Source: Nanobdellati archaeon
GTDB taxonomy: Archaea; EX4484-52; GLR71
Assembly (NCBI GenBank): GCA_019429005.1
Contig: JAHYJR010000005.1
Coordinates: 54,581 to 118,580 of the forward strand
Reading direction: 5' to 3'
DNA length: 64,000 nucleotides
Shown here in pieces: positions 1-64,000 of the stretch (positions within the stretch are counted from its first letter, which is position 1; each line of letters starts with the position of its first letter). The translations under genes and the position numbers were made by a program. The notes below the pieces were generated by a model. That model searched no databases. It was not told where the DNA came from and saw nothing but the letters and a program-made list of their open reading frames with translations.

Positions 1-1
1 A

Positions 2-529
2 ATGAAATTTTTCGCTAAAAAACGAAAGGGTGTAACACCCATAATTGCGATTGTACTTCTGCTTATGATGACAGTTGCAGCAGGCGGTATGGCTTGGCAG
101 TTCATACAAAGTACAATGGAACAGCAGCAACAATCTGCTGAGAAAGAATTGACTAAAATGAGTCAGTCACAGCTTAGTGTTCTTGAAGGTAACGGTACTG
201 TTGGTACAGGTACAATGATTTCCTTTTTTATAAAGAATCCTGGTGCTGGTTCTAGTTTGACTCTTTCAGATTCTATTGTAAAAATCAATGGTTATCTTGA
301 TAAGAGTTTAACTTCAACAGAAGGTATATTTTCAGGTAGTTGTACTGCAGGTATAATCGCTTCAGGTTCTACATGTTATTTAAATATGGATTTAACTAAT
401 GCTGAAAATACAGTAAAGTTTCCAAATGTTGGTAATACTTTGAATGTTGAAATTATTTCAAATACTGGACAGACTATAATATATTCCTGTACGCCTTCAA
501 GAGTTGTTGGTGGTATTGGTTACTGTTAA
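2..529 (+). CDS. Archaeal type IV pilin (Pilin_N/DUF1628-like)
   Basis: A 175-residue secreted pilin, probably a major structural subunit of the pilus encoded by the downstream cluster. The N-terminus is a classic archaeal class III signal: a short basic segment (KKRKG) directly followed by VTPIIAIVLLLMMTVAAGG, the hydrophobic stretch that becomes the filament core after prepilin-peptidase cleavage near the KRKG/VTP junction. After it comes a polar Gln-rich helix (about residues 38-55), then a Gly/Ser/Thr-rich beta-type domain with a few cysteines (CTAG, TCYL, YSCTP, GYC) that could form disulfides. The ATG lies at the very edge of the window, but an eight-residue n-region is typical, so the start is probably complete. 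A hairpin plus T-run follows directly, suggesting it is transcribed separately at high level. The family assignment comes from the N-terminus; the head domain is not recognisable. Confidence 0.85.
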   Translation: MKFFAKKRKGVTPIIAIVLLLMMTVAAGGMAWQFIQSTMEQQQQSAEKELTKMSQSQLSVLEGNGTVGTGTMISFFIKNPGAGSSLTLSDSIVKINGYLDKSLTSTEGIFSGSCTAGIIASGSTCYLNMDLTNAENTVKFPNVGNTLNVEIISNTGQTIIYSCTPSRVVGGIGYC

Positions 530-540
530 ATTTAATTTAA

Positions 541-594
541 GTTAATGTTTAAACACATTAACTTTTTTATTTTTTATTTTTTTTCTAACAACTA
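541..594 (+). terminator. Hairpin and T-run after the first pilin gene
   Basis: GTTAATGT at 541-548 pairs perfectly with ACATTAAC at 555-562 across a 6-nt loop, and a nearly pure T tract follows to about 594. It lies 12 nt after the pilin stop codon and before the TATA-like element of the next gene. T tracts alone terminate archaeal RNA polymerase; the hairpin may stabilise the mRNA end. Confidence 0.6.
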
Positions 595-604
595 TCTATA
601 TATA
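592..604 (+). promoter_or_regulatory. TATA-like box for the small pilin-like gene
   Basis: An A/T-only stretch (ctatatatac) is centred about 28 nt upstream of the ATG at 626. This is the spacing expected of an archaeal TATA box driving a leaderless or nearly leaderless transcript. No Shine-Dalgarno sequence is seen before the ATG. Confidence 0.45.
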
Positions 605-625
605 CAATAAAAATCAATTATTTTT

Positions 626-877
626 ATGTCAAAAGATAATAGCCCAATTGTTTCTATATCAATACTATTATTGTTATCAATGACGATATTCGCATTAAGT
701 GCATCTTTATTATGGGTTGAAACTATTGGTACTAATCAATCCGATTCTCTCTCAGATCTTATTATTATACAAAAAGAAAAAATAAGTAGTTTAGATCAAT
801 CACAAGATTTATCTAATATTGGTATCACAGATAATAATTTACAAGATTCATTTATATCTGATTATAGTTATAAATAA
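626..877 (+). CDS. Small pilin-like membrane protein
   Basis: An 83-residue protein with a single N-terminal hydrophobic segment (about residues 8-32, SPIVSISILLLLSMTIFALS) followed by a polar, acidic tail. The placement of the hydrophobic segment a few residues from the start and its position between two clear pilin genes suggest a minor pilin or pilin-like subunit. It lacks the usual KRKG cleavage motif, having only K3 before the hydrophobic stretch, so processing by a prepilin peptidase is uncertain. It has its own TATA-like element and no SD. The function is inferred from context only; it could instead be a small membrane protein unrelated to the pilus. Confidence 0.6.
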   Translation: MSKDNSPIVSISILLLLSMTIFALSASLLWVETIGTNQSDSLSDLIIIQKEKISSLDQSQDLSNIGITDNNLQDSFISDYSYK

Positions 878-926
878 TCCCCTTTTTTTATCAAAAATAT
901 ATATGCTAATGTGTATAATATAATGT

Positions 927-1853
927 ATGAGATCTTGTATTAGTCGTAATTCTAGATATCGAAAAGCACAGACTGAAGTTATCACTATAATGATACTTAC
1001 AACTATTGCTATAGCGATGGTTAGTGTAAGTTATATCTGGGGAAAACCTCTTATACAGAAAAGCCAGACAAAGACAGATATTGAGCAAGCAAAAAATTTT
1101 ATGTTTACTTTAGAGGATGCTATTCGTGATGTATCTATTTATGGAGGGCAAAAAGTTCTTAATATTGATTTAAAAGGTACTCTTAAAGTGGATGGTGCGA
1201 CACAAATAGCTGATGGTTCTTATAATAATCTCAATAAGGATAATTGGATAACCTATACCATTAAAACAAAAACAGTGGGTACTAGTATTTCTGATTGGGT
1301 TCCTTTAGATGGATTGAGTCCAATACGTTCAGAACAGTTTTCTGGTACTGCTACGGATTCCGTGGTAATTAATGATACAACTTGTACTGGTGTATCAATT
1401 GATTGTATATCAAAAACCGCAAGTGTATCTGGTTGTGGTATTTATGGTAGTGCAAATGGTCTTGAGGGAACATCTTTTACTTCAAAACCCGAATATAAAC
1501 TAAGTTATGTGCATTGTGCATCAACACCTTATTTTATAACTATATCTGGACCCGAAATACCAGTTCCAGGTATTATCGGTACAAATAAAGCTGGCGTTGT
1601 TATGACTAAAGCAAAAGGTATTGGTAGTGAATATGAAGTTAATTATAAACTCGCATATAGAGAACTTGACGATTTAACTAGTGGAAATGGTTATCTTATT
1701 CAACTTGTTAAAGGTGGGAATACCTTTGTTGGTGAAGGGCAACATAAAATATTTATAAAATCTGATAGGGATAAGGTTTTTGATGATATTAATATAGTTT
1801 CACAAGTAGGTGGACCTGTTACAATAATGCCCGTTGTTATATATATAGAATAA
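927..1853 (+). CDS. Pilin-like protein with class III-type signal
   Basis: A 308-residue protein beginning with a basic segment (RNSRYRKAQTE) and then a hydrophobic stretch (VITIMILTTIAIAMVSVSYI, about residues 18-38), the arrangement of archaeal prepilins with a Glu near position +5 of the mature protein (QTE). The rest is a beta-rich Gly/Thr/Ser domain with a central cysteine-containing region (TTCTG, IDCIS, SGCGIYG, YVHCAST, about residues 150-198). It is larger than a typical archaeal pilin (100-200 residues), which suggests a minor or adhesive subunit. A second ATG at 923 is out of frame; the ATG at 927 gives the basic n-region. A TATA-like element lies about 25 nt upstream. The pilin class is well supported; the exact role is inferred. 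Confidence 0.75.
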   Translation: MRSCISRNSRYRKAQTEVITIMILTTIAIAMVSVSYIWGKPLIQKSQTKTDIEQAKNFMFTLEDAIRDVSIYGGQKVLNIDLKGTLKVDGATQIADGSYNNLNKDNWITYTIKTKTVGTSISDWVPLDGLSPIRSEQFSGTATDSVVINDTTCTGVSIDCISKTASVSGCGIYGSANGLEGTSFTSKPEYKLSYVHCASTPYFITISGPEIPVPGIIGTNKAGVVMTKAKGIGSEYEVNYKLAYRELDDLTSGNGYLIQLVKGGNTFVGEGQHKIFIKSDRDKVFDDINIVSQVGGPVTIMPVVIYIE

Positions 1854-1889
1854 TTGTTAAAATAGTATTATAGGTGTAAAATAATTAAT

Positions 1890-2327
1890 TTGAGACCGCT
1901 ATTATCTTATCGAAGAAAAGGTCAGAATATGACCTTGGAAGAGGTAATGCTTATTGCAGTTGGTGTTATGATCCTTATGGGTACCTATTCATCATTTGTG
2001 TTTATGAAAACACAAGTATCTTATAAAATACAAGAAAGTTATGGTGAAGAAGTATTGAACTATGTGATTTCAAACATATATAAGTTGATAGATCTTAACT
2101 TGACTGACGGCTATATCATGATTGAACTTCCTGATGTCATAGGTGAAGATTATTATATTATTTCAAAAGGTGTCAAAAAAAATGATATTATGTTAAAATT
2201 TAATAATGGTCGTATATTGTCTAAGAATGCAGGTATTAGTGTCTTTGGACAATCAGCAAGTACGGATAAATGGATTATGCTTAATTATTATAATAATTCA
2301 ATACAATTAAAAGGGGTTAATGAGTAA
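1890..2327 (+). CDS. Small pilin-like protein, TTG start
   Basis: A 145-residue pilin-like protein with n-region RRKGQNMTLEE followed by a hydrophobic helix (VMLIAVGVMILMGTYSSFVF). The TTG at 1890 is preferred over the internal ATG at 1929 because only the longer form contains the RRKG cleavage motif and because a TATA-like element (tattatagg) lies about 20-28 nt upstream. The mature part is short and has no cysteines. It overlaps the secretion ATPase start by 8 nt, implying translational coupling and a shared function in assembling the filament. It may be a minor pilin that primes assembly; that role is an inference. Confidence 0.7.
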   Translation: MRPLLSYRRKGQNMTLEEVMLIAVGVMILMGTYSSFVFMKTQVSYKIQESYGEEVLNYVISNIYKLIDLNLTDGYIMIELPDVIGEDYYIISKGVKKNDIMLKFNNGRILSKNAGISVFGQSASTDKWIMLNYYNNSIQLKGVNE

Positions 2328-4155
2328 TATGAAAGTTTCAGTTAAAAAATCATTTTCAAAACTTGCAAAGTCTTATAATACGTATAGATTAGCCTCTAAT
2401 AAAAAAGCACTTTTTATGGAACAAAATGATGGTAATTCATCTACAAATAATATTAATAATAATACTAATACTAGTTCTATTACGCACGTAAAAGAAATTG
2501 TTAAATATGTTGATTCTAAAGATAGTTCAAATAGTGATAATAAACAGTATAATGATGGTTCTAGTGAGGATGTTGATTATACTCCGGTAGACATAGGTAA
2601 TTTGTTTGTCACTAAGAAAAATATACTTAAACAACATGAACATGAGTTGGAGGAGGTTGACGTAAAATATCCTGTAACTCCTGTTGCACCAAAAAATGGT
2701 GAGAAAATATATGCTTGGGTAAATATTAAATGGGACAAAACGGATAATTCTTTAGTATATTACATAATTGAACCTTATGTGACTGCAGAAGATCTAAAAC
2801 GTATAGATCAGATAAAAAAAGTTATTGAAGAAGAAATAGATATAGATTTTCAATCTTTCAATAAGGAAAGTGCAAAAGATTATCTTACAGATAATTTGAA
2901 GGTCATTATTGACCGTTTTGGTGTTACAATTGGTGCCGAGAAAATGGATGTTTATAAGTATTATGTTTTACGTGATTTTATAGGTTTTGGGGCATTACAA
3001 CCAATATTAGATGATGAGAATATTGAAGATATTAGTTGTGATGGTTCTGATATACCTATATTTGTATACCATAGAGATCCTCGTTTTGGTTCAATTAAAA
3101 CATCCGTTCTGCTTGATGATGCTTATCTTGATGATCTTGTTATGAAAATGGCTCAAAGGTCAGGTAGGAGTATATCTATGGCAGAACCTATTTTACAAGG
3201 TGCTCTTCCAGATGGGTCTAGGGTACAAGCTACTCTTGCAACAGATGTTGCAACACGTGGTTCTAATTTTACAATACGTAAATTTTCAAAAGAACCACAT
3301 ACACCCGTAAATATGCTTAAATATAAGACAATGGATTCTAAACTGTTATCATATCTTTGGTTTGCTATAGAAAATAGTAAATCTGTATTTGTTGTTGGTG
3401 CAACTGCTGCAGGTAAAACATCTCTTCTTAATGCATTATCTCTTTTCATAAAACCAGATTTTAAAATTGTAAGTATTGAAGATACTCCCGAAATACAGTT
3501 ACCTCATGAGCATTGGGTTGCAGAAGTTGCTCGAACTGAGACTGAAGAAGGTCCCAAAAAGAAAGGTAGTGTTGATATGTTTGAGCTTCTTAAGGGTTCT
3601 TTAAGGCAAAGACCCGATTTTATCATAGTGGGTGAAATTAGGGGTATTGAAGCTAGTGTACTTTTCCAGCAAATGGCAACAGGGCATCCTGGTATATCAA
3701 CATTCCATGCAGATTCAATAGAAAAAGTTATTGATAGGCTTACTACAAGACCAATTAATTTATCTCCAACACTTCTTGAAAATCTTGATATTGTATTATT
3801 TGCAAAACGTCTTAGGTATAAAAATGGTTATATAAGGCGAGTTGTTGAAGTTCGTGAGATCATAAAATATGATACTGAAAAGAAAAAATTGATAACAAAT
3901 AAAGTATTCTCATGGGATCCTTTAACAGATACGTTTAAAGTTGCTGCAACTAGTTATCTTCTTGGAAAAATTTCAAAACAAACAGGTATTAGTCAAAATG
4001 AAATTAAAGAAGAGATTAAAAATAGAATGAAAGTTCTTGAATGGATGGGTGATAAGTATATAACTCATTATAAACGGGTTGGTGAAGTGATAAAATCCTA
4101 TTATAATAATCCCTCGGATATATTGGAAATTATAGATGGTGAGAGTAAAAATTGA
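2320..4155 (+). CDS. Type II/IV secretion-system ATPase (TadA/PilB/VirB11-like)
   Basis: The assembly ATPase that powers extrusion of the pilus from the cytoplasmic face of the membrane. It has 611 residues. A Walker A motif (GATAAGKTS, residues 360-368) is followed by an Asp/His box region and Walker B (RPDFIIVGEIRG, about residues 431-442), then the ATGHPGISTFHADS segment typical of this family. Residues 35-80 form a low-complexity Ser/Asn/Asp linker not expected in the family core. The C-terminus (about 520-611) extends beyond the ATPase domain. It overlaps the preceding pilin by 8 nt and precedes two platform proteins, the usual archaeal pilus order (ATPase, then platform). The pilins around it argue for a pilus rather than an archaellum; no archaellum-specific genes are present. 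Confidence 0.93.
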   Translation: MSNMKVSVKKSFSKLAKSYNTYRLASNKKALFMEQNDGNSSTNNINNNTNTSSITHVKEIVKYVDSKDSSNSDNKQYNDGSSEDVDYTPVDIGNLFVTKKNILKQHEHELEEVDVKYPVTPVAPKNGEKIYAWVNIKWDKTDNSLVYYIIEPYVTAEDLKRIDQIKKVIEEEIDIDFQSFNKESAKDYLTDNLKVIIDRFGVTIGAEKMDVYKYYVLRDFIGFGALQPILDDENIEDISCDGSDIPIFVYHRDPRFGSIKTSVLLDDAYLDDLVMKMAQRSGRSISMAEPILQGALPDGSRVQATLATDVATRGSNFTIRKFSKEPHTPVNMLKYKTMDSKLLSYLWFAIENSKSVFVVGATAAGKTSLLNALSLFIKPDFKIVSIEDTPEIQLPHEHWVAEVARTETEEGPKKKGSVDMFELLKGSLRQRPDFIIVGEIRGIEASVLFQQMATGHPGISTFHADSIEKVIDRLTTRPINLSPTLLENLDIVLFAKRLRYKNGYIRRVVEVREIIKYDTEKKKLITNKVFSWDPLTDTFKVAATSYLLGKISKQTGISQNEIKEEIKNRMKVLEWMGDKYITHYKRVGEVIKSYYNNPSDILEIIDGESKN

Positions 4156-4232
4156 TATAGTTTATCCCTATATCTATTTCATATATTAGATTGATACAAG
4201 TATATTTTGATATTGTTTATTAGGTTGGTTAT

Positions 4233-5141
4233 ATGTCTTCTTCATCTTCAAATAATTCTTTAACAAATGCATTTAAAGCAATATCTGTAAAATTATTTGG
4301 AGGTCTTGTACAAAATTATCTTGCAGACCATTTAGTATTTTTAAGAAAACAAATGAAAAAAGCCGGTTTAAGTACGTCTCTTATTGATTATGTGTCAATG
4401 TCAATATTGACAAGTATCATAGTTTTTGTTTTAGTGACCTTATCAATAACTGTCGTTGCAACATTAATAGTTTCGAATATTATAATTGGTGCATTTCTTG
4501 GATTTTTTTCAGGATTTATATCAGGGGTGGGGATTTTATTTTTATTTTATACATATCCAGATATTTACATAGGTGAGCGTAAGAAAAAAATAGAATCTGA
4601 TATGCCTTTTGTTATGCTTTATCTTGCAGCTATGGCAGGTGGCGGTACACCTCCTGTTGCTATGTTTAGAACTTTAGCAAAATTTAAAGAGTATGGTGAA
4701 GTTGCAAAAGAAGCTGAGAAAATTGTTGAAGAAACAGATGTTCTTGGTATTGATGTATTGACTGCATTTAAAAACGCTGCTGAGCGAACACCCTCTGATC
4801 AATTAATTGATCTTTTGTGGGGTATGCGAACTGTTATAAAATCAGGTGGTGACCTTAAAGTATATCTTAGAGAACGAGCAAAAATAACTATGTCTGAATA
4901 TCGTCGTCGTCTTAAGCAATTTACCGAACAGCTCGCTATGATGACTGAGATGTATATTACTTTAGTTATTGTCGGTTCTGTTTTATTTGTAATAATAACT
5001 GCAATTATGGGTGCAATGGGTGGTTCTGGTTTTGGTCCAATTATAGTTGGTTCACAATTAGGTCTTGTATTCCTTTTACTTCCTGTAGCTTGTATAGGAT
5101 TTATTGTATTTGCAAAGAGTATATCACCAAAAGCTGATTAA
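4233..5141 (+). CDS. Pilus platform membrane protein, T2SSF domain (first of two)
   Basis: A 302-residue inner-membrane platform protein of the TadB/TadC/FlaJ type. Predicted order: a cytoplasmic N-terminal part (1-45), two long hydrophobic segments (about 48-72 and 78-110), a cytoplasmic T2SSF domain with the characteristic MAGGGTPPVAMFRTLA and SGGDLKVYLRERA stretches, then two C-terminal membrane segments (about 245-300). The stop codon is directly followed by the next platform gene. In archaella the two F domains are usually fused in one FlaJ; here they are two proteins, as in Tad systems. It should recruit the ATPase encoded just upstream. The start has only a weak GGTTGG SD-like element. 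Confidence 0.88.
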   Translation: MSSSSSNNSLTNAFKAISVKLFGGLVQNYLADHLVFLRKQMKKAGLSTSLIDYVSMSILTSIIVFVLVTLSITVVATLIVSNIIIGAFLGFFSGFISGVGILFLFYTYPDIYIGERKKKIESDMPFVMLYLAAMAGGGTPPVAMFRTLAKFKEYGEVAKEAEKIVEETDVLGIDVLTAFKNAAERTPSDQLIDLLWGMRTVIKSGGDLKVYLRERAKITMSEYRRRLKQFTEQLAMMTEMYITLVIVGSVLFVIITAIMGAMGGSGFGPIIVGSQLGLVFLLLPVACIGFIVFAKSISPKAD

Positions 5142-5150
5142 GTGAAATAT

Positions 5151-6116
5151 ATGGCTAATAATGAGATTAAATCAAAAACAAAGATAAATACAAGTTCTAT
5201 TTTAAAGTATGGTTCAATATTTTTAGGTTTTGTTATAATCTTCGTTGGTGCTACTTTTTTAATGTCTGGTGCATCAAAACAGGTTGGTATGGTACTTTTT
5301 ATGGTTGGAGCTCTTGTTTCAATTGTACCTTCATCAATTTTATCTTATCTTCATTTTTCAAAATATCGTAATATGGAACTTGAATTTCCTAGATTTTTAA
5401 GAGATTTAGGTGAAGCAAAAAAGAGTGGTATGACATTTCCACAAGCGTTTGTATCTAGACGAGATACTAAATATGGTCAATTATCAGAGGAAATCAGAAA
5501 AGCTAGTAATCAATTATCATGGGGTATACCGTTTTCAAAAGTATTGACTATGATAGTAGAACGTTTAAAAGAAAGTGCACTTTTAAGACGAACCTTTACT
5601 ATAATTATAGAAGCATTTAATGCGGGTGGTGATGTTAGTGAAGTTCTTGATGATCTTTCTAATGATGTTCAAACACTTAAGGAAATTGATGCTGAACGTA
5701 CAAGTGCACTATCTCAACAAGTTATAATGATGTATTTTATATCTTTTTTATTTTTAGGGATAATATTGATGCTTTTCAATCTTTTGATACCTATGCTTAG
5801 TGCAGATGGTCTTGGTAGTATTTCAGGTGCTGAGGGTGGTGCTCTTGTATATTGTGAATATGCAGAATTTTTATGTAGTTTATGTGATGGTTTTAATTGG
5901 GAAGGTACTGTTGCTGCTAAACAAGCTTCATATAATGATCGAGTAACTGCAAGACAACTTTGTTATTTTAAGAGTCTATTTTTTATGATGGCCTTAATTC
6001 AAGCGATTGGTAGTGGTCTTATCTCTGGTGAAATGAGTGAGGGTTCTGTTAAGGCGGGTGTTAAACATTGTCTTATATTAGGTATTGTGACTGTAAGTAT
6101 CTTTATGATTGCTTAA
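5151..6116 (+). CDS. Pilus platform membrane protein, T2SSF domain (second of two)
   Basis: About 321 residues. Two N-terminal membrane segments (YGSIFLGFVIIFVGATFLM and VGMVLFMVGALVSIVPS) are followed by a T2SSF domain (FPRFLRDLGEAKKSGMTFPQ and FNAGGDVSEVLDDLSND) and further C-terminal membrane helices. This is the expected partner of the preceding platform protein; together they would replace the double-domain FlaJ. An in-frame GTG at 5142 abuts the previous stop codon, but it looks like part of an SD (GTGA) for the ATG at 5151, which I chose. A Cys-rich insert (YCEYAEFLCSLCDGFNW) between the last helices is unusual for the family and would face outward or lie in a loop. Confidence 0.85.
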   Translation: MANNEIKSKTKINTSSILKYGSIFLGFVIIFVGATFLMSGASKQVGMVLFMVGALVSIVPSSILSYLHFSKYRNMELEFPRFLRDLGEAKKSGMTFPQAFVSRRDTKYGQLSEEIRKASNQLSWGIPFSKVLTMIVERLKESALLRRTFTIIIEAFNAGGDVSEVLDDLSNDVQTLKEIDAERTSALSQQVIMMYFISFLFLGIILMLFNLLIPMLSADGLGSISGAEGGALVYCEYAEFLCSLCDGFNWEGTVAAKQASYNDRVTARQLCYFKSLFFMMALIQAIGSGLISGEMSEGSVKAGVKHCLILGIVTVSIFMIA

Positions 6117-6128
6117 TGGTGTTTTTTA

Positions 6129-6779
6129 ATGAAATTATATAATCGTTGTGTGTATAAAAAACGTCAAGGTCAAGTCAATATTGATTTTATAGGTGGTTTT
6201 CTTCTTTTTATGGTTTCAGTCATTTATATCTCAACATCAGCTATAAAGATAATACCTTTATATCAAGAAAAGGTTGAATCTGATAATAATAGGCTAGAGC
6301 TTTGGACACTTTCTGAGCGTTTTATAAATTATGTTGAAAGTGAACGTTTTGTATTAGATCCTGAAAAAATGGATGACCTAACAACTATGAATTATGATGC
6401 AATCAAAAGATTATTGGGTGTTGATGAAACGAATAATTTTGTTTTAAGAGTGTATCAATACCCCATAATTACTACTGAAAAAGATATTAATGGTGATTAT
6501 ATTGGTATTGGATCATTTAGTGGTACAGATGTTATGTTCAATGTAACAGATACAGAGGTTTTAATAAATGGCAAATCTTTTGATTTAGGTGATGCTAAAA
6601 TATTATCAGAGCGTGTATATACTATTGATGAGATTGATCCTTATCAAAAATATGTCATTTTAAAAACAGTACTTATTGAAAAAGATGATATTTACGAGAT
6701 TAAGAAAAGTACAAGCCAATTAGTACGTTATAGTACCTATGATAATTTTATAACAAGTATAATAATAACGTATTTTTAG
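6129..6779 (+). CDS. Pilin-like minor subunit
   Basis: A 216-residue protein with a basic n-region ending in KKRQGQ, then VNIDFIGGFLLFMVSVIYIS, matching the class III prepilin pattern in which the KRQG/Q bond would be cleaved. The mature part begins with a long polar helix (about 48-75) and continues as a mixed alpha/beta domain without cysteine clusters. The ATG at 6129 follows a GGTG SD at 6118-6121 with good spacing. It lies 12 nt after the second platform gene and 56 nt before a large pilin-like gene, so it is probably cotranscribed. The family is not recognisable beyond the N-terminus; role as a minor pilin is inferred. Confidence 0.7.
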   Translation: MKLYNRCVYKKRQGQVNIDFIGGFLLFMVSVIYISTSAIKIIPLYQEKVESDNNRLELWTLSERFINYVESERFVLDPEKMDDLTTMNYDAIKRLLGVDETNNFVLRVYQYPIITTEKDINGDYIGIGSFSGTDVMFNVTDTEVLINGKSFDLGDAKILSERVYTIDEIDPYQKYVILKTVLIEKDDIYEIKKSTSQLVRYSTYDNFITSIIITYF

Positions 6780-6835
6780 TTGTATCTAATATGTTAAATA
6801 ATACGGTATGTATGTTAAATAATAATGGTGACCTG

Positions 6836-8815
6836 ATGTTTCATAAAAAAAAATCACATTTTAAAAGACGAAAAGGTTATTTTCATTCAATTGAAGGTAT
6901 TCTTGCAGTGCTTCTTTTAATTGGGTATATAGGTGGTGTTTTTTATAGACCTTCAACATTAACAGATTGGGATTCCGCAAATTTACGTCAAGAACTTTCA
7001 GATTATTTAGGATCTCTTGAAAAGACTAATTTGATTGATCTTATACTTGAAAACAAACCTGATGATTTTAAGAGGATAACTGCTAGTTTTTTTGATCCAG
7101 AAAAAGATTTTTCGCTTTCAACAGAGAATCTTTTGAAGCCAAAGCTTATTGTAGGTGTTCTTACAGGAGATACTACTTTGTTTAATATGTATAAACGAAA
7201 CATTACAGATAATATTTATGGTACTGATTATAGGGCAACTGTTAATAATAGACGTGTTGAAATTGTTGTGTTACAGACAAATTTTACTGAAGCACCGTGG
7301 GGTGGTTATAATGTTCTTGTAATCCCTGTGTCTGGAACAGAATCACAGATATCAGCAACACTTGGAACTCAAGGGTATAGTTCGGTTATAAATATGACCT
7401 ATTTTAAGACCTTTAGTAATAATGCTGGTGGTATTGTATTGGTCTCAGATATACCTAATTCAAATATTCTAGATTATACATTCATAAAAACGTTTTTAAA
7501 TCTGGCATGGTCTCAAAATATAACAGATCCTACTGGTTCTTTTTCATATCTTAATGATATTAATCCAAAAGAGATAAGTTATGAAGCACTTAAATATTTT
7601 TCATATATCCCTCTTGAGATAAATACAGAAACTAGTGGTGAAAGGAATACGTCTATAGAATTTTTTGAAACTAATGTTACAGATGGACCTGGTTTTGTTG
7701 ATGTGCATCTTGCCGAAACAGATTATCGTCTGGGAAAAGCATTTTGTACTGTAAACCTTGTTGAACCTTGTGGTGGTGATACAAGAGCGACTCTTGATTA
7801 TACATATACGCTTTGGTCTACAAATAGTATTTATCATTATACTACATTAAATCTTAAGCGAGAAAATTATGGGTTTGTAACGACCCAATCTGGTTCAAAT
7901 ACTATATATGATCGTGTTTTTATAGATTATGATAATAATGATGATTTGACAACATATTATTTTACAAATGATACAGTACAATATTCATTAGATGAGCTCA
8001 CAGGCCCTTCAAATGCAACACTTTCATTTGATTTTCAACCAACAACTGATGGCCTTGCACAGATTTTAATAACTGTTGAGGCTGTAGGTGAAGAACCTAG
8101 TGAAACTGCAATCTATTTTAATGGTGTCTTTTTTGGAAATACTAGTGTTATCTCTTCAGATTATAATATTACACAATGTGATAATTCCATATCTTTATGT
8201 AATTATACAGTATTAATTAATGTTACGGATTTATTAGTAACGGGTTTGAATCATATTGAGTTTTTCAATTATTTGGGCGGTATTCCTTTAGATGAAGTAT
8301 TATATCATAATATCTCAGCAACACTTACAACTGTAAGGGGTTTTTCAGATGGAACTACATTTACTGTTGATAATAATAATTACACAATAATAGAAATTGA
8401 ACCGAAAGGTTTATATGTTAAATTATCAATTGATACGCCTCATGAATTTATAACACTTAATACAAACAGTTTTGTATATCCTGCTAATAACTTTTCAAAT
8501 TCAGCTGAAAATGATTCATATTTTGTTATTATGTATGATAATGCCTTAAATGTATTGGGTGGAAATATTCCCGTATCTATTGTAAATTATCTTTTAACTG
8601 GAAGCCGTAATGCTTGGGTTGTCAATAATTTAAAATCTCAAGATGAATGGCATATCTTAAGATCTCTAATATTTTTTGTTTCAGATCATCACGATGATTT
8701 TATCTTTACACCGCAAGCATTAGGTGATGTTGTGACAACAAGAAATACTATGCTTTCAATTGGCAATATTTATCAACCTTATTGGATTGATTTTAGGGGG
8801 TGGTATCGTGTTTAA
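6836..8815 (+). CDS. Very large pilin-like surface protein, possible tip adhesin
   Basis: About 659 residues. The N-terminus (KRRKGYFHSIEG then ILAVLLLIGYIGGVFY) is a class III prepilin signal with Glu near +5, but the secreted part is about 600 residues long, three to five times a normal pilin. It contains many N-glycosylation sequons (NxS/T), beta-rich modules, and a segment around residues 150-240 (YNVLVIPVSGTESQ, GGIVLVSDIPNS) resembling an alpha/beta fold. In-frame ATGs exist at 6791 and 6812; the ATG at 6836 is chosen because GGTGA at 6827-6831 gives an SD with 4-nt spacing and a compact n-region. Being pilin-anchored and large, it is a candidate tip or minor adhesive subunit. The function is inferred; no known domain is recognised with certainty. 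Confidence 0.65.
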   Translation: MFHKKKSHFKRRKGYFHSIEGILAVLLLIGYIGGVFYRPSTLTDWDSANLRQELSDYLGSLEKTNLIDLILENKPDDFKRITASFFDPEKDFSLSTENLLKPKLIVGVLTGDTTLFNMYKRNITDNIYGTDYRATVNNRRVEIVVLQTNFTEAPWGGYNVLVIPVSGTESQISATLGTQGYSSVINMTYFKTFSNNAGGIVLVSDIPNSNILDYTFIKTFLNLAWSQNITDPTGSFSYLNDINPKEISYEALKYFSYIPLEINTETSGERNTSIEFFETNVTDGPGFVDVHLAETDYRLGKAFCTVNLVEPCGGDTRATLDYTYTLWSTNSIYHYTTLNLKRENYGFVTTQSGSNTIYDRVFIDYDNNDDLTTYYFTNDTVQYSLDELTGPSNATLSFDFQPTTDGLAQILITVEAVGEEPSETAIYFNGVFFGNTSVISSDYNITQCDNSISLCNYTVLINVTDLLVTGLNHIEFFNYLGGIPLDEVLYHNISATLTTVRGFSDGTTFTVDNNNYTIIEIEPKGLYVKLSIDTPHEFITLNTNSFVYPANNFSNSAENDSYFVIMYDNALNVLGGNIPVSIVNYLLTGSRNAWVVNNLKSQDEWHILRSLIFFVSDHHDDFIFTPQALGDVVTTRNTMLSIGNIYQPYWIDFRGWYRV

Positions 8816-9350
8816 TTTTATTTTAAGTAATTTCAATAAAAAACGAAGAAAAGGTCAGTTTATGATTATCGGTGCGGTAATCGTTGCTGTTATGCTTTAT
8901 AAGGTTGCAGCTATACTTAATGAGAATCAACATTTTGATCCATCCTTTGCTCAAAAAGATATTTCAACAAATATCTTTAAAGATATAGAATTAGGTCTTT
9001 ATAAGACTGCGACAAATAATCATATTTTTGATAATGATGTACTTGAACTTGTAAATTTTTATAAACGGTTATATCTGCGTGAAGGTTATTATATAGATAT
9101 TTATGTAAATGAATCTTATAATTATTCTAAGCCAACTTCTATAACATTTAGTTCAAAAATGTTAAATTATCATAAAGATTTAGTGCTTTACGTTGTTGAT
9201 TCTAAGGATTGCACTCTTTTTGAAACTGAAGATCGTTGTGATTTTATAGATCCTGTTTTATGCTCTTCAATACAAGGTCAAGGTCTTAGTTGTCCAGAAC
9301 CTGGTTATTTTATAGATAATTGTTGTAAAAGTTATAAAAAATGCTGTTGA
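8808..9350 (+). CDS. Pilin-like protein with cysteine-rich C-terminus
   Basis: About 181 residues from a GTG start. The n-region ends KKRRKGQ, then FMIIGAVIVAVMLYKVAAIL, another class III prepilin signal. The GTG at 8808 is chosen because a strong SD (GGGGGTGG, 8796-8803) lies 4 nt upstream and because it overlaps the end of the preceding gene by 8 nt, indicating coupled translation. A longer reading from 8760 would add a spurious hydrophobic segment. The last 50 residues hold eight cysteines, including two CC pairs (DNCCKS, KKCC), so the exported tail is probably disulfide-stabilised. It is the last pilus gene before truA. Confidence 0.7.
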   Translation: MFNFILSNFNKKRRKGQFMIIGAVIVAVMLYKVAAILNENQHFDPSFAQKDISTNIFKDIELGLYKTATNNHIFDNDVLELVNFYKRLYLREGYYIDIYVNESYNYSKPTSITFSSKMLNYHKDLVLYVVDSKDCTLFETEDRCDFIDPVLCSSIQGQGLSCPEPGYFIDNCCKSYKKCC

Positions 9351-9362
9351 TTATATTCTTAT

Positions 9363-10181
9363 ATGGAAACTGTATATTTGAAATTTGCATATCTTGGGGA
9401 TAACTTTAGTGGTTTGCAAATGCAACCTCATTTTTTAAAATTGAGGACTGTTGAGGGTGATATTGTAACAGCCTTAATTGATTTGGGTATAATCATAAGT
9501 AAAACTGAAAATTCTGTAAGAGTTTTGAGTCGAACTGATAAAGGTGTCTCTGCAATATTTAATATAATTAGTTTTAAATCAGATAAAACCTTTAAAATAG
9601 GTATGTTAAATAGTATTTTGAAGAATGATTTATGGGTTCTTGCAAAATCAATTCCCAAAGAATCGTTTGATTCTATTAAAACAACTTCAGCATTTGGTAA
9701 TCGTTTCAAAAAAAGATACAGATATCTGCTTTTTGGTAATTATAATATAATTAAGATCAAAGAAGCACTTTTTTTATTTTCAGGAACTCATGATTTTTCA
9801 AATTTTTCAAAACGAGATCTAACAAAGAACAAATCACCTATAAGAACAATTGAAGTTAAAGTTACAAGAAAAAAGTATTTGCCTGATGTATTAATAATAG
9901 ATATAAGGGGTAAAGGTTTTTTATGGCAGATGGTACGTCGTATTATTCAGTGTGCTGTTGATTATGCTAATGATAAAATTTCACTTGATAAGATCTCAAG
10001 ACTTCTTGATGGTGCTGACACAAAAAGTATCAAACCTATAGCTGCAAAAAATCTTATGCTTTTTAATGTTGATTCTGAAATAATTTTCGAAAAAGATGAT
10101 TATCATGCAATTAAATTTTTAAAGACCTTGCGGGATGATGCTGTTCGGAAAGCTGTATTTTTTGATAATTTAATACGTTAA
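9363..10181 (+). CDS. truA: tRNA pseudouridine synthase TruA
   Basis: Converts uridines of the anticodon stem-loop (positions 38-40 in the TruA family) to pseudouridine. It has 272 residues, a normal TruA length. The catalytic motif SRTDKGVSA is at residues 56-64, with Asp59 as the nucleophile; the second conserved block GKGFLWQMVRRI is at 183-194. The early FAYLGDNFSGLQMQP segment matches the family YDGxxFxGxQ region with some divergence. The ATG is 12 nt after the last pilus gene, so it may be read from the same transcript although functionally unrelated. A long non-coding gap follows. Confidence 0.93.
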   Translation: METVYLKFAYLGDNFSGLQMQPHFLKLRTVEGDIVTALIDLGIIISKTENSVRVLSRTDKGVSAIFNIISFKSDKTFKIGMLNSILKNDLWVLAKSIPKESFDSIKTTSAFGNRFKKRYRYLLFGNYNIIKIKEALFLFSGTHDFSNFSKRDLTKNKSPIRTIEVKVTRKKYLPDVLIIDIRGKGFLWQMVRRIIQCAVDYANDKISLDKISRLLDGADTKSIKPIAAKNLMLFNVDSEIIFEKDDYHAIKFLKTLRDDAVRKAVFFDNLIR

Positions 10182-10368
10182 TTTATATTATATCGTTTGA
10201 GTGTATTTTTTTATATATTATAATATGACTATAATACGTTATGTTTATATTATACAAATATTATAATTATATTATAATTATATGTCTTAATAATATCATG
10301 TATTTATATTATTATATATTAATAAACTTACATTGTCATATGAATATAATATTATATTCTTATCCGTT

Positions 10369-10480
10369 TATAATCTTATTTATCTATAATCTTATTTATC
10401 TATAATCTTATTTATCTATAATCTTATTTATCTATAATCTTATTTATCTATAATCTTATTTATCTATAATCTTATTTATC
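10369..10480. repeat. Tandem repeat, seven perfect 16-bp copies
   Basis: The unit TATAATCTTATTTATC is repeated seven times head to tail without a mismatch (7 x 16 = 112 bp), then decays (tataaactta). There are no spacers, so this is not a CRISPR array. Perfect identity implies recent slippage expansion or homogenisation. Confidence 0.95.
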
Positions 10481-10795
10481 TATAAACTTATATTACTATT
10501 TAATTATAGTAATATTGTATCATATATGTATATTTATATTAAATTATATTTTTATCTTAATATATTTTTAGTAATGTATAAACATATATATTTATGTTAT
10601 TATATTTAGATATGTTTATATTGAACTAAATATATATTGTTATTATAATTATATTGATATATCACCATATTAATTATATATATATATATATATATGTATA
10701 GTATACTAATATCTGTATATATTTATATTATATCAATCTAATTAGAACACGGTTTTAAAAATATTTTATTTTTAAAAAATAGTTTATAACCGGAA

Positions 10796-10804
10796 TTTAT
10801 ATAA
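10796..10804 (+). promoter_or_regulatory. TATA-like box upstream of the 137-residue hypothetical gene
   Basis: TTTATATAA sits 24-32 nt upstream of the ATG at 10828, preceded by a purine-rich AACCGGAA element in the BRE position. This fits a leaderless archaeal promoter. Confidence 0.5.
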
Positions 10805-10827
10805 ATAATAAAATATATTTATATACT

Positions 10828-11241
10828 ATGTATTTAGAAGATATGTCTATTATTACGGCTCAAGATATAGAAGAATTATGTTCATATATAAAAAAATATT
10901 CAGAGGATGTATCTAGTTTAGTCGGAGTTATAGAAACAAATAACAAGTTAAAATCTGAACTAAAGACTCCTGAACTGAAGAATTGTAGATATGTTGATTT
11001 TGGTGAAGGTAAAAAGTATGCTATTGTACAGAATGGTTCATCTCTAAGAATTCTTTATAACTCGGAGGGTCATATAAATATACAAGATATGAATCCTTTT
11101 TCAGCTAAGATGTATGAAGGTGATATTGATATGTTTAAAGCTGCTTTAAATGATAAGTATAAACACAAACCTGAAGTTCTTACTGGTCTTATGTCTACTT
11201 TCAAGAAAATTGATGATTTGAAACCTAAACAGAATTCTTAA
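10828..11241 (+). CDS. Hypothetical protein
   Basis: A 137-residue soluble protein that I do not recognise. It has no signal peptide or membrane segment. The N-terminal 45 residues look helical (AQDIEELCSYIKKYSEDVSSL), the middle (about 52-90) looks beta-rich (CRYVDFGEGKKYAIVQNG), and the C-terminal part is helical and lysine-rich. It stands alone between a 646-bp gap and the convergent giant surface gene, with its own TATA-like box and a T-rich stretch (11255-11280) downstream that could terminate it. An alternative in-frame ATG is at 10843. Codon use looks like its neighbours. Function unknown. Confidence 0.65.
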   Translation: MYLEDMSIITAQDIEELCSYIKKYSEDVSSLVGVIETNNKLKSELKTPELKNCRYVDFGEGKKYAIVQNGSSLRILYNSEGHINIQDMNPFSAKMYEGDIDMFKAALNDKYKHKPEVLTGLMSTFKKIDDLKPKQNS

Positions 11242-11327
11242 ATTAAGTTAGCATTATATTTTTTTTAAATTACTTTTTTATTCAGTTACTTTTTCACTTA
11301 GGTCTATTATTATATTTCAAATAATAT

Positions 11328-14300
11328 CTATATTTGATCTAACCTACGAGGTATAATTTGTTCTGTATCTTCTGATACTACATCACGTATTTGGTTAATA
11401 TCACTCATAACCTGTTTGTTTATGTTATTCAAATCATTTGATACTGTATTCTCAAATGTTCTTGTTTGTTCAGCGACAAGTCGTGGTATACTTTCAATAT
11501 TATTTTCAATTGTTCTTTCAAAACTCCTTATTTCATTTACCGATTCTGACATAAATGGTGGGGATGGTGGTGGTAATATTGGTGAAAGCTCAGGTTTTTC
11601 GTTAACAATCGAATCGTATTTAGATTCATAGTTCATGAGTTTTCTATTTTTAAGATATTTATATATTATAATTGTTGAAACACCAAGTAATGCAAGTATA
11701 GCTAGGTATTTTGCCCATATAAATCCATCTTCGGTTGTATCTACAAGACATAATGGTGATGCTGCACAATCTCCACACGAACAATCTTCATCTATGTCAC
11801 AGATACCATTTCCACACACAGAATCTGAAATTATTATAGGTGGTATGTAGAACCCTGTTGCAAAAATAAGTGGTTTTGAAAACTCGAGGAAACCATTACT
11901 TTTGAATGTATAATCATTTATTTTATATCTAATTGTTATTATATCTTCATCAGAGCTTACATTTTCAAACATGATATTGATTGAATTAAGTAATGTATTG
12001 ACTGTAATCTTACCATTATTTGCAAGTACTGTAACTTTATCAAGTTTTAAGGAATCTGGTAACTGTTCACTTATGATAAGCTGATCTATTATTTTTTTCC
12101 CTGTATAATTTATTTCAAGTGTGACGATATATTTACCGTTTTCAAGAGTTTGATATCTTTTAGCTGAAATATCGTTATATACCTCATTTGTGATTTCAGA
12201 TATCGTATTCATATCATCTTCAGTTACAATTTGACCTGTAAGTGATTTAATCATAGTCCTTACTTCATAGAGTAATGTCTTTCTAATTTGGTCAGGTGTC
12301 TTTTTGAATGTGTATGACATGAAATCTGCTTCTGTGCCTTTAGAATCTTTACTGCCTGCATATGGTAATGGTATTGAAAATCCTGAAGAGGATGAGCTTC
12401 CGCATCCAACACATCCTGTTGTTTGTGTTGTTGCAGGTATGTCTTGTATTATCGTAACTGTAATCTGTTTCAATTCACTTTCAGATATGTTAAAAATACT
12501 ACTTTGTGTTATGTATGTTTTATCTGAAATAGTATATTCTGCTTGTATGAGTAATGCTTCTGTATATTTTGTTGTATTAACACCAATCATACCAAGTCCA
12601 GCGATATTAGTTGAAGTTGTTATGTTTGTTGTCATATTTGTACTGACGTTCAAGATTACAGTATTATACATAAGTGTTAGTTTTGCGTTATTTAGCAGTG
12701 TACCCTGTTGGTTTTTGACAGTTATGTTTAAGTATGCATACTTACTTCTATTCATATACACATCCGTTGTCACAAAATTGGTTGTTTTTGTTTCAAATAT
12801 GTGTTTATTTTGGAATATATTATATGTTCCATTAACACTTGTTCCAATAGCGCTATAATTATTTTTGTAAAGATATTTGAAATCTAGTTCACCTATAGCT
12901 GTTGATTTTATGAGTGTTTGGCCTTGTGCATCAACAGTAAGGCCTGTATCATTCCAAACATAAATGAATATAGTATCATCTTTGATTGTTTCTCTTGAGA
13001 TATTATACATATCTTTTACATCATATAGATTCATATACACTGTTACTGGTGTTATATTGAGCTTATTTATTATATTAAGTCCATTTTCAGGTATGTTTTC
13101 TTGTATGTTTATATTGCTTTCATAATATCCAAATCCAAGATTATCTGCATCAATTACATATTTGTAGTTTGGTGTTATACTGTTTAGATTCCAATATTTA
13201 TCTGTAATCACATTATTGAATGTTAAAATTCCATTATTATCTGTAAGTCCTGTAAGTGTTTTATTGAATCCGTTTAATGCGATATCTGTATTTTTATATA
13301 TTGTAACATTTACATCTTCAAATGCACCAGTTTCGTTTGTTATATTGAATTTGATTCTGGTATCATTAAGTGTCATAGTTTGATTATTTCCATTTATTTC
13401 ATCTTCACCAAATATGGCTTCAAGCAAATAACTTTTATTAACAAAACCTAAACTTAGTATCTGCATTGCATTTGGTACAACTGTATATTGTCCATATGGT
13501 ATATTTGACACTGTAATACCTGTTCCGGATGTTCCTGAATATACTAGACCTGTAGGCCCTGATAAAGATAAGCTGATGTTCTCAACCGTACTTCCTGTAT
13601 CATTTACAAATTTTATGAGTATTTCTGTATTGTTCAATAAATACGTAATCTCATTATTTTTACCGCTCATCTGATCTGTTACTGTGAGATTGAATGTATT
13701 GTTTCCATCATATGCGAATATATTGCTTGCAAAGGATATGCTATATGTGCCTGTCGGCACAAGACTGAACATTACGGAACCATTATCATTTGTAATATTA
13801 TTGAAGTAACATAATCCTTTTTGATTTTGAACATTTGTACAATTATAAAGCGACATAGCTATACCAAGATTTTCAACAGAACCTAAACTTTCATCTTTGA
13901 ATATAAGGTTTACTTTTGTTGTGTTAAGTGTGACATTTATTTCATTTTCTTGATTTGTAATACTTGTATACATTATATTCGCAACACTATATCCTAAATA
14001 GCCACCATCAACTTTTGCATTTTGTGTACTTGCCTCCATATGTCTTTGAACTGTTCCATTCTCATTTGTTGTTAATATACAACTTGTAGTTTCATCAATA
14101 CAGCTATAATATGGATTAAATGTTATTGAAATGTTTGCAAGTGTTAAGTTGGTATCACTTTGCACATTAAATCTATTAATTGCAGCTCCTCCTTGATACA
14201 TATATAGTTCCATATCTGTTTCTGTTCCGTTGAATAAATCAGTGATTGTAGTTTCAAAATTTGTAACATATAAGGTTAAGTCCCATGGACTGAATAATGG

Positions 14301-17300
14301 ATTTATAGATATAATAAAATGACCAACTATGTCTGTTATACTTTCGTAATACTTAGATATCCCTTTTTTAAATTTAATTCCAACATTTACAATTGGTGTT
14401 TGTATATTTTTCTCATCAAATAATTGTTTATTATAAATTGTACCGCTTACAGTTCCTTGTCCTATAAGGCTGAAATTATATTCTGATGTTGAACTGTTAT
14501 ATAACACATTGTTTTTTAAAACATCTTTTAAATATCGACCATCAGCTTCAATAAGGATATCATAATTTTGTTTTAAATCATTATACAAAGTCGCACCAGG
14601 TATATATGGACTTGCTGCTATTGAATAATAACCATTTGAATCTGTTTTTGTGGTATACCTTACATTTTGAAGTTCGCCACTGCTATATTGTCCAAATGAA
14701 ACAACAGCATCTTCTACAAATTGACAGTCGTTATGTGTACAATATTTATCCGTAATAAAACCTTCAACTGTTGCAAGACCTGTAAGATTGATTTTTTCTT
14801 TTCCATTTAATTCAGTTAAATTAGTATATGTACCGTTGTATAGACCACCCTCAACACCATATGTATCTAATGAATCATATTGACTGTATCCTTTAGCATC
14901 AACTCTAACATAATATTTACTATCTGCTTTTATTTGGATCTCACCAAATTCATTTGTATTAGCTTCAGAAAATACAAGTTTTCCTACAGGCAATTTTTCA
15001 ATCAAATCAATTCCATAACCTGCAAATTGACCATCTATCCTAATATCATAAAAACCATCTGGTAGTGTGAATGTAATATTTCCACCACTATTTGTAAGGT
15101 TACTTGCTATAAGATATTCGTCTAAAAAGTTTGAATCTCCTTTATATATAGACACATTAGCTAGTGGAATTCCACTTCCGCCTGCAGTTGCCTGTATTGT
15201 TATGTTCCAGTTATCACCGATTATTGATTTGTAAATATTTGATCTGTTTATGCCTTTATGATAATCATAGAACATCACAGATTCATCAAGACCCATAAGT
15301 GATGGATTATTTGTATTTAAAGGGTCATCATTTAATGGTGGATCTATCCATATGCTGAGGTTATCTCCTGCAAATATGCTGAACCTTGTTGAATTTTGAC
15401 CATCTGTTTTATTGCTGACAATTACACTTATGTTACAGTCCATACATGGTAAGACTCTCTCAAATACTCGAGTACCATCAGCAAATGTTAATCCGCTTAA
15501 TGTGTTGTTCATAGCATCAACTGCTGCTGTCACATTATCACTCATGTATACAGTAACATTTGCATCTCCTATAGGGTAATATGTTGCGTTTGTAACATTG
15601 ACTTCAAGTACAGTCATGTTAATGTTTATGGTATATGATGTTGTTGTTTTGTTAATCTCAATAAGTTGTGGATGTGTATAATTTTCATAACCTTGCATAG
15701 TTCCGTCTATATTAAGCGTATAATTATTGTATGGTATTTTTTTGAATGTTGCATTAAATGGATCTGATTCAAGTGCCATGCCATTAAATGTTATTGTAGT
15801 ACCATTTCCATACATATCGAATTCAATATTTGAACCATTTGATGTTATGTTTAAGTGTAATTTATTCTCTTCAATAACAATTGTTTGGTTGTTTCGTCCC
15901 CATGTAAGTTGTGTTTGGTAATTTTGTATTATGGTGCTATTATAACCAATCTGTGTTCCATCTATAACAAGGTTGTACACTTCACCCGGATCACCAACAA
16001 CAACACGCCTTAATGTTGCAGTACTATTTGTAGTCTGATTTGTAATGTCTGAGGTGTATGGTAATATATCATTTTCAAGAAGGCTGACAATCACATTATC
16101 ATCAACCTGTGCTGTGCCGTTTGTAACATTTATAACAAGATAATTTTCTGTAAGTGTTGCATTTTTAGTTGTTACAGTACCTATCGTGATACTAAACAAT
16201 TCTGTTTCATTAAGATTATATCCATTATGACGTCCATCTGCAGATATCTTATGGTTTCCTGGAATTAGTGTTGTGCTTACAAATTGTACATAACCATCTT
16301 TATCTGAATCTGTTGTTGACATAACAATATCATCTGTAGAGTTCAAAAGATTTATTATTGTACCTTCAGTGGTTGCAGTTATGATTTTGTTTATTTCGTC
16401 ATATATATACACATTTATTATGGTAGTACCTCCAAGGTTTACTGGTGTAGGGTATGTATTATTACCATAATCAATCACAATTGTTGTGTCGTTCCATTGT
16501 GTATAACCTGACATATTGATACTTAATAAAGCCCATGCTTCAGACAACAATTTATTGAATGTTACGATACCATTTATGTCTGTAAGTGCTGTAAGTGCAA
16601 TTCCTTGTGCGTTATTGATGATGCTTGTCATTGAACTATCTGTCCAGATAGATACATTTGCACCTTGTAATGGATTAATTCCATCACTTGTGACTAATAT
16701 TTCAAATAAATTTTCATCAATATATACTGTCTGTATATTTTGACTTCCAAGTGTTAGGTTAACTTGGTATTGTGTTAAACTGTAACCTTCCTTTGTACCA
16801 TTTATAGTTATATTGTATGTTCCGGAAAGTAATGTTCCGTCTCCAAGAAGTACTTCACCTCCACTTGTTATGTTTGTATAATTTTCAGCAGGGTTGTTTT
16901 CTTTTACCATTGAAACATTTATATTATTTAAATCGCTTTGTGTTGATGAATCTCTGACTATTATTCTTGTAAATGTCTGTTGTAGGTCGAGTTCAACATA
17001 TCTGAAACCATCTGAGAAGTTTGTTGATTGGTCTAATGTAATCTCTCCGGTATAATTATTATGTCCATCAAGTGATATAGAGATATTATAAGTACCCCAC
17101 AATAAACCACGGAATGTAACATTTTCACCATCTCCACCAACATCTGTAATACCTATTACTTGTAAATTAGAACCTGTTGAATTCTGTGCGATTGTGCTGC
17201 CGACAGGTCCGGACCATAAGGTTACATTAGCACCTTGTACAGAACTACCTTCAATAAATAATACTAGTTCATTGTTTTTCAGTGTAAGATCAACATGTTT

Positions 17301-20300
17301 TGATTGATCTGGTAATACATATATATACGCTTCAGTTATATTGTATCCTTTAGCTGTTCCATTCACAGTTATGTTTTGGTATGATTGCAAATTGCTAAAT
17401 GATACTAATCCATTTATTGTTGTATTTTTAATGTAGAAATCTGAACCTATATCTATTAATGTTTCTGCATCAGTTGGATTTGATTGGTTTATGAACACAT
17501 CTTCAATTATAATATAATCTGTACCACTTATAATTAATGGAAGTGTACTGAAGTCATATGTGTTAGGTGTTCCATCATAATTTATTGTTACATCGTTGAT
17601 TGTAAATGACACCATTGTAATATTGTGTATGTTACTTAGATTATCTTTTATATTTAAAACTGTACCAATTTCAAGTATTGCTTTACCCTTTGTTTTGATT
17701 TCGACATCGTCTATTACAGGGAATCCTGTTTCATCAGTTATATTTAATATTAGATTTCCTGCATGTGGTGGTAATATTATAGGTGTTGATGTCATGTTTA
17801 TTATTGTTCCTGCTTGTGCTTCCGTAATCAGTATATCTGTGGTGTTTGTATAATAATTGGATGGTATGTCTAGTGCCGTCAATGTATTTATGCCTGAAGG
17901 CACATATTCAAATGTGTGTGTGTTGTTTACTGTATAATTGAGTAGATATGGTCCTGTTAAACCTATGATTTGTGTGTTATTTATTATGATTCCTCGCGGA
18001 TCTGATGCTGTAAGAATCAATACTGTTTTATTTATGTTGAATGTTTGATTATAGGTGATACCCGCTGTAGTTATATTTATATTACCAGCTGTATTTCCAC
18101 AACCTAGGCTTGATGCATTTACATTTATATCAAAATATCCTGTTGGGACTTCACTAAACATTGTTAAATTATTGAACGTTGTATTTGTATCATTGTTTTT
18201 GATACCTATTATGTTTGGATTTCGCTCTATATAGACTGTGGCGTTTGTTGTATTAGATAAATTATCACACGTTACATATACTTCAAGTTCTGTGCTAGTA
18301 AGTGATTTTATAAATGTCAAATTATTGAAGTAATGGTATAAACTGACTTTTGCATTTTCTATTGGTGATATTGCCATATCATAGTTTTGGCTGTCTTTAA
18401 CTTCAATTTCAAATACGGGTTCAATTACAAAATTATATGGGCTTGTACCATATCCTGTGCAACCTTGTTCACATTTTGTTATGTCTGTGTATTGGCTTGA
18501 ATGTGTGGTTATCTTATATGTGAGTGTGCTTGGTATTTTTGCACTGAAGTTTCCATATATGTCTGTGCTTTTATAATATGAGAATCCCTTAATTGTATCA
18601 TATATTATTATGTCTGCATTTTGTACGGGTTCATCGAAAAGTGTTTTAACTGAACCTGTTATTGTAATTGAACCATCAAGTCTTGGATTTATAACTATTG
18701 ATTGATTTGCAGGATATCCTATCCCTAGAAGACTACTATTCCATGCAAGGTATCCACTTTTATCTACAAGTATCTTATAATTTCCCGAAAGTCCTATCTG
18801 GTAATCAAAGTTACCATTTGAATCTGATTGTAGTCTGTATATTGTCGTATCATTTGAATTATATTGTATTGTCATGTTTGCATATGGTATTTTTACAATG
18901 TTATTGTTGTATATTTCAGAATCTGTAACAATACCTGATAATCTGATGTTTCCTGTCATTTGTATTACAAAATCACGAGGGTTTGTCGGACTTGCAATTT
19001 GTTGTTCAGTATTATTGAACAAGTAAAAGCCATCAGCTATATAATAAACGTTATAATTGAGTGTCCCTGGAACATTTATACCAAATTCACCATTTGTATT
19101 TGTTGTTGTCTTATATAATTTTGTGCTGTTTATGTCATCTACATATACGAACGCATTAACTAGTTCTTGTTTGACTTTACCTGTATTTTGATCAAGTACA
19201 GTTCCATTTATCCATGAGTTTCCTTTTATCGTAATGTCAACTATATTTGATACTTGTGTTGTAGTTTCGATTGTTGTAATTGTATTATAACCATTTTTTT
19301 CTGCAGTTAGATAATATTCGCTGTTACCTTTCATCCTTGTATTGTATTCACCTGTATTGTTTGTTATGAGTGCATATGTGAAATATCCGGATGGTGTTGT
19401 TACATACGCTGTTATATTTACAAGATTTGCAGGTATTTCTGCAGGGTTATATTCATCTGCATAATTAAGGTTGATATCTATAACTTTTCCAGAGAGTGTT
19501 GCAGTACCATTTAATCTGATATCACCAGAATAGTTTCCAGTTAATGCAAGTGGTGCAGTTGCAGTATATCCATCGGAAAGTATGGATAACGCGTAACCCG
19601 TATTATCTCTAATCTTAAACGAGAATTCGCCAGTATTATTTGTAAATGTTGTGTATTTTATATTCTGATCAAAATCTTCAACAACTGTTATTGTTGCGTT
19701 ATATATAGGTTGCGTATTCCAATAATCTGTTATTTTTGCATATACTGTTGTAGGACCTTCAAGTGTTGTGCTTATTTCTTCAAAATCACCATAAACTAAG
19801 TTATTGGTGCTACTTTCTCCAACTATTTTGGTATTATATTTATTATGTGTGATTTTGATTCTATATCCATTTGTATTATTAAGCAGAGTTTTTGGTACAT
19901 ATAATTCATAATATCCATTTACATCTGTCAATATTGTGTAGAAATATTTGTTGTCGTATCCAAAAGGGTTTCCATTGGAATCAACAATTGTAACATTTGC
20001 ATTTTGTACTTTTATCGTAGTATTGTATGTATCTCTAAGAGTTCCATAAATTTTTGCAGTACCTTTTATAGCAATATTAAGTATTTCATCTTGTCTTGAT
20101 GTATATGGTATATTATAAGAATATGTTGAACTTTTGTATGTATCATAACTTGTATGATTTATTGTCACATAATAACTAGTATTTGTAGCAGTGACACTTC
20201 CAAACATAAGTATATTTCCATCTGAATCTGTTTTACAGATATTATCAATGCATCTGTAATTACCATAATTATTAATTGTTTCATCTATTCCAACTTTATA

Positions 20301-20732
20301 GACTTTTACTTGAGCATCTTTTATCGGCATACTATTTGCAAAATCTTTTACCGTTATGTTAAAGCTTGAGTGTGTGTTTGGTATAACTTCTAGAGATATT
20401 GGGTTGTTCGTATAATAACAATTTGAACCATTTAGGACTGTTTGATTAACATATCCTACTGCGGCAATTTTTAATGCGTAACCATCTGCTGTTGTTATAT
20501 TTTCTGAAAAGATACCATTAGGACTTATAGTTGTTGTACTGATAACACCAAAAACACCGCTTGAGTTACATTCAAGTATGTCTATAGTTCCGGCTGTTGG
20601 GTATGAGAATCCATCTATTATGTCTTTAAGACTTCCCTGAACATTATAATCTACAGCGTATGTTGTATTTATTCCATATATTGCAAATAAGGCTAGCAAT
20701 ATTGTGATAATAAGAAGTATTTTAGATTTCAT
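11328..20732 (-). CDS. Giant membrane-anchored surface protein with carboxypeptidase-regulatory-like repeats
   Basis: A 3134-residue exported protein. Residues 1-26 are a Sec signal peptide (MKSKILLIITILLALFAIYG). Most of the ectodomain is a series of roughly 80-100-residue beta-sandwich repeats of the CarboxypepD_reg/PEGA type, each built as V/I-x-G-x-(V/L)-x-D followed later by T(D/N)xxGxY and ending in a hydrophobic (G)Y motif. Asn-Thr/Ser sequons are very frequent, suggesting heavy N-glycosylation. Near the C-terminus come a CVGCG motif with a Ser run, a stalk domain, a cysteine cluster (CGNGICDIDEDCSCGDC), a single membrane helix (about 3000-3020) and a cytoplasmic tail of about 110 residues with a proline stretch and a predicted coiled coil. 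SD GGGAGGT precedes the ATG, which overlaps the stop of the upstream winged-helix gene. Likely an adhesin or S-layer-type protein. Confidence 0.85.
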   Translation of the reverse strand: MKSKILLIITILLALFAIYGINTTYAVDYNVQGSLKDIIDGFSYPTAGTIDILECNSSGVFGVISTTTISPNGIFSENITTADGYALKIAAVGYVNQTVLNGSNCYYTNNPISLEVIPNTHSSFNITVKDFANSMPIKDAQVKVYKVGIDETINNYGNYRCIDNICKTDSDGNILMFGSVTATNTSYYVTINHTSYDTYKSSTYSYNIPYTSRQDEILNIAIKGTAKIYGTLRDTYNTTIKVQNANVTIVDSNGNPFGYDNKYFYTILTDVNGYYELYVPKTLLNNTNGYRIKITHNKYNTKIVGESSTNNLVYGDFEEISTTLEGPTTVYAKITDYWNTQPIYNATITVVEDFDQNIKYTTFTNNTGEFSFKIRDNTGYALSILSDGYTATAPLALTGNYSGDIRLNGTATLSGKVIDINLNYADEYNPAEIPANLVNITAYVTTPSGYFTYALITNNTGEYNTRMKGNSEYYLTAEKNGYNTITTIETTTQVSNIVDITIKGNSWINGTVLDQNTGKVKQELVNAFVYVDDINSTKLYKTTTNTNGEFGINVPGTLNYNVYYIADGFYLFNNTEQQIASPTNPRDFVIQMTGNIRLSGIVTDSEIYNNNIVKIPYANMTIQYNSNDTTIYRLQSDSNGNFDYQIGLSGNYKILVDKSGYLAWNSSLLGIGYPANQSIVINPRLDGSITITGSVKTLFDEPVQNADIIIYDTIKGFSYYKSTDIYGNFSAKIPSTLTYKITTHSSQYTDITKCEQGCTGYGTSPYNFVIEPVFEIEVKDSQNYDMAISPIENAKVSLYHYFNNLTFIKSLTSTELEVYVTCDNLSNTTNATVYIERNPNIIGIKNNDTNTTFNNLTMFSEVPTGYFDINVNASSLGCGNTAGNINITTAGITYNQTFNINKTVLILTASDPRGIIINNTQIIGLTGPYLLNYTVNNTHTFEYVPSGINTLTALDIPSNYYTNTTDILITEAQAGTIINMTSTPIILPPHAGNLILNITDETGFPVIDDVEIKTKGKAILEIGTVLNIKDNLSNIHNITMVSFTINDVTINYDGTPNTYDFSTLPLIISGTDYIIIEDVFINQSNPTDAETLIDIGSDFYIKNTTINGLVSFSNLQSYQNITVNGTAKGYNITEAYIYVLPDQSKHVDLTLKNNELVLFIEGSSVQGANVTLWSGPVGSTIAQNSTGSNLQVIGITDVGGDGENVTFRGLLWGTYNISISLDGHNNYTGEITLDQSTNFSDGFRYVELDLQQTFTRIIVRDSSTQSDLNNINVSMVKENNPAENYTNITSGGEVLLGDGTLLSGTYNITINGTKEGYSLTQYQVNLTLGSQNIQTVYIDENLFEILVTSDGINPLQGANVSIWTDSSMTSIINNAQGIALTALTDINGIVTFNKLLSEAWALLSINMSGYTQWNDTTIVIDYGNNTYPTPVNLGGTTIINVYIYDEINKIITATTEGTIINLLNSTDDIVMSTTDSDKDGYVQFVSTTLIPGNHKISADGRHNGYNLNETELFSITIGTVTTKNATLTENYLVINVTNGTAQVDDNVIVSLLENDILPYTSDITNQTTNSTATLRRVVVGDPGEVYNLVIDGTQIGYNSTIIQNYQTQLTWGRNNQTIVIEENKLHLNITSNGSNIEFDMYGNGTTITFNGMALESDPFNATFKKIPYNNYTLNIDGTMQGYENYTHPQLIEINKTTTSYTININMTVLEVNVTNATYYPIGDANVTVYMSDNVTAAVDAMNNTLSGLTFADGTRVFERVLPCMDCNISVIVSNKTDGQNSTRFSIFAGDNLSIWIDPPLNDDPLNTNNPSLMGLDESVMFYDYHKGINRSNIYKSIIGDNWNITIQATAGGSGIPLANVSIYKGDSNFLDEYLIASNLTNSGGNITFTLPDGFYDIRIDGQFAGYGIDLIEKLPVGKLVFSEANTNEFGEIQIKADSKYYVRVDAKGYSQYDSLDTYGVEGGLYNGTYTNLTELNGKEKINLTGLATVEGFITDKYCTHNDCQFVEDAVVSFGQYSSGELQNVRYTTKTDSNGYYSIAASPYIPGATLYNDLKQNYDILIEADGRYLKDVLKNNVLYNSSTSEYNFSLIGQGTVSGTIYNKQLFDEKNIQTPIVNVGIKFKKGISKYYESITDIVGHFIISINPLFSPWDLTLYVTNFETTITDLFNGTETDMELYMYQGGAAINRFNVQSDTNLTLANISITFNPYYSCIDETTSCILTTNENGTVQRHMEASTQNAKVDGGYLGYSVANIMYTSITNQENEINVTLNTTKVNLIFKDESLGSVENLGIAMSLYNCTNVQNQKGLCYFNNITNDNGSVMFSLVPTGTYSISFASNIFAYDGNNTFNLTVTDQMSGKNNEITYLLNNTEILIKFVNDTGSTVENISLSLSGPTGLVYSGTSGTGITVSNIPYGQYTVVPNAMQILSLGFVNKSYLLEAIFGEDEINGNNQTMTLNDTRIKFNITNETGAFEDVNVTIYKNTDIALNGFNKTLTGLTDNNGILTFNNVITDKYWNLNSITPNYKYVIDADNLGFGYYESNINIQENIPENGLNIINKLNITPVTVYMNLYDVKDMYNISRETIKDDTIFIYVWNDTGLTVDAQGQTLIKSTAIGELDFKYLYKNNYSAIGTSVNGTYNIFQNKHIFETKTTNFVTTDVYMNRSKYAYLNITVKNQQGTLLNNAKLTLMYNTVILNVSTNMTTNITTSTNIAGLGMIGVNTTKYTEALLIQAEYTISDKTYITQSSIFNISESELKQITVTIIQDIPATTQTTGCVGCGSSSSSGFSIPLPYAGSKDSKGTEADFMSYTFKKTPDQIRKTLLYEVRTMIKSLTGQIVTEDDMNTISEITNEVYNDISAKRYQTLENGKYIVTLEINYTGKKIIDQLIISEQLPDSLKLDKVTVLANNGKITVNTLLNSINIMFENVSSDEDIITIRYKINDYTFKSNGFLEFSKPLIFATGFYIPPIIISDSVCGNGICDIDEDCSCGDCAASPLCLVDTTEDGFIWAKYLAILALLGVSTIIIYKYLKNRKLMNYESKYDSIVNEKPELSPILPPPSPPFMSESVNEIRSFERTIENNIESIPRLVAEQTRTFENTVSNDLNNINKQVMSDINQIRDVVSEDTEQIIPRRLDQI

Positions 20733-20935
20733 ACACTAACCTCCCTTTTAGGCTGGTATACTTTTGCTTTTCCAACTACAATAAGTTCAAGTTTGCCTGA
20801 CATTTTTAATGCTTCAAGATATCCTGATAGAAAATCACGTCTAAGGCCCAGTTCCTCTGCAAGGTGAGAAACAGAATATGGTTTACTCTCTAGTTTTTTT
20901 AATATTCTTGTCTCTAGGTTAGGGCTTGTCGACAT
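20729..20935 (-). CDS. Small winged-helix DNA-binding protein
   Basis: A 68-residue protein with the pattern of a winged helix: helix 1 (ETRILKKLESKP), a HTH (SVSHLAEELGLRRDFLSGYLEALKMSGKL) and a wing (ELIVVGKAKVYQP). Its stop codon overlaps the ATG of the 3134-residue surface protein by 4 nt (ATGA), so the two are cotranscribed and probably translationally coupled. A TATA-like box lies 23-30 nt upstream of the ATG, consistent with a leaderless transcript. It has no effector domain. The natural hypothesis is autoregulation of this two-gene operon; that is inference from position. Confidence 0.75.
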   Translation of the reverse strand: MSTSPNLETRILKKLESKPYSVSHLAEELGLRRDFLSGYLEALKMSGKLELIVVGKAKVYQPKREVSV

Positions 20936-20957
20936 AGTAAATTATTGTATTATGTTC

Positions 20958-20965
20958 TATATAAA
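20958..20965 (-). promoter_or_regulatory. TATA-like box of the winged-helix/giant surface protein operon
   Basis: On the - strand the sequence reads TTTATATA, 23-30 nt upstream of the ATG at 20935. The spacing fits a leaderless start, and it is the only promoter-like element seen before this operon. Confidence 0.5.
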
Positions 20966-21148
20966 GGTTCATATTGTATTTTATATTATTTACTATTTTG
21001 TATACTTTATTACGTATTATATTAAATACTATATATACTACTATATATACTACAATATAACATATTAATTGGTATGCTATATTGTTTTCTATAATAAATA
21101 CTATATTGTATACAATAGAAACAATATACTCTGTATTATTTTACTAAA

Positions 21149-22333
21149 CTATATGTTCACACCAATCTCTTCAGAAAGTCTTCTATATTGTTCTGGATTT
21201 TTCTCTTTCATAAGTTTAATTAATGGAAAATATTCTCTTGCAACATGTGTAGATGTGTGTATATGAGGACTTAAAGCCTTTGCATTTGTCTTGTTTTTTG
21301 CTCGCTCAAACATAGTTCGTGCCATAACAGCAATCTTAGTAGGGAAATGATAGCTTTTAAGATTTCGCGGTTTCTCACTCTTTGATGCTGCAACACCTGC
21401 GGTCATAAGTTGTATCTCATACACCATAAATCTGTAATATTGCATCCGTGTTATTCTCCCTTTAAAGATATCAGCTCTTGATATAAATTCGTATGCTTTT
21501 GCTATATCTTTCTTATCTGTGTATTCTCTTGGCATATTTTCTCGAACCCACTCTAGCATCTCTCCCGGGTCAACACCAAGATTATCCATAGATTCTATTG
21601 CAATGTTTGCATCATTTGTAATAAATAGAATCTTCAATATGTTTTCAATAGATCTTTTTGAATCACGGAATCCTATACCTTTAACAGAATCTAAGTTAAT
21701 ATCTGTTCCTTTTATAGCAAGTGTTTCAAGATCATTTATAGCTGCTCGTATGTCACCATCTGCATGTCTTGAGATTGCACGTATTATTTTATCTTCAATA
21801 TAAACCTTTTCTAAATCACAGATATTTTTTAGAAGATTTTGTATTATATCAGTATCAACTTTTTCAAATTTAATGATTTTACAGATCTTTTTAATTGCTT
21901 TAACTGCACTTGATCCTGAATCAGTTCCTGTAAGGATAATTGGGTGTGAGCTTGTCTCAATTATTTTTTTGATAACACCAGGTGCACCTCTATCATTTTG
22001 TCCAGATATTCCATCAATCTCATCAAAAAGGACAATTTTGCCTTTATAAAATAAGGATTGTTGGTTTAGAGATTGCCCAAAAAAAGTTTCAAGTGCTTTT
22101 TTACTTCTGACATCTGATGCATTTGTTTCAACAATATTATAGTTCAATTTTTTTGCGATTAATTTGGTAATTGTCGTTTTTCCTGAACCTGTGGGACCCA
22201 TTATAAGTACAGCTTTCATTTTCTCATTTTTCCAGTTATCTGCCCAATTAATAAGTGATTTGACTGCTGATTCATTTCCGATGAATTCTTCAAGAGTTTT
22301 TAGTTTATATTTATGGATCCACATAAGTATCAT
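21149..22333 (-). CDS. rfcL: Replication factor C large subunit, short form
   Basis: Subunit of the archaeal clamp loader, which opens PCNA and loads it on primed DNA. It has 394 residues: an AAA+ core with Walker A GPTGSGKTT (46-54), Walker B LFDEIDGIS (102-110) and a conserved NASD (71-74), then the helical lid and C-terminal collar. The start overlaps the rfcS stop (ATGA), so the pair is translationally coupled; an ATG three codons in (22324) is an alternative that begins closer to the family start. Archaeal large subunits usually have about 450-500 residues and end in a PCNA-binding QxxLxxFF motif; this one ends EEIGVNI and shows no such motif. No intein is present. Confidence 0.93.
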   Translation of the reverse strand: MILMWIHKYKLKTLEEFIGNESAVKSLINWADNWKNEKMKAVLIMGPTGSGKTTITKLIAKKLNYNIVETNASDVRSKKALETFFGQSLNQQSLFYKGKIVLFDEIDGISGQNDRGAPGVIKKIIETSSHPIILTGTDSGSSAVKAIKKICKIIKFEKVDTDIIQNLLKNICDLEKVYIEDKIIRAISRHADGDIRAAINDLETLAIKGTDINLDSVKGIGFRDSKRSIENILKILFITNDANIAIESMDNLGVDPGEMLEWVRENMPREYTDKKDIAKAYEFISRADIFKGRITRMQYYRFMVYEIQLMTAGVAASKSEKPRNLKSYHFPTKIAVMARTMFERAKNKTNAKALSPHIHTSTHVAREYFPLIKLMKEKNPEQYRRLSEEIGVNI

Positions 22334-23283
22334 TTTTTGATATTTGTCAAAGCAAGGTTTGCAAGAAATGCTTCTATCTGTATATCTTCAGAACCGCCTT
22401 CAACGATTCTAAATTCATATTCACCAAGAAGATCAATTAGTCTTGCTTTTTCCATTGCATCCACATCAAGAATTAATATTTCTCTATGTATTGCTTTTAT
22501 AACATCAATACCTGAAAGACCTCGCGAAATCATAACATCCATAAGCTGTTTTCGTGCACCAAGAAAATCATTTTCAAGTGCTTTTTTAACAATCTCTTTG
22601 ACTTCTTCAGGTTTTAGCATTGCAGCCATTGCATATATTGTATCTTTATCTATTATTTTTGTGGTTATTGATGCCGATTGCAGTATATTTACAGCTTTTC
22701 TTAAATCCCCTTCAGAAATATCAAGAAGTGCATCCATACCATCATCGGTTACCTTTACGCCTTCTTCATCACAAATGTATTTGAGTCTGTCTGATATGTC
22801 TTTATTATTGATTTTACCAAAACGAAATACTGCACATCTTGATTGAATTGGTGGTATGATTTTTGATGAATAGTTACAGCTTAAGATAAATCTAGTTGAA
22901 TTTGTATATTTTTCCATTGTCCTTCTCAATGCCTGTTGAGCTTGTGGTGTTAAAGCATCGCTTTCATCTAAAAATATTATTTTGAAGTCCGCACCAAGAG
23001 GTTTTGTTTTTGCGAAATCCTTGATTTTATTCCTAACAACATCAATACCACGTTCATCAGATGCATTTGTTTCCATTAAGTTGCTTTTCCATCTGTCTCC
23101 ATACAAATCTTTTGCAAGTGCAATAGCTGATGTTGTTTTACCGATACCTGCAGTTCCTGCAAAAAGGCAGTGTGGTAAGGTCTTGTTTTTAGCAAATGCT
23201 TTGAGTTTATCTGTTATGTTTTTTTGTCCGACTACGTCATCAAGTTTATCCGGTCTGTATTTCTCAGTCCATATATCTATCAT
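22330..23283 (-). CDS. rfcS: Replication factor C small subunit
   Basis: The repeated ATPase subunit of the clamp loader. It has 317 residues, as usual for the family. Motifs: WTEKYRP near the N-terminus, Walker A GTAGIGKTT (43-51), NASDER (73-78), Walker B FLDESD (104-109, with the DExD box as DESD), sensor 1 LSCNYSS, and the SRC arginine-finger motif (148-150). It contains no intein, although this gene is an intein site in some archaea. A SD (AGGTGAAA) lies about 5 nt before the ATG, and an AT-rich TATA-like stretch lies further upstream near 23320. Together with rfcL it provides a complete loader. Confidence 0.96.
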   Translation of the reverse strand: MIDIWTEKYRPDKLDDVVGQKNITDKLKAFAKNKTLPHCLFAGTAGIGKTTSAIALAKDLYGDRWKSNLMETNASDERGIDVVRNKIKDFAKTKPLGADFKIIFLDESDALTPQAQQALRRTMEKYTNSTRFILSCNYSSKIIPPIQSRCAVFRFGKINNKDISDRLKYICDEEGVKVTDDGMDALLDISEGDLRKAVNILQSASITTKIIDKDTIYAMAAMLKPEEVKEIVKKALENDFLGARKQLMDVMISRGLSGIDVIKAIHREILILDVDAMEKARLIDLLGEYEFRIVEGGSEDIQIEAFLANLALTNIKK

Positions 23284-23335
23284 AAAAATTTCACCTGTTG
23301 ATTTATGTTAGGGTAAGAAATCTTAAATATGTGTT

Positions 23336-23935
23336 TTATTTTTTTAGAAAACGTTCACTATCTCTCCAACCTATATCTGTTCTATAATGCAGATTATTTC
23401 CTTCGACATGTATTTTTGAAATTGCACAATAAGCGTTTTTTTGTTTCTTCATTTATTATAAAATGTATATTTAAAATTTTGTCATCAAATTCCGTATTTT
23501 CAATTTTATGTTCAATCAGTCCAAAAAGATTTTCCAAATCTGTATCTGTATATTCATGAACACCAATTTGAATATAATCTAAATTTGTATAAAGTTCATC
23601 AAAAATCTCAAAATTTGATTTAAGTGTACGTCCATTTGTATAAACGCCTGTTCTGAGACCTAATTCTTTAAACATTTTTGCAGATTCTAGAACTAATTGT
23701 GTTGTTTCTTTATCAATCAGGGGTTCTCCACCAGTAAAATCAACAGTGTGTAAGGGTTTTTATGTTTCATTATCTGCTGTAAATTCAATTATATCTGTTA
23801 TTATCTCTTTAATCTTATCTGCATCCATTGTAGTCGGTTCATAGACACCATAATGTCTTTTAGACCCTCTTTACGTTTGCAATAAATGCAATCTAAATCG
23901 CATCTGTTTGTGATATCTAAAAGTATATTTGTCAT
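23336..23935 (-). pseudogene. Decayed radical SAM protein
   Basis: Read from the ATG at 23935, the N-terminus gives LLDITNRCDLDCIYCKRK, with the CxxxCxxC cluster that binds the radical SAM iron-sulfur centre. The frame breaks after about 26 codons; a second frame resumes (YGVYEPTTMDADKIKEI), hits an in-frame TAA, and continues as TVDFTGGEPLIDKETTQ, the family GGE motif. Near the 3' end an A-run shift moves the frame again to HVEGNNLHYRTDIGWRDS and ends at 23336. Three separate lesions in about 200 codons make this a true pseudogene rather than a single sequencing error. The original substrate cannot be told. It lies directly downstream of another broken gene, in the same orientation. Confidence 0.85.
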
Positions 23936-24154
23936 AAGGACATCTTTATTATTATATTATTATTTTGCTTATTATTTTTTTCAGTAATATGTTCAATTCA
24001 AAATGTTTCAAACGTTTGAACTTGAGTATTATACATTTATTTAACTTTTTAAACGTTAAGCTGTTACAAACAAGTAATTAGGAGTTAATTGTATCGTTTA
24101 ATGTAAAACAATATCTCAAAATATCCAAAAAAGAGTTTATTTATTTAATCCTAA
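23936..24154. other. Gap between two pseudogenes with a 14-bp palindrome
   Basis: There is no reading frame of note. TTCAAACGTTTGAA at 24007-24020 is a perfect 14-bp palindrome and could be an operator relic for the neighbouring decayed gene; nothing else is seen. Confidence 0.4.
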
Positions 24155-24636
24155 TTAAAACTTAATCAAACAGCCTATAACATCCTGAAAAAAGACTTCT
24201 TTACCTTTATGTGATATAGATTCTCTTGCTGTAAAATATGTGTAATCACCATTAATTACAAATTGATATTTATAATCACCATCTTTAAATTCTGGAGGGC
24301 CTCTGAATGGCAGATTTTAATCAATGTTACGATGTGCTTTTTTTAAAAAGTCGAATGCGTCGTCTATAAATTTATCAGAAAGTCCAGAAATCGTCTGACC
24401 TTGATATGACATAGACCATATGTTAATACCTTTAAAGAAAACCACTTCACGTCCAGATGCCCACGAATGATTAGTATAAGAATCATGGTATTTCCAATCA
24501 CTTCTGTGTATTCATAATCCTTATGTTGATCAAGAATTGGTGTTTCACAACGATATTGATTCTTTATTTCTTTTGATGCTGCGTATGTGTTTTTATGTGC
24601 TTTTGCGATGAATTTAAGTAATGTCTTAATATCCAT
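24155..24636 (-). pseudogene. Decayed DUF5680-family gene
   Basis: From the ATG at 24636 the product reads MDIKTLLKFIAKAHKNTYAA, then after about 48 codons a one-base shift moves the coding sense to another frame (YHDSYTNHSWASGREVVFFK, then NIWSMSYQGQ). This continues to an in-frame TAA after AHRNID and then reads NLPFRGPPEFKDGDYKY up to the final stop at 24155. Joined, these pieces look like a DUF5680 protein of about 155 residues, a family of unknown function known from bacteria and archaea; the assignment is from recalled motif shape (YxDSY, GxEVVxxKG, FRGPPEF). Two lesions make it non-functional. Confidence 0.8.
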
Positions 24637-24791
24637 AAATTAATTTGGTATGGTATAGATATAAATTTAATTTAAAATATAGATTATTTGATTGGTCTGT
24701 ATTGGTTTAAAATATATTCTACTATTAGAACTCTTAAGAAAATATAATTAAATCTTCATTTTAAAAAGACAATTATGCTGATTATATGATT

Positions 24792-25025
24792 TTATTTTTC
24801 ATGTGCTTTTGTAGTTTTTCGCTTCTTGTTCAACGTCTCTAAATCATCTTTAAGTTCTTTTATCTCATCATTCAAATCCTTTTCTTCATTATTCATTTTT
24901 AATGATATGAGGGATAATTGTTTAAATTCAAATTTAATTGTGATTAGGTATAATAAAACAACAATGCATGTAATTACAATTGCTTCTTCAACAGGAAAAA
25001 ATATTCCTAAAAATGGTATATTCAT
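24792..25025 (-). CDS. Tiny membrane/coiled-coil protein (paralogue of its upstream neighbour)
   Basis: About 77 residues: one membrane helix (about 12-30, EEAIVITCIVVLLYLITI), then KFEFKQL and a charged helical tail (NNEEKDLNDEIKELKDDL) with heptad-like spacing of a coiled coil. It resembles the next gene upstream (shared LY..(I)xxxEFK(Q/E) step after the helix). An in-frame TTG at 25034 could extend it by three residues; the ATG is preferred. It is located 14 nt after its paralogue and downstream of a 1109-residue surface protein, so the three may form one operon. The function is unknown; a scaffold or membrane organiser is possible. Confidence 0.65.
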   Translation of the reverse strand: MNIPFLGIFFPVEEAIVITCIVVLLYLITIKFEFKQLSLISLKMNNEEKDLNDEIKELKDDLETLNKKRKTTKAHEK

Positions 25026-25039
25026 ATAAATCAATCCAT

Positions 25040-25240
25040 CTATTTTTTCTTGAATGTATCAAGTTCTTCTCTTAATTCTGTAATATTTTGTTTAAGTGCT
25101 GTTTCTTGATTATCATAATTTTTAACAATTTTGATAATCTCTTTGAATTCATATTCAAGTATGACTATATATAGGACTAATACGACAAAAAACATCGTAA
25201 TTAAATCCAATAAGTCAACACTGAAACCAAATATATACAT
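25040..25240 (-). CDS. Tiny membrane/coiled-coil protein
   Basis: 66 residues with a membrane helix (about 9-29, DLLDLITMFFVVLVLYIVIL), the step EYEFKEI, then a charged helical tail (NQETALKQNITELREELD) that should form a short coiled coil on one side of the membrane. The same layout recurs in the next gene, so they are likely duplicates that may heterodimerise. It starts 27 nt after the stop of the 1109-residue surface protein. No known family is recognised. It is real rather than chance because of the paralogy and the conserved layout. Confidence 0.65.
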   Translation of the reverse strand: MYIFGFSVDLLDLITMFFVVLVLYIVILEYEFKEIIKIVKNYDNQETALKQNITELREELDTFKKK

Positions 25241-25267
25241 ATTACATCAACATATCTTTTTTTAGGA

Positions 25268-28200
25268 TTATTGTTTAAAAGAATAATCCGTAGCTTGATT
25301 ACTTTTTGTTTTGATTATTCTTTTGTTTAGGTACACTGCTAAGAATCCACCTGCTAACAATAAGATTAATGTGTATAATGCATTTAATCCTGTTGATGCT
25401 TTAGCACCTGTAACATAAAACTGTCCGGTAGTTTCAGCGAGTGTTGTAAAATCTTCTTTGAATTTTATGTTTGCTATATACATTCCACTTGGTGCTGACA
25501 ATGGTATAATAAATTTCTCTGAAAATTCTGTTTTCTCAAGTGGTTCAAGATCTTCGAGTTGTTGTATGTTCAAGTGTATAAGTTCAAGGTCTTGTGTATA
25601 TATTTCACTTTCAATATATGGTTTTTCAATATTATCACCACCATTTATTATCAGTATTTCAAGATATCCTGGTGTTCCTGAATCATATTTACTATTTTTT
25701 GTATTTACAATGATTGTTGGATATGATTGTTTGTATATTATACTTATAGTTCTTAATCCTTCAGCTTCAATTGCTGGTATAATTATAGTTGAACTACTTT
25801 CACCACCAGTATATTCTAATTCGTTTCCAAATGCGTCTTTAACTTCAATTATTTTGTCGGCAGCTATGATTGTATTTAATTTAACATTTGTATATTCTTC
25901 TTTAGCTAAATTCTTCAAGAATATATCTGTTTTGATTTTAACTTGTTTATCTTCAAGTTTATCTATAACTTCAGTATTTCTATCAATAGTGATTACAGGT
26001 GGTGTTGTTACACCAATTGTATATAATCTAGATTCCATAGCGTATATAGTTGATTCCCATATAGCTTTTGTTCCATCTGTTGTTGTATCTACATCAAGAG
26101 ATTCTTCAAGTTTTTCTCCTTTTACATTATAATAACTTGCATATACATTAAGTGTATCTTCAAATATTGATGTTGTAAATGTTGCTACTGTTGATCTTTG
26201 ATTAGGGTTGTATACTTCAAAGTCTTTAATCCATAAAGCAGGAGTGCCTACAATTACAGATTTTGCAAGTTTAAAGTTCTCATTATCTATTATGTTTAAT
26301 GGTTCTAGACTTTTTGGGGTGTATACATTTACTACACCCATGTCCATAGTCTGTATGCTTTTACCTACAATTGGATCGAAAGCCGCAATCTCTACTGGGA
26401 GTGTATATATACCACCTTCTGAAATATTCATTTTATATCCTACTTGTATATAATCATCAGTTATATCCCATCCAGACGTCACATTTTTCCGATATTCCCA
26501 TACACTAACATTTAACCCATCACTAAGTGTTGTGTATCCCATAAATGCTAAGTAATAATCCGTACCATTAACAAGTACTTGTGAACCATTTTGTACATTT
26601 ACTTCATTGTTAATTATACTGAATGTGATATCTGCAGGGATGTAATCCATAAATCTGATATCATTAACTGTACCTGTGACACTTACATTGATTGTTGCAT
26701 TCACTATTGTTGGTGTACTTGAATCTGAAATCCATAATTCTTTATAACCACTTAAGGAATTCTGGCTTGCTGTCATTTGTAATGTTTGCTGGTATTCAGT
26801 TAAAGGTGTACCTGATTGTGATACAAGTGTGTTGTTTCCTACAAATGTAAATACTTCACCTTCTTGAGGTAATGGTTCTTGTGTTAATATGGCATATACT
26901 ACTTGTATGTCTTCACCTGTTGTTAAATCATGTTCGACAATACCGCCTGCAACATAACTTACATTACTCATGTTTGTTATCTGTACTGTTATTGTACCAT
27001 TGTTCCCATCACTAGATTGAACAACAGTTACTTCTAAACTGCCAGTTTCTTGTTTTAGTTCATAAGTTGTATTTAGGTATATTTGTATTGAACTTGAATT
27101 TATCGTTAAATTCCTATAATCTGATGCACCATCATAAGTCCAAGGTATTTGTGATATTATTGTTATGTTATCTGCATTAACTTGACTATCTGCATTACCT
27201 GTGTGTAATAATGTATCTGTAATAGATACAATCGTATCATTTATACCGGGTGGTAATATGTTTGTTGTTGCTTTTGTATTTACCATATCAATTTCATAAA
27301 GAGTTGGAAGTTGCATAGATGTATTTATCGTAGCAAGGTAGGTATATGTGTTTGTATCGTTCCATACGACAAACCAATCAAAAGATCCTGCCATATATGG
27401 TTTTGAATCATCTGTTGGTCCGTCTACATAACTTGTATAACTTTGGTCGCCTGACGCAAATAATGAATTCCAGGTTTCACTTAAGTTATAAGGTGTTACG
27501 GGTTGACCTGTTGTTGGATTAACAGAATATATCTGTGCTGTTGTAACATTGTATGTTAAATTTGAGCCAGTTGAAGATTCTGCAGTGTTTTTGAAAAATG
27601 ATCGAATTTTCCATGGTGTGGAACTAATAAGGTCAACACCTTCACGTACAGGACCTCTTGAAAATGTACCAGACACTTTAATCTGCGTCATAAGTTCTGT
27701 GTTATTGCTGTAAGTTGCACGTGCACCTATATCTGTAGCTTCACCATTTAGGTTTATTGCGTTATCACCACCTGGATAGTTTATACCACTTATAATTGTT
27801 GCATTGAATGATATTGTTATTGTTGTGTCTGCATCAATATCACCGTTCCATACTATACGGTCAATATGTGTATCTGTACCATCACTGTTTGATGGTGTTG
27901 AGACACCAGATGTTTCTGAAATTGTGCTTTCTGTAATATTTAATGAATCATTTAAATTTAATGTATTTTTATTGAATTCCATTGTAAGTGTAACATCTGT
28001 AAGATTTGCACCAGTTACAGCTGCATCATTTCGTATTGTGTATACGAAATACATTATGTTTGAACTAGAATCAATATTGCCTTCTGAATAAAGATCATCA
28101 CCACCTGCTGTATTTACTACAGTCATAGTAAGGTTTAGAGAGGGAGCCCAATCATAATCTGGAGTGTAGCTTAAATCATCATCTGTGTCATCACCATCTG

Positions 28201-28597
28201 TGGATGTGTTTAAGAACATTGTTGTTTTATCGGTTAATGCTGGATAAGAAAGAGCGTAATTTTTGTATGCTGTATATGAGCCACTGTATGAATCACTATT
28301 AAGAGTCCAAAGTTCAACATCAGCACGAGTGTTTGCTTCACTTGATAAGTTTACTCTAACGTATTGTAATACATCTTCTGTATTTGGAACATAAACATAA
28401 ACAGTACCTGTACGTGTTGTTGCACTTAAAGACCCATAACCTCCAGCACCACCTGCGCCAGCATCACCTGCAGTATATATAGGATCAGTTCCAGAAACAC
28501 TTTCAGTGATATACACTCGTGGCCCGTCTATACCTGAAACTGAGCCTATAATGAAATATAGACTAAGGAGAATAACTAATAATATTTTTTTATTCAT
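25268..28597 (-). CDS. Large membrane-anchored surface protein A
   Basis: 1109 residues: a Sec signal peptide (MNKKILLVILLSLYFIIGSVSG), a long beta-rich ectodomain with Ser/Thr/Asn-rich repeats and many N-glycosylation sequons, and one C-terminal membrane helix (ALYTLILLLAGGFLAVYL) with a short basic tail (NKRIIKTKS). A Gly-rich patch (GDAGAGGAGGYGS) lies near residue 50. It is clearly paralogous to the next gene upstream: both have FSRGP(V/I), an FDW(F/E) segment, an IVG-PxxWxKxxE-YNPN block and a late EY-G/N-(T)I-IP module. A weak SD (AGGTCTT) precedes the ATG. It is likely a cell-wall or adhesion protein; no enzyme motif is seen. Confidence 0.85.
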   Translation of the reverse strand: MNKKILLVILLSLYFIIGSVSGIDGPRVYITESVSGTDPIYTAGDAGAGGAGGYGSLSATTRTGTVYVYVPNTEDVLQYVRVNLSSEANTRADVELWTLNSDSYSGSYTAYKNYALSYPALTDKTTMFLNTSTDGDDTDDDLSYTPDYDWAPSLNLTMTVVNTAGGDDLYSEGNIDSSSNIMYFVYTIRNDAAVTGANLTDVTLTMEFNKNTLNLNDSLNITESTISETSGVSTPSNSDGTDTHIDRIVWNGDIDADTTITISFNATIISGINYPGGDNAINLNGEATDIGARATYSNNTELMTQIKVSGTFSRGPVREGVDLISSTPWKIRSFFKNTAESSTGSNLTYNVTTAQIYSVNPTTGQPVTPYNLSETWNSLFASGDQSYTSYVDGPTDDSKPYMAGSFDWFVVWNDTNTYTYLATINTSMQLPTLYEIDMVNTKATTNILPPGINDTIVSITDTLLHTGNADSQVNADNITIISQIPWTYDGASDYRNLTINSSSIQIYLNTTYELKQETGSLEVTVVQSSDGNNGTITVQITNMSNVSYVAGGIVEHDLTTGEDIQVVYAILTQEPLPQEGEVFTFVGNNTLVSQSGTPLTEYQQTLQMTASQNSLSGYKELWISDSSTPTIVNATINVSVTGTVNDIRFMDYIPADITFSIINNEVNVQNGSQVLVNGTDYYLAFMGYTTLSDGLNVSVWEYRKNVTSGWDITDDYIQVGYKMNISEGGIYTLPVEIAAFDPIVGKSIQTMDMGVVNVYTPKSLEPLNIIDNENFKLAKSVIVGTPALWIKDFEVYNPNQRSTVATFTTSIFEDTLNVYASYYNVKGEKLEESLDVDTTTDGTKAIWESTIYAMESRLYTIGVTTPPVITIDRNTEVIDKLEDKQVKIKTDIFLKNLAKEEYTNVKLNTIIAADKIIEVKDAFGNELEYTGGESSSTIIIPAIEAEGLRTISIIYKQSYPTIIVNTKNSKYDSGTPGYLEILIINGGDNIEKPYIESEIYTQDLELIHLNIQQLEDLEPLEKTEFSEKFIIPLSAPSGMYIANIKFKEDFTTLAETTGQFYVTGAKASTGLNALYTLILLLAGGFLAVYLNKRIIKTKSNQATDYSFKQ

Positions 28598-28768
28598 ATT
28601 TAAGACCTGTATCGTTCAATAATTATTTGTTTTTCGTTATTTATAAGTTTTGAATAATGACATTAAAGGGTACTTTTATTTGTATTTGATTTATGTTATT
28701 TTTATAAGGTATAAATTATTTATTTCATTTAGTTTATAATCATTTCGGTTATTTATATTTTAAACATT

Positions 28769-31700
28769 TTAATTATTTTTGAGATTATATGTCTTGATTA
28801 TTATTCTTAATGTCACGAGCCCTGTAAGAATTATTAATATTCCAAATCCCATTTTATATGTATCTGCAATTGTTTTTTTTTCAACCGTAAATGTTTCATA
28901 ATCAGAGCCTATAAGTTTTGTTTTAGAATATACTTTTGCAAATATTGTGTATGTTCCAGATAATATAGGTTTAAATAAAAGATTATCATATATGTTTATT
29001 TCCTTTTGACTTGTTATATTTTCAATTTTAATTATATCAGCATAAACTGTATTTAGTTTTTCACCATCTTTAAAACTCAATACTTCTACACTGATTGTAA
29101 TAGTTTTTTCATCATCTTGAGGCACATATAATATCTTATAATCTAAATCAGTTTCGTAAGTGAGATTTTCTAAATTAATTTGAAATATTCCTGGAACATC
29201 ATTATAGATAATATTTATTTGTTCTATCGAATTATTTTTTATATTAGGTATTGTTATAGTCATATCTTTATTGTTAGTTATGTATTCAAGTTGATTTCCA
29301 TTTGAATCAACTATATTTATAATGTTTAGAATTTGTGGATATACAAATTTAACATTATTATAATCAATAAGACTTGGATTCTTTAGGGATATTTCTGTAA
29401 GTAATTTCAGACTATTATCTACGTTTTCAAGAACTGTTGTATTTTCTTTTATACGTATTACGGGTGCGGTTGTTATTGTTATTGTATATTTTTGTGTCTC
29501 AAATTCTTTTATGACTAATTTCCATTCAGCAGTTATTTCATCATATTTTTTGATTGAATATAATACTTCTTTACCCTCTTCAGTTATGTCTATATTTAAG
29601 AAATCCTGCAAAAGTTGAGTTTCAATCAAATCACTTATTGTGAATTTATTAGGGTTGTATATCTCAAGAGTTTTTGTCCATATAAGGGGTATTCCAACAA
29701 TAATATTATCTACTTTAAATTCACTCTCATTTATTTCAAGTGGTTTTAATTCGTCAATTTCTTCAATGATTCGTACAGGTATATTTATGTTTGTATGTTG
29801 TGTCTCATTTGTATAAGGATTTTGCATAATTGCACGTATCATCAAATCATATGAACCAAATGGTAATGTTAAACCATAATCAACTTTTAGAAGATCATTA
29901 TCTTTCAATATTGGTTCTGTTACATAATTAGGGTTAAGATTAATGTAATATAATGTTTTATTTAATGAGTTATCTTCAATTTTTTTAATTGTTGTCTTAT
30001 CTATAGGTATCCATATACCTTGAGTTGAATCATATCTTGTGATTCGTATATCTGATTCATCAAACAGGATAACTTTTTGAGGGATGTCAAGAAGAACATT
30101 TATTTTATTTAAGCCTTTGTTCATAGCATTCAGATCTATAAGCCTATAGGTTCCAGTGATGTCAATTGTATTTGTATCTATAAATGAGACACCAACATCT
30201 TCTTTAACTAGTTCTATTATAGTATCAAAATCTATTGCAGGACTTCCCGCAGCTGCACCACCGCCACCGCCGGCAGAACCACCTTCAACAGGGGCTGTTA
30301 TTATAGCACCATACAATATTACAGTTTCATTATCATAAAGAGTTAGGGGTGTGCCCGAAATAGTTTTTGTTGTTATATTACTATTAAATAAAAAGGTATT
30401 CTGACCTGAATTTGGGTTTGTTGAGATATTATATGTAAGCATTATATCTTCATTTAATTTAAGATTGGTTATTGAAAAATTGGATAGATTATCTATATTT
30501 AGATACACATAACCATTACTTGATGCTGTCGGCATTACAATTGTTATTATGTCTGTGGTAATATTAAGCAATGTCTTGTTTCCTGTTGAATTAATATGGT
30601 ATACATAGATATCATTTTTATCAAGTGACGTCCAGCTATGTACAAAACCCTCAACAGATTTATGCGGTATTGTCGAATTGATATAAATTGATGCAATCTC
30701 AAGATTTTCATGACCCATATATGTAGTCGTTTTAATGACCGAAACAATATTTTCTGTAAGTTTATGTGTGGATGATTTTGAAAGGCTTATGTCTGCTTCA
30801 TAAAGTACTGGCATATCGATAAAACTTCTTGTAATTCCATAATAATTTGGACTACCCCATAATATTTCCCAATCAAATGCAGCACTGAAATATTTTTCAG
30901 TACTTTTATTTGTCTGATACCATCCTGTTTGAGTTAATTCTCCGGGGTTAAGAATGACTGCATCAGAACTTTCTAATAGTGGTGTTTCAATATCGGTTAC
31001 ATTATACAATCTCCAGCCATTTACAATATAATCCAATCCATTCGCAATATTTTTTATAAATCCTCTAACAAGTGTATTTTCTATAAATATAATATCAATA
31101 CCACTTTGTATTGGTCCTCTAGAAAAATGTTTTTGAACAGTTATATTTGTAAATGTAGGACCATAACTTATAGTCTCAACACAGGATGCACATACTAAAT
31201 CAAGAACATATAAATTTTCATCAAAATTGATGTTTGGTGTTATATTTGTATAGAATATGATACTTATTGGAACGTCTTCTTTCAGAGTACCCGTCCAATT
31301 TAATGTGTCATAAAAACTATCATTATCATAATCGTATAAATTGAGATTACCTGTTATTGTGCTTTGATTATATATGTTTAAACTATCATTTGTACCATAA
31401 TAATCAATCGGTATTTTTAATGTTAAAGAGACATTTTCAAGAGTTTTTGTGGAGTTTAAAGATAGGTTGAATATGAAAATATTCGTATCATCAGGATATA
31501 AATCAGACCCTCCTTTCGTGTTAAAATAATTAATTTTTAATTGTATAATTGGTATAATACTAGAATTTGTTATTTTATATGTAATGTCTAGAGGATTATT
31601 ATCTGTATTAAAAAATAATCTAGTCAAATCCCCTGTAGTTGGAGATGCTGCAACAGGTGCATATACAGTTTTTGAAAGTACGTTAGTATTACTAATCTCA

Positions 31701-31936
31701 TTATCTGAAATATTTAGTAATATGTATTGAAGGACATCTATAGTATTTGAGACTTCAACATCAATATAACCCTCGGCTGAAACATTATAAGCTACAGTTC
31801 CATTTGTATTATAATAATAAGTGACTTCTTCTTTAAGGTATGTTGCCGGATTATCTATTGCAGAAGCAGGGTATACACAAATAATTAGATAAATACATAT
31901 TATAAGAAGTATATTGAATTTGTTTTTATTTCGCAA
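28769..31936 (-). CDS. Large membrane-anchored surface protein B, paralogue of A
   Basis: About 1055 residues: a signal peptide (NILLIICIYLIICVYPASA), a beta-rich ectodomain, a Gly/Ala-rich linker (GGSAGGGGGAAAGS, about residue 540), and a C-terminal membrane helix (MGFGILIILTGLVTLRIII). It shares several blocks with protein A (FSRGPIQSG, SAAFDWEILW, IVGIPLIWTKTLEIYNPN). The reading frame extends to a GTG at 31945, but that GTG lies inside an AAGGTGGA SD; the TTG at 31936, 5 nt after the SD, is a better start and still gives a basic n-region (RNKNKF). Two paralogues side by side suggest a tandem duplication followed by divergence. Confidence 0.82.
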   Translation of the reverse strand: MRNKNKFNILLIICIYLIICVYPASAIDNPATYLKEEVTYYYNTNGTVAYNVSAEGYIDVEVSNTIDVLQYILLNISDNEISNTNVLSKTVYAPVAASPTTGDLTRLFFNTDNNPLDITYKITNSSIIPIIQLKINYFNTKGGSDLYPDDTNIFIFNLSLNSTKTLENVSLTLKIPIDYYGTNDSLNIYNQSTITGNLNLYDYDNDSFYDTLNWTGTLKEDVPISIIFYTNITPNINFDENLYVLDLVCASCVETISYGPTFTNITVQKHFSRGPIQSGIDIIFIENTLVRGFIKNIANGLDYIVNGWRLYNVTDIETPLLESSDAVILNPGELTQTGWYQTNKSTEKYFSAAFDWEILWGSPNYYGITRSFIDMPVLYEADISLSKSSTHKLTENIVSVIKTTTYMGHENLEIASIYINSTIPHKSVEGFVHSWTSLDKNDIYVYHINSTGNKTLLNITTDIITIVMPTASSNGYVYLNIDNLSNFSITNLKLNEDIMLTYNISTNPNSGQNTFLFNSNITTKTISGTPLTLYDNETVILYGAIITAPVEGGSAGGGGGAAAGSPAIDFDTIIELVKEDVGVSFIDTNTIDITGTYRLIDLNAMNKGLNKINVLLDIPQKVILFDESDIRITRYDSTQGIWIPIDKTTIKKIEDNSLNKTLYYINLNPNYVTEPILKDNDLLKVDYGLTLPFGSYDLMIRAIMQNPYTNETQHTNINIPVRIIEEIDELKPLEINESEFKVDNIIVGIPLIWTKTLEIYNPNKFTISDLIETQLLQDFLNIDITEEGKEVLYSIKKYDEITAEWKLVIKEFETQKYTITITTAPVIRIKENTTVLENVDNSLKLLTEISLKNPSLIDYNNVKFVYPQILNIINIVDSNGNQLEYITNNKDMTITIPNIKNNSIEQINIIYNDVPGIFQINLENLTYETDLDYKILYVPQDDEKTITISVEVLSFKDGEKLNTVYADIIKIENITSQKEINIYDNLLFKPILSGTYTIFAKVYSKTKLIGSDYETFTVEKKTIADTYKMGFGILIILTGLVTLRIIIKTYNLKNN

Positions 31937-32068
31937 ATATTCCACCTTATTATTATGTTTTTTAAATTATATGAATTCTCCTGTTTGTATATAAATTATA
32001 TTTTCAATTTTATTTTATGTTTTTTTTATTTAGGTTTTTATTGGACTATTGTTTGTATTATTTATCGT

Positions 32069-35000
32069 CTAATTTATTTTATTATTATTATTTGGATTAT
32101 TTGTTTTTTCATCATCTTTTTTGGATTTATAGCTTTGTTTCCATATTAAATAGATTATTGTGAGGAGGATAATAATATCTAAAATAAGAGATCTATCTAT
32201 ATCAAAAGAACCCGATTTATCTTTAACTTCTTTAGCATCTTTAACCTCGAAAGTTCGCGTTGATATGGCTTCTCGTCCGGTATAAGTTACAAATGCTTCA
32301 AATGTATACATACCTTTTTCTGTGCTTTCTGGAAGGTAAAGGCTTAATGTTCTTTCTTTTTTATCTACAACAGCAATGGTGTCTGTTGATTCTGTAATCA
32401 GTTTACCACTCATAGTTTTTATTGCATAATTTATAACAACATCAACTTTTGCTTTAGGACCACCCATATTTTCCATTGTTAATAGTGCCATAACAGGATT
32501 TCCAACTGTTACAGTTCTTGTGATAATGTCCACAATTATATCAAATAATGGTATATTAACATCTGTATACATCTCGGTTCTAATGTGTTGCTGATAACTT
32601 GGATCATAACCACCAATTATTGTTGGAAGTAACCATGAACCACCACCCAATATTGTTGCATTATAAATGATAGTAATTGTATCATTATTATATAATAATC
32701 CATCCCAATTTGTATAATTATATGTGAAATTATAATGGTAAATGTCAACAAGAACACCATCTGGTAATGTATCACTTCCAGGTGCACCTAGGTAATAATC
32801 CGAATCATTTAAGAATTGATACGTCTGATCTGTTGACGCATTATAATATGTGATATTCTTATTATTTATTGTTGCACTATTCGGCAAGAAATCTGCTATC
32901 AATATTTCACCCATTGGATTTAATCCGATTTCTTGTATTATTATTGTGACTGTTATATTCTGTGGATTTACAGGATTAATCCATATATATTTAGTACCTC
33001 GAAGCACAGCTTCAGACGCCATAATTGTTTTAGTTATATAACTTTCATTAATATTTTCATTTATATCAATAACAGACGCATTTGTATACATTGTCCTGTT
33101 TTCACCAGGTGTTAGTTTAGCTGAAACCATCAAATATTTAAATTCAATAGAATCATTTTCATCTAAACCAGAACCGATATTTGTCAGAGACATATTTGTT
33201 ATATTGACCTGTATCTGTGTATTGTTTGTTCCAATAAGATCAATAATTTCAATGTTTAATCCTGTTGTGATTTCTGTAATTTCAGCTGTTGTGTAGTTCT
33301 TGAAATTAACAGTTATACTTGTTGAGTTATAGAAATCATAAGGTATTTCATCAGTGATGTTTATTGAATATACTTCATTTTGTGTACTGTTTATTTTGAT
33401 TGTGGTTGTCACATTTATTGTCTCATTCTCGTCTGAGACGATGATGTCAGGTGATAATATTTTGGTTATCTGTGTTGAAATACTATTTTGAGTTTCATAT
33501 GTAAAATATAATATTTCAGTTGAATTCATATTTCCAGAAGTGTCGTTCGCATATACCTGCCACCTTATTGTCGCACCTACTGTTGAATTGACCCACTTAC
33601 TCACATTAGACCAGTTACCTGTTCCTGTCATGTTGACATAACTATCATTCACAAATGTTCCAGTTCCATTATCAAATGAAAATATGTATCCTGAAAGTGC
33701 ACTATCTGACCAGTAAAGGCTGAACAGGACATCAATCCCTGCACTTGTTGAGTCTGTCTGGTTAAGTGAATATAATGGTGCGGTTACATCTTTGATTGTA
33801 ATATTAACAGTTTCTGTAACATTATCTGTAATATAAGCACGGTATGTTGTCGCATTATAATCGACAAAAAATTCCCAAGTTGTATCTCCTAGACCTGTAG
33901 CATTCACAGTCCAATTATTGGTACATTCATCACCTGCACGCATATCAGATAAACAATTAGAATATAGTCCATCTTGTGGATTATCGGATGTTGTATAAAA
34001 TGGTCTTGCACCAACAGTCATAGAAATAACTTTTGTAGTTACATCAAAGGTCCATGAACTAAATGTGGTATTACCATCACCATCTCCTGCAAGGATACTG
34101 ACATTCCATGTACCAATCATATCTATTACATAATACGATGAATTCCAATATGTAGTCCAGAGTGAACTGTTATAATACATTGTTCCATTTTCATTATTTA
34201 TTACTTTTGTGCCTAAGGGATTTATCAATGTGAAATTAACCCATTCAATACCGGGTCTATTATAATCACTGACAATTGTATTTATCGTGATATTATTCCC
34301 ACCTATTGGCTGGTATGGATATGTCTGATTAGTTTCTATTACCGGTGGTGCATAAGCAAGGTCTGTAACTGTTCCATACCACCCCCATTGACTATTAATA
34401 TATGTTGAATCTGGTAGTGTTATGACCTTAAAATAATTACTATCATTAGTTTTCCAACAAGAGACCCATTCAGTTTCTGCAAAATAATCTATATTACCAT
34501 AAGTCCGTCCATCTGTTTTATTGCAGATGATTGAATCATAATCTACAATACCAAGATTTACGGCTGTAGAGCCACCTGTTATATGATTTCGGATATTAGT
34601 TGCTGTACCACTTCCCCAACCACCATAAGGTGCTGAACTATCTCCAAAGGTCATATCACCCAATAGTGAATCATGGTTTGCTGTTATTTTATTGTCAAGA
34701 TCATAGAATGCTCCATTTACAAATAATTCTGCATGCATTGTATCTCCAATCCTAATTGGATCTTCCCATAGAATTTTAATTTCATTATAATATCCTAATG
34801 AATTAAACGCAGTTATTGTTGCATTATATTCTATAGTTAATGCATCATGAACAATCCATGTCCCAATCCATTGTCCTTCATAAATAGTACCGTCTGTTAA
34901 ATTTAATGTGATTGTTTCAATCCCACCCATATCAATAGTCATTAATACAATTCCTTGTGAGTCTTTAGCACGAATATCAAAATGCATTGTATCATTATTG

Positions 35001-38000
35001 ATTACACTTTTAGGCCATAATTTAGTATCAATAAATACAGGTCCAATTGATTCTGTTTTATCTTCTTTTTGTTCAGGATCTAAAGTCGCATTAAATTGTC
35101 CGCATTCACCATCAAGACAAGTTATTTTACTTTCAAATGTAAAAAACTCATTTTGAGATACATTTGTCGGTATTGTAGGGGTTACTAATTCTACATTTAT
35201 ATGTCCCCATGGCACAAACCACGAGGTTTGGTTAGACTTAGAAACTGTGTCATCATTTATACACGTTCCAGTTATATTCCATTGACCTGAATCCGTTATA
35301 TTAATCCCAGAAGGTAATGTATATATCCACCAATCTCCATCTGTAGATGTTGCATTATTTGCGTTTAAAAATGTGGTATCATCAATTATATTTTTTACAA
35401 GGTATGTTGCATTTGTGATATATTGTCCACCGTCAGCAGTACAGTTCACTCTAATTTGAGTTATATTTTCATAATATGAATAATTACAAATACCCCATTC
35501 AGAACTGCTATTATAACATTCAACAGCCCCTATTATTGGTTCTGAACTGACAGATATTATTGTGCTATTTTCTCCAGTAATACTATCTTCATCTGTAATA
35601 TTTGTTTTAATTATGTATGCCCCATTTGAAGTTGGTGCATTAAAGGTTATGTTGTAATATCCAATATAATTTGTTCTGGGACCATATTCAATTGCAAATG
35701 TAATATTATTTATTTCAGCAGTCTGCCATATATTATCTGTCGTAAAATTAATACGATATTGTAGGGTATTATCAATACCAAGACCACATCCCGACTCAAG
35801 AAGTGTATCATTATAAACTTCACACCAGCTAACATTATTTTCTGTTGATACAAAAACAGTAAAATTTGTTCCTGTTGGTATTGTTGCATACCACACAGGT
35901 TTCACAGTCAAAAGTGTTCCGGGTATATATACTAAATCCGAATCATAAGTACCATTTTCATTATATTGGATTGTATATTTTACAGTTATATTGGTTGGAT
36001 AATAATCATCATTCAGTGCATATGCACTATGTGTTATACGTGTCACTTTACTATTTTTTTCAGGATTTCCAGCATTATCTATAGTCTCTTCAAGAACATC
36101 ATTCACATATATTGTCCACGTTGTACCATCAAATAATACATTGACTTTATATTCTGTATTATCACTGATAACAACGCCAGTATCAATAGAATATGCTGTA
36201 TTTCTAACATCACTAAATGAGGGATTACAGATCCCATCATAAACATATAAATGATTATTGCCTTCATAACGATATATTGTAAATATACCCAGATTACAAC
36301 CTTCAGTACCTACAAATGTTACAATTCTTGAATGTCTGTCCAAGAATGATGATTTTGTCTGAAATAAGGAATAATTGAAATAAAAGGTATAATTTATAGT
36401 ATCTGGAGGTGTTTCAAAATCATGATAAAAACCATTATTTGGAACATTATATGTTGAGATACCCCAATCACTTTTTGCATATGCGGTAAAAATATTCTTA
36501 TCTACATCCGGGCCGAATTCACCGCTAACTAAGGTCTCTATGTATGGATACATCATATGACTGGTAGCTAATTGATCTGCCGTATTATTCATTGTCTGGT
36601 TTTGAACATATGTGCCAGATACCCAATACGTACTGTTTTTCCAATCATAAGATGCGGTGTTATTCATCAGACTATCATTCAAATATACATTAACTCTTTG
36701 ATCTATAACAGCATTTGTTGAACCTTCATATAGTGCAAACCCTGAAACAAATACATCTTCATTAGCTGCATAAATGAGTTTATTCGGATTTAAACTGATT
36801 GTGATATTATCTGAATTGAAAAAGTGATGGTGTGTCGCTTCTGTATTGATGTTTCCAATTGTATCGTTACATTTATACCAAAAGTTATAAGCTATCTTAT
36901 TTGAGATACTAGTATAATTATATGCGTGTGTTATTGTTTCCTGTCCAATTTCAAAATCAGTTCCTGTACCATATTCAAAGTCACTTATTGTATCGTTCCA
37001 TTGACAATTTGCATTTGTATCTGTTGTGATGTTTAACCAGATCCATGTATTTTCAGTGTATATGTTTGAATCATTATTTGGGTATACGATAGTTATTATT
37101 GGTGGAAATATGTCTGTCATTATATTTGGTTGTGGGAATATTCCAGAATGTATTGTAGGCATCCATAAATTAAGCGTACTATAATCGCCTTTTGTAAAAA
37201 CAAGAAGATAATTTATTTCATCTGTTGAACTTGCAGATGTTGGATTATATTCAAGGCGTAAGCCTTCATTATCATTTGTTGAATCGTTCCAAAATCCAAC
37301 AGTACTTATCGTTATATTTTCGGATTCATTAAATCTGACTAAAGATATAAAGCTTGTATTTGTTGAATCTTCTGTTATTGAATTGTCAAATATCAATGAA
37401 TAATTGCTGATAAGCATACTATAATCAGTCCATTGGTCTGTTGGTAAATCGGTTATAAGTCCCGTAGAACCATTTTCAAGTGCATAATTATCATCAATAG
37501 CAGAAGAACCCAAAGTTCCAGTAATGATTGGGAATAGTGAATTTATATTTGTTATATTTTCATCAAAGTTATGTATCCTATAGTTAAGATAATCAGATGT
37601 ACTATTAATAATTTTTACAGTGATATTAAATGTGGTTGTATAAACTGTAGTGATTTTTGAACGTATCATAAACTCATTACCCCCTGATTGAACTTCCCAA
37701 CCTGAACCAAAATCAAAATAACTGTTAGTAGGTGGTGAAGCAGCACCATCATCAAGGAAAAAGGGTCCACCTGTAACGGAATCTCCTGTATTTTCTGTAA
37801 GTTCAACACCTATCCAGAAATTACCTGATGTTATTTCAATATTATATGAAGATAGGTCAATTGTCGCCCAATTAGAATAAAAAGAAGTAATTGTTGTATT
37901 GAATGGCTGTATCAAATTATTTCCTGGCACGCCTTCATTATCTTCATAGATATGTATAATATATACTGTTGATCCAACTGTATTTATATCATAAAGTTGA

Positions 38001-41000
38001 ATATTTGTACTCATAATTTTATAAGGGTAATTCGTTGTGGATGCTGTGAACTTACATGCAATTGTATCTCCAATAAATCTATTTGTATAAAATGATGACG
38101 CTGCACCATCATCATTTTGTAATGTCTCTTCTGTTGGACTATCTGGTACAAAACGATATTCTATTTGCATATCTAGTTCAATTTCAGCTAAATTTTCACC
38201 TTCTTGTGAAAATGTCTTAGATGTATATTTAGAAGTGACCATATTGTTTATTACAATATCACCTAATCCAAATAATGTATTATCTGAAAGTGTTTCAATA
38301 TTATATGATTCATTTAATTCTTTATTTTCCAAAAAGATGATAGCTTGTGTTGTATTTATAGTTCCATTATATACAATTATTAGATTTTCGCCTTCAATAA
38401 TATAATCCTCCGTATTATCAGCATCATAATCTAATTTATATGCTGAAACATTTGATCCTGAATAAATGTGTATTGTGGTGTTCTCAATTAAAGAACCATA
38501 AGGATTTGTTGCGTTAATTTTTATAGTATAAATTCCAGGTGCGTCTGTTATTTGAGATGTCCAATTACCATAATATCTACTTGAACCACTACCACTATAA
38601 GTGAGATTTATCGTATTAACAATGTCATCTGTATTATTAATTATACTTAAAATAACATCTCCGTCTGTAACATTTCCTGCTTGATTTGTAACTTTTGTAT
38701 CTATGAAAATTGTATCATTTATTGTAAAAAGTTTATCTAAATATAGGTAGTTTGAATCTCTATAAGTTTCAATAATTATATTTGTTGGTAGTGGAGATAC
38801 AACGTCAATTTCTATGTTTGGGTATGGGTCATCATAATCAATATAACCTTGTGTGTCATTAACCCAAGAAGTATTTACTGATAAGGTCCCACCTGTTGAT
38901 CCTACATTGAGTACAACACCATAAATACTTCCACCCGAACCACAAACTCCTGTTGAATTTGATGTAGATATATTTGATGATGTTCCATTTGGATATTTTA
39001 TTTCAATCCATGTGCTGCTTATTGGATATGATTCAATCGTTATGGTGTGGTTTATACAAATTTCAGTATTTATACTTACTGTTGTTGCATTAACTGTAGT
39101 TTGATTTGTTTTTGGTTTTATATTGACTGTTATTGGACTATTAACTGTATTTCCTGTAGTAGTACATTTTTTTGTAACTGAATCATCGCATGCAAATGCA
39201 TACCAATTTTGTGCACCTGAACCTGTACTTACCCAAGTACAAGTATTTTCAGAACCATCTGCAACTGTGGATGACGACACACAATATGCACCACCATCAC
39301 AAGTTGGGGGTAATCCACCAGTAACTGCATCGGTTTTACATATGGCTAAGTACCAAGTATCACCATTTATATCTGTTGCTGTTGCGTTAAATGTAACTGT
39401 ATTTCCAAGTAGTACAGGATCTGGATTGTCTTTGGGAGTTACAGTAAAAACTGGCGGTGCTGGTGCTGCATCAATCCACCAAATGTTTGTTGTAATTTTA
39501 TTTTGTTTATTTAAAATCCCAGTTTGTAATGTTAATATCACTGGTGCATTATACCATTCAGATGTATGGGTCACATTTAACGTATAATTCATCTGATACT
39601 GTTGTCCATCTAAAAAATAACTTTCATTCCATCTTGTCCTTGCAAACAGTTCATCTGGTCTATCCCATAATTCAAAAGATCGTGTTGTTAGGTTATCTTG
39701 ATTAATAAGTAAAGAAAGTGCTGGGTCTGAAATATTATACGATTCTAATCCTGATGTTAATGATAATTCTAAAGTATCATTTTCATAAGTTGTATTTATG
39801 CGTATATTGTAATTTATGACTGTTATTTCAGATTCACTATATTCATTGTTACCTACATTTGTAATTGTTGGTGTTACAAGAATCTCTCTCCAATCTGTTT
39901 CAAGGTAATATTCTAATGCAATCTCAATTCTATTGTTTTTATCTTTGAATGTTGTAAATCCTGTCAAGTTTGTATATGTTATATTATCTGTTGTTGCAAT
40001 CCATTCCCATGTGCCATCATCAATACAATATTGATACCATACTGTTGATTTTAATCTTGCACAATAACTTGTGTATCCCCAATATGCATATTGATCGTTT
40101 GTTATCTGAAAACCATTTGTTAGGTTGACATAATAACTATCGTATGTATTCCAAAGATGATATATACTCTCTACATATTCATATCCTATATCTGTTGTCG
40201 GATCAATATTTACAGGGTATGCTCTTAATGGGTCATTCAACCACATATAAGGTGTTTTTATGGTTATAAATATAGAATTACCTTGTTTTTTAAGTTGATA
40301 TTTTAACTCTGTGTAATCATATTCATTGTCGTAAGCATACGGTTTTTGCATGTAGAATAATGTATTTTCTGTGTTTTGTTCTTTGAACAAAATCTTTTTT
40401 GTAGTTTCAATTGTGCTTTTTTTATCCCATAATGCGTCGTTGATATAAATATCTAAATTTGCAGTATAATCAATAAGAAAATCCATATCAAGTGTAATGT
40501 TATTTCCTGCCAGAACATCTGGATGCGGTTGCGTTGGTTTTTGGTCTAGTATCAAATTCTTTTCTAACTTATCTGTTTTTACTGTATATGTAAGATTGTA
40601 ATTGTTTCCAAAAATGTTAGGATATACAAATGTATCACCTTGTTCAACACCTATAATTGGTTGTGTCTTATTTATCTCTTGAGTGTATCCATCTGAATTT
40701 CTATAGTTTAATGATATCGGCTGGTATGTAACATAACCTTCAGCAGGATTGGTTTTATTTATTGTTTCTTGACTAAATTTAAATTTAATTGCATCTAAAT
40801 TTAGAGGGTCTTGTTTAAAATATGTCTTATGTGTATTGTTTTCAACACCATAATCATATTCTAGTTCATCTTGTGGTTCTGAAGTTATCATCGTATTTGC
40901 TGTAATATATTCAGTTCTATTATAATAATTTTTTAGTTTGCCTATGTATGTTGTGTATGTCCCATCTCGGTTTTCAAATTTATCAAAGTTTTGACCACGT

Positions 41001-42493
41001 TGAGATACGGTTTCTTTAGTTTTTTTTTCAGTTTGAACTTCGGTTTTAGTTTGATTTTCGGAGTCGTTCAAATTAATCATATTCAAAATGATACTTGAAC
41101 TATTAATCATAGTTCTATCAAAACTATAGACTTTGATTGTAACTTCATTTTCTCCAGAAGTATAATTTATAGGTACAGTCCATTTGTATTCCCATAAATC
41201 CTCAGAGCTCATTTCTAATTCTATATCTTTTCCGTCTATGGAAAGTATTGTTTTTTTAATAATTTGGCTATTTCCTAATGCATAAAATGAAATCGTTTCA
41301 CCTTGATTTATTTCCGTTTTATTTGTGTATAGGTTTATGTTTGCAGGTTTATTTTCATATTGTATTTCTAAGAAAATGCTGTTTATGTTAATGCCTTTTT
41401 GTTTTAGATTATTATCTGAATCTTGTGTTTGATTTATCGTTTCATTGTTTGGTTGAACTTGTGTTGTTTTTGTAGATTCTTTATTATTTATAACATTATT
41501 TTCTTCAGTTGTATTCATCTCATCTGAAGTTATATTTTGTTCTGTGCTTGTGTTTACTTCAGAATTATTAACTGTATTATTTTCCATATCGATTTGTTCA
41601 TCTGTACTATTATTTTGAGCTACATTAGCGTTTGTTATGTTTTCAATATTTGTAATGTTATCTATAATTTCTAGATTTTTCGTGTTGGTTATATTTTTGT
41701 TAGTTTCATTTGAAGAGTCCGTCGTTGTATTTGTTTTGTTATTTATTGTATTTTCAATATTCAGATTGTCATTTGTATCATTTTCGTTTTCAAGATTATT
41801 ATGTATTGTAATATTTTCATTTGATTCATTCAAGGGTTCAATTCCAATTATGTTTTCATCAATACTATCGTTTAAGCTACTGTTTTGTTTATCTTTATTT
41901 GTTATTCCATTTAACGTTTCATTTGTTTGTTCTGTGTCATCTGTTCTTAGCACATTACCTGTTATCAAATTAGCACTTTCTTTTTTTTGCACGAATTCAA
42001 TACGTATTGTTGCATCGTCAATGTTTTGTATTGCTTGTATATGTGTAGATAAATCACATATAGATTGTTGTGGTTTTGTTGGTACTTCAAAATTACAAAT
42101 ATGTATATATGTTCCATTTATTTGATAATATATATTGCCATCTTGCTTAATGTCAGAATACCAATCTAGCACCAGGTTTAATCCTATTATATTAACAAGA
42201 TTTTGATTTTTATCTGAGAACGAGAATTCAATATATGAAACAGAATCATTTAGGCAGTCGTTTTGTGTTAGGAGTATGTCTTTTATTAATAATTGACGGT
42301 TTGGATTATTGTCATTGTTACATATCATAATATTTTGTGGACTTAATTGGTATTCTTGTCCTGTATTTGATGCTAATAAATAACCTGTAAGATTCGTAAT
42401 TGGACCCATTAAAACTAATAATAATAAGAATATTAGGAGAATGCTGATGCTGGCATAAATTCTATATTTCGTGTCGATATCTAGATTATACAC
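32069..42493 (-). CDS. Giant surface protein of 3474 residues
   Basis: The N-terminus has a single hydrophobic segment (about 12-40, YASISILLIFLLLLVLMGPI) acting as signal or signal anchor. Residues about 165-370 are an Asn/Thr/Glu low-complexity stretch (NETNKNITNTKN and similar), probably an extended glycosylated linker. There follow many Ig-like or CARDB-like beta modules, a lectin-like region (about 2000-2150, with TFVGTEGCNLGIF and TTWTIYVNDVLEE), a long Thr/Asn-rich part, and a C-terminal membrane helix (LDIIILLTIIYLIW) with a Lys/Asn tail. A block near the C-terminus (GTKYIWINP, DYYLGAP, DPSYQQHIRTEMYTDVN) resembles the equivalent block of protein A, linking all three. The start is GTG with a GGTG SD 7 nt upstream. 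Confidence 0.8.
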   Translation of the reverse strand: MYNLDIDTKYRIYASISILLIFLLLLVLMGPITNLTGYLLASNTGQEYQLSPQNIMICNNDNNPNRQLLIKDILLTQNDCLNDSVSYIEFSFSDKNQNLVNIIGLNLVLDWYSDIKQDGNIYYQINGTYIHICNFEVPTKPQQSICDLSTHIQAIQNIDDATIRIEFVQKKESANLITGNVLRTDDTEQTNETLNGITNKDKQNSSLNDSIDENIIGIEPLNESNENITIHNNLENENDTNDNLNIENTINNKTNTTTDSSNETNKNITNTKNLEIIDNITNIENITNANVAQNNSTDEQIDMENNTVNNSEVNTSTEQNITSDEMNTTEENNVINNKESTKTTQVQPNNETINQTQDSDNNLKQKGININSIFLEIQYENKPANINLYTNKTEINQGETISFYALGNSQIIKKTILSIDGKDIELEMSSEDLWEYKWTVPINYTSGENEVTIKVYSFDRTMINSSSIILNMINLNDSENQTKTEVQTEKKTKETVSQRGQNFDKFENRDGTYTTYIGKLKNYYNRTEYITANTMITSEPQDELEYDYGVENNTHKTYFKQDPLNLDAIKFKFSQETINKTNPAEGYVTYQPISLNYRNSDGYTQEINKTQPIIGVEQGDTFVYPNIFGNNYNLTYTVKTDKLEKNLILDQKPTQPHPDVLAGNNITLDMDFLIDYTANLDIYINDALWDKKSTIETTKKILFKEQNTENTLFYMQKPYAYDNEYDYTELKYQLKKQGNSIFITIKTPYMWLNDPLRAYPVNIDPTTDIGYEYVESIYHLWNTYDSYYVNLTNGFQITNDQYAYWGYTSYCARLKSTVWYQYCIDDGTWEWIATTDNITYTNLTGFTTFKDKNNRIEIALEYYLETDWREILVTPTITNVGNNEYSESEITVINYNIRINTTYENDTLELSLTSGLESYNISDPALSLLINQDNLTTRSFELWDRPDELFARTRWNESYFLDGQQYQMNYTLNVTHTSEWYNAPVILTLQTGILNKQNKITTNIWWIDAAPAPPVFTVTPKDNPDPVLLGNTVTFNATATDINGDTWYLAICKTDAVTGGLPPTCDGGAYCVSSSTVADGSENTCTWVSTGSGAQNWYAFACDDSVTKKCTTTGNTVNSPITVNIKPKTNQTTVNATTVSINTEICINHTITIESYPISSTWIEIKYPNGTSSNISTSNSTGVCGSGGSIYGVVLNVGSTGGTLSVNTSWVNDTQGYIDYDDPYPNIEIDVVSPLPTNIIIETYRDSNYLYLDKLFTINDTIFIDTKVTNQAGNVTDGDVILSIINNTDDIVNTINLTYSGSGSSRYYGNWTSQITDAPGIYTIKINATNPYGSLIENTTIHIYSGSNVSAYKLDYDADNTEDYIIEGENLIIVYNGTINTTQAIIFLENKELNESYNIETLSDNTLFGLGDIVINNMVTSKYTSKTFSQEGENLAEIELDMQIEYRFVPDSPTEETLQNDDGAASSFYTNRFIGDTIACKFTASTTNYPYKIMSTNIQLYDINTVGSTVYIIHIYEDNEGVPGNNLIQPFNTTITSFYSNWATIDLSSYNIEITSGNFWIGVELTENTGDSVTGGPFFLDDGAASPPTNSYFDFGSGWEVQSGGNEFMIRSKITTVYTTTFNITVKIINSTSDYLNYRIHNFDENITNINSLFPIITGTLGSSAIDDNYALENGSTGLITDLPTDQWTDYSMLISNYSLIFDNSITEDSTNTSFISLVRFNESENITISTVGFWNDSTNDNEGLRLEYNPTSASSTDEINYLLVFTKGDYSTLNLWMPTIHSGIFPQPNIMTDIFPPIITIVYPNNDSNIYTENTWIWLNITTDTNANCQWNDTISDFEYGTGTDFEIGQETITHAYNYTSISNKIAYNFWYKCNDTIGNINTEATHHHFFNSDNITISLNPNKLIYAANEDVFVSGFALYEGSTNAVIDQRVNVYLNDSLMNNTASYDWKNSTYWVSGTYVQNQTMNNTADQLATSHMMYPYIETLVSGEFGPDVDKNIFTAYAKSDWGISTYNVPNNGFYHDFETPPDTINYTFYFNYSLFQTKSSFLDRHSRIVTFVGTEGCNLGIFTIYRYEGNNHLYVYDGICNPSFSDVRNTAYSIDTGVVISDNTEYKVNVLFDGTTWTIYVNDVLEETIDNAGNPEKNSKVTRITHSAYALNDDYYPTNITVKYTIQYNENGTYDSDLVYIPGTLLTVKPVWYATIPTGTNFTVFVSTENNVSWCEVYNDTLLESGCGLGIDNTLQYRINFTTDNIWQTAEINNITFAIEYGPRTNYIGYYNITFNAPTSNGAYIIKTNITDEDSITGENSTIISVSSEPIIGAVECYNSSSEWGICNYSYYENITQIRVNCTADGGQYITNATYLVKNIIDDTTFLNANNATSTDGDWWIYTLPSGINITDSGQWNITGTCINDDTVSKSNQTSWFVPWGHINVELVTPTIPTNVSQNEFFTFESKITCLDGECGQFNATLDPEQKEDKTESIGPVFIDTKLWPKSVINNDTMHFDIRAKDSQGIVLMTIDMGGIETITLNLTDGTIYEGQWIGTWIVHDALTIEYNATITAFNSLGYYNEIKILWEDPIRIGDTMHAELFVNGAFYDLDNKITANHDSLLGDMTFGDSSAPYGGWGSGTATNIRNHITGGSTAVNLGIVDYDSIICNKTDGRTYGNIDYFAETEWVSCWKTNDSNYFKVITLPDSTYINSQWGWYGTVTDLAYAPPVIETNQTYPYQPIGGNNITINTIVSDYNRPGIEWVNFTLINPLGTKVINNENGTMYYNSSLWTTYWNSSYYVIDMIGTWNVSILAGDGDGNTTFSSWTFDVTTKVISMTVGARPFYTTSDNPQDGLYSNCLSDMRAGDECTNNWTVNATGLGDTTWEFFVDYNATTYRAYITDNVTETVNITIKDVTAPLYSLNQTDSTSAGIDVLFSLYWSDSALSGYIFSFDNGTGTFVNDSYVNMTGTGNWSNVSKWVNSTVGATIRWQVYANDTSGNMNSTEILYFTYETQNSISTQITKILSPDIIVSDENETINVTTTIKINSTQNEVYSINITDEIPYDFYNSTSITVNFKNYTTAEITEITTGLNIEIIDLIGTNNTQIQVNITNMSLTNIGSGLDENDSIEFKYLMVSAKLTPGENRTMYTNASVIDINENINESYITKTIMASEAVLRGTKYIWINPVNPQNITVTIIIQEIGLNPMGEILIADFLPNSATINNKNITYYNASTDQTYQFLNDSDYYLGAPGSDTLPDGVLVDIYHYNFTYNYTNWDGLLYNNDTITIIYNATILGGGSWLLPTIIGGYDPSYQQHIRTEMYTDVNIPLFDIIVDIITRTVTVGNPVMALLTMENMGGPKAKVDVVINYAIKTMSGKLITESTDTIAVVDKKERTLSLYLPESTEKGMYTFEAFVTYTGREAISTRTFEVKDAKEVKDKSGSFDIDRSLILDIIILLTIIYLIWKQSYKSKKDDEKTNNPNNNNKIN

Positions 42494-43406
42494 TATTACA
42501 CCAAATTATTGAACGATTTTGTTTTATTTTTGGAAACTAAAACCTTGTTGTTATTTAAATTGTGTTTAGTATGCCGTTTTATAAACAAAATGTATATTAC
42601 ACTATAATATATAGGATGTGTTTTTATTTAAATGGTTATCTTGTGTACGGAATAAGTACTATTAAGTACTATCTTGTGTTAGTTTGAGTTTTTCTAACAA
42701 ATAATTAAATTTTAAACTTAATTTAATCTTAAATTATCTAAAATTTGATAGTTTTAATTTTATGAAACTCCAAGAATATAATTAAAAACTTAAACTTTGT
42801 ATCTAAATTAAGATACTTATTTATATAGTGTTAAATTATTTTAAAATCAATAACTTAAAGGTTCTTAATTTATTTTGTACCTAAATATAATCTAAAATTA
42901 TTCTGATTTTAAGTGGATTTATTTTAAGTCTGTTTAGTTATAATTTTTTAAAAGTATTTATTTAAATTTATTTTATTGTCTTTTTTATAATCCAAACTAT
43001 GTATTTTTAGAGCTCATAAAATCTGAACAATAGTTTGATTTATGTTGATCTGTACGCTTTGTAGAATCTAACAAAATTGAAATTCTCAATTTTAACAAAA
43101 TTAAAATGCTTTATTTTTATAAAAAAAGTATATATCTTAATAAAAAATTAGTTATTTTAATTTAAAAATACGAGTTTTAACAAAATACACTATAATATAT
43201 TACATATTAATATATTATATTACATATATTAATAAATTATATTACATATTAATATATTATATAAGGTGTGATTTTATTTTAATCTGTTATAATTTATGGT
43301 ATTTAATTAAAACCTATAATTATTATGTTAATCTGTTTCAATCTATTTTGATTTAAGATATGTCTATAAAAATAAACTATTAATATTTAGGAAAGTAAAA
43401 AATTGT
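42494..43406. other. 913-bp non-coding divergent promoter region
   Basis: This separates the giant - strand surface gene from the + strand transglutaminase gene. There is no credible ORF on either strand. It holds a short direct repeat (AAGTACTATT, about 42654-42675), a three-copy imperfect repeat (43201-43262), and two similar blocks (TATAGGATGTGTTTTTATTT near 42608 and TATAAGGTGTGATTTTATTT near 43260) about 650 bp apart in the same orientation. These could be regulator sites. Confidence 0.5.
43201..43262. repeat. Three-copy AT repeat of 20-22 bp
   Basis: Units TACATATTAATATATTATAT (43201-43220 and 43243-43262) are identical, flanking a 22-bp variant at 43221-43242. Each contains the palindromic core TATTAATA. 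It is located upstream of the transglutaminase-like gene in the divergent intergenic region. Confidence 0.75.
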
Positions 43407-45506
43407 ATGGATCTAAAAAAATCAATTTTATTTATTTTAATAATTCTCTTATTTAGCTTATCTCCAACTATGGCCTCTGTAGAAATCACAGATGCAAGAA
43501 TGGTTTCAGAAGTATCTGTACAAATTACAGAAAGTGGTACAATCTCAATAACATCTGGAAGTCTTGATTGGCTTAAGATAAATCAGACAATCCCACAAAA
43601 CCATCCTCCTTTGCAACAAGTATCAACAGATACTGAAATTGTCACAGATAGTCTTGGTAATGAGCTTAGTCATATCTATTTGGATAAACCTAATTTATTA
43701 TCAAATTATAATATTAAAACAGATGTCATTTCAAAATCAATTCATACTGGTTCAATTTCGAATCAATATATTATACCCGATTCGATTAAAATATATCTTG
43801 AATCAAGCGAAAATATACAGAGTAATAATCCAAATATAATCGCAATTGCAAAAGAGATAACAAAAGATTCAATTGATGATTTTGAGAAAGTTGTAAAATT
43901 AGCACTATGGGTAAATAATAATCTAGAGTATGATATGAAATATGGTGACGTCACAAAAGATGCTTTATGGGTCTTGAATAATAAAGTAGGTGTCTGTGCT
44001 GAATATACAACCCTATTTACTGCATTTGCACGCGCATCTGGCATACCTGCAAGATATGTGTCTGCACAAGCTTACGGTGAACATGGTTGGGAACCTCATG
44101 CATATTCTGAAGTTTATTTAGGTAAGTGGATACCTGTTGACCCCTTGTGGCTTGAAGTAGGGTATCTTGATGCGACGCATATCAAATATACCATTCAACA
44201 AGATAATATTGTTATGAATGATGTCAAGGCATATGGTTCAGATATTGGTAAAATCTTATGGACTGATTTAAGTACGGTTATTGATGTGAAGTCAGTTAAG
44301 ACTGCAGATCGTTTTGTTTATGATTCTTTGTATTACAGCGAAACACTTGAATCTGGTGATGATGTTTTTGTTATTGCTGGAGTGACAGGTCCTGATTATC
44401 GGCTTGAACAATTTAATCTTGAGCCTTGTAAAGGTACTACTATAAATCCAATAATTATTGAGAATAAAAAGACTGATATAATCTTTAAAGCCAATCAAAA
44501 AAAATATGTTATTTGGACTGGAAAAGTTTCAGATGCTCTTAATTCCCGGATGATTTATACTTGTCCTTTAGTAATCTATTCAGCATTTTTCAAATTAGAA
44601 AATATGCCTATAACTATAAGTAGTCAGCAAAAAAATTCAGTTGAACTTGAAGTAACTTTGAGTAATATTAATATGAATTTAGGTGGTACACAAACTGTTT
44701 ATGCAACAATACGACGTGTTTCGGGTACTGGACCTCTTGACGTTATTGTTGTGACAGACGATTTATTATCTAAACAAGTGATAAATATTAATCCTGGAGA
44801 ATCATTTAATCTTGAAGAATCTTTTCCAATATTGAAAAAAGGTAACCAAGATGTGTATGTGTTTGTATCTAGTGGCGACCTTTTGAAATTATCATATTAT
44901 TCTGGAGATTCTGGACTTTTACTATTTGATGATTTCACATTACCTTCTGCAATAAAAATAAATACACCACTTTCAGCAGAGATAAAAGTTATAAATGATA
45001 AAACAGTTCCACAATCAATAAAGTTGCATATGGATGATGATATTGAAAGTGTTGTGGTGGATAAGTCAATTGAACGTTCTTTTGATATTGATACAACTGT
45101 TCTTGGTCTAAAAAAGGTCAATGTCAAGATTGTTGATGGTACAAATGTTCTTGATGAAATAAATAAGCAAGTGATTGTGTACGATATTCCCATTGTTGAA
45201 GTATCTGATGTTGCTGTAAATATCGATGGTTTAACAACAGTTTCAATAGAAAATTCTGTTGACGCTGCAAAAAATATTGAATTAACTATTGGCGATTCTT
45301 TTAAAAAATTAGATAGTCTTTTAGGCAAAAAATCCCTTTTATTTGATGGGTTAAGTCCAGGTGAATATAGTGCAAAACTAATATATGAAGACGCATCTGG
45401 CGAATCTTATAGTAAAAATATAACCGTTACAGTTCGTAATGAAAATATCCTAGAGAAAATAATAAGGTTTTTAAGTACTTTAATCAAATCGTTTTATTTA
45501 GGTTAA
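43407..45506 (+). CDS. Secreted transglutaminase-like (cysteine-protease fold) protein
   Basis: 699 residues with a Sec signal peptide (MDLKKSILFILIILLFSLSP). Residues about 165-255 are a transglutaminase-like domain: nucleophile Cys197 in GVCAEYTTLFTAFARASGIPARY, His231 in PHAYSEVY and Asp245 in VDPLW, the expected triad. The N-terminal region (25-160) and the C-terminal region (260-690) are beta-rich, the latter with several Ig-like modules. There is no clear C-terminal anchor, although the last residues (IIRFLSTLIKSFYLG) could associate with the membrane. Family members act as proteases, crosslinkers or peptidoglycan-type hydrolases; here the abundant nearby surface proteins are plausible substrates. 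A membrane-bound regulator gene follows after 8 nt. Confidence 0.85.
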   Translation: MDLKKSILFILIILLFSLSPTMASVEITDARMVSEVSVQITESGTISITSGSLDWLKINQTIPQNHPPLQQVSTDTEIVTDSLGNELSHIYLDKPNLLSNYNIKTDVISKSIHTGSISNQYIIPDSIKIYLESSENIQSNNPNIIAIAKEITKDSIDDFEKVVKLALWVNNNLEYDMKYGDVTKDALWVLNNKVGVCAEYTTLFTAFARASGIPARYVSAQAYGEHGWEPHAYSEVYLGKWIPVDPLWLEVGYLDATHIKYTIQQDNIVMNDVKAYGSDIGKILWTDLSTVIDVKSVKTADRFVYDSLYYSETLESGDDVFVIAGVTGPDYRLEQFNLEPCKGTTINPIIIENKKTDIIFKANQKKYVIWTGKVSDALNSRMIYTCPLVIYSAFFKLENMPITISSQQKNSVELEVTLSNINMNLGGTQTVYATIRRVSGTGPLDVIVVTDDLLSKQVININPGESFNLEESFPILKKGNQDVYVFVSSGDLLKLSYYSGDSGLLLFDDFTLPSAIKINTPLSAEIKVINDKTVPQSIKLHMDDDIESVVVDKSIERSFDIDTTVLGLKKVNVKIVDGTNVLDEINKQVIVYDIPIVEVSDVAVNIDGLTTVSIENSVDAAKNIELTIGDSFKKLDSLLGKKSLLFDGLSPGEYSAKLIYEDASGESYSKNITVTVRNENILEKIIRFLSTLIKSFYLG

Positions 45507-45514
45507 GGGGTATT

Positions 45515-46060
45515 TTGAAGTTTGATATATCTTTATTGAAAGCACTTGCATCTGTTACTAGATTAAATCTGTTGAAAACTTTAGCTTTACGACGAATGAC
45601 TTTATCTGAACTGTCAAAATCACAAGATATGCATGTATCAACAATAAAAGATCATCTTGAAATTCTTAAAAGTGTGGATCTTGTAAGTATCTGCGATGAT
45701 GGTCATAAGTGGAAATATTATGATCTTACCACGTCCGGAAAATATGTTGTTTTGCCGTCAAAAAAAGAGATTGAGATACTTCTTCCTATAAGTCTTGTAT
45801 TTATTTTGGTTGGTCTTAAAAATCAATTATTTAATGCTTTATCTTTTGCAAGGGGTGGTGGACTTCAAAGCGAAATGATGGCTTCTGTAGAGAAAAGTGC
45901 TGACCTTGTAATTTCTGCGTCATCTGAAGCTTTAGATGTTTCTGATTCCGCAATTAAGTCTGTAAGTGTATTGCCTGATATTTATACAATTTTATTAACA
46001 TTTGGTGTAGTTATTTTTGTATATGTTTGTATTAGGCTTCTTTTAAGAGTAAAAACGTGA
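45515..46060 (+). CDS. Membrane-tethered ArsR-like winged-helix regulator
   Basis: 181 residues. The N-terminal 75 residues form a winged HTH of the ArsR type (ALASVTRLNLLKTLALRRMT, LSELSKSQDMHVSTIKDHLE and a wing around HKWKYYDLTTSG). Two hydrophobic segments follow (about 84-102 and 155-176), flanking an approximately 50-residue loop that would face outside while the HTH stays in the cytoplasm. The start is TTG, supported by the AGGGG SD 4 nt upstream. It lies 8 nt after the transglutaminase-like gene, so both are one transcript. A DNA-binding protein held in the membrane could sense the surface; that is an inference. Residues at the membrane boundaries are basic, consistent with the topology. 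Confidence 0.82.
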   Translation: MKFDISLLKALASVTRLNLLKTLALRRMTLSELSKSQDMHVSTIKDHLEILKSVDLVSICDDGHKWKYYDLTTSGKYVVLPSKKEIEILLPISLVFILVGLKNQLFNALSFARGGGLQSEMMASVEKSADLVISASSEALDVSDSAIKSVSVLPDIYTILLTFGVVIFVYVCIRLLLRVKT

Positions 46061-46151
46061 TTAATATTTTTTTATATTATATCTGTGTGTATGTTTTTGT
46101 GTATTCTTTTGTGTCTTTATTTGTGTTTCTATTTGCGTATCTGTCTAAAAC

Positions 46152-46160
46152 CCTATATAT
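46152..46160 (+). promoter_or_regulatory. TATA-like box of the AK6-type kinase gene
   Basis: CTATATATTTAT is centred about 30-35 nt upstream of the ATG at 46190, in a stretch with no SD. It fits an archaeal promoter giving a very short leader. Confidence 0.4.
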
Positions 46161-46189
46161 TTATTAGTTTAATTTTGTAATCTATCTTT

Positions 46190-46702
46190 ATGAAAATTGC
46201 AATTACGGGTACACCTGGAACTGGAAAGACTGAGGTATCTAAAATTGTTGCAAAATCTTTAGATTATAAATTATTTGCTGTAAATGATTTTGCAAAAGAT
46301 AAGGGTTTGGTAGAAGATCTTGATGTTGCACGCGATTCTTACATAATTGACGAATCTAAACTTAAAGGCGAATTTAAGAAAATTAAAGGTAATTGTGTGC
46401 TTGAAGGACACATTTCACAGTTCTGTGATATGGATTTTATTATTGTATTACGTACAAATCCAAAAGAACTAAAACGTCGTCTTTTGAAACGTGATTGGTC
46501 TGCTGAAAAGATCGCTGAGAATATCGATGCTGAGATAGCAGGCGTTTGTCTTGAAGAATCATTAAATTGTAATGTTGTGGTTGAAATTGACACATCTCAA
46601 AGAACTTCTCAAGCGACAAGTACCCTTATTTTGGATATTATTAGGGATAAATTATTTGATAAATATAGTCCTGGAAAAATTGATTGGGTTGAATATTTGT
46701 AA
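46190..46702 (+). CDS. AK6/Fap7-type adenylate kinase-like NTPase
   Basis: 170 residues. Walker A is GTPGTGKT at residues 7-14, followed by an N-terminal DNA-like segment (VNDFAKDKGL) that replaces the usual NMP lid. There is a VLEGH motif and a RRLLKRDWSAEKIAENIDAE lid region. This is the AK6/hCINAP/Fap7 family: broad nucleoside monophosphate kinase and, in eukaryotes and archaea, an assembly factor for the small ribosomal subunit. Length is normal (about 160-190). It stands in front of the L40e gene, 180 nt away, with its own promoter. No damage is seen. Confidence 0.9.
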   Translation: MKIAITGTPGTGKTEVSKIVAKSLDYKLFAVNDFAKDKGLVEDLDVARDSYIIDESKLKGEFKKIKGNCVLEGHISQFCDMDFIIVLRTNPKELKRRLLKRDWSAEKIAENIDAEIAGVCLEESLNCNVVVEIDTSQRTSQATSTLILDIIRDKLFDKYSPGKIDWVEYL

Positions 46703-46881
46703 TTTTATTAAATTTAAACGCAAGTTTTATATTTGATACGAGTATAAGAAGATTGTACGGAAAATAAAAGTATCTATAAGAATAATATAATAATTTAAAG
46801 TAATGTTTAAAAAGTTTATTTACAAATAGCAATTCTAGATATTTATTTTAGAAAATTTAATTAATATATAATGGTGAGAAT

Positions 46882-47046
46882 ATGGCAAAAGCAGTAACAG
46901 GACCAACATTTGATAGATTATACAAAAATATGTATGTTTGTATGCGATGTAATGCTACAAACCGCTCTGGAACAAAAGCAACAATTATGTGCCGGAAATG
47001 TGGATCTAAAGCTTTAAGACTTAAGAACAAAGAACGTAAAGGTTAA
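46882..47046 (+). CDS. rpl40e: Ribosomal protein L40e
   Basis: A 54-residue zinc-ribbon protein of the large ribosomal subunit. It begins MAKAVTGPTFDRLYKNMYVC and has paired cysteines C20/C23 and C37/C40 (VCMRCN, MCRKCG) for zinc, with a basic C-terminus (RLKNKERKG). SD GGTGA lies at 46873-46877, 4 nt before the ATG. It is followed after 4 nt by the UbiA gene, so the two share a transcript. Archaeal L40e has about 50-60 residues; this matches exactly. Eukaryotes make it as a ubiquitin fusion; here it is free. Confidence 0.95.
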   Translation: MAKAVTGPTFDRLYKNMYVCMRCNATNRSGTKATIMCRKCGSKALRLKNKERKG

Positions 47047-47050
47047 ACTA

Positions 47051-47869
47051 ATGAATGCGTATCTTGAGATACTAAGACCTGTAAATGGTTTGCTTGCTGG
47101 TTTTGGTGTAATCATTTCTATGTTTATAGGTCTCAACGGTATAATATATAGTCCTTTACTTTTTTTTGCATTTATTGCAATTTTTTTTATAACTTCAGCT
47201 GGAAATGTCGCAAATGATTATTTTGATTGTGAAGTTGATAGGGTAAATAAGAAATATCGTCCGATTCCTTCAGGTCGTATAACTCTTAAAAATGCGCTTA
47301 TCTATATGTATGCACTTTTTGCAATTGGTATTATAGCATCTGCTTTTATAAATATGTATACTTTGATTTTCGCAATATTTAGCAGTTTGGTACTTTATGA
47401 GTATAATACTATAAAACGAAATTCTCCATATGGGGGTATTGTTATTGGTATTTTGGTGGCATCTCTTTTCATTTTTGGTGGTCTTGCTGTTGGTAATGTG
47501 ATAAGTCTTGTGTTTATGGGATTTCTTGCAGGTTTATGTAACATAGCTCGTGAGATCACAAAAGATATTGAGGATATTGAAGGTGATCGTGGGCGAAAAC
47601 AGACATTACCATTAATTTATGGTGCTAAAGCAACTAGTTATTTAGCGTCATTTTTGCTTTTTGTGTGTATTGGATTAAGTCTCCATCCTTTGATAACATC
47701 AATGTTTGGACAATATTATTTTATCACGATTTATATTGCAGATACTATTCTTCTTTATTCTGCGGCACGATTGATATATAATCCTACAAAATATGCATCT
47801 GATGTTCATCAGTTAGAGAAAATTGGTATGTCTATGGCTTTGCTTGCATTTTTTGTAGGTATCATTTAA
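47051..47869 (+). CDS. UbiA-family prenyltransferase, probably digeranylgeranylglyceryl phosphate synthase
   Basis: A polytopic membrane enzyme that adds a second geranylgeranyl chain to geranylgeranylglyceryl phosphate in archaeal ether-lipid synthesis (the usual role of UbiA proteins with this layout). It has 272 residues and about eight to nine hydrophobic segments. The two prenyl-diphosphate/Mg binding motifs are present: NDYFDCEVD (55-63) and DIEDIEGD (172-179). VNKKYRPIPSG follows the first motif. It lies 4 nt after L40e. Its presence shows that the organism has, or recently had, at least part of the lipid pathway. Another UbiA substrate (for example a menaquinone precursor) cannot be excluded. 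Confidence 0.88.
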   Translation: MNAYLEILRPVNGLLAGFGVIISMFIGLNGIIYSPLLFFAFIAIFFITSAGNVANDYFDCEVDRVNKKYRPIPSGRITLKNALIYMYALFAIGIIASAFINMYTLIFAIFSSLVLYEYNTIKRNSPYGGIVIGILVASLFIFGGLAVGNVISLVFMGFLAGLCNIAREITKDIEDIEGDRGRKQTLPLIYGAKATSYLASFLLFVCIGLSLHPLITSMFGQYYFITIYIADTILLYSAARLIYNPTKYASDVHQLEKIGMSMALLAFFVGII

Positions 47870-47905
47870 ACCTTTTTATTGTTTACTTTAGAAATAATGG
47901 TTATT

Positions 47906-48073
47906 GCCCTGATGGCTCAGTTGGTTAGAGTACTGCCTTGGTACGTCCGTGAAATCCGGCGTCGCTTTGAGTGATAGTTAAAATTTCGTTTTGAAGTCAC
48001 TCTGTAATTATTTATGCGTCGGGTTTGTGGCACAAAAAGGCAGAGATCGCGTGTTCGAATCTCGCTCAGGGCT
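47906..48073 (+). tRNA. tRNA-Thr (GGT) with a 94-nt intron at 37/38
   Basis: The acceptor arms GCCCTGA and TCAGGGC pair perfectly, with discriminator T73. The D arm is GCTC/GAGT. The anticodon stem is CTGCC/GGCAG with loop TTGGTA + A and anticodon GGT at 47940-47942. The intron runs 47944-48037, at the canonical site after position 37. The BHB is recognisable but relaxed: 3-nt bulges (TAC and AAA) around a central helix TTG/CAA with one mismatch. The T arm has one U-U mismatch. The intron contains a stable inner hairpin (GAGTGA...TCACTC). A T-rich stretch follows. Confidence 0.92.
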
Positions 48074-48081
48074 TATTTTTT

Positions 48082-48739
48082 TTAAAACTTAGTCTTATCA
48101 AGAAGTTGTATGTCCTCAGAACTCAGATTCCAACCAAACGCATCTTGATTTTCTTTAAGATGCTCAATATTTGTAGATTTTGGGGTTTTAAATATGTTCT
48201 TTTTGGATGTTAACCAGTTAATCGCGATTTGAGCTTTAGTTTTATTGTATTTTTCTGCAAGCCTGTCCATAAAAGGGTGTGGTTTTTATAGAAATCCTCT
48301 TTCAATAAGTCTTTCAGCTATTATTATGATGTTATTTTCTTGGCAATATGGGATTTTATAGGATTCCATGCTATGGTTATTGCCATATCGCCCCTTTTCT
48401 CGTGTCAACAAATTATATTCTATTTCATTTGCAACAATCTTGTTGACTGAATGTTTTTGAGCTTCTTTGAGTTTTTCGAGCGTGAAATTACTGACACCAA
48501 TATATTTCACAATTTATTGTTCTACCAAATAATCCATCGCTTTCATTGTTTCTTTTAAGTAATTTGTGTTATATCTAAACGTTTTATTTAACATCTCTCT
48601 ATTCGTATGTTGTAGTGCTTCTGTTATCAACTCCCATTTTTAAATTTACCGTGAATAACAATCTATTCGTATGTTGTAGTGCTTCTGTTATTGAATGGGT
48701 ATATAAGAATGAAACAAAAGGTAGTTTTTCACCTATCAT
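48082..48739 (-). pseudogene. Broken aldo/keto reductase
   Basis: From the ATG at 48739: MIGEKLPFVSF and ITEALQHTNRLLFT, matching an aldo/keto reductase N-terminus. The coding sense then jumps, losing much of the expected barrel, through a tandem duplication of 30 bp, to LKETMKAMDYLVEQ, an in-frame TAA, IVKYIGVSNFTLEKLKEAQK, NEIEYNLLTREKG, a second in-frame TAA after ERGFL, then DRLAEKYNKTKAQIAINWLT. The catalytic Asp-Tyr-Lys-His part is deleted. These lesions make it non-functional. It sits directly after tRNA-Thr on the opposite strand, a typical place for acquired or decaying genes. Confidence 0.85.
48598..48691. repeat. 30-bp direct repeat inside the aldo/keto reductase pseudogene
   Basis: The same 30 bp begin at 48598 and again at 48662, 64 bp apart, inside the broken reductase. 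On the coding strand the repeat encodes ITEALQHTNR. It marks a duplication that accompanied loss of the barrel centre. Confidence 0.85.
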
Positions 48740-49090
48740 CTAGTTGCAAAGAAATTGATACATACCATATTCATTTTCTATAGCAATTTTATGGACTTCG
48801 TGACCAAATGTGTCGTATGCTCTTTCTTTTATCAATGCAATCATTGCATTTTTTGAATTTCCATATCGTTTTATCCATTCAATCATTTCAATTTTTTCGT
48901 GTAATAAGACACCTTCTGAATCGATTGTTTGGATTTTATTATTTTTTATATATTCAAACAAATGTCTGACTAAGACACTTTGAGGGTCTGAACAATATTG
49001 GTTATCATCAAATTTTTGGAGAAAAAATGCATTAAACAGTTCATTTGCTTCTTGGATATTATATTCATTATTATTTTCTATAGATTGCAA
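48740..49090 (-). CDS. Hypothetical protein, apparently N-terminally incomplete
   Basis: 116 residues from a TTG at 49090, ending at 48740 just before the start of the broken reductase. The same frame stays open upstream to about 49231 and reads plausibly (LPQNWKKYENIEKAQKIFPN, then APILKYIQKYKPLQS), but contains no ATG, GTG or good start, so the true N-terminus seems lost. The sequence is helical and lysine-rich, without signal or membrane segments, and matches no family I recognise. Its neighbour is a pseudogene, so this may also be a remnant. Confidence 0.4.
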   Translation of the reverse strand: MQSIENNNEYNIQEANELFNAFFLQKFDDNQYCSDPQSVLVRHLFEYIKNNKIQTIDSEGVLLHEKIEMIEWIKRYGNSKNAMIALIKERAYDTFGHEVHKIAIENEYGMYQFLCN

Positions 49091-49436
49091 TGGTTTATAT
49101 TTTTGAATATATTTTAAAATTGGTGCATTCTTATGGTTGTTTATATACTGTTTTAGATTTGGAAATATTTTTTGTGCTTTTTCTATATTTTCATATTTTT
49201 TCCAATTTTGCGGTAATGTACAGTAATGTAATTAGTTTTATATTATAATAATATTATTTGTATTATTTATAGATTTATCAAACCTTTGATAATTTAGGTT
49301 TTATTTAATTCTAAAAACTATTTAACATAAATATGTTTTGAGCAATTTTTGTTCAACCTTAGAATATTCCATATTTTCAATTTAAAAGGGTGTAGCTTCA
49401 AATAATTTTATATACCTAAGATAACAATAAATATAC

Positions 49437-50867
49437 ATGGTGGTTAAGAAAATATTAATAGTGTTAGTTCTATTCCTACTATTTTTATCAGTACCTGTGT
49501 CTGCTGCAGATAGTAATCCCTTTGAACTGTCTTTTGAAAATATTAAGACTACAAACATAATCTATGTTGGCAATGCATTACAATATACAATTAATATCAA
49601 AAGCAATCTTAACGAATCTGTAAATGCTGAAATTGTTTTGTCTATGAATCATAAGGATTGGGCAACAGCGGGTAAAAAAACAGATTTTAATATTGATTCT
49701 TTTGGAAATACTTCATATTCTATCGAATTAACACCTCCTTTAGGCACATCAACAGATAATTATAATCCAATTATTTATGTGTGTGTAAAAAATGTTGGTC
49801 AATGTTCTAGTATAATTTTAAGGCTGCATGTTGTAGATAGGTTACAGCTTAAACTTGATGCTTTTGAAAGTGTTCTTGATACTTATGAGGCTGATGAGAA
49901 TATCAGTATAATGTTTACTCTAAATAATCAAGGTAAATCAAATATAATTAATTATAAATTCAAAGTAAATTTTGTAAAAGATGATGTTGTTTTAGTTTCT
50001 GAATTATTTGATTTAGATCCAATAGATCGTGGCGATATTTTACGTCGTATTGAAGAACTTGATTTGATACAATCTATTACCGAACCAGGATTGTATGTTC
50101 TTGAAGGTATTTTAATTGGTGATGCAGGTGATACTTTAATTAAAAAGTCTGTGAATATCACAATAAAGCCTCCACGAGATTCAAGTTTTGAAAAAAGTGT
50201 ATCTACACAACCTGGAATTTTTAAGAAATCTGTTACTACAACACTTAAAAATGAAGAACGTTTGATAAATAATATTACTTTGACTGGGCCAATTTATGGT
50301 TTTGAACAGCTTTATTCTTTTGATAGTCCTGTTGAGATATTAATTGAAGCTAATAACAAATATTTCACTTATTCTTGTGAGCTTAATCCTCGGGATACAC
50401 CTGGTGATAGTTGTACACTTTCTTATACTGTCAATTATTGGAAGTTGTATTTATTATTAGTATTACTCACTTCCGTTTTGTTTTTATTATATGTTTATTT
50501 AGAATTACCTAATATAACAAAAAAGCATACTAAACATGATGATGTGCATTCAATACAAGTACACTTTAAGAATAATAGTATGAAGTCGTTAACTAGTGTA
50601 AAAATCAAAGAGTTTATTCCCTCTTCTGTGATGCTAATCGGAACTTTTAGTATAAAACCCTCATCTCATAAGAAAAAAGAAAATGGTACTGAAATAATCT
50701 GGAATATTGGGAATTTAGACTCTAAAGATGAACGTGTAATTACCTATTCTGTTAAACCTCGGCTTGAAGTTGACGAAGGTATTGTTTTACCTCCTGCAGA
50801 GATTTCAGGAATAAATTATCGTAAAAAGAAAGATTTAGTTAAATCTGGTACTTTACATTTGAAATAA
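49437..50867 (+). CDS. Exported membrane protein with Ig-like ectodomain and cytoplasmic DUF11-like domain
   Basis: 476 residues: a signal peptide (KKILIVLVLFLLFLSVPVSA), a beta-rich ectodomain of about 310 residues, one membrane helix (about 336-356, LYLLLVLLTSVLFLLYVYLE), then a cytoplasmic domain of about 115 residues with a conserved-protein-like beta pattern (KIKEFIPSSVMLIGT, TEIIWNIGNLDSKDERVITY) typical of DUF11/CARDB-type domains. Such domains usually face outside, so the predicted topology is unusual. The TATA-like TTTATATA at about 49408-49415 lies some 25 nt upstream; no SD is seen, so the transcript is probably leaderless. The role is unknown; it may belong to the surface-protein group. 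Confidence 0.8.
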   Translation: MVVKKILIVLVLFLLFLSVPVSAADSNPFELSFENIKTTNIIYVGNALQYTINIKSNLNESVNAEIVLSMNHKDWATAGKKTDFNIDSFGNTSYSIELTPPLGTSTDNYNPIIYVCVKNVGQCSSIILRLHVVDRLQLKLDAFESVLDTYEADENISIMFTLNNQGKSNIINYKFKVNFVKDDVVLVSELFDLDPIDRGDILRRIEELDLIQSITEPGLYVLEGILIGDAGDTLIKKSVNITIKPPRDSSFEKSVSTQPGIFKKSVTTTLKNEERLINNITLTGPIYGFEQLYSFDSPVEILIEANNKYFTYSCELNPRDTPGDSCTLSYTVNYWKLYLLLVLLTSVLFLLYVYLELPNITKKHTKHDDVHSIQVHFKNNSMKSLTSVKIKEFIPSSVMLIGTFSIKPSSHKKKENGTEIIWNIGNLDSKDERVITYSVKPRLEVDEGIVLPPAEISGINYRKKKDLVKSGTLHLK

Positions 50868-50937
50868 TGCGTTTATGTCAAAACATATAAAAAGCTTTTT
50901 ATTAAAGTTTAATTACACATACCAGTTTGATAATTAA

Positions 50938-51059
50938 CCCGCTGTAGCTCAACCTGGTAGAGCACTCGGCTGTAGATTAGCACGTTTTTAAGTGTTTTTC
51001 ATTTAGTCTCTGCTCAGATAGTAACCGAGGTGTTGCCTGTTCAAATCAGGCCAGCGGGA
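50938..51059 (+). tRNA. tRNA-Tyr (GTA) with a 48-nt intron at 37/38
   Basis: The acceptor CCCGCTG/CAGCGGG has C1-G72, as expected for archaeal tRNA-Tyr, with discriminator A. The D arm is GCTC/GAGC, the anticodon stem CTCGG/CCGAG, and the anticodon GTA is at 50972-50974. The intron runs 50976-51023. The BHB reads cleanly: central helix CTGT/ATAG, 5' bulge AGA and 3' bulge TAA, cut after the second base of each. The T arm GCCTG/CAGGC with loop TTCAAAT is intact. Confidence 0.94.
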
Positions 51060-51774
51060 CTCTTTATTTTTTAATTAGGTATACAGCTATATTTAGGCAT
51101 TTCTTGTTTTTAATGTCTATGTCGTGTATATATGCATTAACTCTATAATATTATTTACAATTTGGGTCTATTTTGTATTATGTTGTAAATTTACACAGTC
51201 TATAGTGTGTCTGCGTGCTTGTTGTGTTGTTAGGTTGTATTTAAATAGTTGATACTTTGTGTAGCACATATGTTGTTTAATCATATAGGCTGTCTACATT
51301 TATGGATAAAATGTTATGATGTTATTTCAATTTGGTATTAATCTTAGTATAATGTGATCTGTTATAGTATACAGGTTTATTGGTAAACTACAGGGTTATA
51401 GTCTTAATATATTATAATATTAGTATATAATAATATAATTATATTAATATTTAATTATATTAATATTTAATTATATTAATATTTAATTATATTAATATTT
51501 AATTATATTAATATTTAATTATATTTTTATGTTCATATATTACTAACATATTATAATACTATATTTATACAATTTTAGTATGTTATAAACTTATAAAATT
51601 ATAATTAAATAGAGCTATATTGATATATCAATATATAATTATAATTAAGTCTGATTATAATCTTATATCTTTTTATATGTAATTTTATGTATTTTTAATT
51701 GATTCGCACCTAATTCTTTCAATTTTACAGAAATTGTAGGAAACGTTTATAAAGTTTTATGGTTTAAGATATCT
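51060..51774. other. 715-bp gap between tRNA-Tyr and 5S rRNA
   Basis: No convincing ORF. It is AT-rich, with a 16-bp tandem repeat (51443-51522) and weak palindromes further right. Nothing resembles a tRNA or protein gene. Confidence 0.6.
51443..51522. repeat. Tandem repeat, five perfect 16-bp copies
   Basis: The unit ATTAATATTTAATTAT is repeated five times without mismatch (80 bp). Its unit length equals that of the repeat at 10369-10480 though the sequence differs. No spacers are present. Confidence 0.92.
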
Positions 51775-51890
51775 TGTTGACGGTCACAGCGAGAATGGTA
51801 CACCCGAACCCATCCCGAACTCGGAAGTTAAGATTCTCAGCGACCTGTGTTGTACTGCTTTTTTGTGGGAAGCTCATGACGCTGTCAACA
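51775..51890 (+). rRNA. rrf: 5S ribosomal RNA
   Basis: The ends pair (TGTTGAC with GTCAACA). The conserved internal part GAACCCATCCCGAACTCGG followed by AAGTTAAG is the loop B/C segment of 5S rRNA. The length of 116 nt is normal. No 16S or 23S gene is in the window; 5S lies alone between tRNA genes, as in several archaeal groups with dispersed rRNA genes. Confidence 0.93.
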
Positions 51891-51913
51891 TATTTATAAT
51901 TATATAAAAATGT

Positions 51914-52049
51914 GTCCTGGTAGTGTAGTTGGCCTATCATTCAAGACTGTCACTCTTGTAACCCGGGTTCAAATTGTATGAAATAATCTATTTTTAATAA
52001 ATTTAACACTTATTGATTGGTTTCAGACATGAAAATCCCGGCCAGGACG
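51914..52049 (+). tRNA. tRNA-Asp (GTC) with a 62-nt intron in the T loop (59/60)
   Basis: The acceptor is GTCCTGG/CCAGGAC, the anticodon stem CAAGA/TCTTG, the anticodon GTC is at 51949-51951, and the discriminator is G. The T stem is CCGGG (51963-51967) with CCCGG (52037-52041). The T loop is interrupted after TTCAAA: the intron spans 51974-52035 and the last loop base T is at 52036. A classic BHB is readable: T stem, 3' bulge AAT, 4-bp helix TTCA/TGAA, 5' bulge AAT, then an intron helix (TGTaTGAAA with TTTCAgACA). Cleavage after the second base of each bulge yields the normal loop TTCAAAT. Confidence 0.93.
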
Positions 52050-52174
52050 CCAATATTACGAATATTATAATCCGGATAAATAATAGTGTTTCATAATGTT
52101 TTAATGATTGTTATGTAAAAGTTTTTAAAGTTTAATACTATAATCATAAGACTTATGAATCTTGTATACGTACT

Positions 52175-52323
52175 GGGCCTGTAGCTCAGTCTGGCAGAGC
52201 ACTGGACTCTTAATCCAGGTGTCGAGGGTTCAAAAAGGTAAATGTTATCATACAATGTTGTTTTAATTATTATGTAATTATAACTTTGTTATGCATTTGC
52301 TCTTGGAAATCCCTTCAGGCTCA
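52175..52323 (+). tRNA. tRNA-Lys (CTT) with a 75-nt intron in the T loop (59/60)
   Basis: The acceptor is GGGCCTG/CAGGCTC with one G-U pair, the D arm GCTC/GAGC, the anticodon stem CTGGA/TCCAG, anticodon CTT at 52209-52211, discriminator A. The T stem is GAGGG (52224-52228)/CCCTT (52311-52315). The intron is 52235-52309. The BHB reads: bulge AAA (5') and AAT (3') around the helix TTCA/TGGA, extended by AGG-TAAATG with CATTTG-c-TCT. Splicing restores TTCAAAT. It is the last gene before the RNA polymerase operon; rpoH starts 26 nt downstream. Confidence 0.93.
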
Positions 52324-52349
52324 TTATATAATTATAAAAGGTAGATTAT

Positions 52350-52745
52350 TTGAAAGAAAATGCAATCGATAAAACGACTTCAAAAAAGACCCCTGAAAAG
52401 GCTTCTGTGAAAGCATCTCCTAAAAAGGCTGCAGTAAAAGCATCTCCTAAAAAGGCTGTTGATAAAGCATCTTCTAAAACAGTTGTTGAAAAACCAACTG
52501 AACTTATGGCACATAATTTAATACCTAAACATGAGATTCTGATTGATGCTCAAGTAAAAACACTTCTTGAAAAATATCATATTGAAAAAAGTAATTTACC
52601 ACATATTTTTGATACAGATGTTATAGCTAAACAGCTTGGTGCTAAACCCGGCGATGTTATCTGTATAGAACGAGCATCAAAGACTGCAGGAATCTCTTTA
52701 TATTATCGTCTTGTTGTTTCTGAAGAAGGTGAAGATTATGATTAA
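52350..52745 (+). CDS. rpoH: RNA polymerase subunit H with a Lys/Ala-rich N-terminal tail
   Basis: Archaeal RNA polymerase subunit H, equivalent to the C-terminal part of eukaryotic Rpb5. The conserved domain is residues about 55-131 (LIPKHEILIDAQVKTLLEKY, KQLGAKPGDVICIERASKTAG, YYRLVV). Before it is a 50-residue extension of Lys/Ala/Ser/Pro built from a 27-bp DNA unit repeated three times (52407-52487, KASPKKA(A/V) pattern), resembling a histone H1-type basic tail. Subunit H is normally about 75-85 residues. The TTG start is supported by an AAGGT SD 7 nt before it. The end overlaps the B'' start by 8 nt. Confidence 0.9.
   Translation: MKENAIDKTTSKKTPEKASVKASPKKAAVKASPKKAVDKASSKTVVEKPTELMAHNLIPKHEILIDAQVKTLLEKYHIEKSNLPHIFDTDVIAKQLGAKPGDVICIERASKTAGISLYYRLVVSEEGEDYD
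52407..52487 (+). repeat. 27-bp repeat, three copies, in rpoH
   Basis: Three 27-bp units at 52407, 52434 and 52461, the first two nearly identical (one difference in the first codon and another in the last), the third diverged. They encode VKASPKKAA, VKASPKKAV and DKASSKTVV. Confidence 0.85.
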
Positions 52746-54222
52746 AAGCTTTTTGAACGAACAGAAAGATAAGTCTCGATATGTATCACACCATATTGAT
52801 TCTTTCAATGATTTTGTAGCAAGACGTATTCAAAGTATTATTGATGAACTTGGAGAAATCAAAATAGACCTTCCAACTCAAGAAAGTCTTACTATTAAAC
52901 TGGGTAAAGTTTTAATTGAAGCTCCACAGATTAGAGAAAGTGATGGCGCAACAAAAAGTATATTACCAATGGAAGCACGACTTAGAAATCTAACTTATTC
53001 CTCGCCACTTTATGTAGAAATGACACCTGTTTTTGAAGATGTTGAACATGAAACAACTTTTGTAAACATTGGTGAATTTCCAATAATGGTTAAATCAGAT
53101 CTTTGTCCATTATCTAGCATGTCAAGAACTGAATTAATTGCAGCTGGTGAAGATTCACACGATATGGGCGGTTATTTCATAATAAATGGTATTGAGCGAG
53201 TTCTTATTTTATCTGAAGAGATTGCAACAAACAAACTTATTATACAGAAAAAAGTCGAAGAAATTACAGCAAGATTAGATTCCAAAAATAGAGGTTATAC
53301 ACAAAGACATGCTTTTGAAAGAAAAGAGGATGGTAGCGTTGTTGTAAAATTTGCTAATTTAACAAGTACTCCAATAAATCTTATTATTTTAATGAAAGCT
53401 CTTGGTCTTGGTACTGATAAAGATGTTATGACTGCAATATCAAGAGATGGTAACATTAATGAAGCAACTTATTTACATCTTTTAATTGTTGATGTTACAA
53501 GTAGTGATGATGCAATTAATCATATTGGTCATCTTATGAAAATTTCTCAAAAAGAACAAATAGAATCAAGAGTTATGAATATACTTGATAATTATCTTTT
53601 ACCACATATTGGTCAAACTGCTGCAAGTAGAATTGATAAAGCATTATTCCTTGGTAAAGTTATAAATAAATTAGAGCTTTTAAAATCTGGAAAACTTAAT
53701 GATGATGATATAGATCATTATTCAAACAAACGATTACGTCTTTCAGGAGATTTACTTGAGTCTATATTAAGAGCAATTCTTCTTGGACGATGGGGCCTTA
53801 TTGCAAGATTACAGTATAATTATCAAAAAATGATTAAAAGAGGACGAAAATTACCAAATTTACAAAGTATCGTGATAACAGGTGTTCTTACAAAACAGAT
53901 TTTGAGGGCTATGGCCGTTGGTAATTTTGCAAATCAGACTGGTGTAAGTCAAAGGCTTGAGCGAAGTAATTTTGTTAGAGCTCAAGAGCATTTAAGAGCT
54001 GTTGTATCTCCTTTATCTTCAACTCAAGAACATTATGAAGCACGATCTCTACATTCAACACATTGGGGTAGGCTTGATGCTGTAAGAACTCCGGAAGGTC
54101 AAAACATTGGTCTTAGGAAATTTCTTGCCTTGGGTGCGCAAGTAACAACAACACCTAAAGCTGATGATGATCTTAAGATTGAATCTGCTTTAAAAAGTTT
54201 AGGTGTTTTAAAAGAATTATAA
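52738..54222 (+). CDS. rpoB2: RNA polymerase subunit B''
   Basis: The N-terminal half of the second-largest subunit (494 residues). Conserved pieces: LCPLSSMSRTELIAAGED, GGYFIINGIERVLILSEE, and near the end LHSTHWGRLDAVRTPEGQNIGL. The ATG at 52738 overlaps the end of rpoH (8 nt) and has a GGTGA SD at 52728-52732; a longer reading from 52711 would ignore this SD. The split of B into B'' and B' is known from several archaeal groups. The following B' starts 60 nt after the stop. Confidence 0.96.
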   Translation: MIKSFLNEQKDKSRYVSHHIDSFNDFVARRIQSIIDELGEIKIDLPTQESLTIKLGKVLIEAPQIRESDGATKSILPMEARLRNLTYSSPLYVEMTPVFEDVEHETTFVNIGEFPIMVKSDLCPLSSMSRTELIAAGEDSHDMGGYFIINGIERVLILSEEIATNKLIIQKKVEEITARLDSKNRGYTQRHAFERKEDGSVVVKFANLTSTPINLIILMKALGLGTDKDVMTAISRDGNINEATYLHLLIVDVTSSDDAINHIGHLMKISQKEQIESRVMNILDNYLLPHIGQTAASRIDKALFLGKVINKLELLKSGKLNDDDIDHYSNKRLRLSGDLLESILRAILLGRWGLIARLQYNYQKMIKRGRKLPNLQSIVITGVLTKQILRAMAVGNFANQTGVSQRLERSNFVRAQEHLRAVVSPLSSTQEHYEARSLHSTHWGRLDAVRTPEGQNIGLRKFLALGAQVTTTPKADDDLKIESALKSLGVLKEL

Positions 54223-54282
54223 TCAAAGAATTATAATTCTAAGTAAAAGTATAGTCAATTATTAATTATCAATATATAAAGG

Positions 54283-56094
54283 GTGTCATATATCGCAGAA
54301 GTTTATTTTAATGGTAAATATGTAGGAGAGCATGAATCTCCACAAACGCTTGTAAAGTCATTGATTGAAAAGAGGCGAAAAAATATACTATCACACGACA
54401 TGAATGTTGGATATGTTGAGGATCGTAATGAGGTTCAAATCAATACTGATAGTGGTAGAGTTCGAAGACTTCTTATAGTTGTTAATGATGGTGTTCCTCT
54501 TTTGACTGAAGAACTTATCGCTAAATTAAAAAAGAAAGAAGTTTCCTGGGATGATATGACTGCACAGAATATTGTAGAATTTATTGATGCTGAAGAGGAA
54601 GAAAATACTTATATTGCATTAAAACGTGAAGATGTTACAAAAGATCATACACATCTTGAATTAGATCCAGTTCTTATGTTTGGTATATCTACATCAATAC
54701 TTCCATTCCCTGAAAAGAATCGTGGTGATCGTCTTAACTATGGTGCACGTATGGCAATTCAGGCAATTGGTTCTCCTGCACAAAATTATCTGATGCGTGA
54801 TGATACAACAATGAATGTTCTTGTATATCCTCAAGTACCTATTGTTGATACTGAAACAATAGATTCAATAGGTCTTACTTCACATCCATCTGGACAGAAT
54901 CTTGTTATTGCAATAATGCCTTTTTATGGTTACAATATAGAGGATGCTATAATTATAAATAAAGCTTCAATAGATCGTGGTTTTGGTAGATCTTTAAGTT
55001 ATAAAACACATGTCAGTGAATTTAGAAGATATTGGGGTGGTCAGGAAGATGAGATCCGTGTACCCGACCCAAGTGTTCATGGTTATAAATCAGAAGAAGC
55101 ATATAGGGATCTTGATGAGTATGGTATAATCAACCCCGAAATAAAAGTTTCAGAAGGTTCAACTCTTGTAGGTAAAGTATCTCCTTTAAGATTTCTTGGT
55201 ATAACAAAAGAAGTACGTATGGGTATACAGAATTTTAGAGAGAATTCACTTACAGTTGAAAAAAATGCATCAGGTTATGTTGAGAAAGTAATTCTTACAA
55301 CAGATCAGCAAGGAAATAAGATTGTTAAAGTAAGTGTACGTGATACTAAGATACCTGAAGTTGGCGATAAATTTGCAACAAGACATGGTCAAAAAGGTGT
55401 TATAGGTATTGTTGTTCCTGAAGAAGATATGCCTTTTACTGAAGATGGTACAAGACCTGATGTAATTATAACAACACATGCTATTCCTTCTAGAATGACT
55501 GTTGGTCAGCTTCTTGAGATAATTGCTGGTAAAGCTGGTGCTCTTGCAGGAAAACGTGTGAATGGTACTGCTTTTAAAGGTGATGAAGCTCATATTCGTG
55601 AAGCTCTTAAAGTCTTAGGTTTCCGTGATGATGGTCGTGAGACTATGTATAATGGTATCACGGGCGAAAAAATGGAAAGTACTGTGCTTATCGGTATTGG
55701 TTATTATCAAAAGCTTTATCATTTAGTTTCAAAGAAGATGCATGCAAGATCTCGTGGTCCTGTTGCACTTATGACAAAACAACCTACAGAAGGTAGATCT
55801 AAGGATGGTGGACTTAGAATAGGTGAGATGGAAAAAGATTGTTTCATCGCACATGGTGCACCTATTGTACTTAGGGAAAGATTCAGTTCCGATATGGTTA
55901 TAGTTCCAGTGTGTAGGGAATGTGGTGTTGTTGCAGTAGATGATAAACTTAAAAACAAAATAACTTGTCCTGTTTGTAAGACCTCATCAAAGAACAATAT
56001 TGTGATGACTGAGATGTCATACGCATTTAAGCTTATGCTTGATGAGTTAAAAAGTATGACACTATATCCAAAAATCATACCTGTTGAGAAATAA
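54283..56094 (+). CDS. rpoB1: RNA polymerase subunit B'
   Basis: The C-terminal half of the second-largest subunit (603 residues). It carries catalytic-core blocks YGYNIEDAIIINK, GDKFATRHGQKGV and GRSKDGGLRIGEMEKD, plus a zinc site CRECG...CPVCK near the C-terminus. The start is uncertain: the only nearby standard codon is GTG at 54283, which itself lies in a GGGTG SD-like run, so initiation might occur a few codons later at a non-standard codon (tat atc); the next in-frame ATG would delete conserved sequence (EVYFNGKYVG). Frame and identity are certain. A TATA-like stretch (AATATATAAAGG) lies directly upstream. Confidence 0.94.
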   Translation: MSYIAEVYFNGKYVGEHESPQTLVKSLIEKRRKNILSHDMNVGYVEDRNEVQINTDSGRVRRLLIVVNDGVPLLTEELIAKLKKKEVSWDDMTAQNIVEFIDAEEEENTYIALKREDVTKDHTHLELDPVLMFGISTSILPFPEKNRGDRLNYGARMAIQAIGSPAQNYLMRDDTTMNVLVYPQVPIVDTETIDSIGLTSHPSGQNLVIAIMPFYGYNIEDAIIINKASIDRGFGRSLSYKTHVSEFRRYWGGQEDEIRVPDPSVHGYKSEEAYRDLDEYGIINPEIKVSEGSTLVGKVSPLRFLGITKEVRMGIQNFRENSLTVEKNASGYVEKVILTTDQQGNKIVKVSVRDTKIPEVGDKFATRHGQKGVIGIVVPEEDMPFTEDGTRPDVIITTHAIPSRMTVGQLLEIIAGKAGALAGKRVNGTAFKGDEAHIREALKVLGFRDDGRETMYNGITGEKMESTVLIGIGYYQKLYHLVSKKMHARSRGPVALMTKQPTEGRSKDGGLRIGEMEKDCFIAHGAPIVLRERFSSDMVIVPVCRECGVVAVDDKLKNKITCPVCKTSSKNNIVMTEMSYAFKLMLDELKSMTLYPKIIPVEK

Positions 56095-56136
56095 TTAGGT
56101 AATTTAAATAAATATAATTAAGATTAGGTTATTAAG

Positions 56137-58638
56137 ATGGTTTCAGTTATCGAAAAAATTAATTTCAAAATGATGTCACCCCAGATGATACAAAAATTGG
56201 GGGCAATAAATGTGACAAATTCCGAAGTGTATGATGCCGACGCATATCCTGTTGAAGGTGGAGTTATGGATCCTCATATGGGTGTCATAGACCCAGGTAT
56301 GCGTTGTAAAACTTGTGGTGGCAGAAGTGGTGAGTGTCAAGGCCATTTTGGTTATATTAATCTTGCTAAACCTGTTCTTAATATATTATTTATTAAGCAA
56401 ATAAAAACAGTTCTTACATATACTTGTGAGCATTGTGGTGAACTTCTTTTTTCAAAAGATTTACTTAAAACTTCTAAATTATCTAAAATTAAACCTTCAA
56501 AAGATTGTCCTGTATGTACTAAAGCAAACAGAAAATTAGTTTTTGAGAGACCTCAGACATTTAAAAGGGATAAACAGATTATTACTCCTGAAGAAATTAG
56601 AGAACACTTTGAAAAGATAAAAGATTCTGATGTAAAATATGTAGGTCTCGCGGGTGGAAGACCTGAATGGATGATACTTACAGTTATGCCTGTACCTTCA
56701 ATAACAACAAGGCCTTCAATTACACTTACAACTGGTGAGCGAAGTGAAGATGATCTTACACACAAACTTGTTGATGTAATTAGAACAAATCAGAGACTTG
56801 CAAGCAATCTAGAGATTGGTGCACCTGAATTTATTCTTGATGATCTTTGGGAACTTCTTCAATATCATGTTACTACATTTTTTAATAACGAAGTAAGTGG
56901 TTTACCACCTGCAAGACATCGTTCAGGAAGACAACTTAAAACGCTCTCACAAAGATTAAAATCTAAAGATGGACGTTTTAGAAATAATCTTACTGGTAAA
57001 AGAGTTAACTTTTCAGCAAGAACTGTTGTATCTCCAGATCCAAATATTGGTGTTAATGAAGTTGGTGTGCCTGCAGCTATAACAAGAGAATTAACTGTAC
57101 CTGCTCGAGCTACTAAAGATAACCTTAAAGAACTTAAGGAAATGCTTAATCGTGGACCAAATCAAATTGGTGGGGCTAATTATGTTATTAGACCAGATGG
57201 TTTAAGGAAAAAGATAACAGATATGAACAAAGATTTAATCCTTGAAGAATTTGATGTTGATTTTATACTTGAACGACATATAAACAATGGTGATATTGTT
57301 CTTTTCAATAGACAACCATCATTACATCGTATGTCTATTATGGCACATAAGGTTGTAGTTACACAGGATAAAACATTTAAATTAAATCTTGTTGTATGTA
57401 AACCTTATAATGCCGATTTTGATGGTGATGAAATGAATCTTCATGTACCACAATCTGCTGAAGCACGTGCTGAAGCTAAACAGCTTATGCTTGTTGAAGA
57501 AAATCTAAGATCTCCACGATTTGGTGGTCCAATAATAGGTTGTGATCAGGATTATATTTCTGGAAGTTATATCCTAACAAAAAAGGGTGTAATTATCAAT
57601 AAGAAAGATGTAGCACAATTAATGTATGCTGTTGGTATTTCAGAAGATCTTAATAAAGAAGAATACACAGGTAAGGAAGTTATGAGTATGGTTCTTCCTA
57701 AAGGTCTTAACATTGAATATAAGACTGGATTTTGTTTAAAATGTTCAGAATGTAAAAAAGGTAAATGTGTATCTGATGCATATCTTGTTATTGAAGATGG
57801 TAATTTAATTTGTGGTGTATTTGATAGTAAAGCTATTGCATCATTTAAAGGTGCTATTCTTGACAGGATTGATCTTGAATTTGGTCATAAGGTTGCTATA
57901 AAATTCCTTGAACAGTTGACAAGATTAACTTTAGAATTTATTATGCGAGATGGATTCAGTATCTCTGTTTCAGATATGGATATATCTAATAATACTCAAA
58001 AACAGATTGATGGTGTTATAGATAAAAGTCTTATTGGTGTCAATAAACTTATAGATAAATATGATGCTGGTGAGATTGTACCAAACCCTGGACGAAGTAT
58101 GGAAGAAACTCTTGAAACTCTAGTTATGTCTGAATTACAAAGTATCCTTACACGTGCACAGGTTATAATTTCTGATAACGCAGTTGAAAATTCTGCGGTA
58201 ATTATGGCAAAAACAGGTGCAAGGGGTAGTATGCAAAATCTTACATTTATGGCAGGTTTGATTGGTCAAGAAGCTATAAGTGGTGGACGAATATTTAGAG
58301 GTTATAGGACACGTACTCTTACACATTTTAAACAGAATGATTTTTCAGCAGAATCTCATGGTTTTGTAAGATCTTCATTTAAAAAAGGTTTGAATCCTAT
58401 CGAGTTTTTCTTTGAAGCTATGAAAGGTCGTGAAGGTATTATGGATTCATCTCTTAAGACTAGGATTAGTGGATATATGCAACGAAGACTTGTTAATGCA
58501 CTTCAGGATAATATTGTTCAGAAAGATATATCTGTTAGAGATGGTGCTGGAACAATAATACAATTCCTTGCTGGTGAAGATGGAATTGATCCTGCAAAGA
58601 GTGATAATGGTGTATTAATCAATTTAAAAAGGATTTAA
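56137..58638 (+). CDS. rpoA1: RNA polymerase subunit A'
   Basis: The N-terminal part of the largest subunit (833 residues). N-terminal zinc site CKTCGGRSGECQGHFGYI and a second CEHCG...CPVC site; the active-site loop NADFDGDEMN (425-434) with the three Mg-binding aspartates D427, D429 and D431; and LTGKRVNFSARTVVSPDP typical of this subunit. A further cysteine-rich insert (GFCLKCSECKKGKCVSD) is seen near residue 535. It is 42 nt downstream of B' and 30 nt upstream of A''. No intein. Confidence 0.97.
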   Translation: MVSVIEKINFKMMSPQMIQKLGAINVTNSEVYDADAYPVEGGVMDPHMGVIDPGMRCKTCGGRSGECQGHFGYINLAKPVLNILFIKQIKTVLTYTCEHCGELLFSKDLLKTSKLSKIKPSKDCPVCTKANRKLVFERPQTFKRDKQIITPEEIREHFEKIKDSDVKYVGLAGGRPEWMILTVMPVPSITTRPSITLTTGERSEDDLTHKLVDVIRTNQRLASNLEIGAPEFILDDLWELLQYHVTTFFNNEVSGLPPARHRSGRQLKTLSQRLKSKDGRFRNNLTGKRVNFSARTVVSPDPNIGVNEVGVPAAITRELTVPARATKDNLKELKEMLNRGPNQIGGANYVIRPDGLRKKITDMNKDLILEEFDVDFILERHINNGDIVLFNRQPSLHRMSIMAHKVVVTQDKTFKLNLVVCKPYNADFDGDEMNLHVPQSAEARAEAKQLMLVEENLRSPRFGGPIIGCDQDYISGSYILTKKGVIINKKDVAQLMYAVGISEDLNKEEYTGKEVMSMVLPKGLNIEYKTGFCLKCSECKKGKCVSDAYLVIEDGNLICGVFDSKAIASFKGAILDRIDLEFGHKVAIKFLEQLTRLTLEFIMRDGFSISVSDMDISNNTQKQIDGVIDKSLIGVNKLIDKYDAGEIVPNPGRSMEETLETLVMSELQSILTRAQVIISDNAVENSAVIMAKTGARGSMQNLTFMAGLIGQEAISGGRIFRGYRTRTLTHFKQNDFSAESHGFVRSSFKKGLNPIEFFFEAMKGREGIMDSSLKTRISGYMQRRLVNALQDNIVQKDISVRDGAGTIIQFLAGEDGIDPAKSDNGVLINLKRI

Positions 58639-58668
58639 TTAAGGATTTATTCAATAGGTGATAATTTC

Positions 58669-59775
58669 ATGTCAAACGAAATCATAGAATATTACGAAAA
58701 AAAAATAGATAATTTAGATATAGATGCAAAATTAAAGACTGCTCTTAAAAAGAAAGTTTCTATTATGTATCCTAAAATGAGTTATGATCATGGTGAAGCT
58801 GTTGGTGTTGTAGCAGCACAGTCAATAAGTGAACCTGCTACACAAACAACTTTAAAATCATATCATAGGGATGCTACGGCTGGTCTTGAAATAACTCAAG
58901 GTCTACCAAGAATTCTTGAAATCTTTGATGGTCGACGTGAACCAAAAACACCTTCTATGAAAATATTATTATTGGATGATTATAATAATGTTGATGGTGC
59001 GAAATTAGTTGCAGCAAATATAAGAGAAACCGTCCTTAAACAAGTTGTTTATGAAGATGCAATCAATCTTGTAAACATGAATATTGAATTTACATTTGAT
59101 AAAGCACAACTTAAGATATTAAATTTGAGTCTTGATGAAATCTCAAAAGGTGTTAAGAAAGCAATCAAAAACATTGAAGTAAAGATCGAAGGCGATAAAG
59201 TTATTGTTGAACCTAAAAAAGCAAATATTACTGTAAAAGATTTACAAAGTATAAGGGTGAAAGCACGATTATCGTATGTGAAAGGTATAAAAGGTATAAC
59301 GCATACTGTTATTGAAAATGATAGTAATACATGGATAATACATACCCTTGGCTCCAACCTTAAGAAAGTTTTAAAAATTGCAGGTGTAGATACTTATAAT
59401 ACTAAAACAAATAATATTTTTGAAATACAAGAAGTTATGGGTATTGAAGCTTCACGAAATGCTATTATAAATGAATTATTAGAAACAATGCGATCTCAAG
59501 GTGTAGATACTGATATTAGACATATTATGCTTGTAGCAGATGCTATGACAAGTCATGGTAAAGTTTATGCTATTGGACGATATGGTCTTTCTGGTATAAA
59601 ATCATCAGTCCTTGCAAGAGCAAATTTTGAGGAAACTGTAAAACATCTTATAAATGCATCAGCAGAGGATGTTGTGGATGTAATTGATGGTGTTGTTGAA
59701 AACGTTATAATTGGCAAGACTGCGAAAGTAGGAACTGGTCTTGTGAATTTAGTGATTAAAAAAACAGACAAATAA
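58669..59775 (+). CDS. rpoA2: RNA polymerase subunit A''
   Basis: The C-terminal part of the largest subunit (368 residues). It contains the trigger-loop/bridge region (residues 42-100): [20 protein letters not shown], then LKSYH, then [19 protein letters not shown]. In most archaeal and eukaryotic subunits the corresponding stretch is QSIGEPGTQMT or QSIGEPATQMT; here Gly is Ser and the trigger-loop Met is Thr, while the catalytic His (H66) is kept. The ATG has a GGTGAT SD about 6 nt upstream. It is followed 44 nt later by L30e. Confidence 0.96.
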
Positions 59776-59819
59776 GTTTAAAAAGAATTAGATAAGATAA
59801 TTTTTCAAGGTGGATATAT

Positions 59820-60092
59820 ATGACAGAAAAAAATGTGGATGCTGTAATAAAAACAGCTTTGACTACTGATAAATTGCTTATCGGTACAAATAAAGTACTT
59901 AAAGCGGTTAAATTAGGAAAAGCAGAAATAGTAGTACTTGCATCAAATTGTTCAGATTTAATAAGGAATGATATAATGAGTAGTGCAAAATTATCTGGTG
60001 TTGAAATAATTAATTATGAAAAAAACGCTAGAAATTTAGGAGCTATATGTAAAAAAGAATTTACAGTAGTCAGTGTGTGTACATTGAAATAG
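59820..60092 (+). CDS. rpl30e: Ribosomal protein L30e
   Basis: A 90-residue protein of the L7Ae/L30e fold: IKTALTTDKLLIGTNKVLKA, GKAEIVVLASNCSDLI, and GAICKKEFTVVSV at the end. The usual length is about 95-100. SD AAGGTGG precedes the ATG. It is the standard next gene after A'' in archaea. The usual following nusA is absent; S12 follows after 98 nt. Confidence 0.94.
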   Translation: MTEKNVDAVIKTALTTDKLLIGTNKVLKAVKLGKAEIVVLASNCSDLIRNDIMSSAKLSGVEIINYEKNARNLGAICKKEFTVVSVCTLK

Positions 60093-60190
60093 ATAAGTAT
60101 ATAATACTTTCAGTTGATATAAATAATGTGTTTTTATTATATCTGAAGAATATTATTAAAATATTAAATAAAAAATATTAGTGATTTACA

Positions 60191-60610
60191 ATGCCAGGAC
60201 TTTTCGCAGGAAGGAATATCAAAAAGAAAAGACAAGAATCCAGATGGAAAGACATCTATTATAAACAGAGGGTTCTTGGTCTAAAAGTTGCACAGGATCC
60301 TCTTAAAGGTAGTCCTCAAGCTAAAGCTATCGTTCTAGAAAAAAGGAATATTGAAGCAAAACAACCGAATTCAGCAATGCGAAAATGTGTTAGAATACAA
60401 CTTACAAAAAATGGTAAGCAAATAACAGCTTTTGTTCCTGGTAATGGTGCTATAAGCCATATACAGGAGCATGATGAAGTTCTTGTAGAAGGTATTGGTG
60501 GAACAAAAGGACGAGCTAAAGGAGATATTCCAACAGTAAGATGGCAAGTTATTAAAGTAAACAATCTATCTCTTAATGCTTTATTAAAAGGAAAAGTTAA
60601 GAGAGGTTAA
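60191..60610 (+). CDS. rps12: Ribosomal protein S12
   Basis: 139 residues, the archaeal S12/S23e form, starting MPGLFAGRN. The decoding-centre motif [10 protein letters not shown] is at residues 57-66, and [20 protein letters not shown] follows. No inserted or missing segments. The stop is 2 nt before the S7 GTG, so translation is coupled. Confidence 0.96.
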
Positions 60611-60612
60611 TC

Positions 60613-61590
60613 GTGATTTTTATGATGGATTCAAAACAAGATAAAATCGAAACTCCGGTAACAAATGCTCCGGTAACAAAAACAAAAGTAGCTAGTACAA
60701 AAGTAGCTAGTACAAAAGTAGCTAGTACAAAAGTAGCTGATACAAAAGTAGCTGATACAAAAGTAGCTAGTACAAAAGTAGCTGATACAAAAGTAGCTAG
60801 TACAAAAGTAGCTAGTACAAAAGTAGCTGATACAAAAGTAGCTGATACAAAAGTAGCTGATACAAAAGTAGCTAGTACAAAAGTAGCTAGTACAAAAGTA
60901 GCTAGTACAAAAGTAGCTAGTACAAAAGTAGCTAGTACAAAAGTAGCTGATACAAAAGTTGTTAAAACAAAGGCAATAGCTGTAGATATAACTCCAGAAT
61001 TATTATTATTTAATAGATGGTCTACTAGTGCAATTGTTGTAGAAGATCCGGGTCTTAAAGGTTATATTAATTTAAAACCTATGATTGTTCCAAAATCAGG
61101 TGGAAAATTACAGAAAAAACAATTTTATAAATCTAATATGCATATTGTTGAAAGGCTTTTAAACAAGCTTTTTGTTTCAGGTCATAAAGGTAAGAAACAT
61201 AAACTTTCATCTGGACAGAATGTTGGTAAGACTATGGTAGTTTGGAATATTATTGAAAACGCATTTGATATTATAGAGAAAAAGACTACTAAGAATCCTG
61301 TTGAAGTTCTTGTTCGTGCAATTGAGAACAGTGCTCCTATTGAAGAAGTATTATCTTTCCAGAAAGGTGGTAGTTTTACAAGAGAACCTGTTTTAACATC
61401 ACCACAAAGACGTGTTGATCTTGCATTAAGATTTATTGTACAGACTGTGTATTCAAAAAGTAAGATGAAAAAGAAAAAAGCTTATGATGCTCTTGCTGAT
61501 GAGCTTATCGCTGCATACAAAAATGAAACAGCATCTGCTGCAGTATCTGAAAAGATTAGACGTGAGAAAGAAGCACACGGTGCAAGATAA
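60613..61590 (+). CDS. rps7: Ribosomal protein S7 with an 18-copy N-terminal repeat extension
   Basis: 325 residues. The conserved S7 core starts near residue 120 (LLLFNRWSTSAIVVEDPGLK) and ends IRREKEAHGAR; its length (about 205) is normal for archaea, with the S7 signature NPVEVLVRAIENSAP. The first about 118 residues are an extension in which TKVAS or TKVAD is repeated 18 times plus a degenerate 19th copy. The GTG at 60613 is favoured by SD GAGAGGTT at 60601-60608; ATGs at 60622 and 60625 are alternatives but lie too far from the SD. S7 binds 16S rRNA in the small-subunit head; the tail would add many positive and a few negative charges. Confidence 0.94.
   Translation: MIFMMDSKQDKIETPVTNAPVTKTKVASTKVASTKVASTKVADTKVADTKVASTKVADTKVASTKVASTKVADTKVADTKVADTKVASTKVASTKVASTKVASTKVASTKVADTKVVKTKAIAVDITPELLLFNRWSTSAIVVEDPGLKGYINLKPMIVPKSGGKLQKKQFYKSNMHIVERLLNKLFVSGHKGKKHKLSSGQNVGKTMVVWNIIENAFDIIEKKTTKNPVEVLVRAIENSAPIEEVLSFQKGGSFTREPVLTSPQRRVDLALRFIVQTVYSKSKMKKKKAYDALADELIAAYKNETASAAVSEKIRREKEAHGAR
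60682..60951 (+). repeat. 15-bp minisatellite, 18 perfect copies, in rps7
   Basis: The unit ACAAAAGTAGCTAGT or ACAAAAGTAGCTGAT encodes TKVAS or TKVAD. In order: S S S D D S D S S D D D S S S S S D. No other base differs among the 18 units. A degenerate 19th copy (TKVVK) follows at 60952-60966. Confidence 0.98.
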
Positions 61591-61632
61591 TATTATCTTG
61601 TATTTCACTTTTTTTTATTTTTTATTTTTTTT
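61583..61632 (+). terminator. Palindrome and T-run at the end of the S7 operon
   Basis: CAAGATAATATTATCTTG at 61583-61600 is a perfect 18-bp palindrome that includes the S7 stop codon (61588-61590); T-rich sequence (TTTTTTTTATTTTTTATTTTT-like) follows to about 61632. It marks the likely 3' end of the RNA polymerase operon. Confidence 0.65.
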
Positions 61633-61738
61633 AAAGTAATTATACAGTCTCGAGTTTAATTTTTTTATTAAAAATGTATTGTCTATTTCTATCTAACTAT
61701 ATCAAAAAGACATTTAAGGAAATACACCTTATTATTTA

Positions 61739-63127
61739 ATGTGTTTAATGATGTATTATCGAAAACAGATTTTATTTATACTTTTAATTCTATTTGTAAT
61801 AGTAAGCAGTGGGTGTACAACAATAAATGACAATACTGATTTAATAGATACTTTCTTTTTAGAAAACACTTATATAACTGGACTAATCCCTCAATGTGAA
61901 TCTGGTCTTGTTGACAAAGATTTATGTTATCTTGATATCGCAATTCAGACAAAAAATGTATCTTATTGTTTTAATGTAGGTAGTGTCAATTTAATTCTAG
62001 AATGTATAACACGTTATGCGATTAAGACAAAAAATCCTAATATTTGTACAACGTCATATAGGGTTACAGATTCTTCTCGTGTGAACAAATTTACAAATGA
62101 TTACAGGTATAAATGCTATTATCATTACGCTCTTGAAACTGATGACAAATCAATTTGTGAATTTATTGAACCTCAGAATGAAGAAGCTAAACTGCTTAAA
62201 AAGTACTGTCTTGCAATCTTTGATAAAAACATAGATGCTTGCAGTTCTCTTGAGGTTGATTATTATATTAGCAATAAATATGATAAAATCCAAGGAGATT
62301 GCTTGATTGAGGTTGCAATACGCACAAAAGATGCGAAATTATGTGAATATGCTCTTTTACTTGAAAATGGTCCTTACGGTGTCTATCTTGATCGTCGTAT
62401 GGATGGTGTTTTTATATCTGATTGTTATTCAAAAGTTGCTGAAGCTGTAGGTGATAAAGGTCTATGTGAAAATGCAATAACATATCCTTACAAATATATA
62501 CCTTGTGTTGGCACATTCATACAGCCTGAAGAAGTCACAGATTTTTGCAACACATATACACCAGATTATATTTTAAGTTATAATATGGATACACAATGTG
62601 TAAAAGATCTTGTTCTTGGAAAAGACAACCATTTTTGTGATAATATAATTGATAAATCTGATAAAATACAATGTTTTGATACTGTATGTTCTGAACCTTA
62701 TACTGATTGTAAATCTAAGTACAAACTTTTGCTTGATGAAACCCTTTGTGTTCAGACAACGAAATATGATTTAAACACAAAATCTGAAGATTATGGACAT
62801 ATCTGGAGCGGTTATGCGGGTGGTGCTTGTATAGCAGATATTGCTCAGAAAACAAATAATCCAGTTCTTTGCGAAACAATAACAAACGAGGCATACAGAA
62901 ACAAATGTTATGTCGATTATGCGTACATGACAAAAGATTCAAAATATTGCATAAGTTTGACAATAACAGATGCAAAATCTGACTGCTATACCCCATTTGC
63001 AATATATGATATGGATGAGACTTATTGTCAAAAGATAGGTGTAGATACAAGTTTGATTCAACCTTGTCTTGACAGAATCGCATCAATTCGTGGTTCTGAA
63101 ATCAATTCCAAAACAGAATCTGTGTAA
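61739..63127 (+). CDS. Cysteine-repeat lipoprotein
   Basis: 462 residues. The signal ILFILLILFVIVSSGC has a lipobox-like VSSGC with Cys26 as the likely lipid-modified residue. The exported part holds many cysteines in a degenerate repeat of about 30-35 residues: C-(Y/L/I)-x-(D/E)-(I/Y/V)-A-x-x-T-(K/D)-(N/D)-x-x-(L/I/Y)-C, seen for example as CYLDIAIQTKNVSYC, CLIEVAIRTKDAKLCE and CYVDYAYMTKDSKYC. Paired Cys spacing suggests one disulfide per helical repeat. A start at 61739 gives a slightly long n-region; the ATGs at 61748 and 61751 are alternatives. The family is known in shape (helical Cys repeats) but I cannot name a function; extracellular binding is plausible. Confidence 0.72.
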   Translation: MCLMMYYRKQILFILLILFVIVSSGCTTINDNTDLIDTFFLENTYITGLIPQCESGLVDKDLCYLDIAIQTKNVSYCFNVGSVNLILECITRYAIKTKNPNICTTSYRVTDSSRVNKFTNDYRYKCYYHYALETDDKSICEFIEPQNEEAKLLKKYCLAIFDKNIDACSSLEVDYYISNKYDKIQGDCLIEVAIRTKDAKLCEYALLLENGPYGVYLDRRMDGVFISDCYSKVAEAVGDKGLCENAITYPYKYIPCVGTFIQPEEVTDFCNTYTPDYILSYNMDTQCVKDLVLGKDNHFCDNIIDKSDKIQCFDTVCSEPYTDCKSKYKLLLDETLCVQTTKYDLNTKSEDYGHIWSGYAGGACIADIAQKTNNPVLCETITNEAYRNKCYVDYAYMTKDSKYCISLTITDAKSDCYTPFAIYDMDETYCQKIGVDTSLIQPCLDRIASIRGSEINSKTESV

Positions 63128-63372
63128 TGTCATTATAAATTATACTTGTTGAATCTAACAAACATTTATAAATTTCACATATATAATTTATATCATGGAT
63201 ATTAATACGGCTAATAATACAAATGCAATAAGTATAAAAATTATTAACCTTAGCTCTATTATTATACAGATATAATTACAATATTTGATCTGTGTTTCAG
63301 TTTAAATGTTGTGTAGTTCTTTTCTGATATTTAAACTTTAATACATCTAATATTTATTATGAGGTAATCCGT

Positions 63373-64000
63373 ATGAGCCATAATGATGTTGAAAAGGAAT
63401 TATTAGGATTCTGGAAAAAGAAAGATATATTTATGAAATCGGTAGATCAGAGACCGAAAGATAAGCAGTTTATATTTTATGATGGCCCGCCTTTTGCAAC
63501 AGGATTACCTCATTATGGTCACATTTTAGGTCTTACTATTAAAGACCTTTATCCACGATTTTGGACAATGAAAGGTTATCGTGTAGAACGACGTTGGGGT
63601 TGGGATTGTCATGGTCTTCCAATTGAAAACATCGCAGAAAAAGAGCTTGGTATTAAAAACAAGAAAGGTATTGAAGAATTAGGCGTTACAAAATTCAATA
63701 ATTTTTGCAGATCAAAAGTATTCTTTTTTGAGAAAGAATGGAAAACGACAGTAGATCGTATGGGTAAATGGATTGAGTTTGATAATTCTTACAAGACTCT
63801 TGATAATAGTTACATGGAGACAATCTGGTGGATATTTAAAAAATTGTATGATACTGATTATATCTACAAAGGTAAAAAAGTTCTTATGTATTGTCCGCGT
63901 TGTGAAACACCAATTGCTAATGCAGAAATTTCTATGGATAACAGTTATAAGGATGTTACTGAAAAAAGTGTAATTGCAAAATTCGCTCTTAAAGGTGAGA
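63373..64000 (+). CDS. ileS: Isoleucyl-tRNA synthetase (5' part; runs off the window)
   Basis: The first about 209 codons of a class I synthetase. MSHNDVEKELLGFWKKKDIF is the usual N-terminus; the HIGH signature appears as PHYGH (46-50) in FYDGPPFATGLPHYGHILG; WGWDCHGLPIE and YCPRCETPIANAEI (editing-domain border) fit IleRS rather than ValRS. SD GAGGT lies at 63361-63365, 7 nt before the ATG. The frame is open to the end of the window. It catalyses charging of tRNA-Ile. Confidence 0.95.
   Translation, partial: MSHNDVEKELLGFWKKKDIFMKSVDQRPKDKQFIFYDGPPFATGLPHYGHILGLTIKDLYPRFWTMKGYRVERRWGWDCHGLPIENIAEKELGIKNKKGIEELGVTKFNNFCRSKVFFFEKEWKTTVDRMGKWIEFDNSYKTLDNSYMETIWWIFKKLYDTDYIYKGKKVLMYCPRCETPIANAEISMDNSYKDVTEKSVIAKFALKGE

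Follow-up and report, generated by a model that had tools for sequence, protein, structure and literature searches.

The window, a stretch of 64,000 nt, belongs to the 1.08-Mb assembly (a MAG of 15 contigs, 93.6% complete) of a DPANN archaeon whose closest named relatives are MAGs that carry the labels Candidatus Nanohaloarchaea, Aenigmatarchaeota or DPANN archaeon. Behind the 5S rRNA gene, the genes for tRNA-Asp(GTC) and tRNA-Lys(CTT) follow each other, both interrupted in the T loop (Table 1). The order 5S-Asp-Lys-rpoH-rpoB'' is kept in relatives, and the RNA polymerase subunit genes downstream of the array, in which the large subunits are split, read rpoH-rpoB''-B'-A' (H, B'' and A' assigned by Pfam, B' by position). 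AT-rich tandem repeats with units of 16, 32 and 48 nt lie between tRNA-Tyr and the 5S rRNA gene (51396-51588), and 27-bp coding repeats (52392-52493) give RpoH a lysine/alanine-rich N-terminal extension. Two giant ORFs lie on the minus strand of the window, one of 3134 aa (11328-20732) with carboxypeptidase regulatory-like domains and one of 3474 aa (32069-42493) with no Pfam match; both probably encode surface proteins.

Table 1. Coordinates of the interrupted tRNA genes, their splice motifs and neighbouring RNA genes in the window.
Feature	Position	Strand	Remarks
tRNA-Thr(GGT), long canonical intron	47906..48073	+	anticodon loop TTGGTA
tRNA-Tyr(GTA), canonical 37/38 intron	50938..51059	+	same array, upstream; anticodon loop CTGTAGA = GTA; labelled Asn by ARAGORN
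5S rRNA	51776..51890	+	upstream of tRNA-Asp
tRNA-Asp(GTC), whole gene	51914-52052	+	interrupted at T-loop position 59/60
tRNA-Asp 5' exon	51914..51973	+	acceptor 5' strand to A59, ends GGGTTCAAA, TTCAAA; tRNA model matches
Asp central BHB helix, 5' strand TTCA	51968..51971	+	paired with TGAA 52030-52033
tRNA-Asp T-loop intron, 62 nt, between 59 and 60	51974..52035	+	BHB, fold; T-loop intron in relatives too
Asp intron helix, 5' strand TGTATGAAA	51975..51983	+	paired with TTTCAGACA 52021-52029, 1 mismatch; sequence, fold
Asp central BHB helix, 3' strand TGAA	52030..52033	+	paired with TTCA 51968-51971
tRNA-Asp 3' exon	52036..52052	+	T60, T stem, acceptor, G73, encoded CCA; sequence
tRNA-Lys(CTT), whole gene	52175-52323	+	interrupted at T-loop position 59/60
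tRNA-Lys(CTT) 5' exon	52175..52234	+	tRNA model matches; intron-free ortholog in G001
Lys central BHB helix, 5' strand TTCA	52229..52232	+	paired with TGGA
tRNA-Lys T-loop intron, 75 nt, between 59 and 60	52235..52309	+	BHB, fold; site filled in g3, f4, f6-g10, empty in G001
Lys central BHB helix, 3' strand TGGA	52304..52307	+	paired with TTCA
tRNA-Lys 3' exon	52310..52323	+	comparison with relatives

The last bases before the intron are ...CCGGGTTCAAA in tRNA-Asp and GAGGGTTCAAA in tRNA-Lys. Beyond it tRNA-Asp resumes with T-CCCGG-CCAGGAC (to 52048), then G and an encoded CCA, and tRNA-Lys with T-CCCTT-CAGGCTC-A. The exon pairing of tRNA-Asp across its intron is perfect in both the acceptor (GTCCTGG/CCAGGAC) and the T stem (CCGGG/CCCGG). 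At the junctions of each intron a 3-nt bulge, a 4-bp helix and a 3-nt bulge are found with all four central pairs formed; the bulges, with the standard cut marked ^, are AA^T and AA^T in Asp and AA^A and AA^T in Lys, and the Lys intron helix is AGG.AAATG/CATTT.CTCT. A bulge-helix-bulge (BHB) motif of equal or better quality arose in 0.24% of dinucleotide shuffles for each of the two introns, and RNA folding places the T stem and the intron helix on either side of the junction in Asp and Lys (z -2.1 and -3.8). Cutting at the standard bulge position joins TTCAAA to T, yielding a seven-base T loop that is present uninterrupted in the tRNA-Lys of a relative (G001) and in the Asp genes of families f2 and f5. 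The placement of BHB introns in both T loops by the initial annotation, coordinates included, is thereby confirmed by pairing, shuffles, fold and relatives, and its splice position restoring TTCAAAT gains support from the exact joined sequence in G001. Stronger evidence still is that the position of the introns is conserved across genera. The Asp and Lys introns are real and very likely spliced.

T-loop introns defeat ARAGORN, which detected neither gene. A model of the tRNA 5' half matches both; with the Rfam tRNA model Lys scores at threshold and Asp weakly. Standard annotation loses such tRNAs, here the sole detected tRNA-Asp. Genome searches for a second, intact tRNA-Asp(GTC) or tRNA-Lys(CTT) gene, part of the refuting case named in the initial annotation, found none; since the genome is 93.6% complete, the assembly could lack such a gene or a further subunit of the endonuclease.

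The interruptions are not confined to this array. In the host genome 41 tRNA genes were recognised, one of them doubtful, and such counts are lower bounds because the initial whole-genome search, which was not exhaustive, missed the Thr(GGT) of the window. T-loop insertions outside the window were sought with a script anchored on known 5' halves that allowed one mismatch in 12 pairs. Further T-loop introns were found in Gly(TCC) (73 nt), in Ala(TGC) (37 nt, with a relaxed motif; a relaxed Ala(TGC) intron is also present in G002) and in Glu(TTC), which has a canonical intron in addition to its 161-nt T-loop intron. Arg(GCG) at C11:22510 perhaps carries a sixth, with TTCA/TGAA and a 6-bp intron helix, but its acceptor stem is poor. 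Introns in the D loop occur in Leu(TAA) and Ser(GCT), about a dozen tRNA genes have canonical introns, and Lys(TTT) is intact. A possible tRNA-Ile(UAU) with a canonical intron was also observed (L021, G000:C13:44508-44629), its anticodon depending on uncertain intron borders; no tRNA-Ile2(CAU) was found by the tRNA search, with its lower-bound counts, and Ile(UAU) has been reported in N. equitans and Korarchaeum (PMC8450103).

T-loop introns of Asp and Lys reappear in related genera and families, where their sequences are very different. In Asp the site is filled in the host genome (genus g1), in G001 (g2), in three g3 genomes, in f3 (G010), in f4 (G011) and in f6-g10, and the T loop is uninterrupted in f2, f5 and f6-g12; family f7 is mixed, with an uninterrupted Asp-like gene in G019 and an intron in a G014 tRNA read as Asp. 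These Asp introns range from 32 to 152 nt and are unrelated in sequence, the BHB being kept in most and relaxed in f4. In Lys the intron is present in the host, in six g3 genomes, in f4 and in f6-g10, and absent in G001, whose tRNA-Lys reads GAGGGTTCAAATCCCTT, exactly the predicted joined product (GGGTTCAAATCCC) and thus an exact empty site. The RpoB'' tree places G001 within family f1, just outside the group of the host and g3, indicating either an exact loss in G001 or multiple gains.

Some introns of these relatives contain conserved RNA. The g3 Lys T-loop introns (L081-L085 and L087, about 100-170 nt) enclose a structured RNA made up of a GCG/TGC helix and two hairpins, in which 12 of the 31 predicted pairs have changed on both sides; it could represent a small RNA encoded by the intron. 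The canonical 37/38 intron of tRNA-Lys in f2-f7, absent in f1, has a stretch GGGTGAAGCTTTTAACCAGAC...CTGTAGAAGATA strongly conserved across families (loci L097-L099, L101, L108, L109, L147 and L149-L167), possibly a guide RNA.

Evidence of spread between tRNAs comes from sister families. No pair of T-loop introns in the host genome is more similar than shuffles, and near-identical introns in different tRNAs, as in the transposed sets of Thermoproteales, were not seen there; they were found in f7 (G014 and G019) and partly in f3. The f3 genome G010 holds 17 T-loop introns, several of them alike, such as those of Glu, Gly, Ala and Pro with TGCTGCGG...CCGC(A/G)GCTGA. In f7 most T-loop introns form one 110-170-nt family (L191, L193-L196 and L210-L221) inserted in Ala, Ile, Thr, Asp, Leu, Pro and Arg tRNAs, with one copy at the canonical 37/38 site of Ser(CGA) and an inverted copy in Ser(GCT) with 91% identity over about 79 nt, which argues for DNA-level movement or inversion in place. 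Their fold is conserved, with compensatory changes, and consists of several helices and a polypyrimidine/polypurine core. Across sequence variants the second purine tract mirrors the pyrimidine tract as its parallel complement, which suggests a purine-motif triple helix or an H-DNA mirror repeat. Outside the order, the T-loop introns of three tRNAs in G044 have similar ends. From the sequence comparisons the spread between tRNAs in f7 and f3 is clear. One may speculate, with a good deal of reserve, that the T loop in this order serves as the homing target of mobile introns of a new kind, structured elements that would enter various tRNAs at 59/60 (with at least one copy inverted and one at 37/38) and be removed by a single alpha-type endonuclease, the Asp and Lys introns of the window being old, decayed products of this process.

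The initial annotation had proposed to determine the endonuclease type, and one alpha-type gene was found in the host genome. This sole PF01974 gene (C11:246150) encodes 187 aa with a PF02778 N domain and a catalytic C domain, and the solved structure closest to it by sequence is the M. jannaschii alpha4 enzyme (1a79). The RtcB ligase is likewise encoded by one gene. Across 34 genomes of the order the PF01974 search gave exactly one gene in 27, none in 7 and two in none, and PF02778 gave one gene in each of the six genomes tested, although Pfam-based searches could overlook a highly diverged beta subunit. At 187 aa the endonuclease is not a three-unit fusion of about 390 aa (epsilon2); its sequence points to a single-gene alpha type, presumably a homotetramer (alpha4). 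In the enzymes of the order a 7-aa insertion directly precedes the catalytic His (PYKxGxKxxKEHTK), and the loop whose position is read from the alignment as CSL/ASL is about 4-5 aa longer than in M. jannaschii (GKxxEEEKxxY) and shorter than the KPK-type loops of two-gene enzymes. T-loop introns occur independently of this insertion, which was dropped as their explanation, since G044 (L232, L233, L234) and G041 (L231), both outside the order, have T-loop introns and a single endonuclease without it. G050 has the insertion too, and the few weak matches inspected there included no clear T-loop intron.

According to PMC6379350, efficient removal of relaxed introns is limited to (alpha-beta)2 and epsilon2 enzymes, and PMC4033280 restricts alpha4 enzymes to canonical introns. 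To the alpha4 rule, strict BHBs at an unusual position need be no exception; the relaxed Ala(TGC) intron would be one, and its motif suggests some latitude of the enzyme. A broad-specificity endonuclease, which the initial annotation considered necessary, is not needed for these two strict BHBs.

The most plausible hypothesis, in which we have high confidence, is that the tRNA genes for Asp and Lys hold archaeal BHB introns at 59/60 whose splicing is carried out by proteins, with cutting by the single alpha-type endonuclease and joining by RtcB, and that the introns are old insertions at a recurrently colonised site. In the precursor, TTCA of the T loop would find its partner, TGAA or TGGA, close to the intron's 3' end, and the helix so formed would lie between T stem and intron helix. 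The one-gene, presumably homotetrameric endonuclease would cut each 3-nt bulge after its second base, and ligation by RtcB would restore TTCAAAT, so that a normal T loop and elbow could form. Archaeal tRNA promoters are located upstream, and interruption of the B-box-like T loop would therefore leave transcription unblocked. The site is nearly identical in all tRNAs and has been colonised repeatedly in the order. Cleavage and joining in the cell, alpha4 assembly and the mechanism of gain are what we infer from these data.

A different history, in which one mobile intron spread between the neighbouring Asp and Lys genes of this genome, would account for their shared position in adjacent genes and has a parallel in f7 and f3. 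Each intron, however, has its own same-position counterparts in relatives, the distribution of the Lys intron is unlike that of the Asp intron, and the two are no more similar than shuffles, so that spread between these genes is not shown; we regard it as unlikely, bearing in mind that an old common origin could be masked in AT-rich sequence that diverges fast. The shared origin or spread suggested by the initial annotation is not seen in this pair; in the sister families spread is clear. It is far less credible that the genes are pseudogenes whose insertions are never removed, with intact copies elsewhere. The incompleteness of the genome leaves some room for such copies, but the exon stems are perfect, the BHB is kept while the intron sequence turns over, the insertion site is identical across genera, and the search for another tRNA-Asp came back empty.

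Self-splicing of a group I-like kind can practically be dismissed. The catalytic core of group I introns usually takes over 200 nt, for which 62 and 75 nt are too short, the Rfam scan gave no group I match, and a BHB lies exactly at the junctions. Group I introns as such are known from archaea (PMC6125680). An overlooked broad-specificity (alpha-beta)2 or epsilon2 enzyme performing the splicing is a somewhat more serious proposition, since the literature ties relaxed and non-canonical introns to such enzymes (PMC6379350), and still an improbable one given the genome counts and the 187-aa protein described above.

In the literature, non-canonical tRNA introns are associated with endonucleases that have special loops and are either fused or made from two genes. 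The DPANN lineage described here combines numerous T-loop introns, most with strict BHBs and a few relaxed, with one small alpha-type gene detected, which makes the rule of canonical introns only for alpha4 directly testable. Furthermore, tRNA introns have spread recently in the sister families, inverted copy included, a rare case that bears on archaeal intron gain. Measured against the open-access literature, the T-loop preference, the DPANN host, the single-gene enzyme and the structured mobile introns are new.

The Asp and Lys introns themselves belong to the known class of archaeal BHB tRNA introns, and non-canonical introns have been described elsewhere. The statement in the initial annotation that 59/60 introns are known mainly from Thermoproteales was too narrow, since T-arm or other non-canonical introns are described in Caldiarchaeum (PMC3293823), Thaumarchaeota (PMC8450103), Korarchaeum and ARMAN (PMC4033280) and Asgard archaea (PMC11291895). 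In Thermoproteales non-canonical BHB introns are accompanied by large-scale intron transposition (Fujishima 2010, as relayed in PMC4033280 and PMC4090602). BHB splicing, positions outside 37/38 and several interrupted tRNAs per genome are common to both systems, and similar intron sequences in different tRNAs are shared by the sister families. The present host is an unrelated DPANN archaeon whose non-canonical introns are concentrated at 59/60, it has one alpha-type endonuclease gene in place of (alpha-beta)2, and the shared intron of f7 is a 110-170-nt structured element, once inverted. In the Asgard lineages Atabeyarchaeia and Freyarchaeia 92-95% of tRNA genes are interrupted (PMC11291895); intron-rich tRNA sets with many non-canonical positions are a shared trait, whereas the lineage is another and the passage on it names no single preferred site. 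ARMAN-2 (Micrarchaeum), with its epsilon2 endonuclease (PMC12397907), is likewise an ultrasmall DPANN archaeon with non-canonical tRNA introns, but the enzyme here is a single 187-aa unit with a slightly longer loop at the putative CSL/ASL position and a 7-aa insertion before the catalytic His. Caldiarchaeum subterraneum, with introns in the T, D and V arms (PMC3293823), shares the T-arm location, and a mobile-element origin has been proposed for it; it belongs to another lineage and presents one tRNA-Thr case, as against the recurrent invasion of one site described here.

Follow-up and report, generated by a model that had tools for sequence, protein, structure and literature searches.

An in-frame 15-bp minisatellite encodes a long N-terminal tail on ribosomal protein uS7 of a Nanobdellati archaeon

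Ribosomal protein uS7 is a primary assembly protein of the 30S subunit and lies beside the mRNA exit. In archaeal 30S complexes it walls the mRNA exit channel on one side (PMC7005279), and in eukaryotes its N-terminal extension touches eIF2-alpha and affects initiation, with truncation altering fidelity (PMC9958902). Long histone H1-like tails are carried by mosquito RpS6, where the tail is retained in the subunits, and by Drosophila L22 and L23a (PMC548281). In the part of a survey of prokaryotic ribosomal proteins drawn on here (PMC6821194), low-complexity regions are described as common and mostly C-terminal, those of archaea being found chiefly in S3, S24, L10 and L12 with uS7 not singled out, and the Lys-rich subset is suggested to bind nucleic acid. 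On a non-ribosomal protein, the Lys-rich KPAA repeats of AlgP change copy number in Pseudomonas isolates (PMC9239181).

Within a 64-kb stretch of DNA from a Nanobdellati archaeon (the window, to which all coordinates refer), the gene for uS7 encodes an N-terminal tail that lengthens the protein by ~60% and is built largely from one 15-bp unit. It is an extreme case among the additions already known and not a new system; the extreme regularity of the array and the repeated gain of tails in related lineages make it moderately interesting. Like the Lys/Ala-rich prokaryotic regions in the same part of the survey (PMC6821194), it is a terminal low-complexity segment on a ribosomal protein, but those are mostly C-terminal whereas the present tail is N-terminal, on uS7 and encoded by a near-perfect DNA array. 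The RpS6, L22 and L23a tails (PMC548281) are likewise long, Lys-rich and confined to one lineage on a conserved ribosomal protein, the Drosophila ones also being N-terminal; they differ in being eukaryotic, on other proteins and of Ala/Lys/Glu composition, and that paper does not present them as a perfect minisatellite. The eukaryotic uS7 (RPS5) extension is at the same end of the same protein, but is an irregular curl of about 60 residues not described as a repeat array (PMC9958902) and, according to the title of a paper cited there, is negatively charged in yeast, against a net charge of +13 here. The AlgP KPAA domain (PMC9239181) shares in-frame Lys-rich repeats and disorder with the uS7 tail, but is C-terminal and on a DNA-binding, non-ribosomal protein. 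We found no archaeal uS7 minisatellite tail in the open-access literature.

The uS7 gene (rps7; 60622–61590, forward strand, stop codon included; 322 residues) is present as a single copy in the genome and matches Pfam PF00177 well above the cut-off (1e-30; 106.7 bits against 24). The best NCBIfam families by far, NF003106 (205.9 bits against 225; E = 4e-61) and TIGR01028 (177.3 against 200; E = 2e-52), both fall below their equivalog cut-offs, which are naming thresholds and not a structural trait of the uS7 family. The gene lies immediately 3' of rps12 (uS12; 60191–60610, forward; PF00164, 2.6e-41), in the standard archaeal order, and the cluster also holds rpoH, a split rpoB, a split rpoA and the gene of an L7Ae/L30e-family protein. 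In many archaea nusA is found between the L30e-family gene and rps12; in the present cluster it is absent from that interval (60093–60190).

The initial annotation had placed the start of uS7 at GTG 60613, and this had to be corrected. The GTG is part of a Shine–Dalgarno sequence, GTGAT (60613–60617, forward), which is complementary to the 3' end of the organism's own 16S rRNA (AUCACCUCCU) and stands 4 nt before ATG 60622; GTGAT or GTAAT precedes the uS7 ATG with equal 4-nt spacing in many members of the phylum. From this pairing and the conserved position, GTG 60613 belongs to the ribosome-binding site, and ATG 60622 is the coding start. The protein then reads MMDSKQDKIETPVTNAPVTK-(TKVAS/D)18-TKVVKTKAIAVDITP-ELLLFNRW..., with a conserved core of 197 residues (60997–61587, forward), to which the first residues of short relatives (MSDDIKLFDRW and MTEIKLFNTW) align. 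The long N-terminal extension had been given as ~118 residues; its length is nearer 125. As had been claimed, there is no usable start after the repeat: the first in-frame ATG, GTG or TTG 3' of the array is ATG 61081, past the invariant residues F130, W133 and P153. Internal initiation is very unlikely, since this codon lies inside the invariant core.

Tandem Repeats Finder (TRF) reported a 15-bp unit in 18.5 copies at 60682–60959 with a score of 458, the top-scoring array in the window. Cutting the sequence unit by unit gave 18 near-perfect in-frame units (60682–60951, forward; (TKVAS/TKVAD)18), each consisting of ACAAAAGTAGCT followed by AGT or GAT and otherwise identical, exactly as first noted. 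Eleven are ACAAAAGTAGCTAGT (AGT) and seven are ACAAAAGTAGCTGAT (GAT), and the two follow each other in the order SSSDDSDSSDDDSSSSSD. Neither the longest repeat nor the number of runs in this order exceeds that of shuffles, so that it appears random. The array is flanked in phase by two diverged units, TPVTN and APVTK (60652–60681, forward), which match each other at 13 of 15 positions and the main unit with 7 and 9 mismatches, and which are possibly an older edge of the array. At the 3' end are the degenerate units TKVVK and TKAIA (60952–60981, forward), with 4 and 7 mismatches, respectively. Outside the uS7 gene the unit is found neither in the rest of the 1.08-Mb genome (18 forward matches, against none for a reversed-pattern control) nor in the viral contigs searched, and nothing thus points to a mobile repeat that has spread. 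The predicted mRNA structure has a z-score of −2.4, but the centroid is mostly unpaired and the unit contains the palindrome TAGCTA; we consider this structure a by-product of the unit. Between genes at 10369–10491, a 16-bp unit (TATAATCTTATTTATC) forms a separate array (7.7 copies; 99% matches).

The uniformity of the units extends to all codon columns. For this peptide, with codons drawn as in the genes of the window, where for instance GTA accounts for 35% of Val and GCT for 30% of Ala codons, the probability of such uniformity is ~10^−20. Codon bias is insufficient to account for this, and the identity is therefore at the DNA level and recent. The recent slippage-like expansion proposed at the outset is in this way well supported by the sequence. 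With a unit length that is a multiple of three and 18 copies that are near-identical beyond codon bias, the array is an in-frame coding minisatellite. The same identity suggests that copy number has changed, as judged from one consensus assembly.

The tail is rich in Lys (24 of 125 residues), Thr (24), Val (23) and Ala (21), with Lys at every fifth residue. AlphaFold predicts that the core is folded and the tail disordered, with pLDDT of ~36–46 over most of the latter's length. The segment is thus terminal, biased in composition, predicted disordered and borne by a ribosomal protein, as expected of a low-complexity ribosomal protein tail. The histone H1-like model NF038053 scores 19.5 bits, below its cut-off of 80; the resemblance is one of composition only.

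The comparison within the phylum covered 34 genomes of one order. Most of their uS7 proteins start within about 5–10 residues of the core, and uS7 is short in every genome of the same family with a complete N-terminus, so that the nearest relatives are essentially without a tail. In one sister genus (g10) the tail is built from a degenerate unit, roughly TETKQKPSEIK, in 0 (L021), 1 (L008), 2 (L006 and L009) or ~3 (L016) copies, and genus g4 has a Lys-rich but non-repetitive tail of ~45 residues. Relatives among a wider set of named genomes were found by an alignment-based search, a single core sequence used as query having given none; those nearest in uS7 belong to DPANN and carry the labels Nanohalo-/Nanohalarchaeota and Aenigmatarchaeota. 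A small single-order phylum next to these would suit the lineage named EX4484-52 (PMC9765267), which is probably that of the present genome. Two of the named genomes have long tails: Aenigmatarchaeon CSMAG_1110 (L124; 2135–2500) has 122 Pro/Ala/Lys residues including a 63-bp tandem duplication of 98% identity, and Nanohaloarchaeon AB_1215_Bin_137 (L115; 2255–2500) has an 84-residue Lys/Glu low-complexity tail. Both resemble the present tail in being long, N-terminal, of low complexity and on an archaeal uS7, but differ from it in sequence and composition and have two long units at most. Shorter tails occur in L161 and L172. Apparent long upstream frames in L130, L163 and G053 were excluded, as the full frames have no convincing start signal.

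On the uS7 core tree the presence of a tail requires 7 changes, at least 5 of which are forced by well-supported branches. All the tails fall within a clade on the Aenigmatarchaeota/Nanohaloarchaeota side, where 10 of 41 rows are tailed, compared with 0 of 46 outside it (Fisher p = 0.0003, the rows not being independent). Because one tail shows no sequence relationship to another, they appear likelier to have been gained repeatedly than lost repeatedly, and the Pro/Ala-rich nature of the 122-residue L124 tail makes a common biochemical role doubtful. Comparison with close relatives, which had been recommended, shows the nearest to be essentially tail-less and comparable tails to exist in related archaea. 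The statement that no S7 with such a tail has been described holds in that we found no paper on a similar archaeal uS7 tail; it was nevertheless overstated, given those related archaea and the Lys/Ala-rich or repeat tails of ribosomal proteins already reported (PMC548281 and, in the part drawn on here, PMC6821194).

A second tail is found 8 kb upstream, on the RNA polymerase subunit Rpo5 (rpoH; 52350–52745, forward; PF01191, 4e-24 over residues 52–122). It comprises 52 Lys/Ala/Ser/Pro-rich residues and contains an array of ~3.3 copies of a 27-bp repeat (52392–52493, forward; TRF, 84–85% matches). The TTG start is in the register common to relatives (TTG AAA GAT GAA...), which makes an insertion separating the start codon from the core the probable origin of the tail, though a start at the internal ATG 52506 is still conceivable. 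Two relatives (L095 and L096) have a shorter Lys-rich Rpo5 tail. With one composite query, uS7 and Rpo5 were the only proteins in the genome convincingly matched as bearing Lys-rich repeat tails; a query of the Lys/Glu type, run without a positive control, matched nothing in the genome.

The explanation that we favour, and consider probable, is that an in-frame minisatellite, grown by slippage, encodes a translated, disordered and cationic tail where the 30S head is permissive, and that this tail is close to neutral or of slight use. Between the start codon and the conserved core, a short segment rich in Lys and Thr would have been amplified through replication slippage or unequal recombination (crossing-over). 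The N-terminus of uS7, located on the 30S head next to the mRNA exit channel, would tolerate a flexible polycation of net charge ~+13; the tail would stay on the ribosome and contribute at most a weak, non-specific affinity for rRNA or for emerging mRNA. That it is no dedicated device is most likely, although the confinement of all uS7 tails to one clade could hint at a lineage-specific use. By analogy, the position of uS7 at the archaeal mRNA exit channel and the effects of the eukaryotic extension make an influence on initiation possible. This end of a universal protein can accept unconstrained sequence, and may offer a natural test site for how ribosomes tolerate or use tails.

The same clade restriction, the regular Lys spacing, the weak compositional match to NF038053 and the second Lys-rich repeat tail in the same gene cluster could instead point to a selected, functional polycation that binds rRNA, mRNA or, in the manner of H1, nucleoid DNA, with the AGT/GAT (Ser/Asp) variants tuning charge or mimicking phosphorylation. 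We regard this as possible but rather doubtful: the NF038053 score is far under its cut-off, tail sequences vary between lineages and are missing from close relatives, and the Ser/Asp order is indistinguishable from random. Somewhat less credence still attaches to a contingency-like locus, at which frequent changes in array length would give heterogeneous ribosomes within a population. The near-identity of the units, the graded series of copies in the sister genus and the rearranging KPAA repeats of AlgP (PMC9239181) are in its favour; the array length, however, comes from a single consensus assembly, and in-frame units would permit graded change but no on/off switching. Another reading seems to us distinctly improbable, namely that evolution in this DPANN clade has turned again and again to the uS7 N-terminus as a fast-evolving site for tails, and that the number of repeats tunes ribosome behaviour in step with the similar Rpo5 tail in the same gene cluster, so that the ribosomes of different cells differ. 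If true, the tuning would act on mRNA exit or initiation, or would tether ribosomes to RNA or the nucleoid.

Two further accounts would remove the tail from the protein or the array from the genome. Absence of the tail from mature uS7, through internal initiation or proteolysis, is very improbable in view of ATG 61081 lying within the core and the Shine–Dalgarno sequence being placed before ATG 60622 as in relatives, and nothing was found in its favour. Cleavage is still conceivable; for comparison, the mosquito RpS6 tail stays on the ribosomal subunits (PMC548281). False expansion or collapse in assembly has to be considered for a draft genome of 15 contigs that is 93.6% complete, but is hardly credible: the unit variants are interspersed, the frame is kept, the array lies inside a 118-kb contig and its longest exact self-repeat is 73 bp. 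Given that length and the AGT/GAT order, every 74-mer in the array is unique and longer reads or k-mers resolve it. A false array is therefore unlikely, with the exact number of copies taken from one consensus.

Several other genes in the window were recorded. Downstream of uS7, an ORF of 462 residues (61739–63127) is lipoprotein-like, with many regularly spaced Cys and internal repeats, and matches no Pfam or NCBIfam family. Two giant ORFs of 3134 and 3474 residues on the reverse strand (11328–20732 and 32069–42493, respectively) resemble surface or secreted proteins and lie near pilus/type-IV-filament-like genes at 2–6800.
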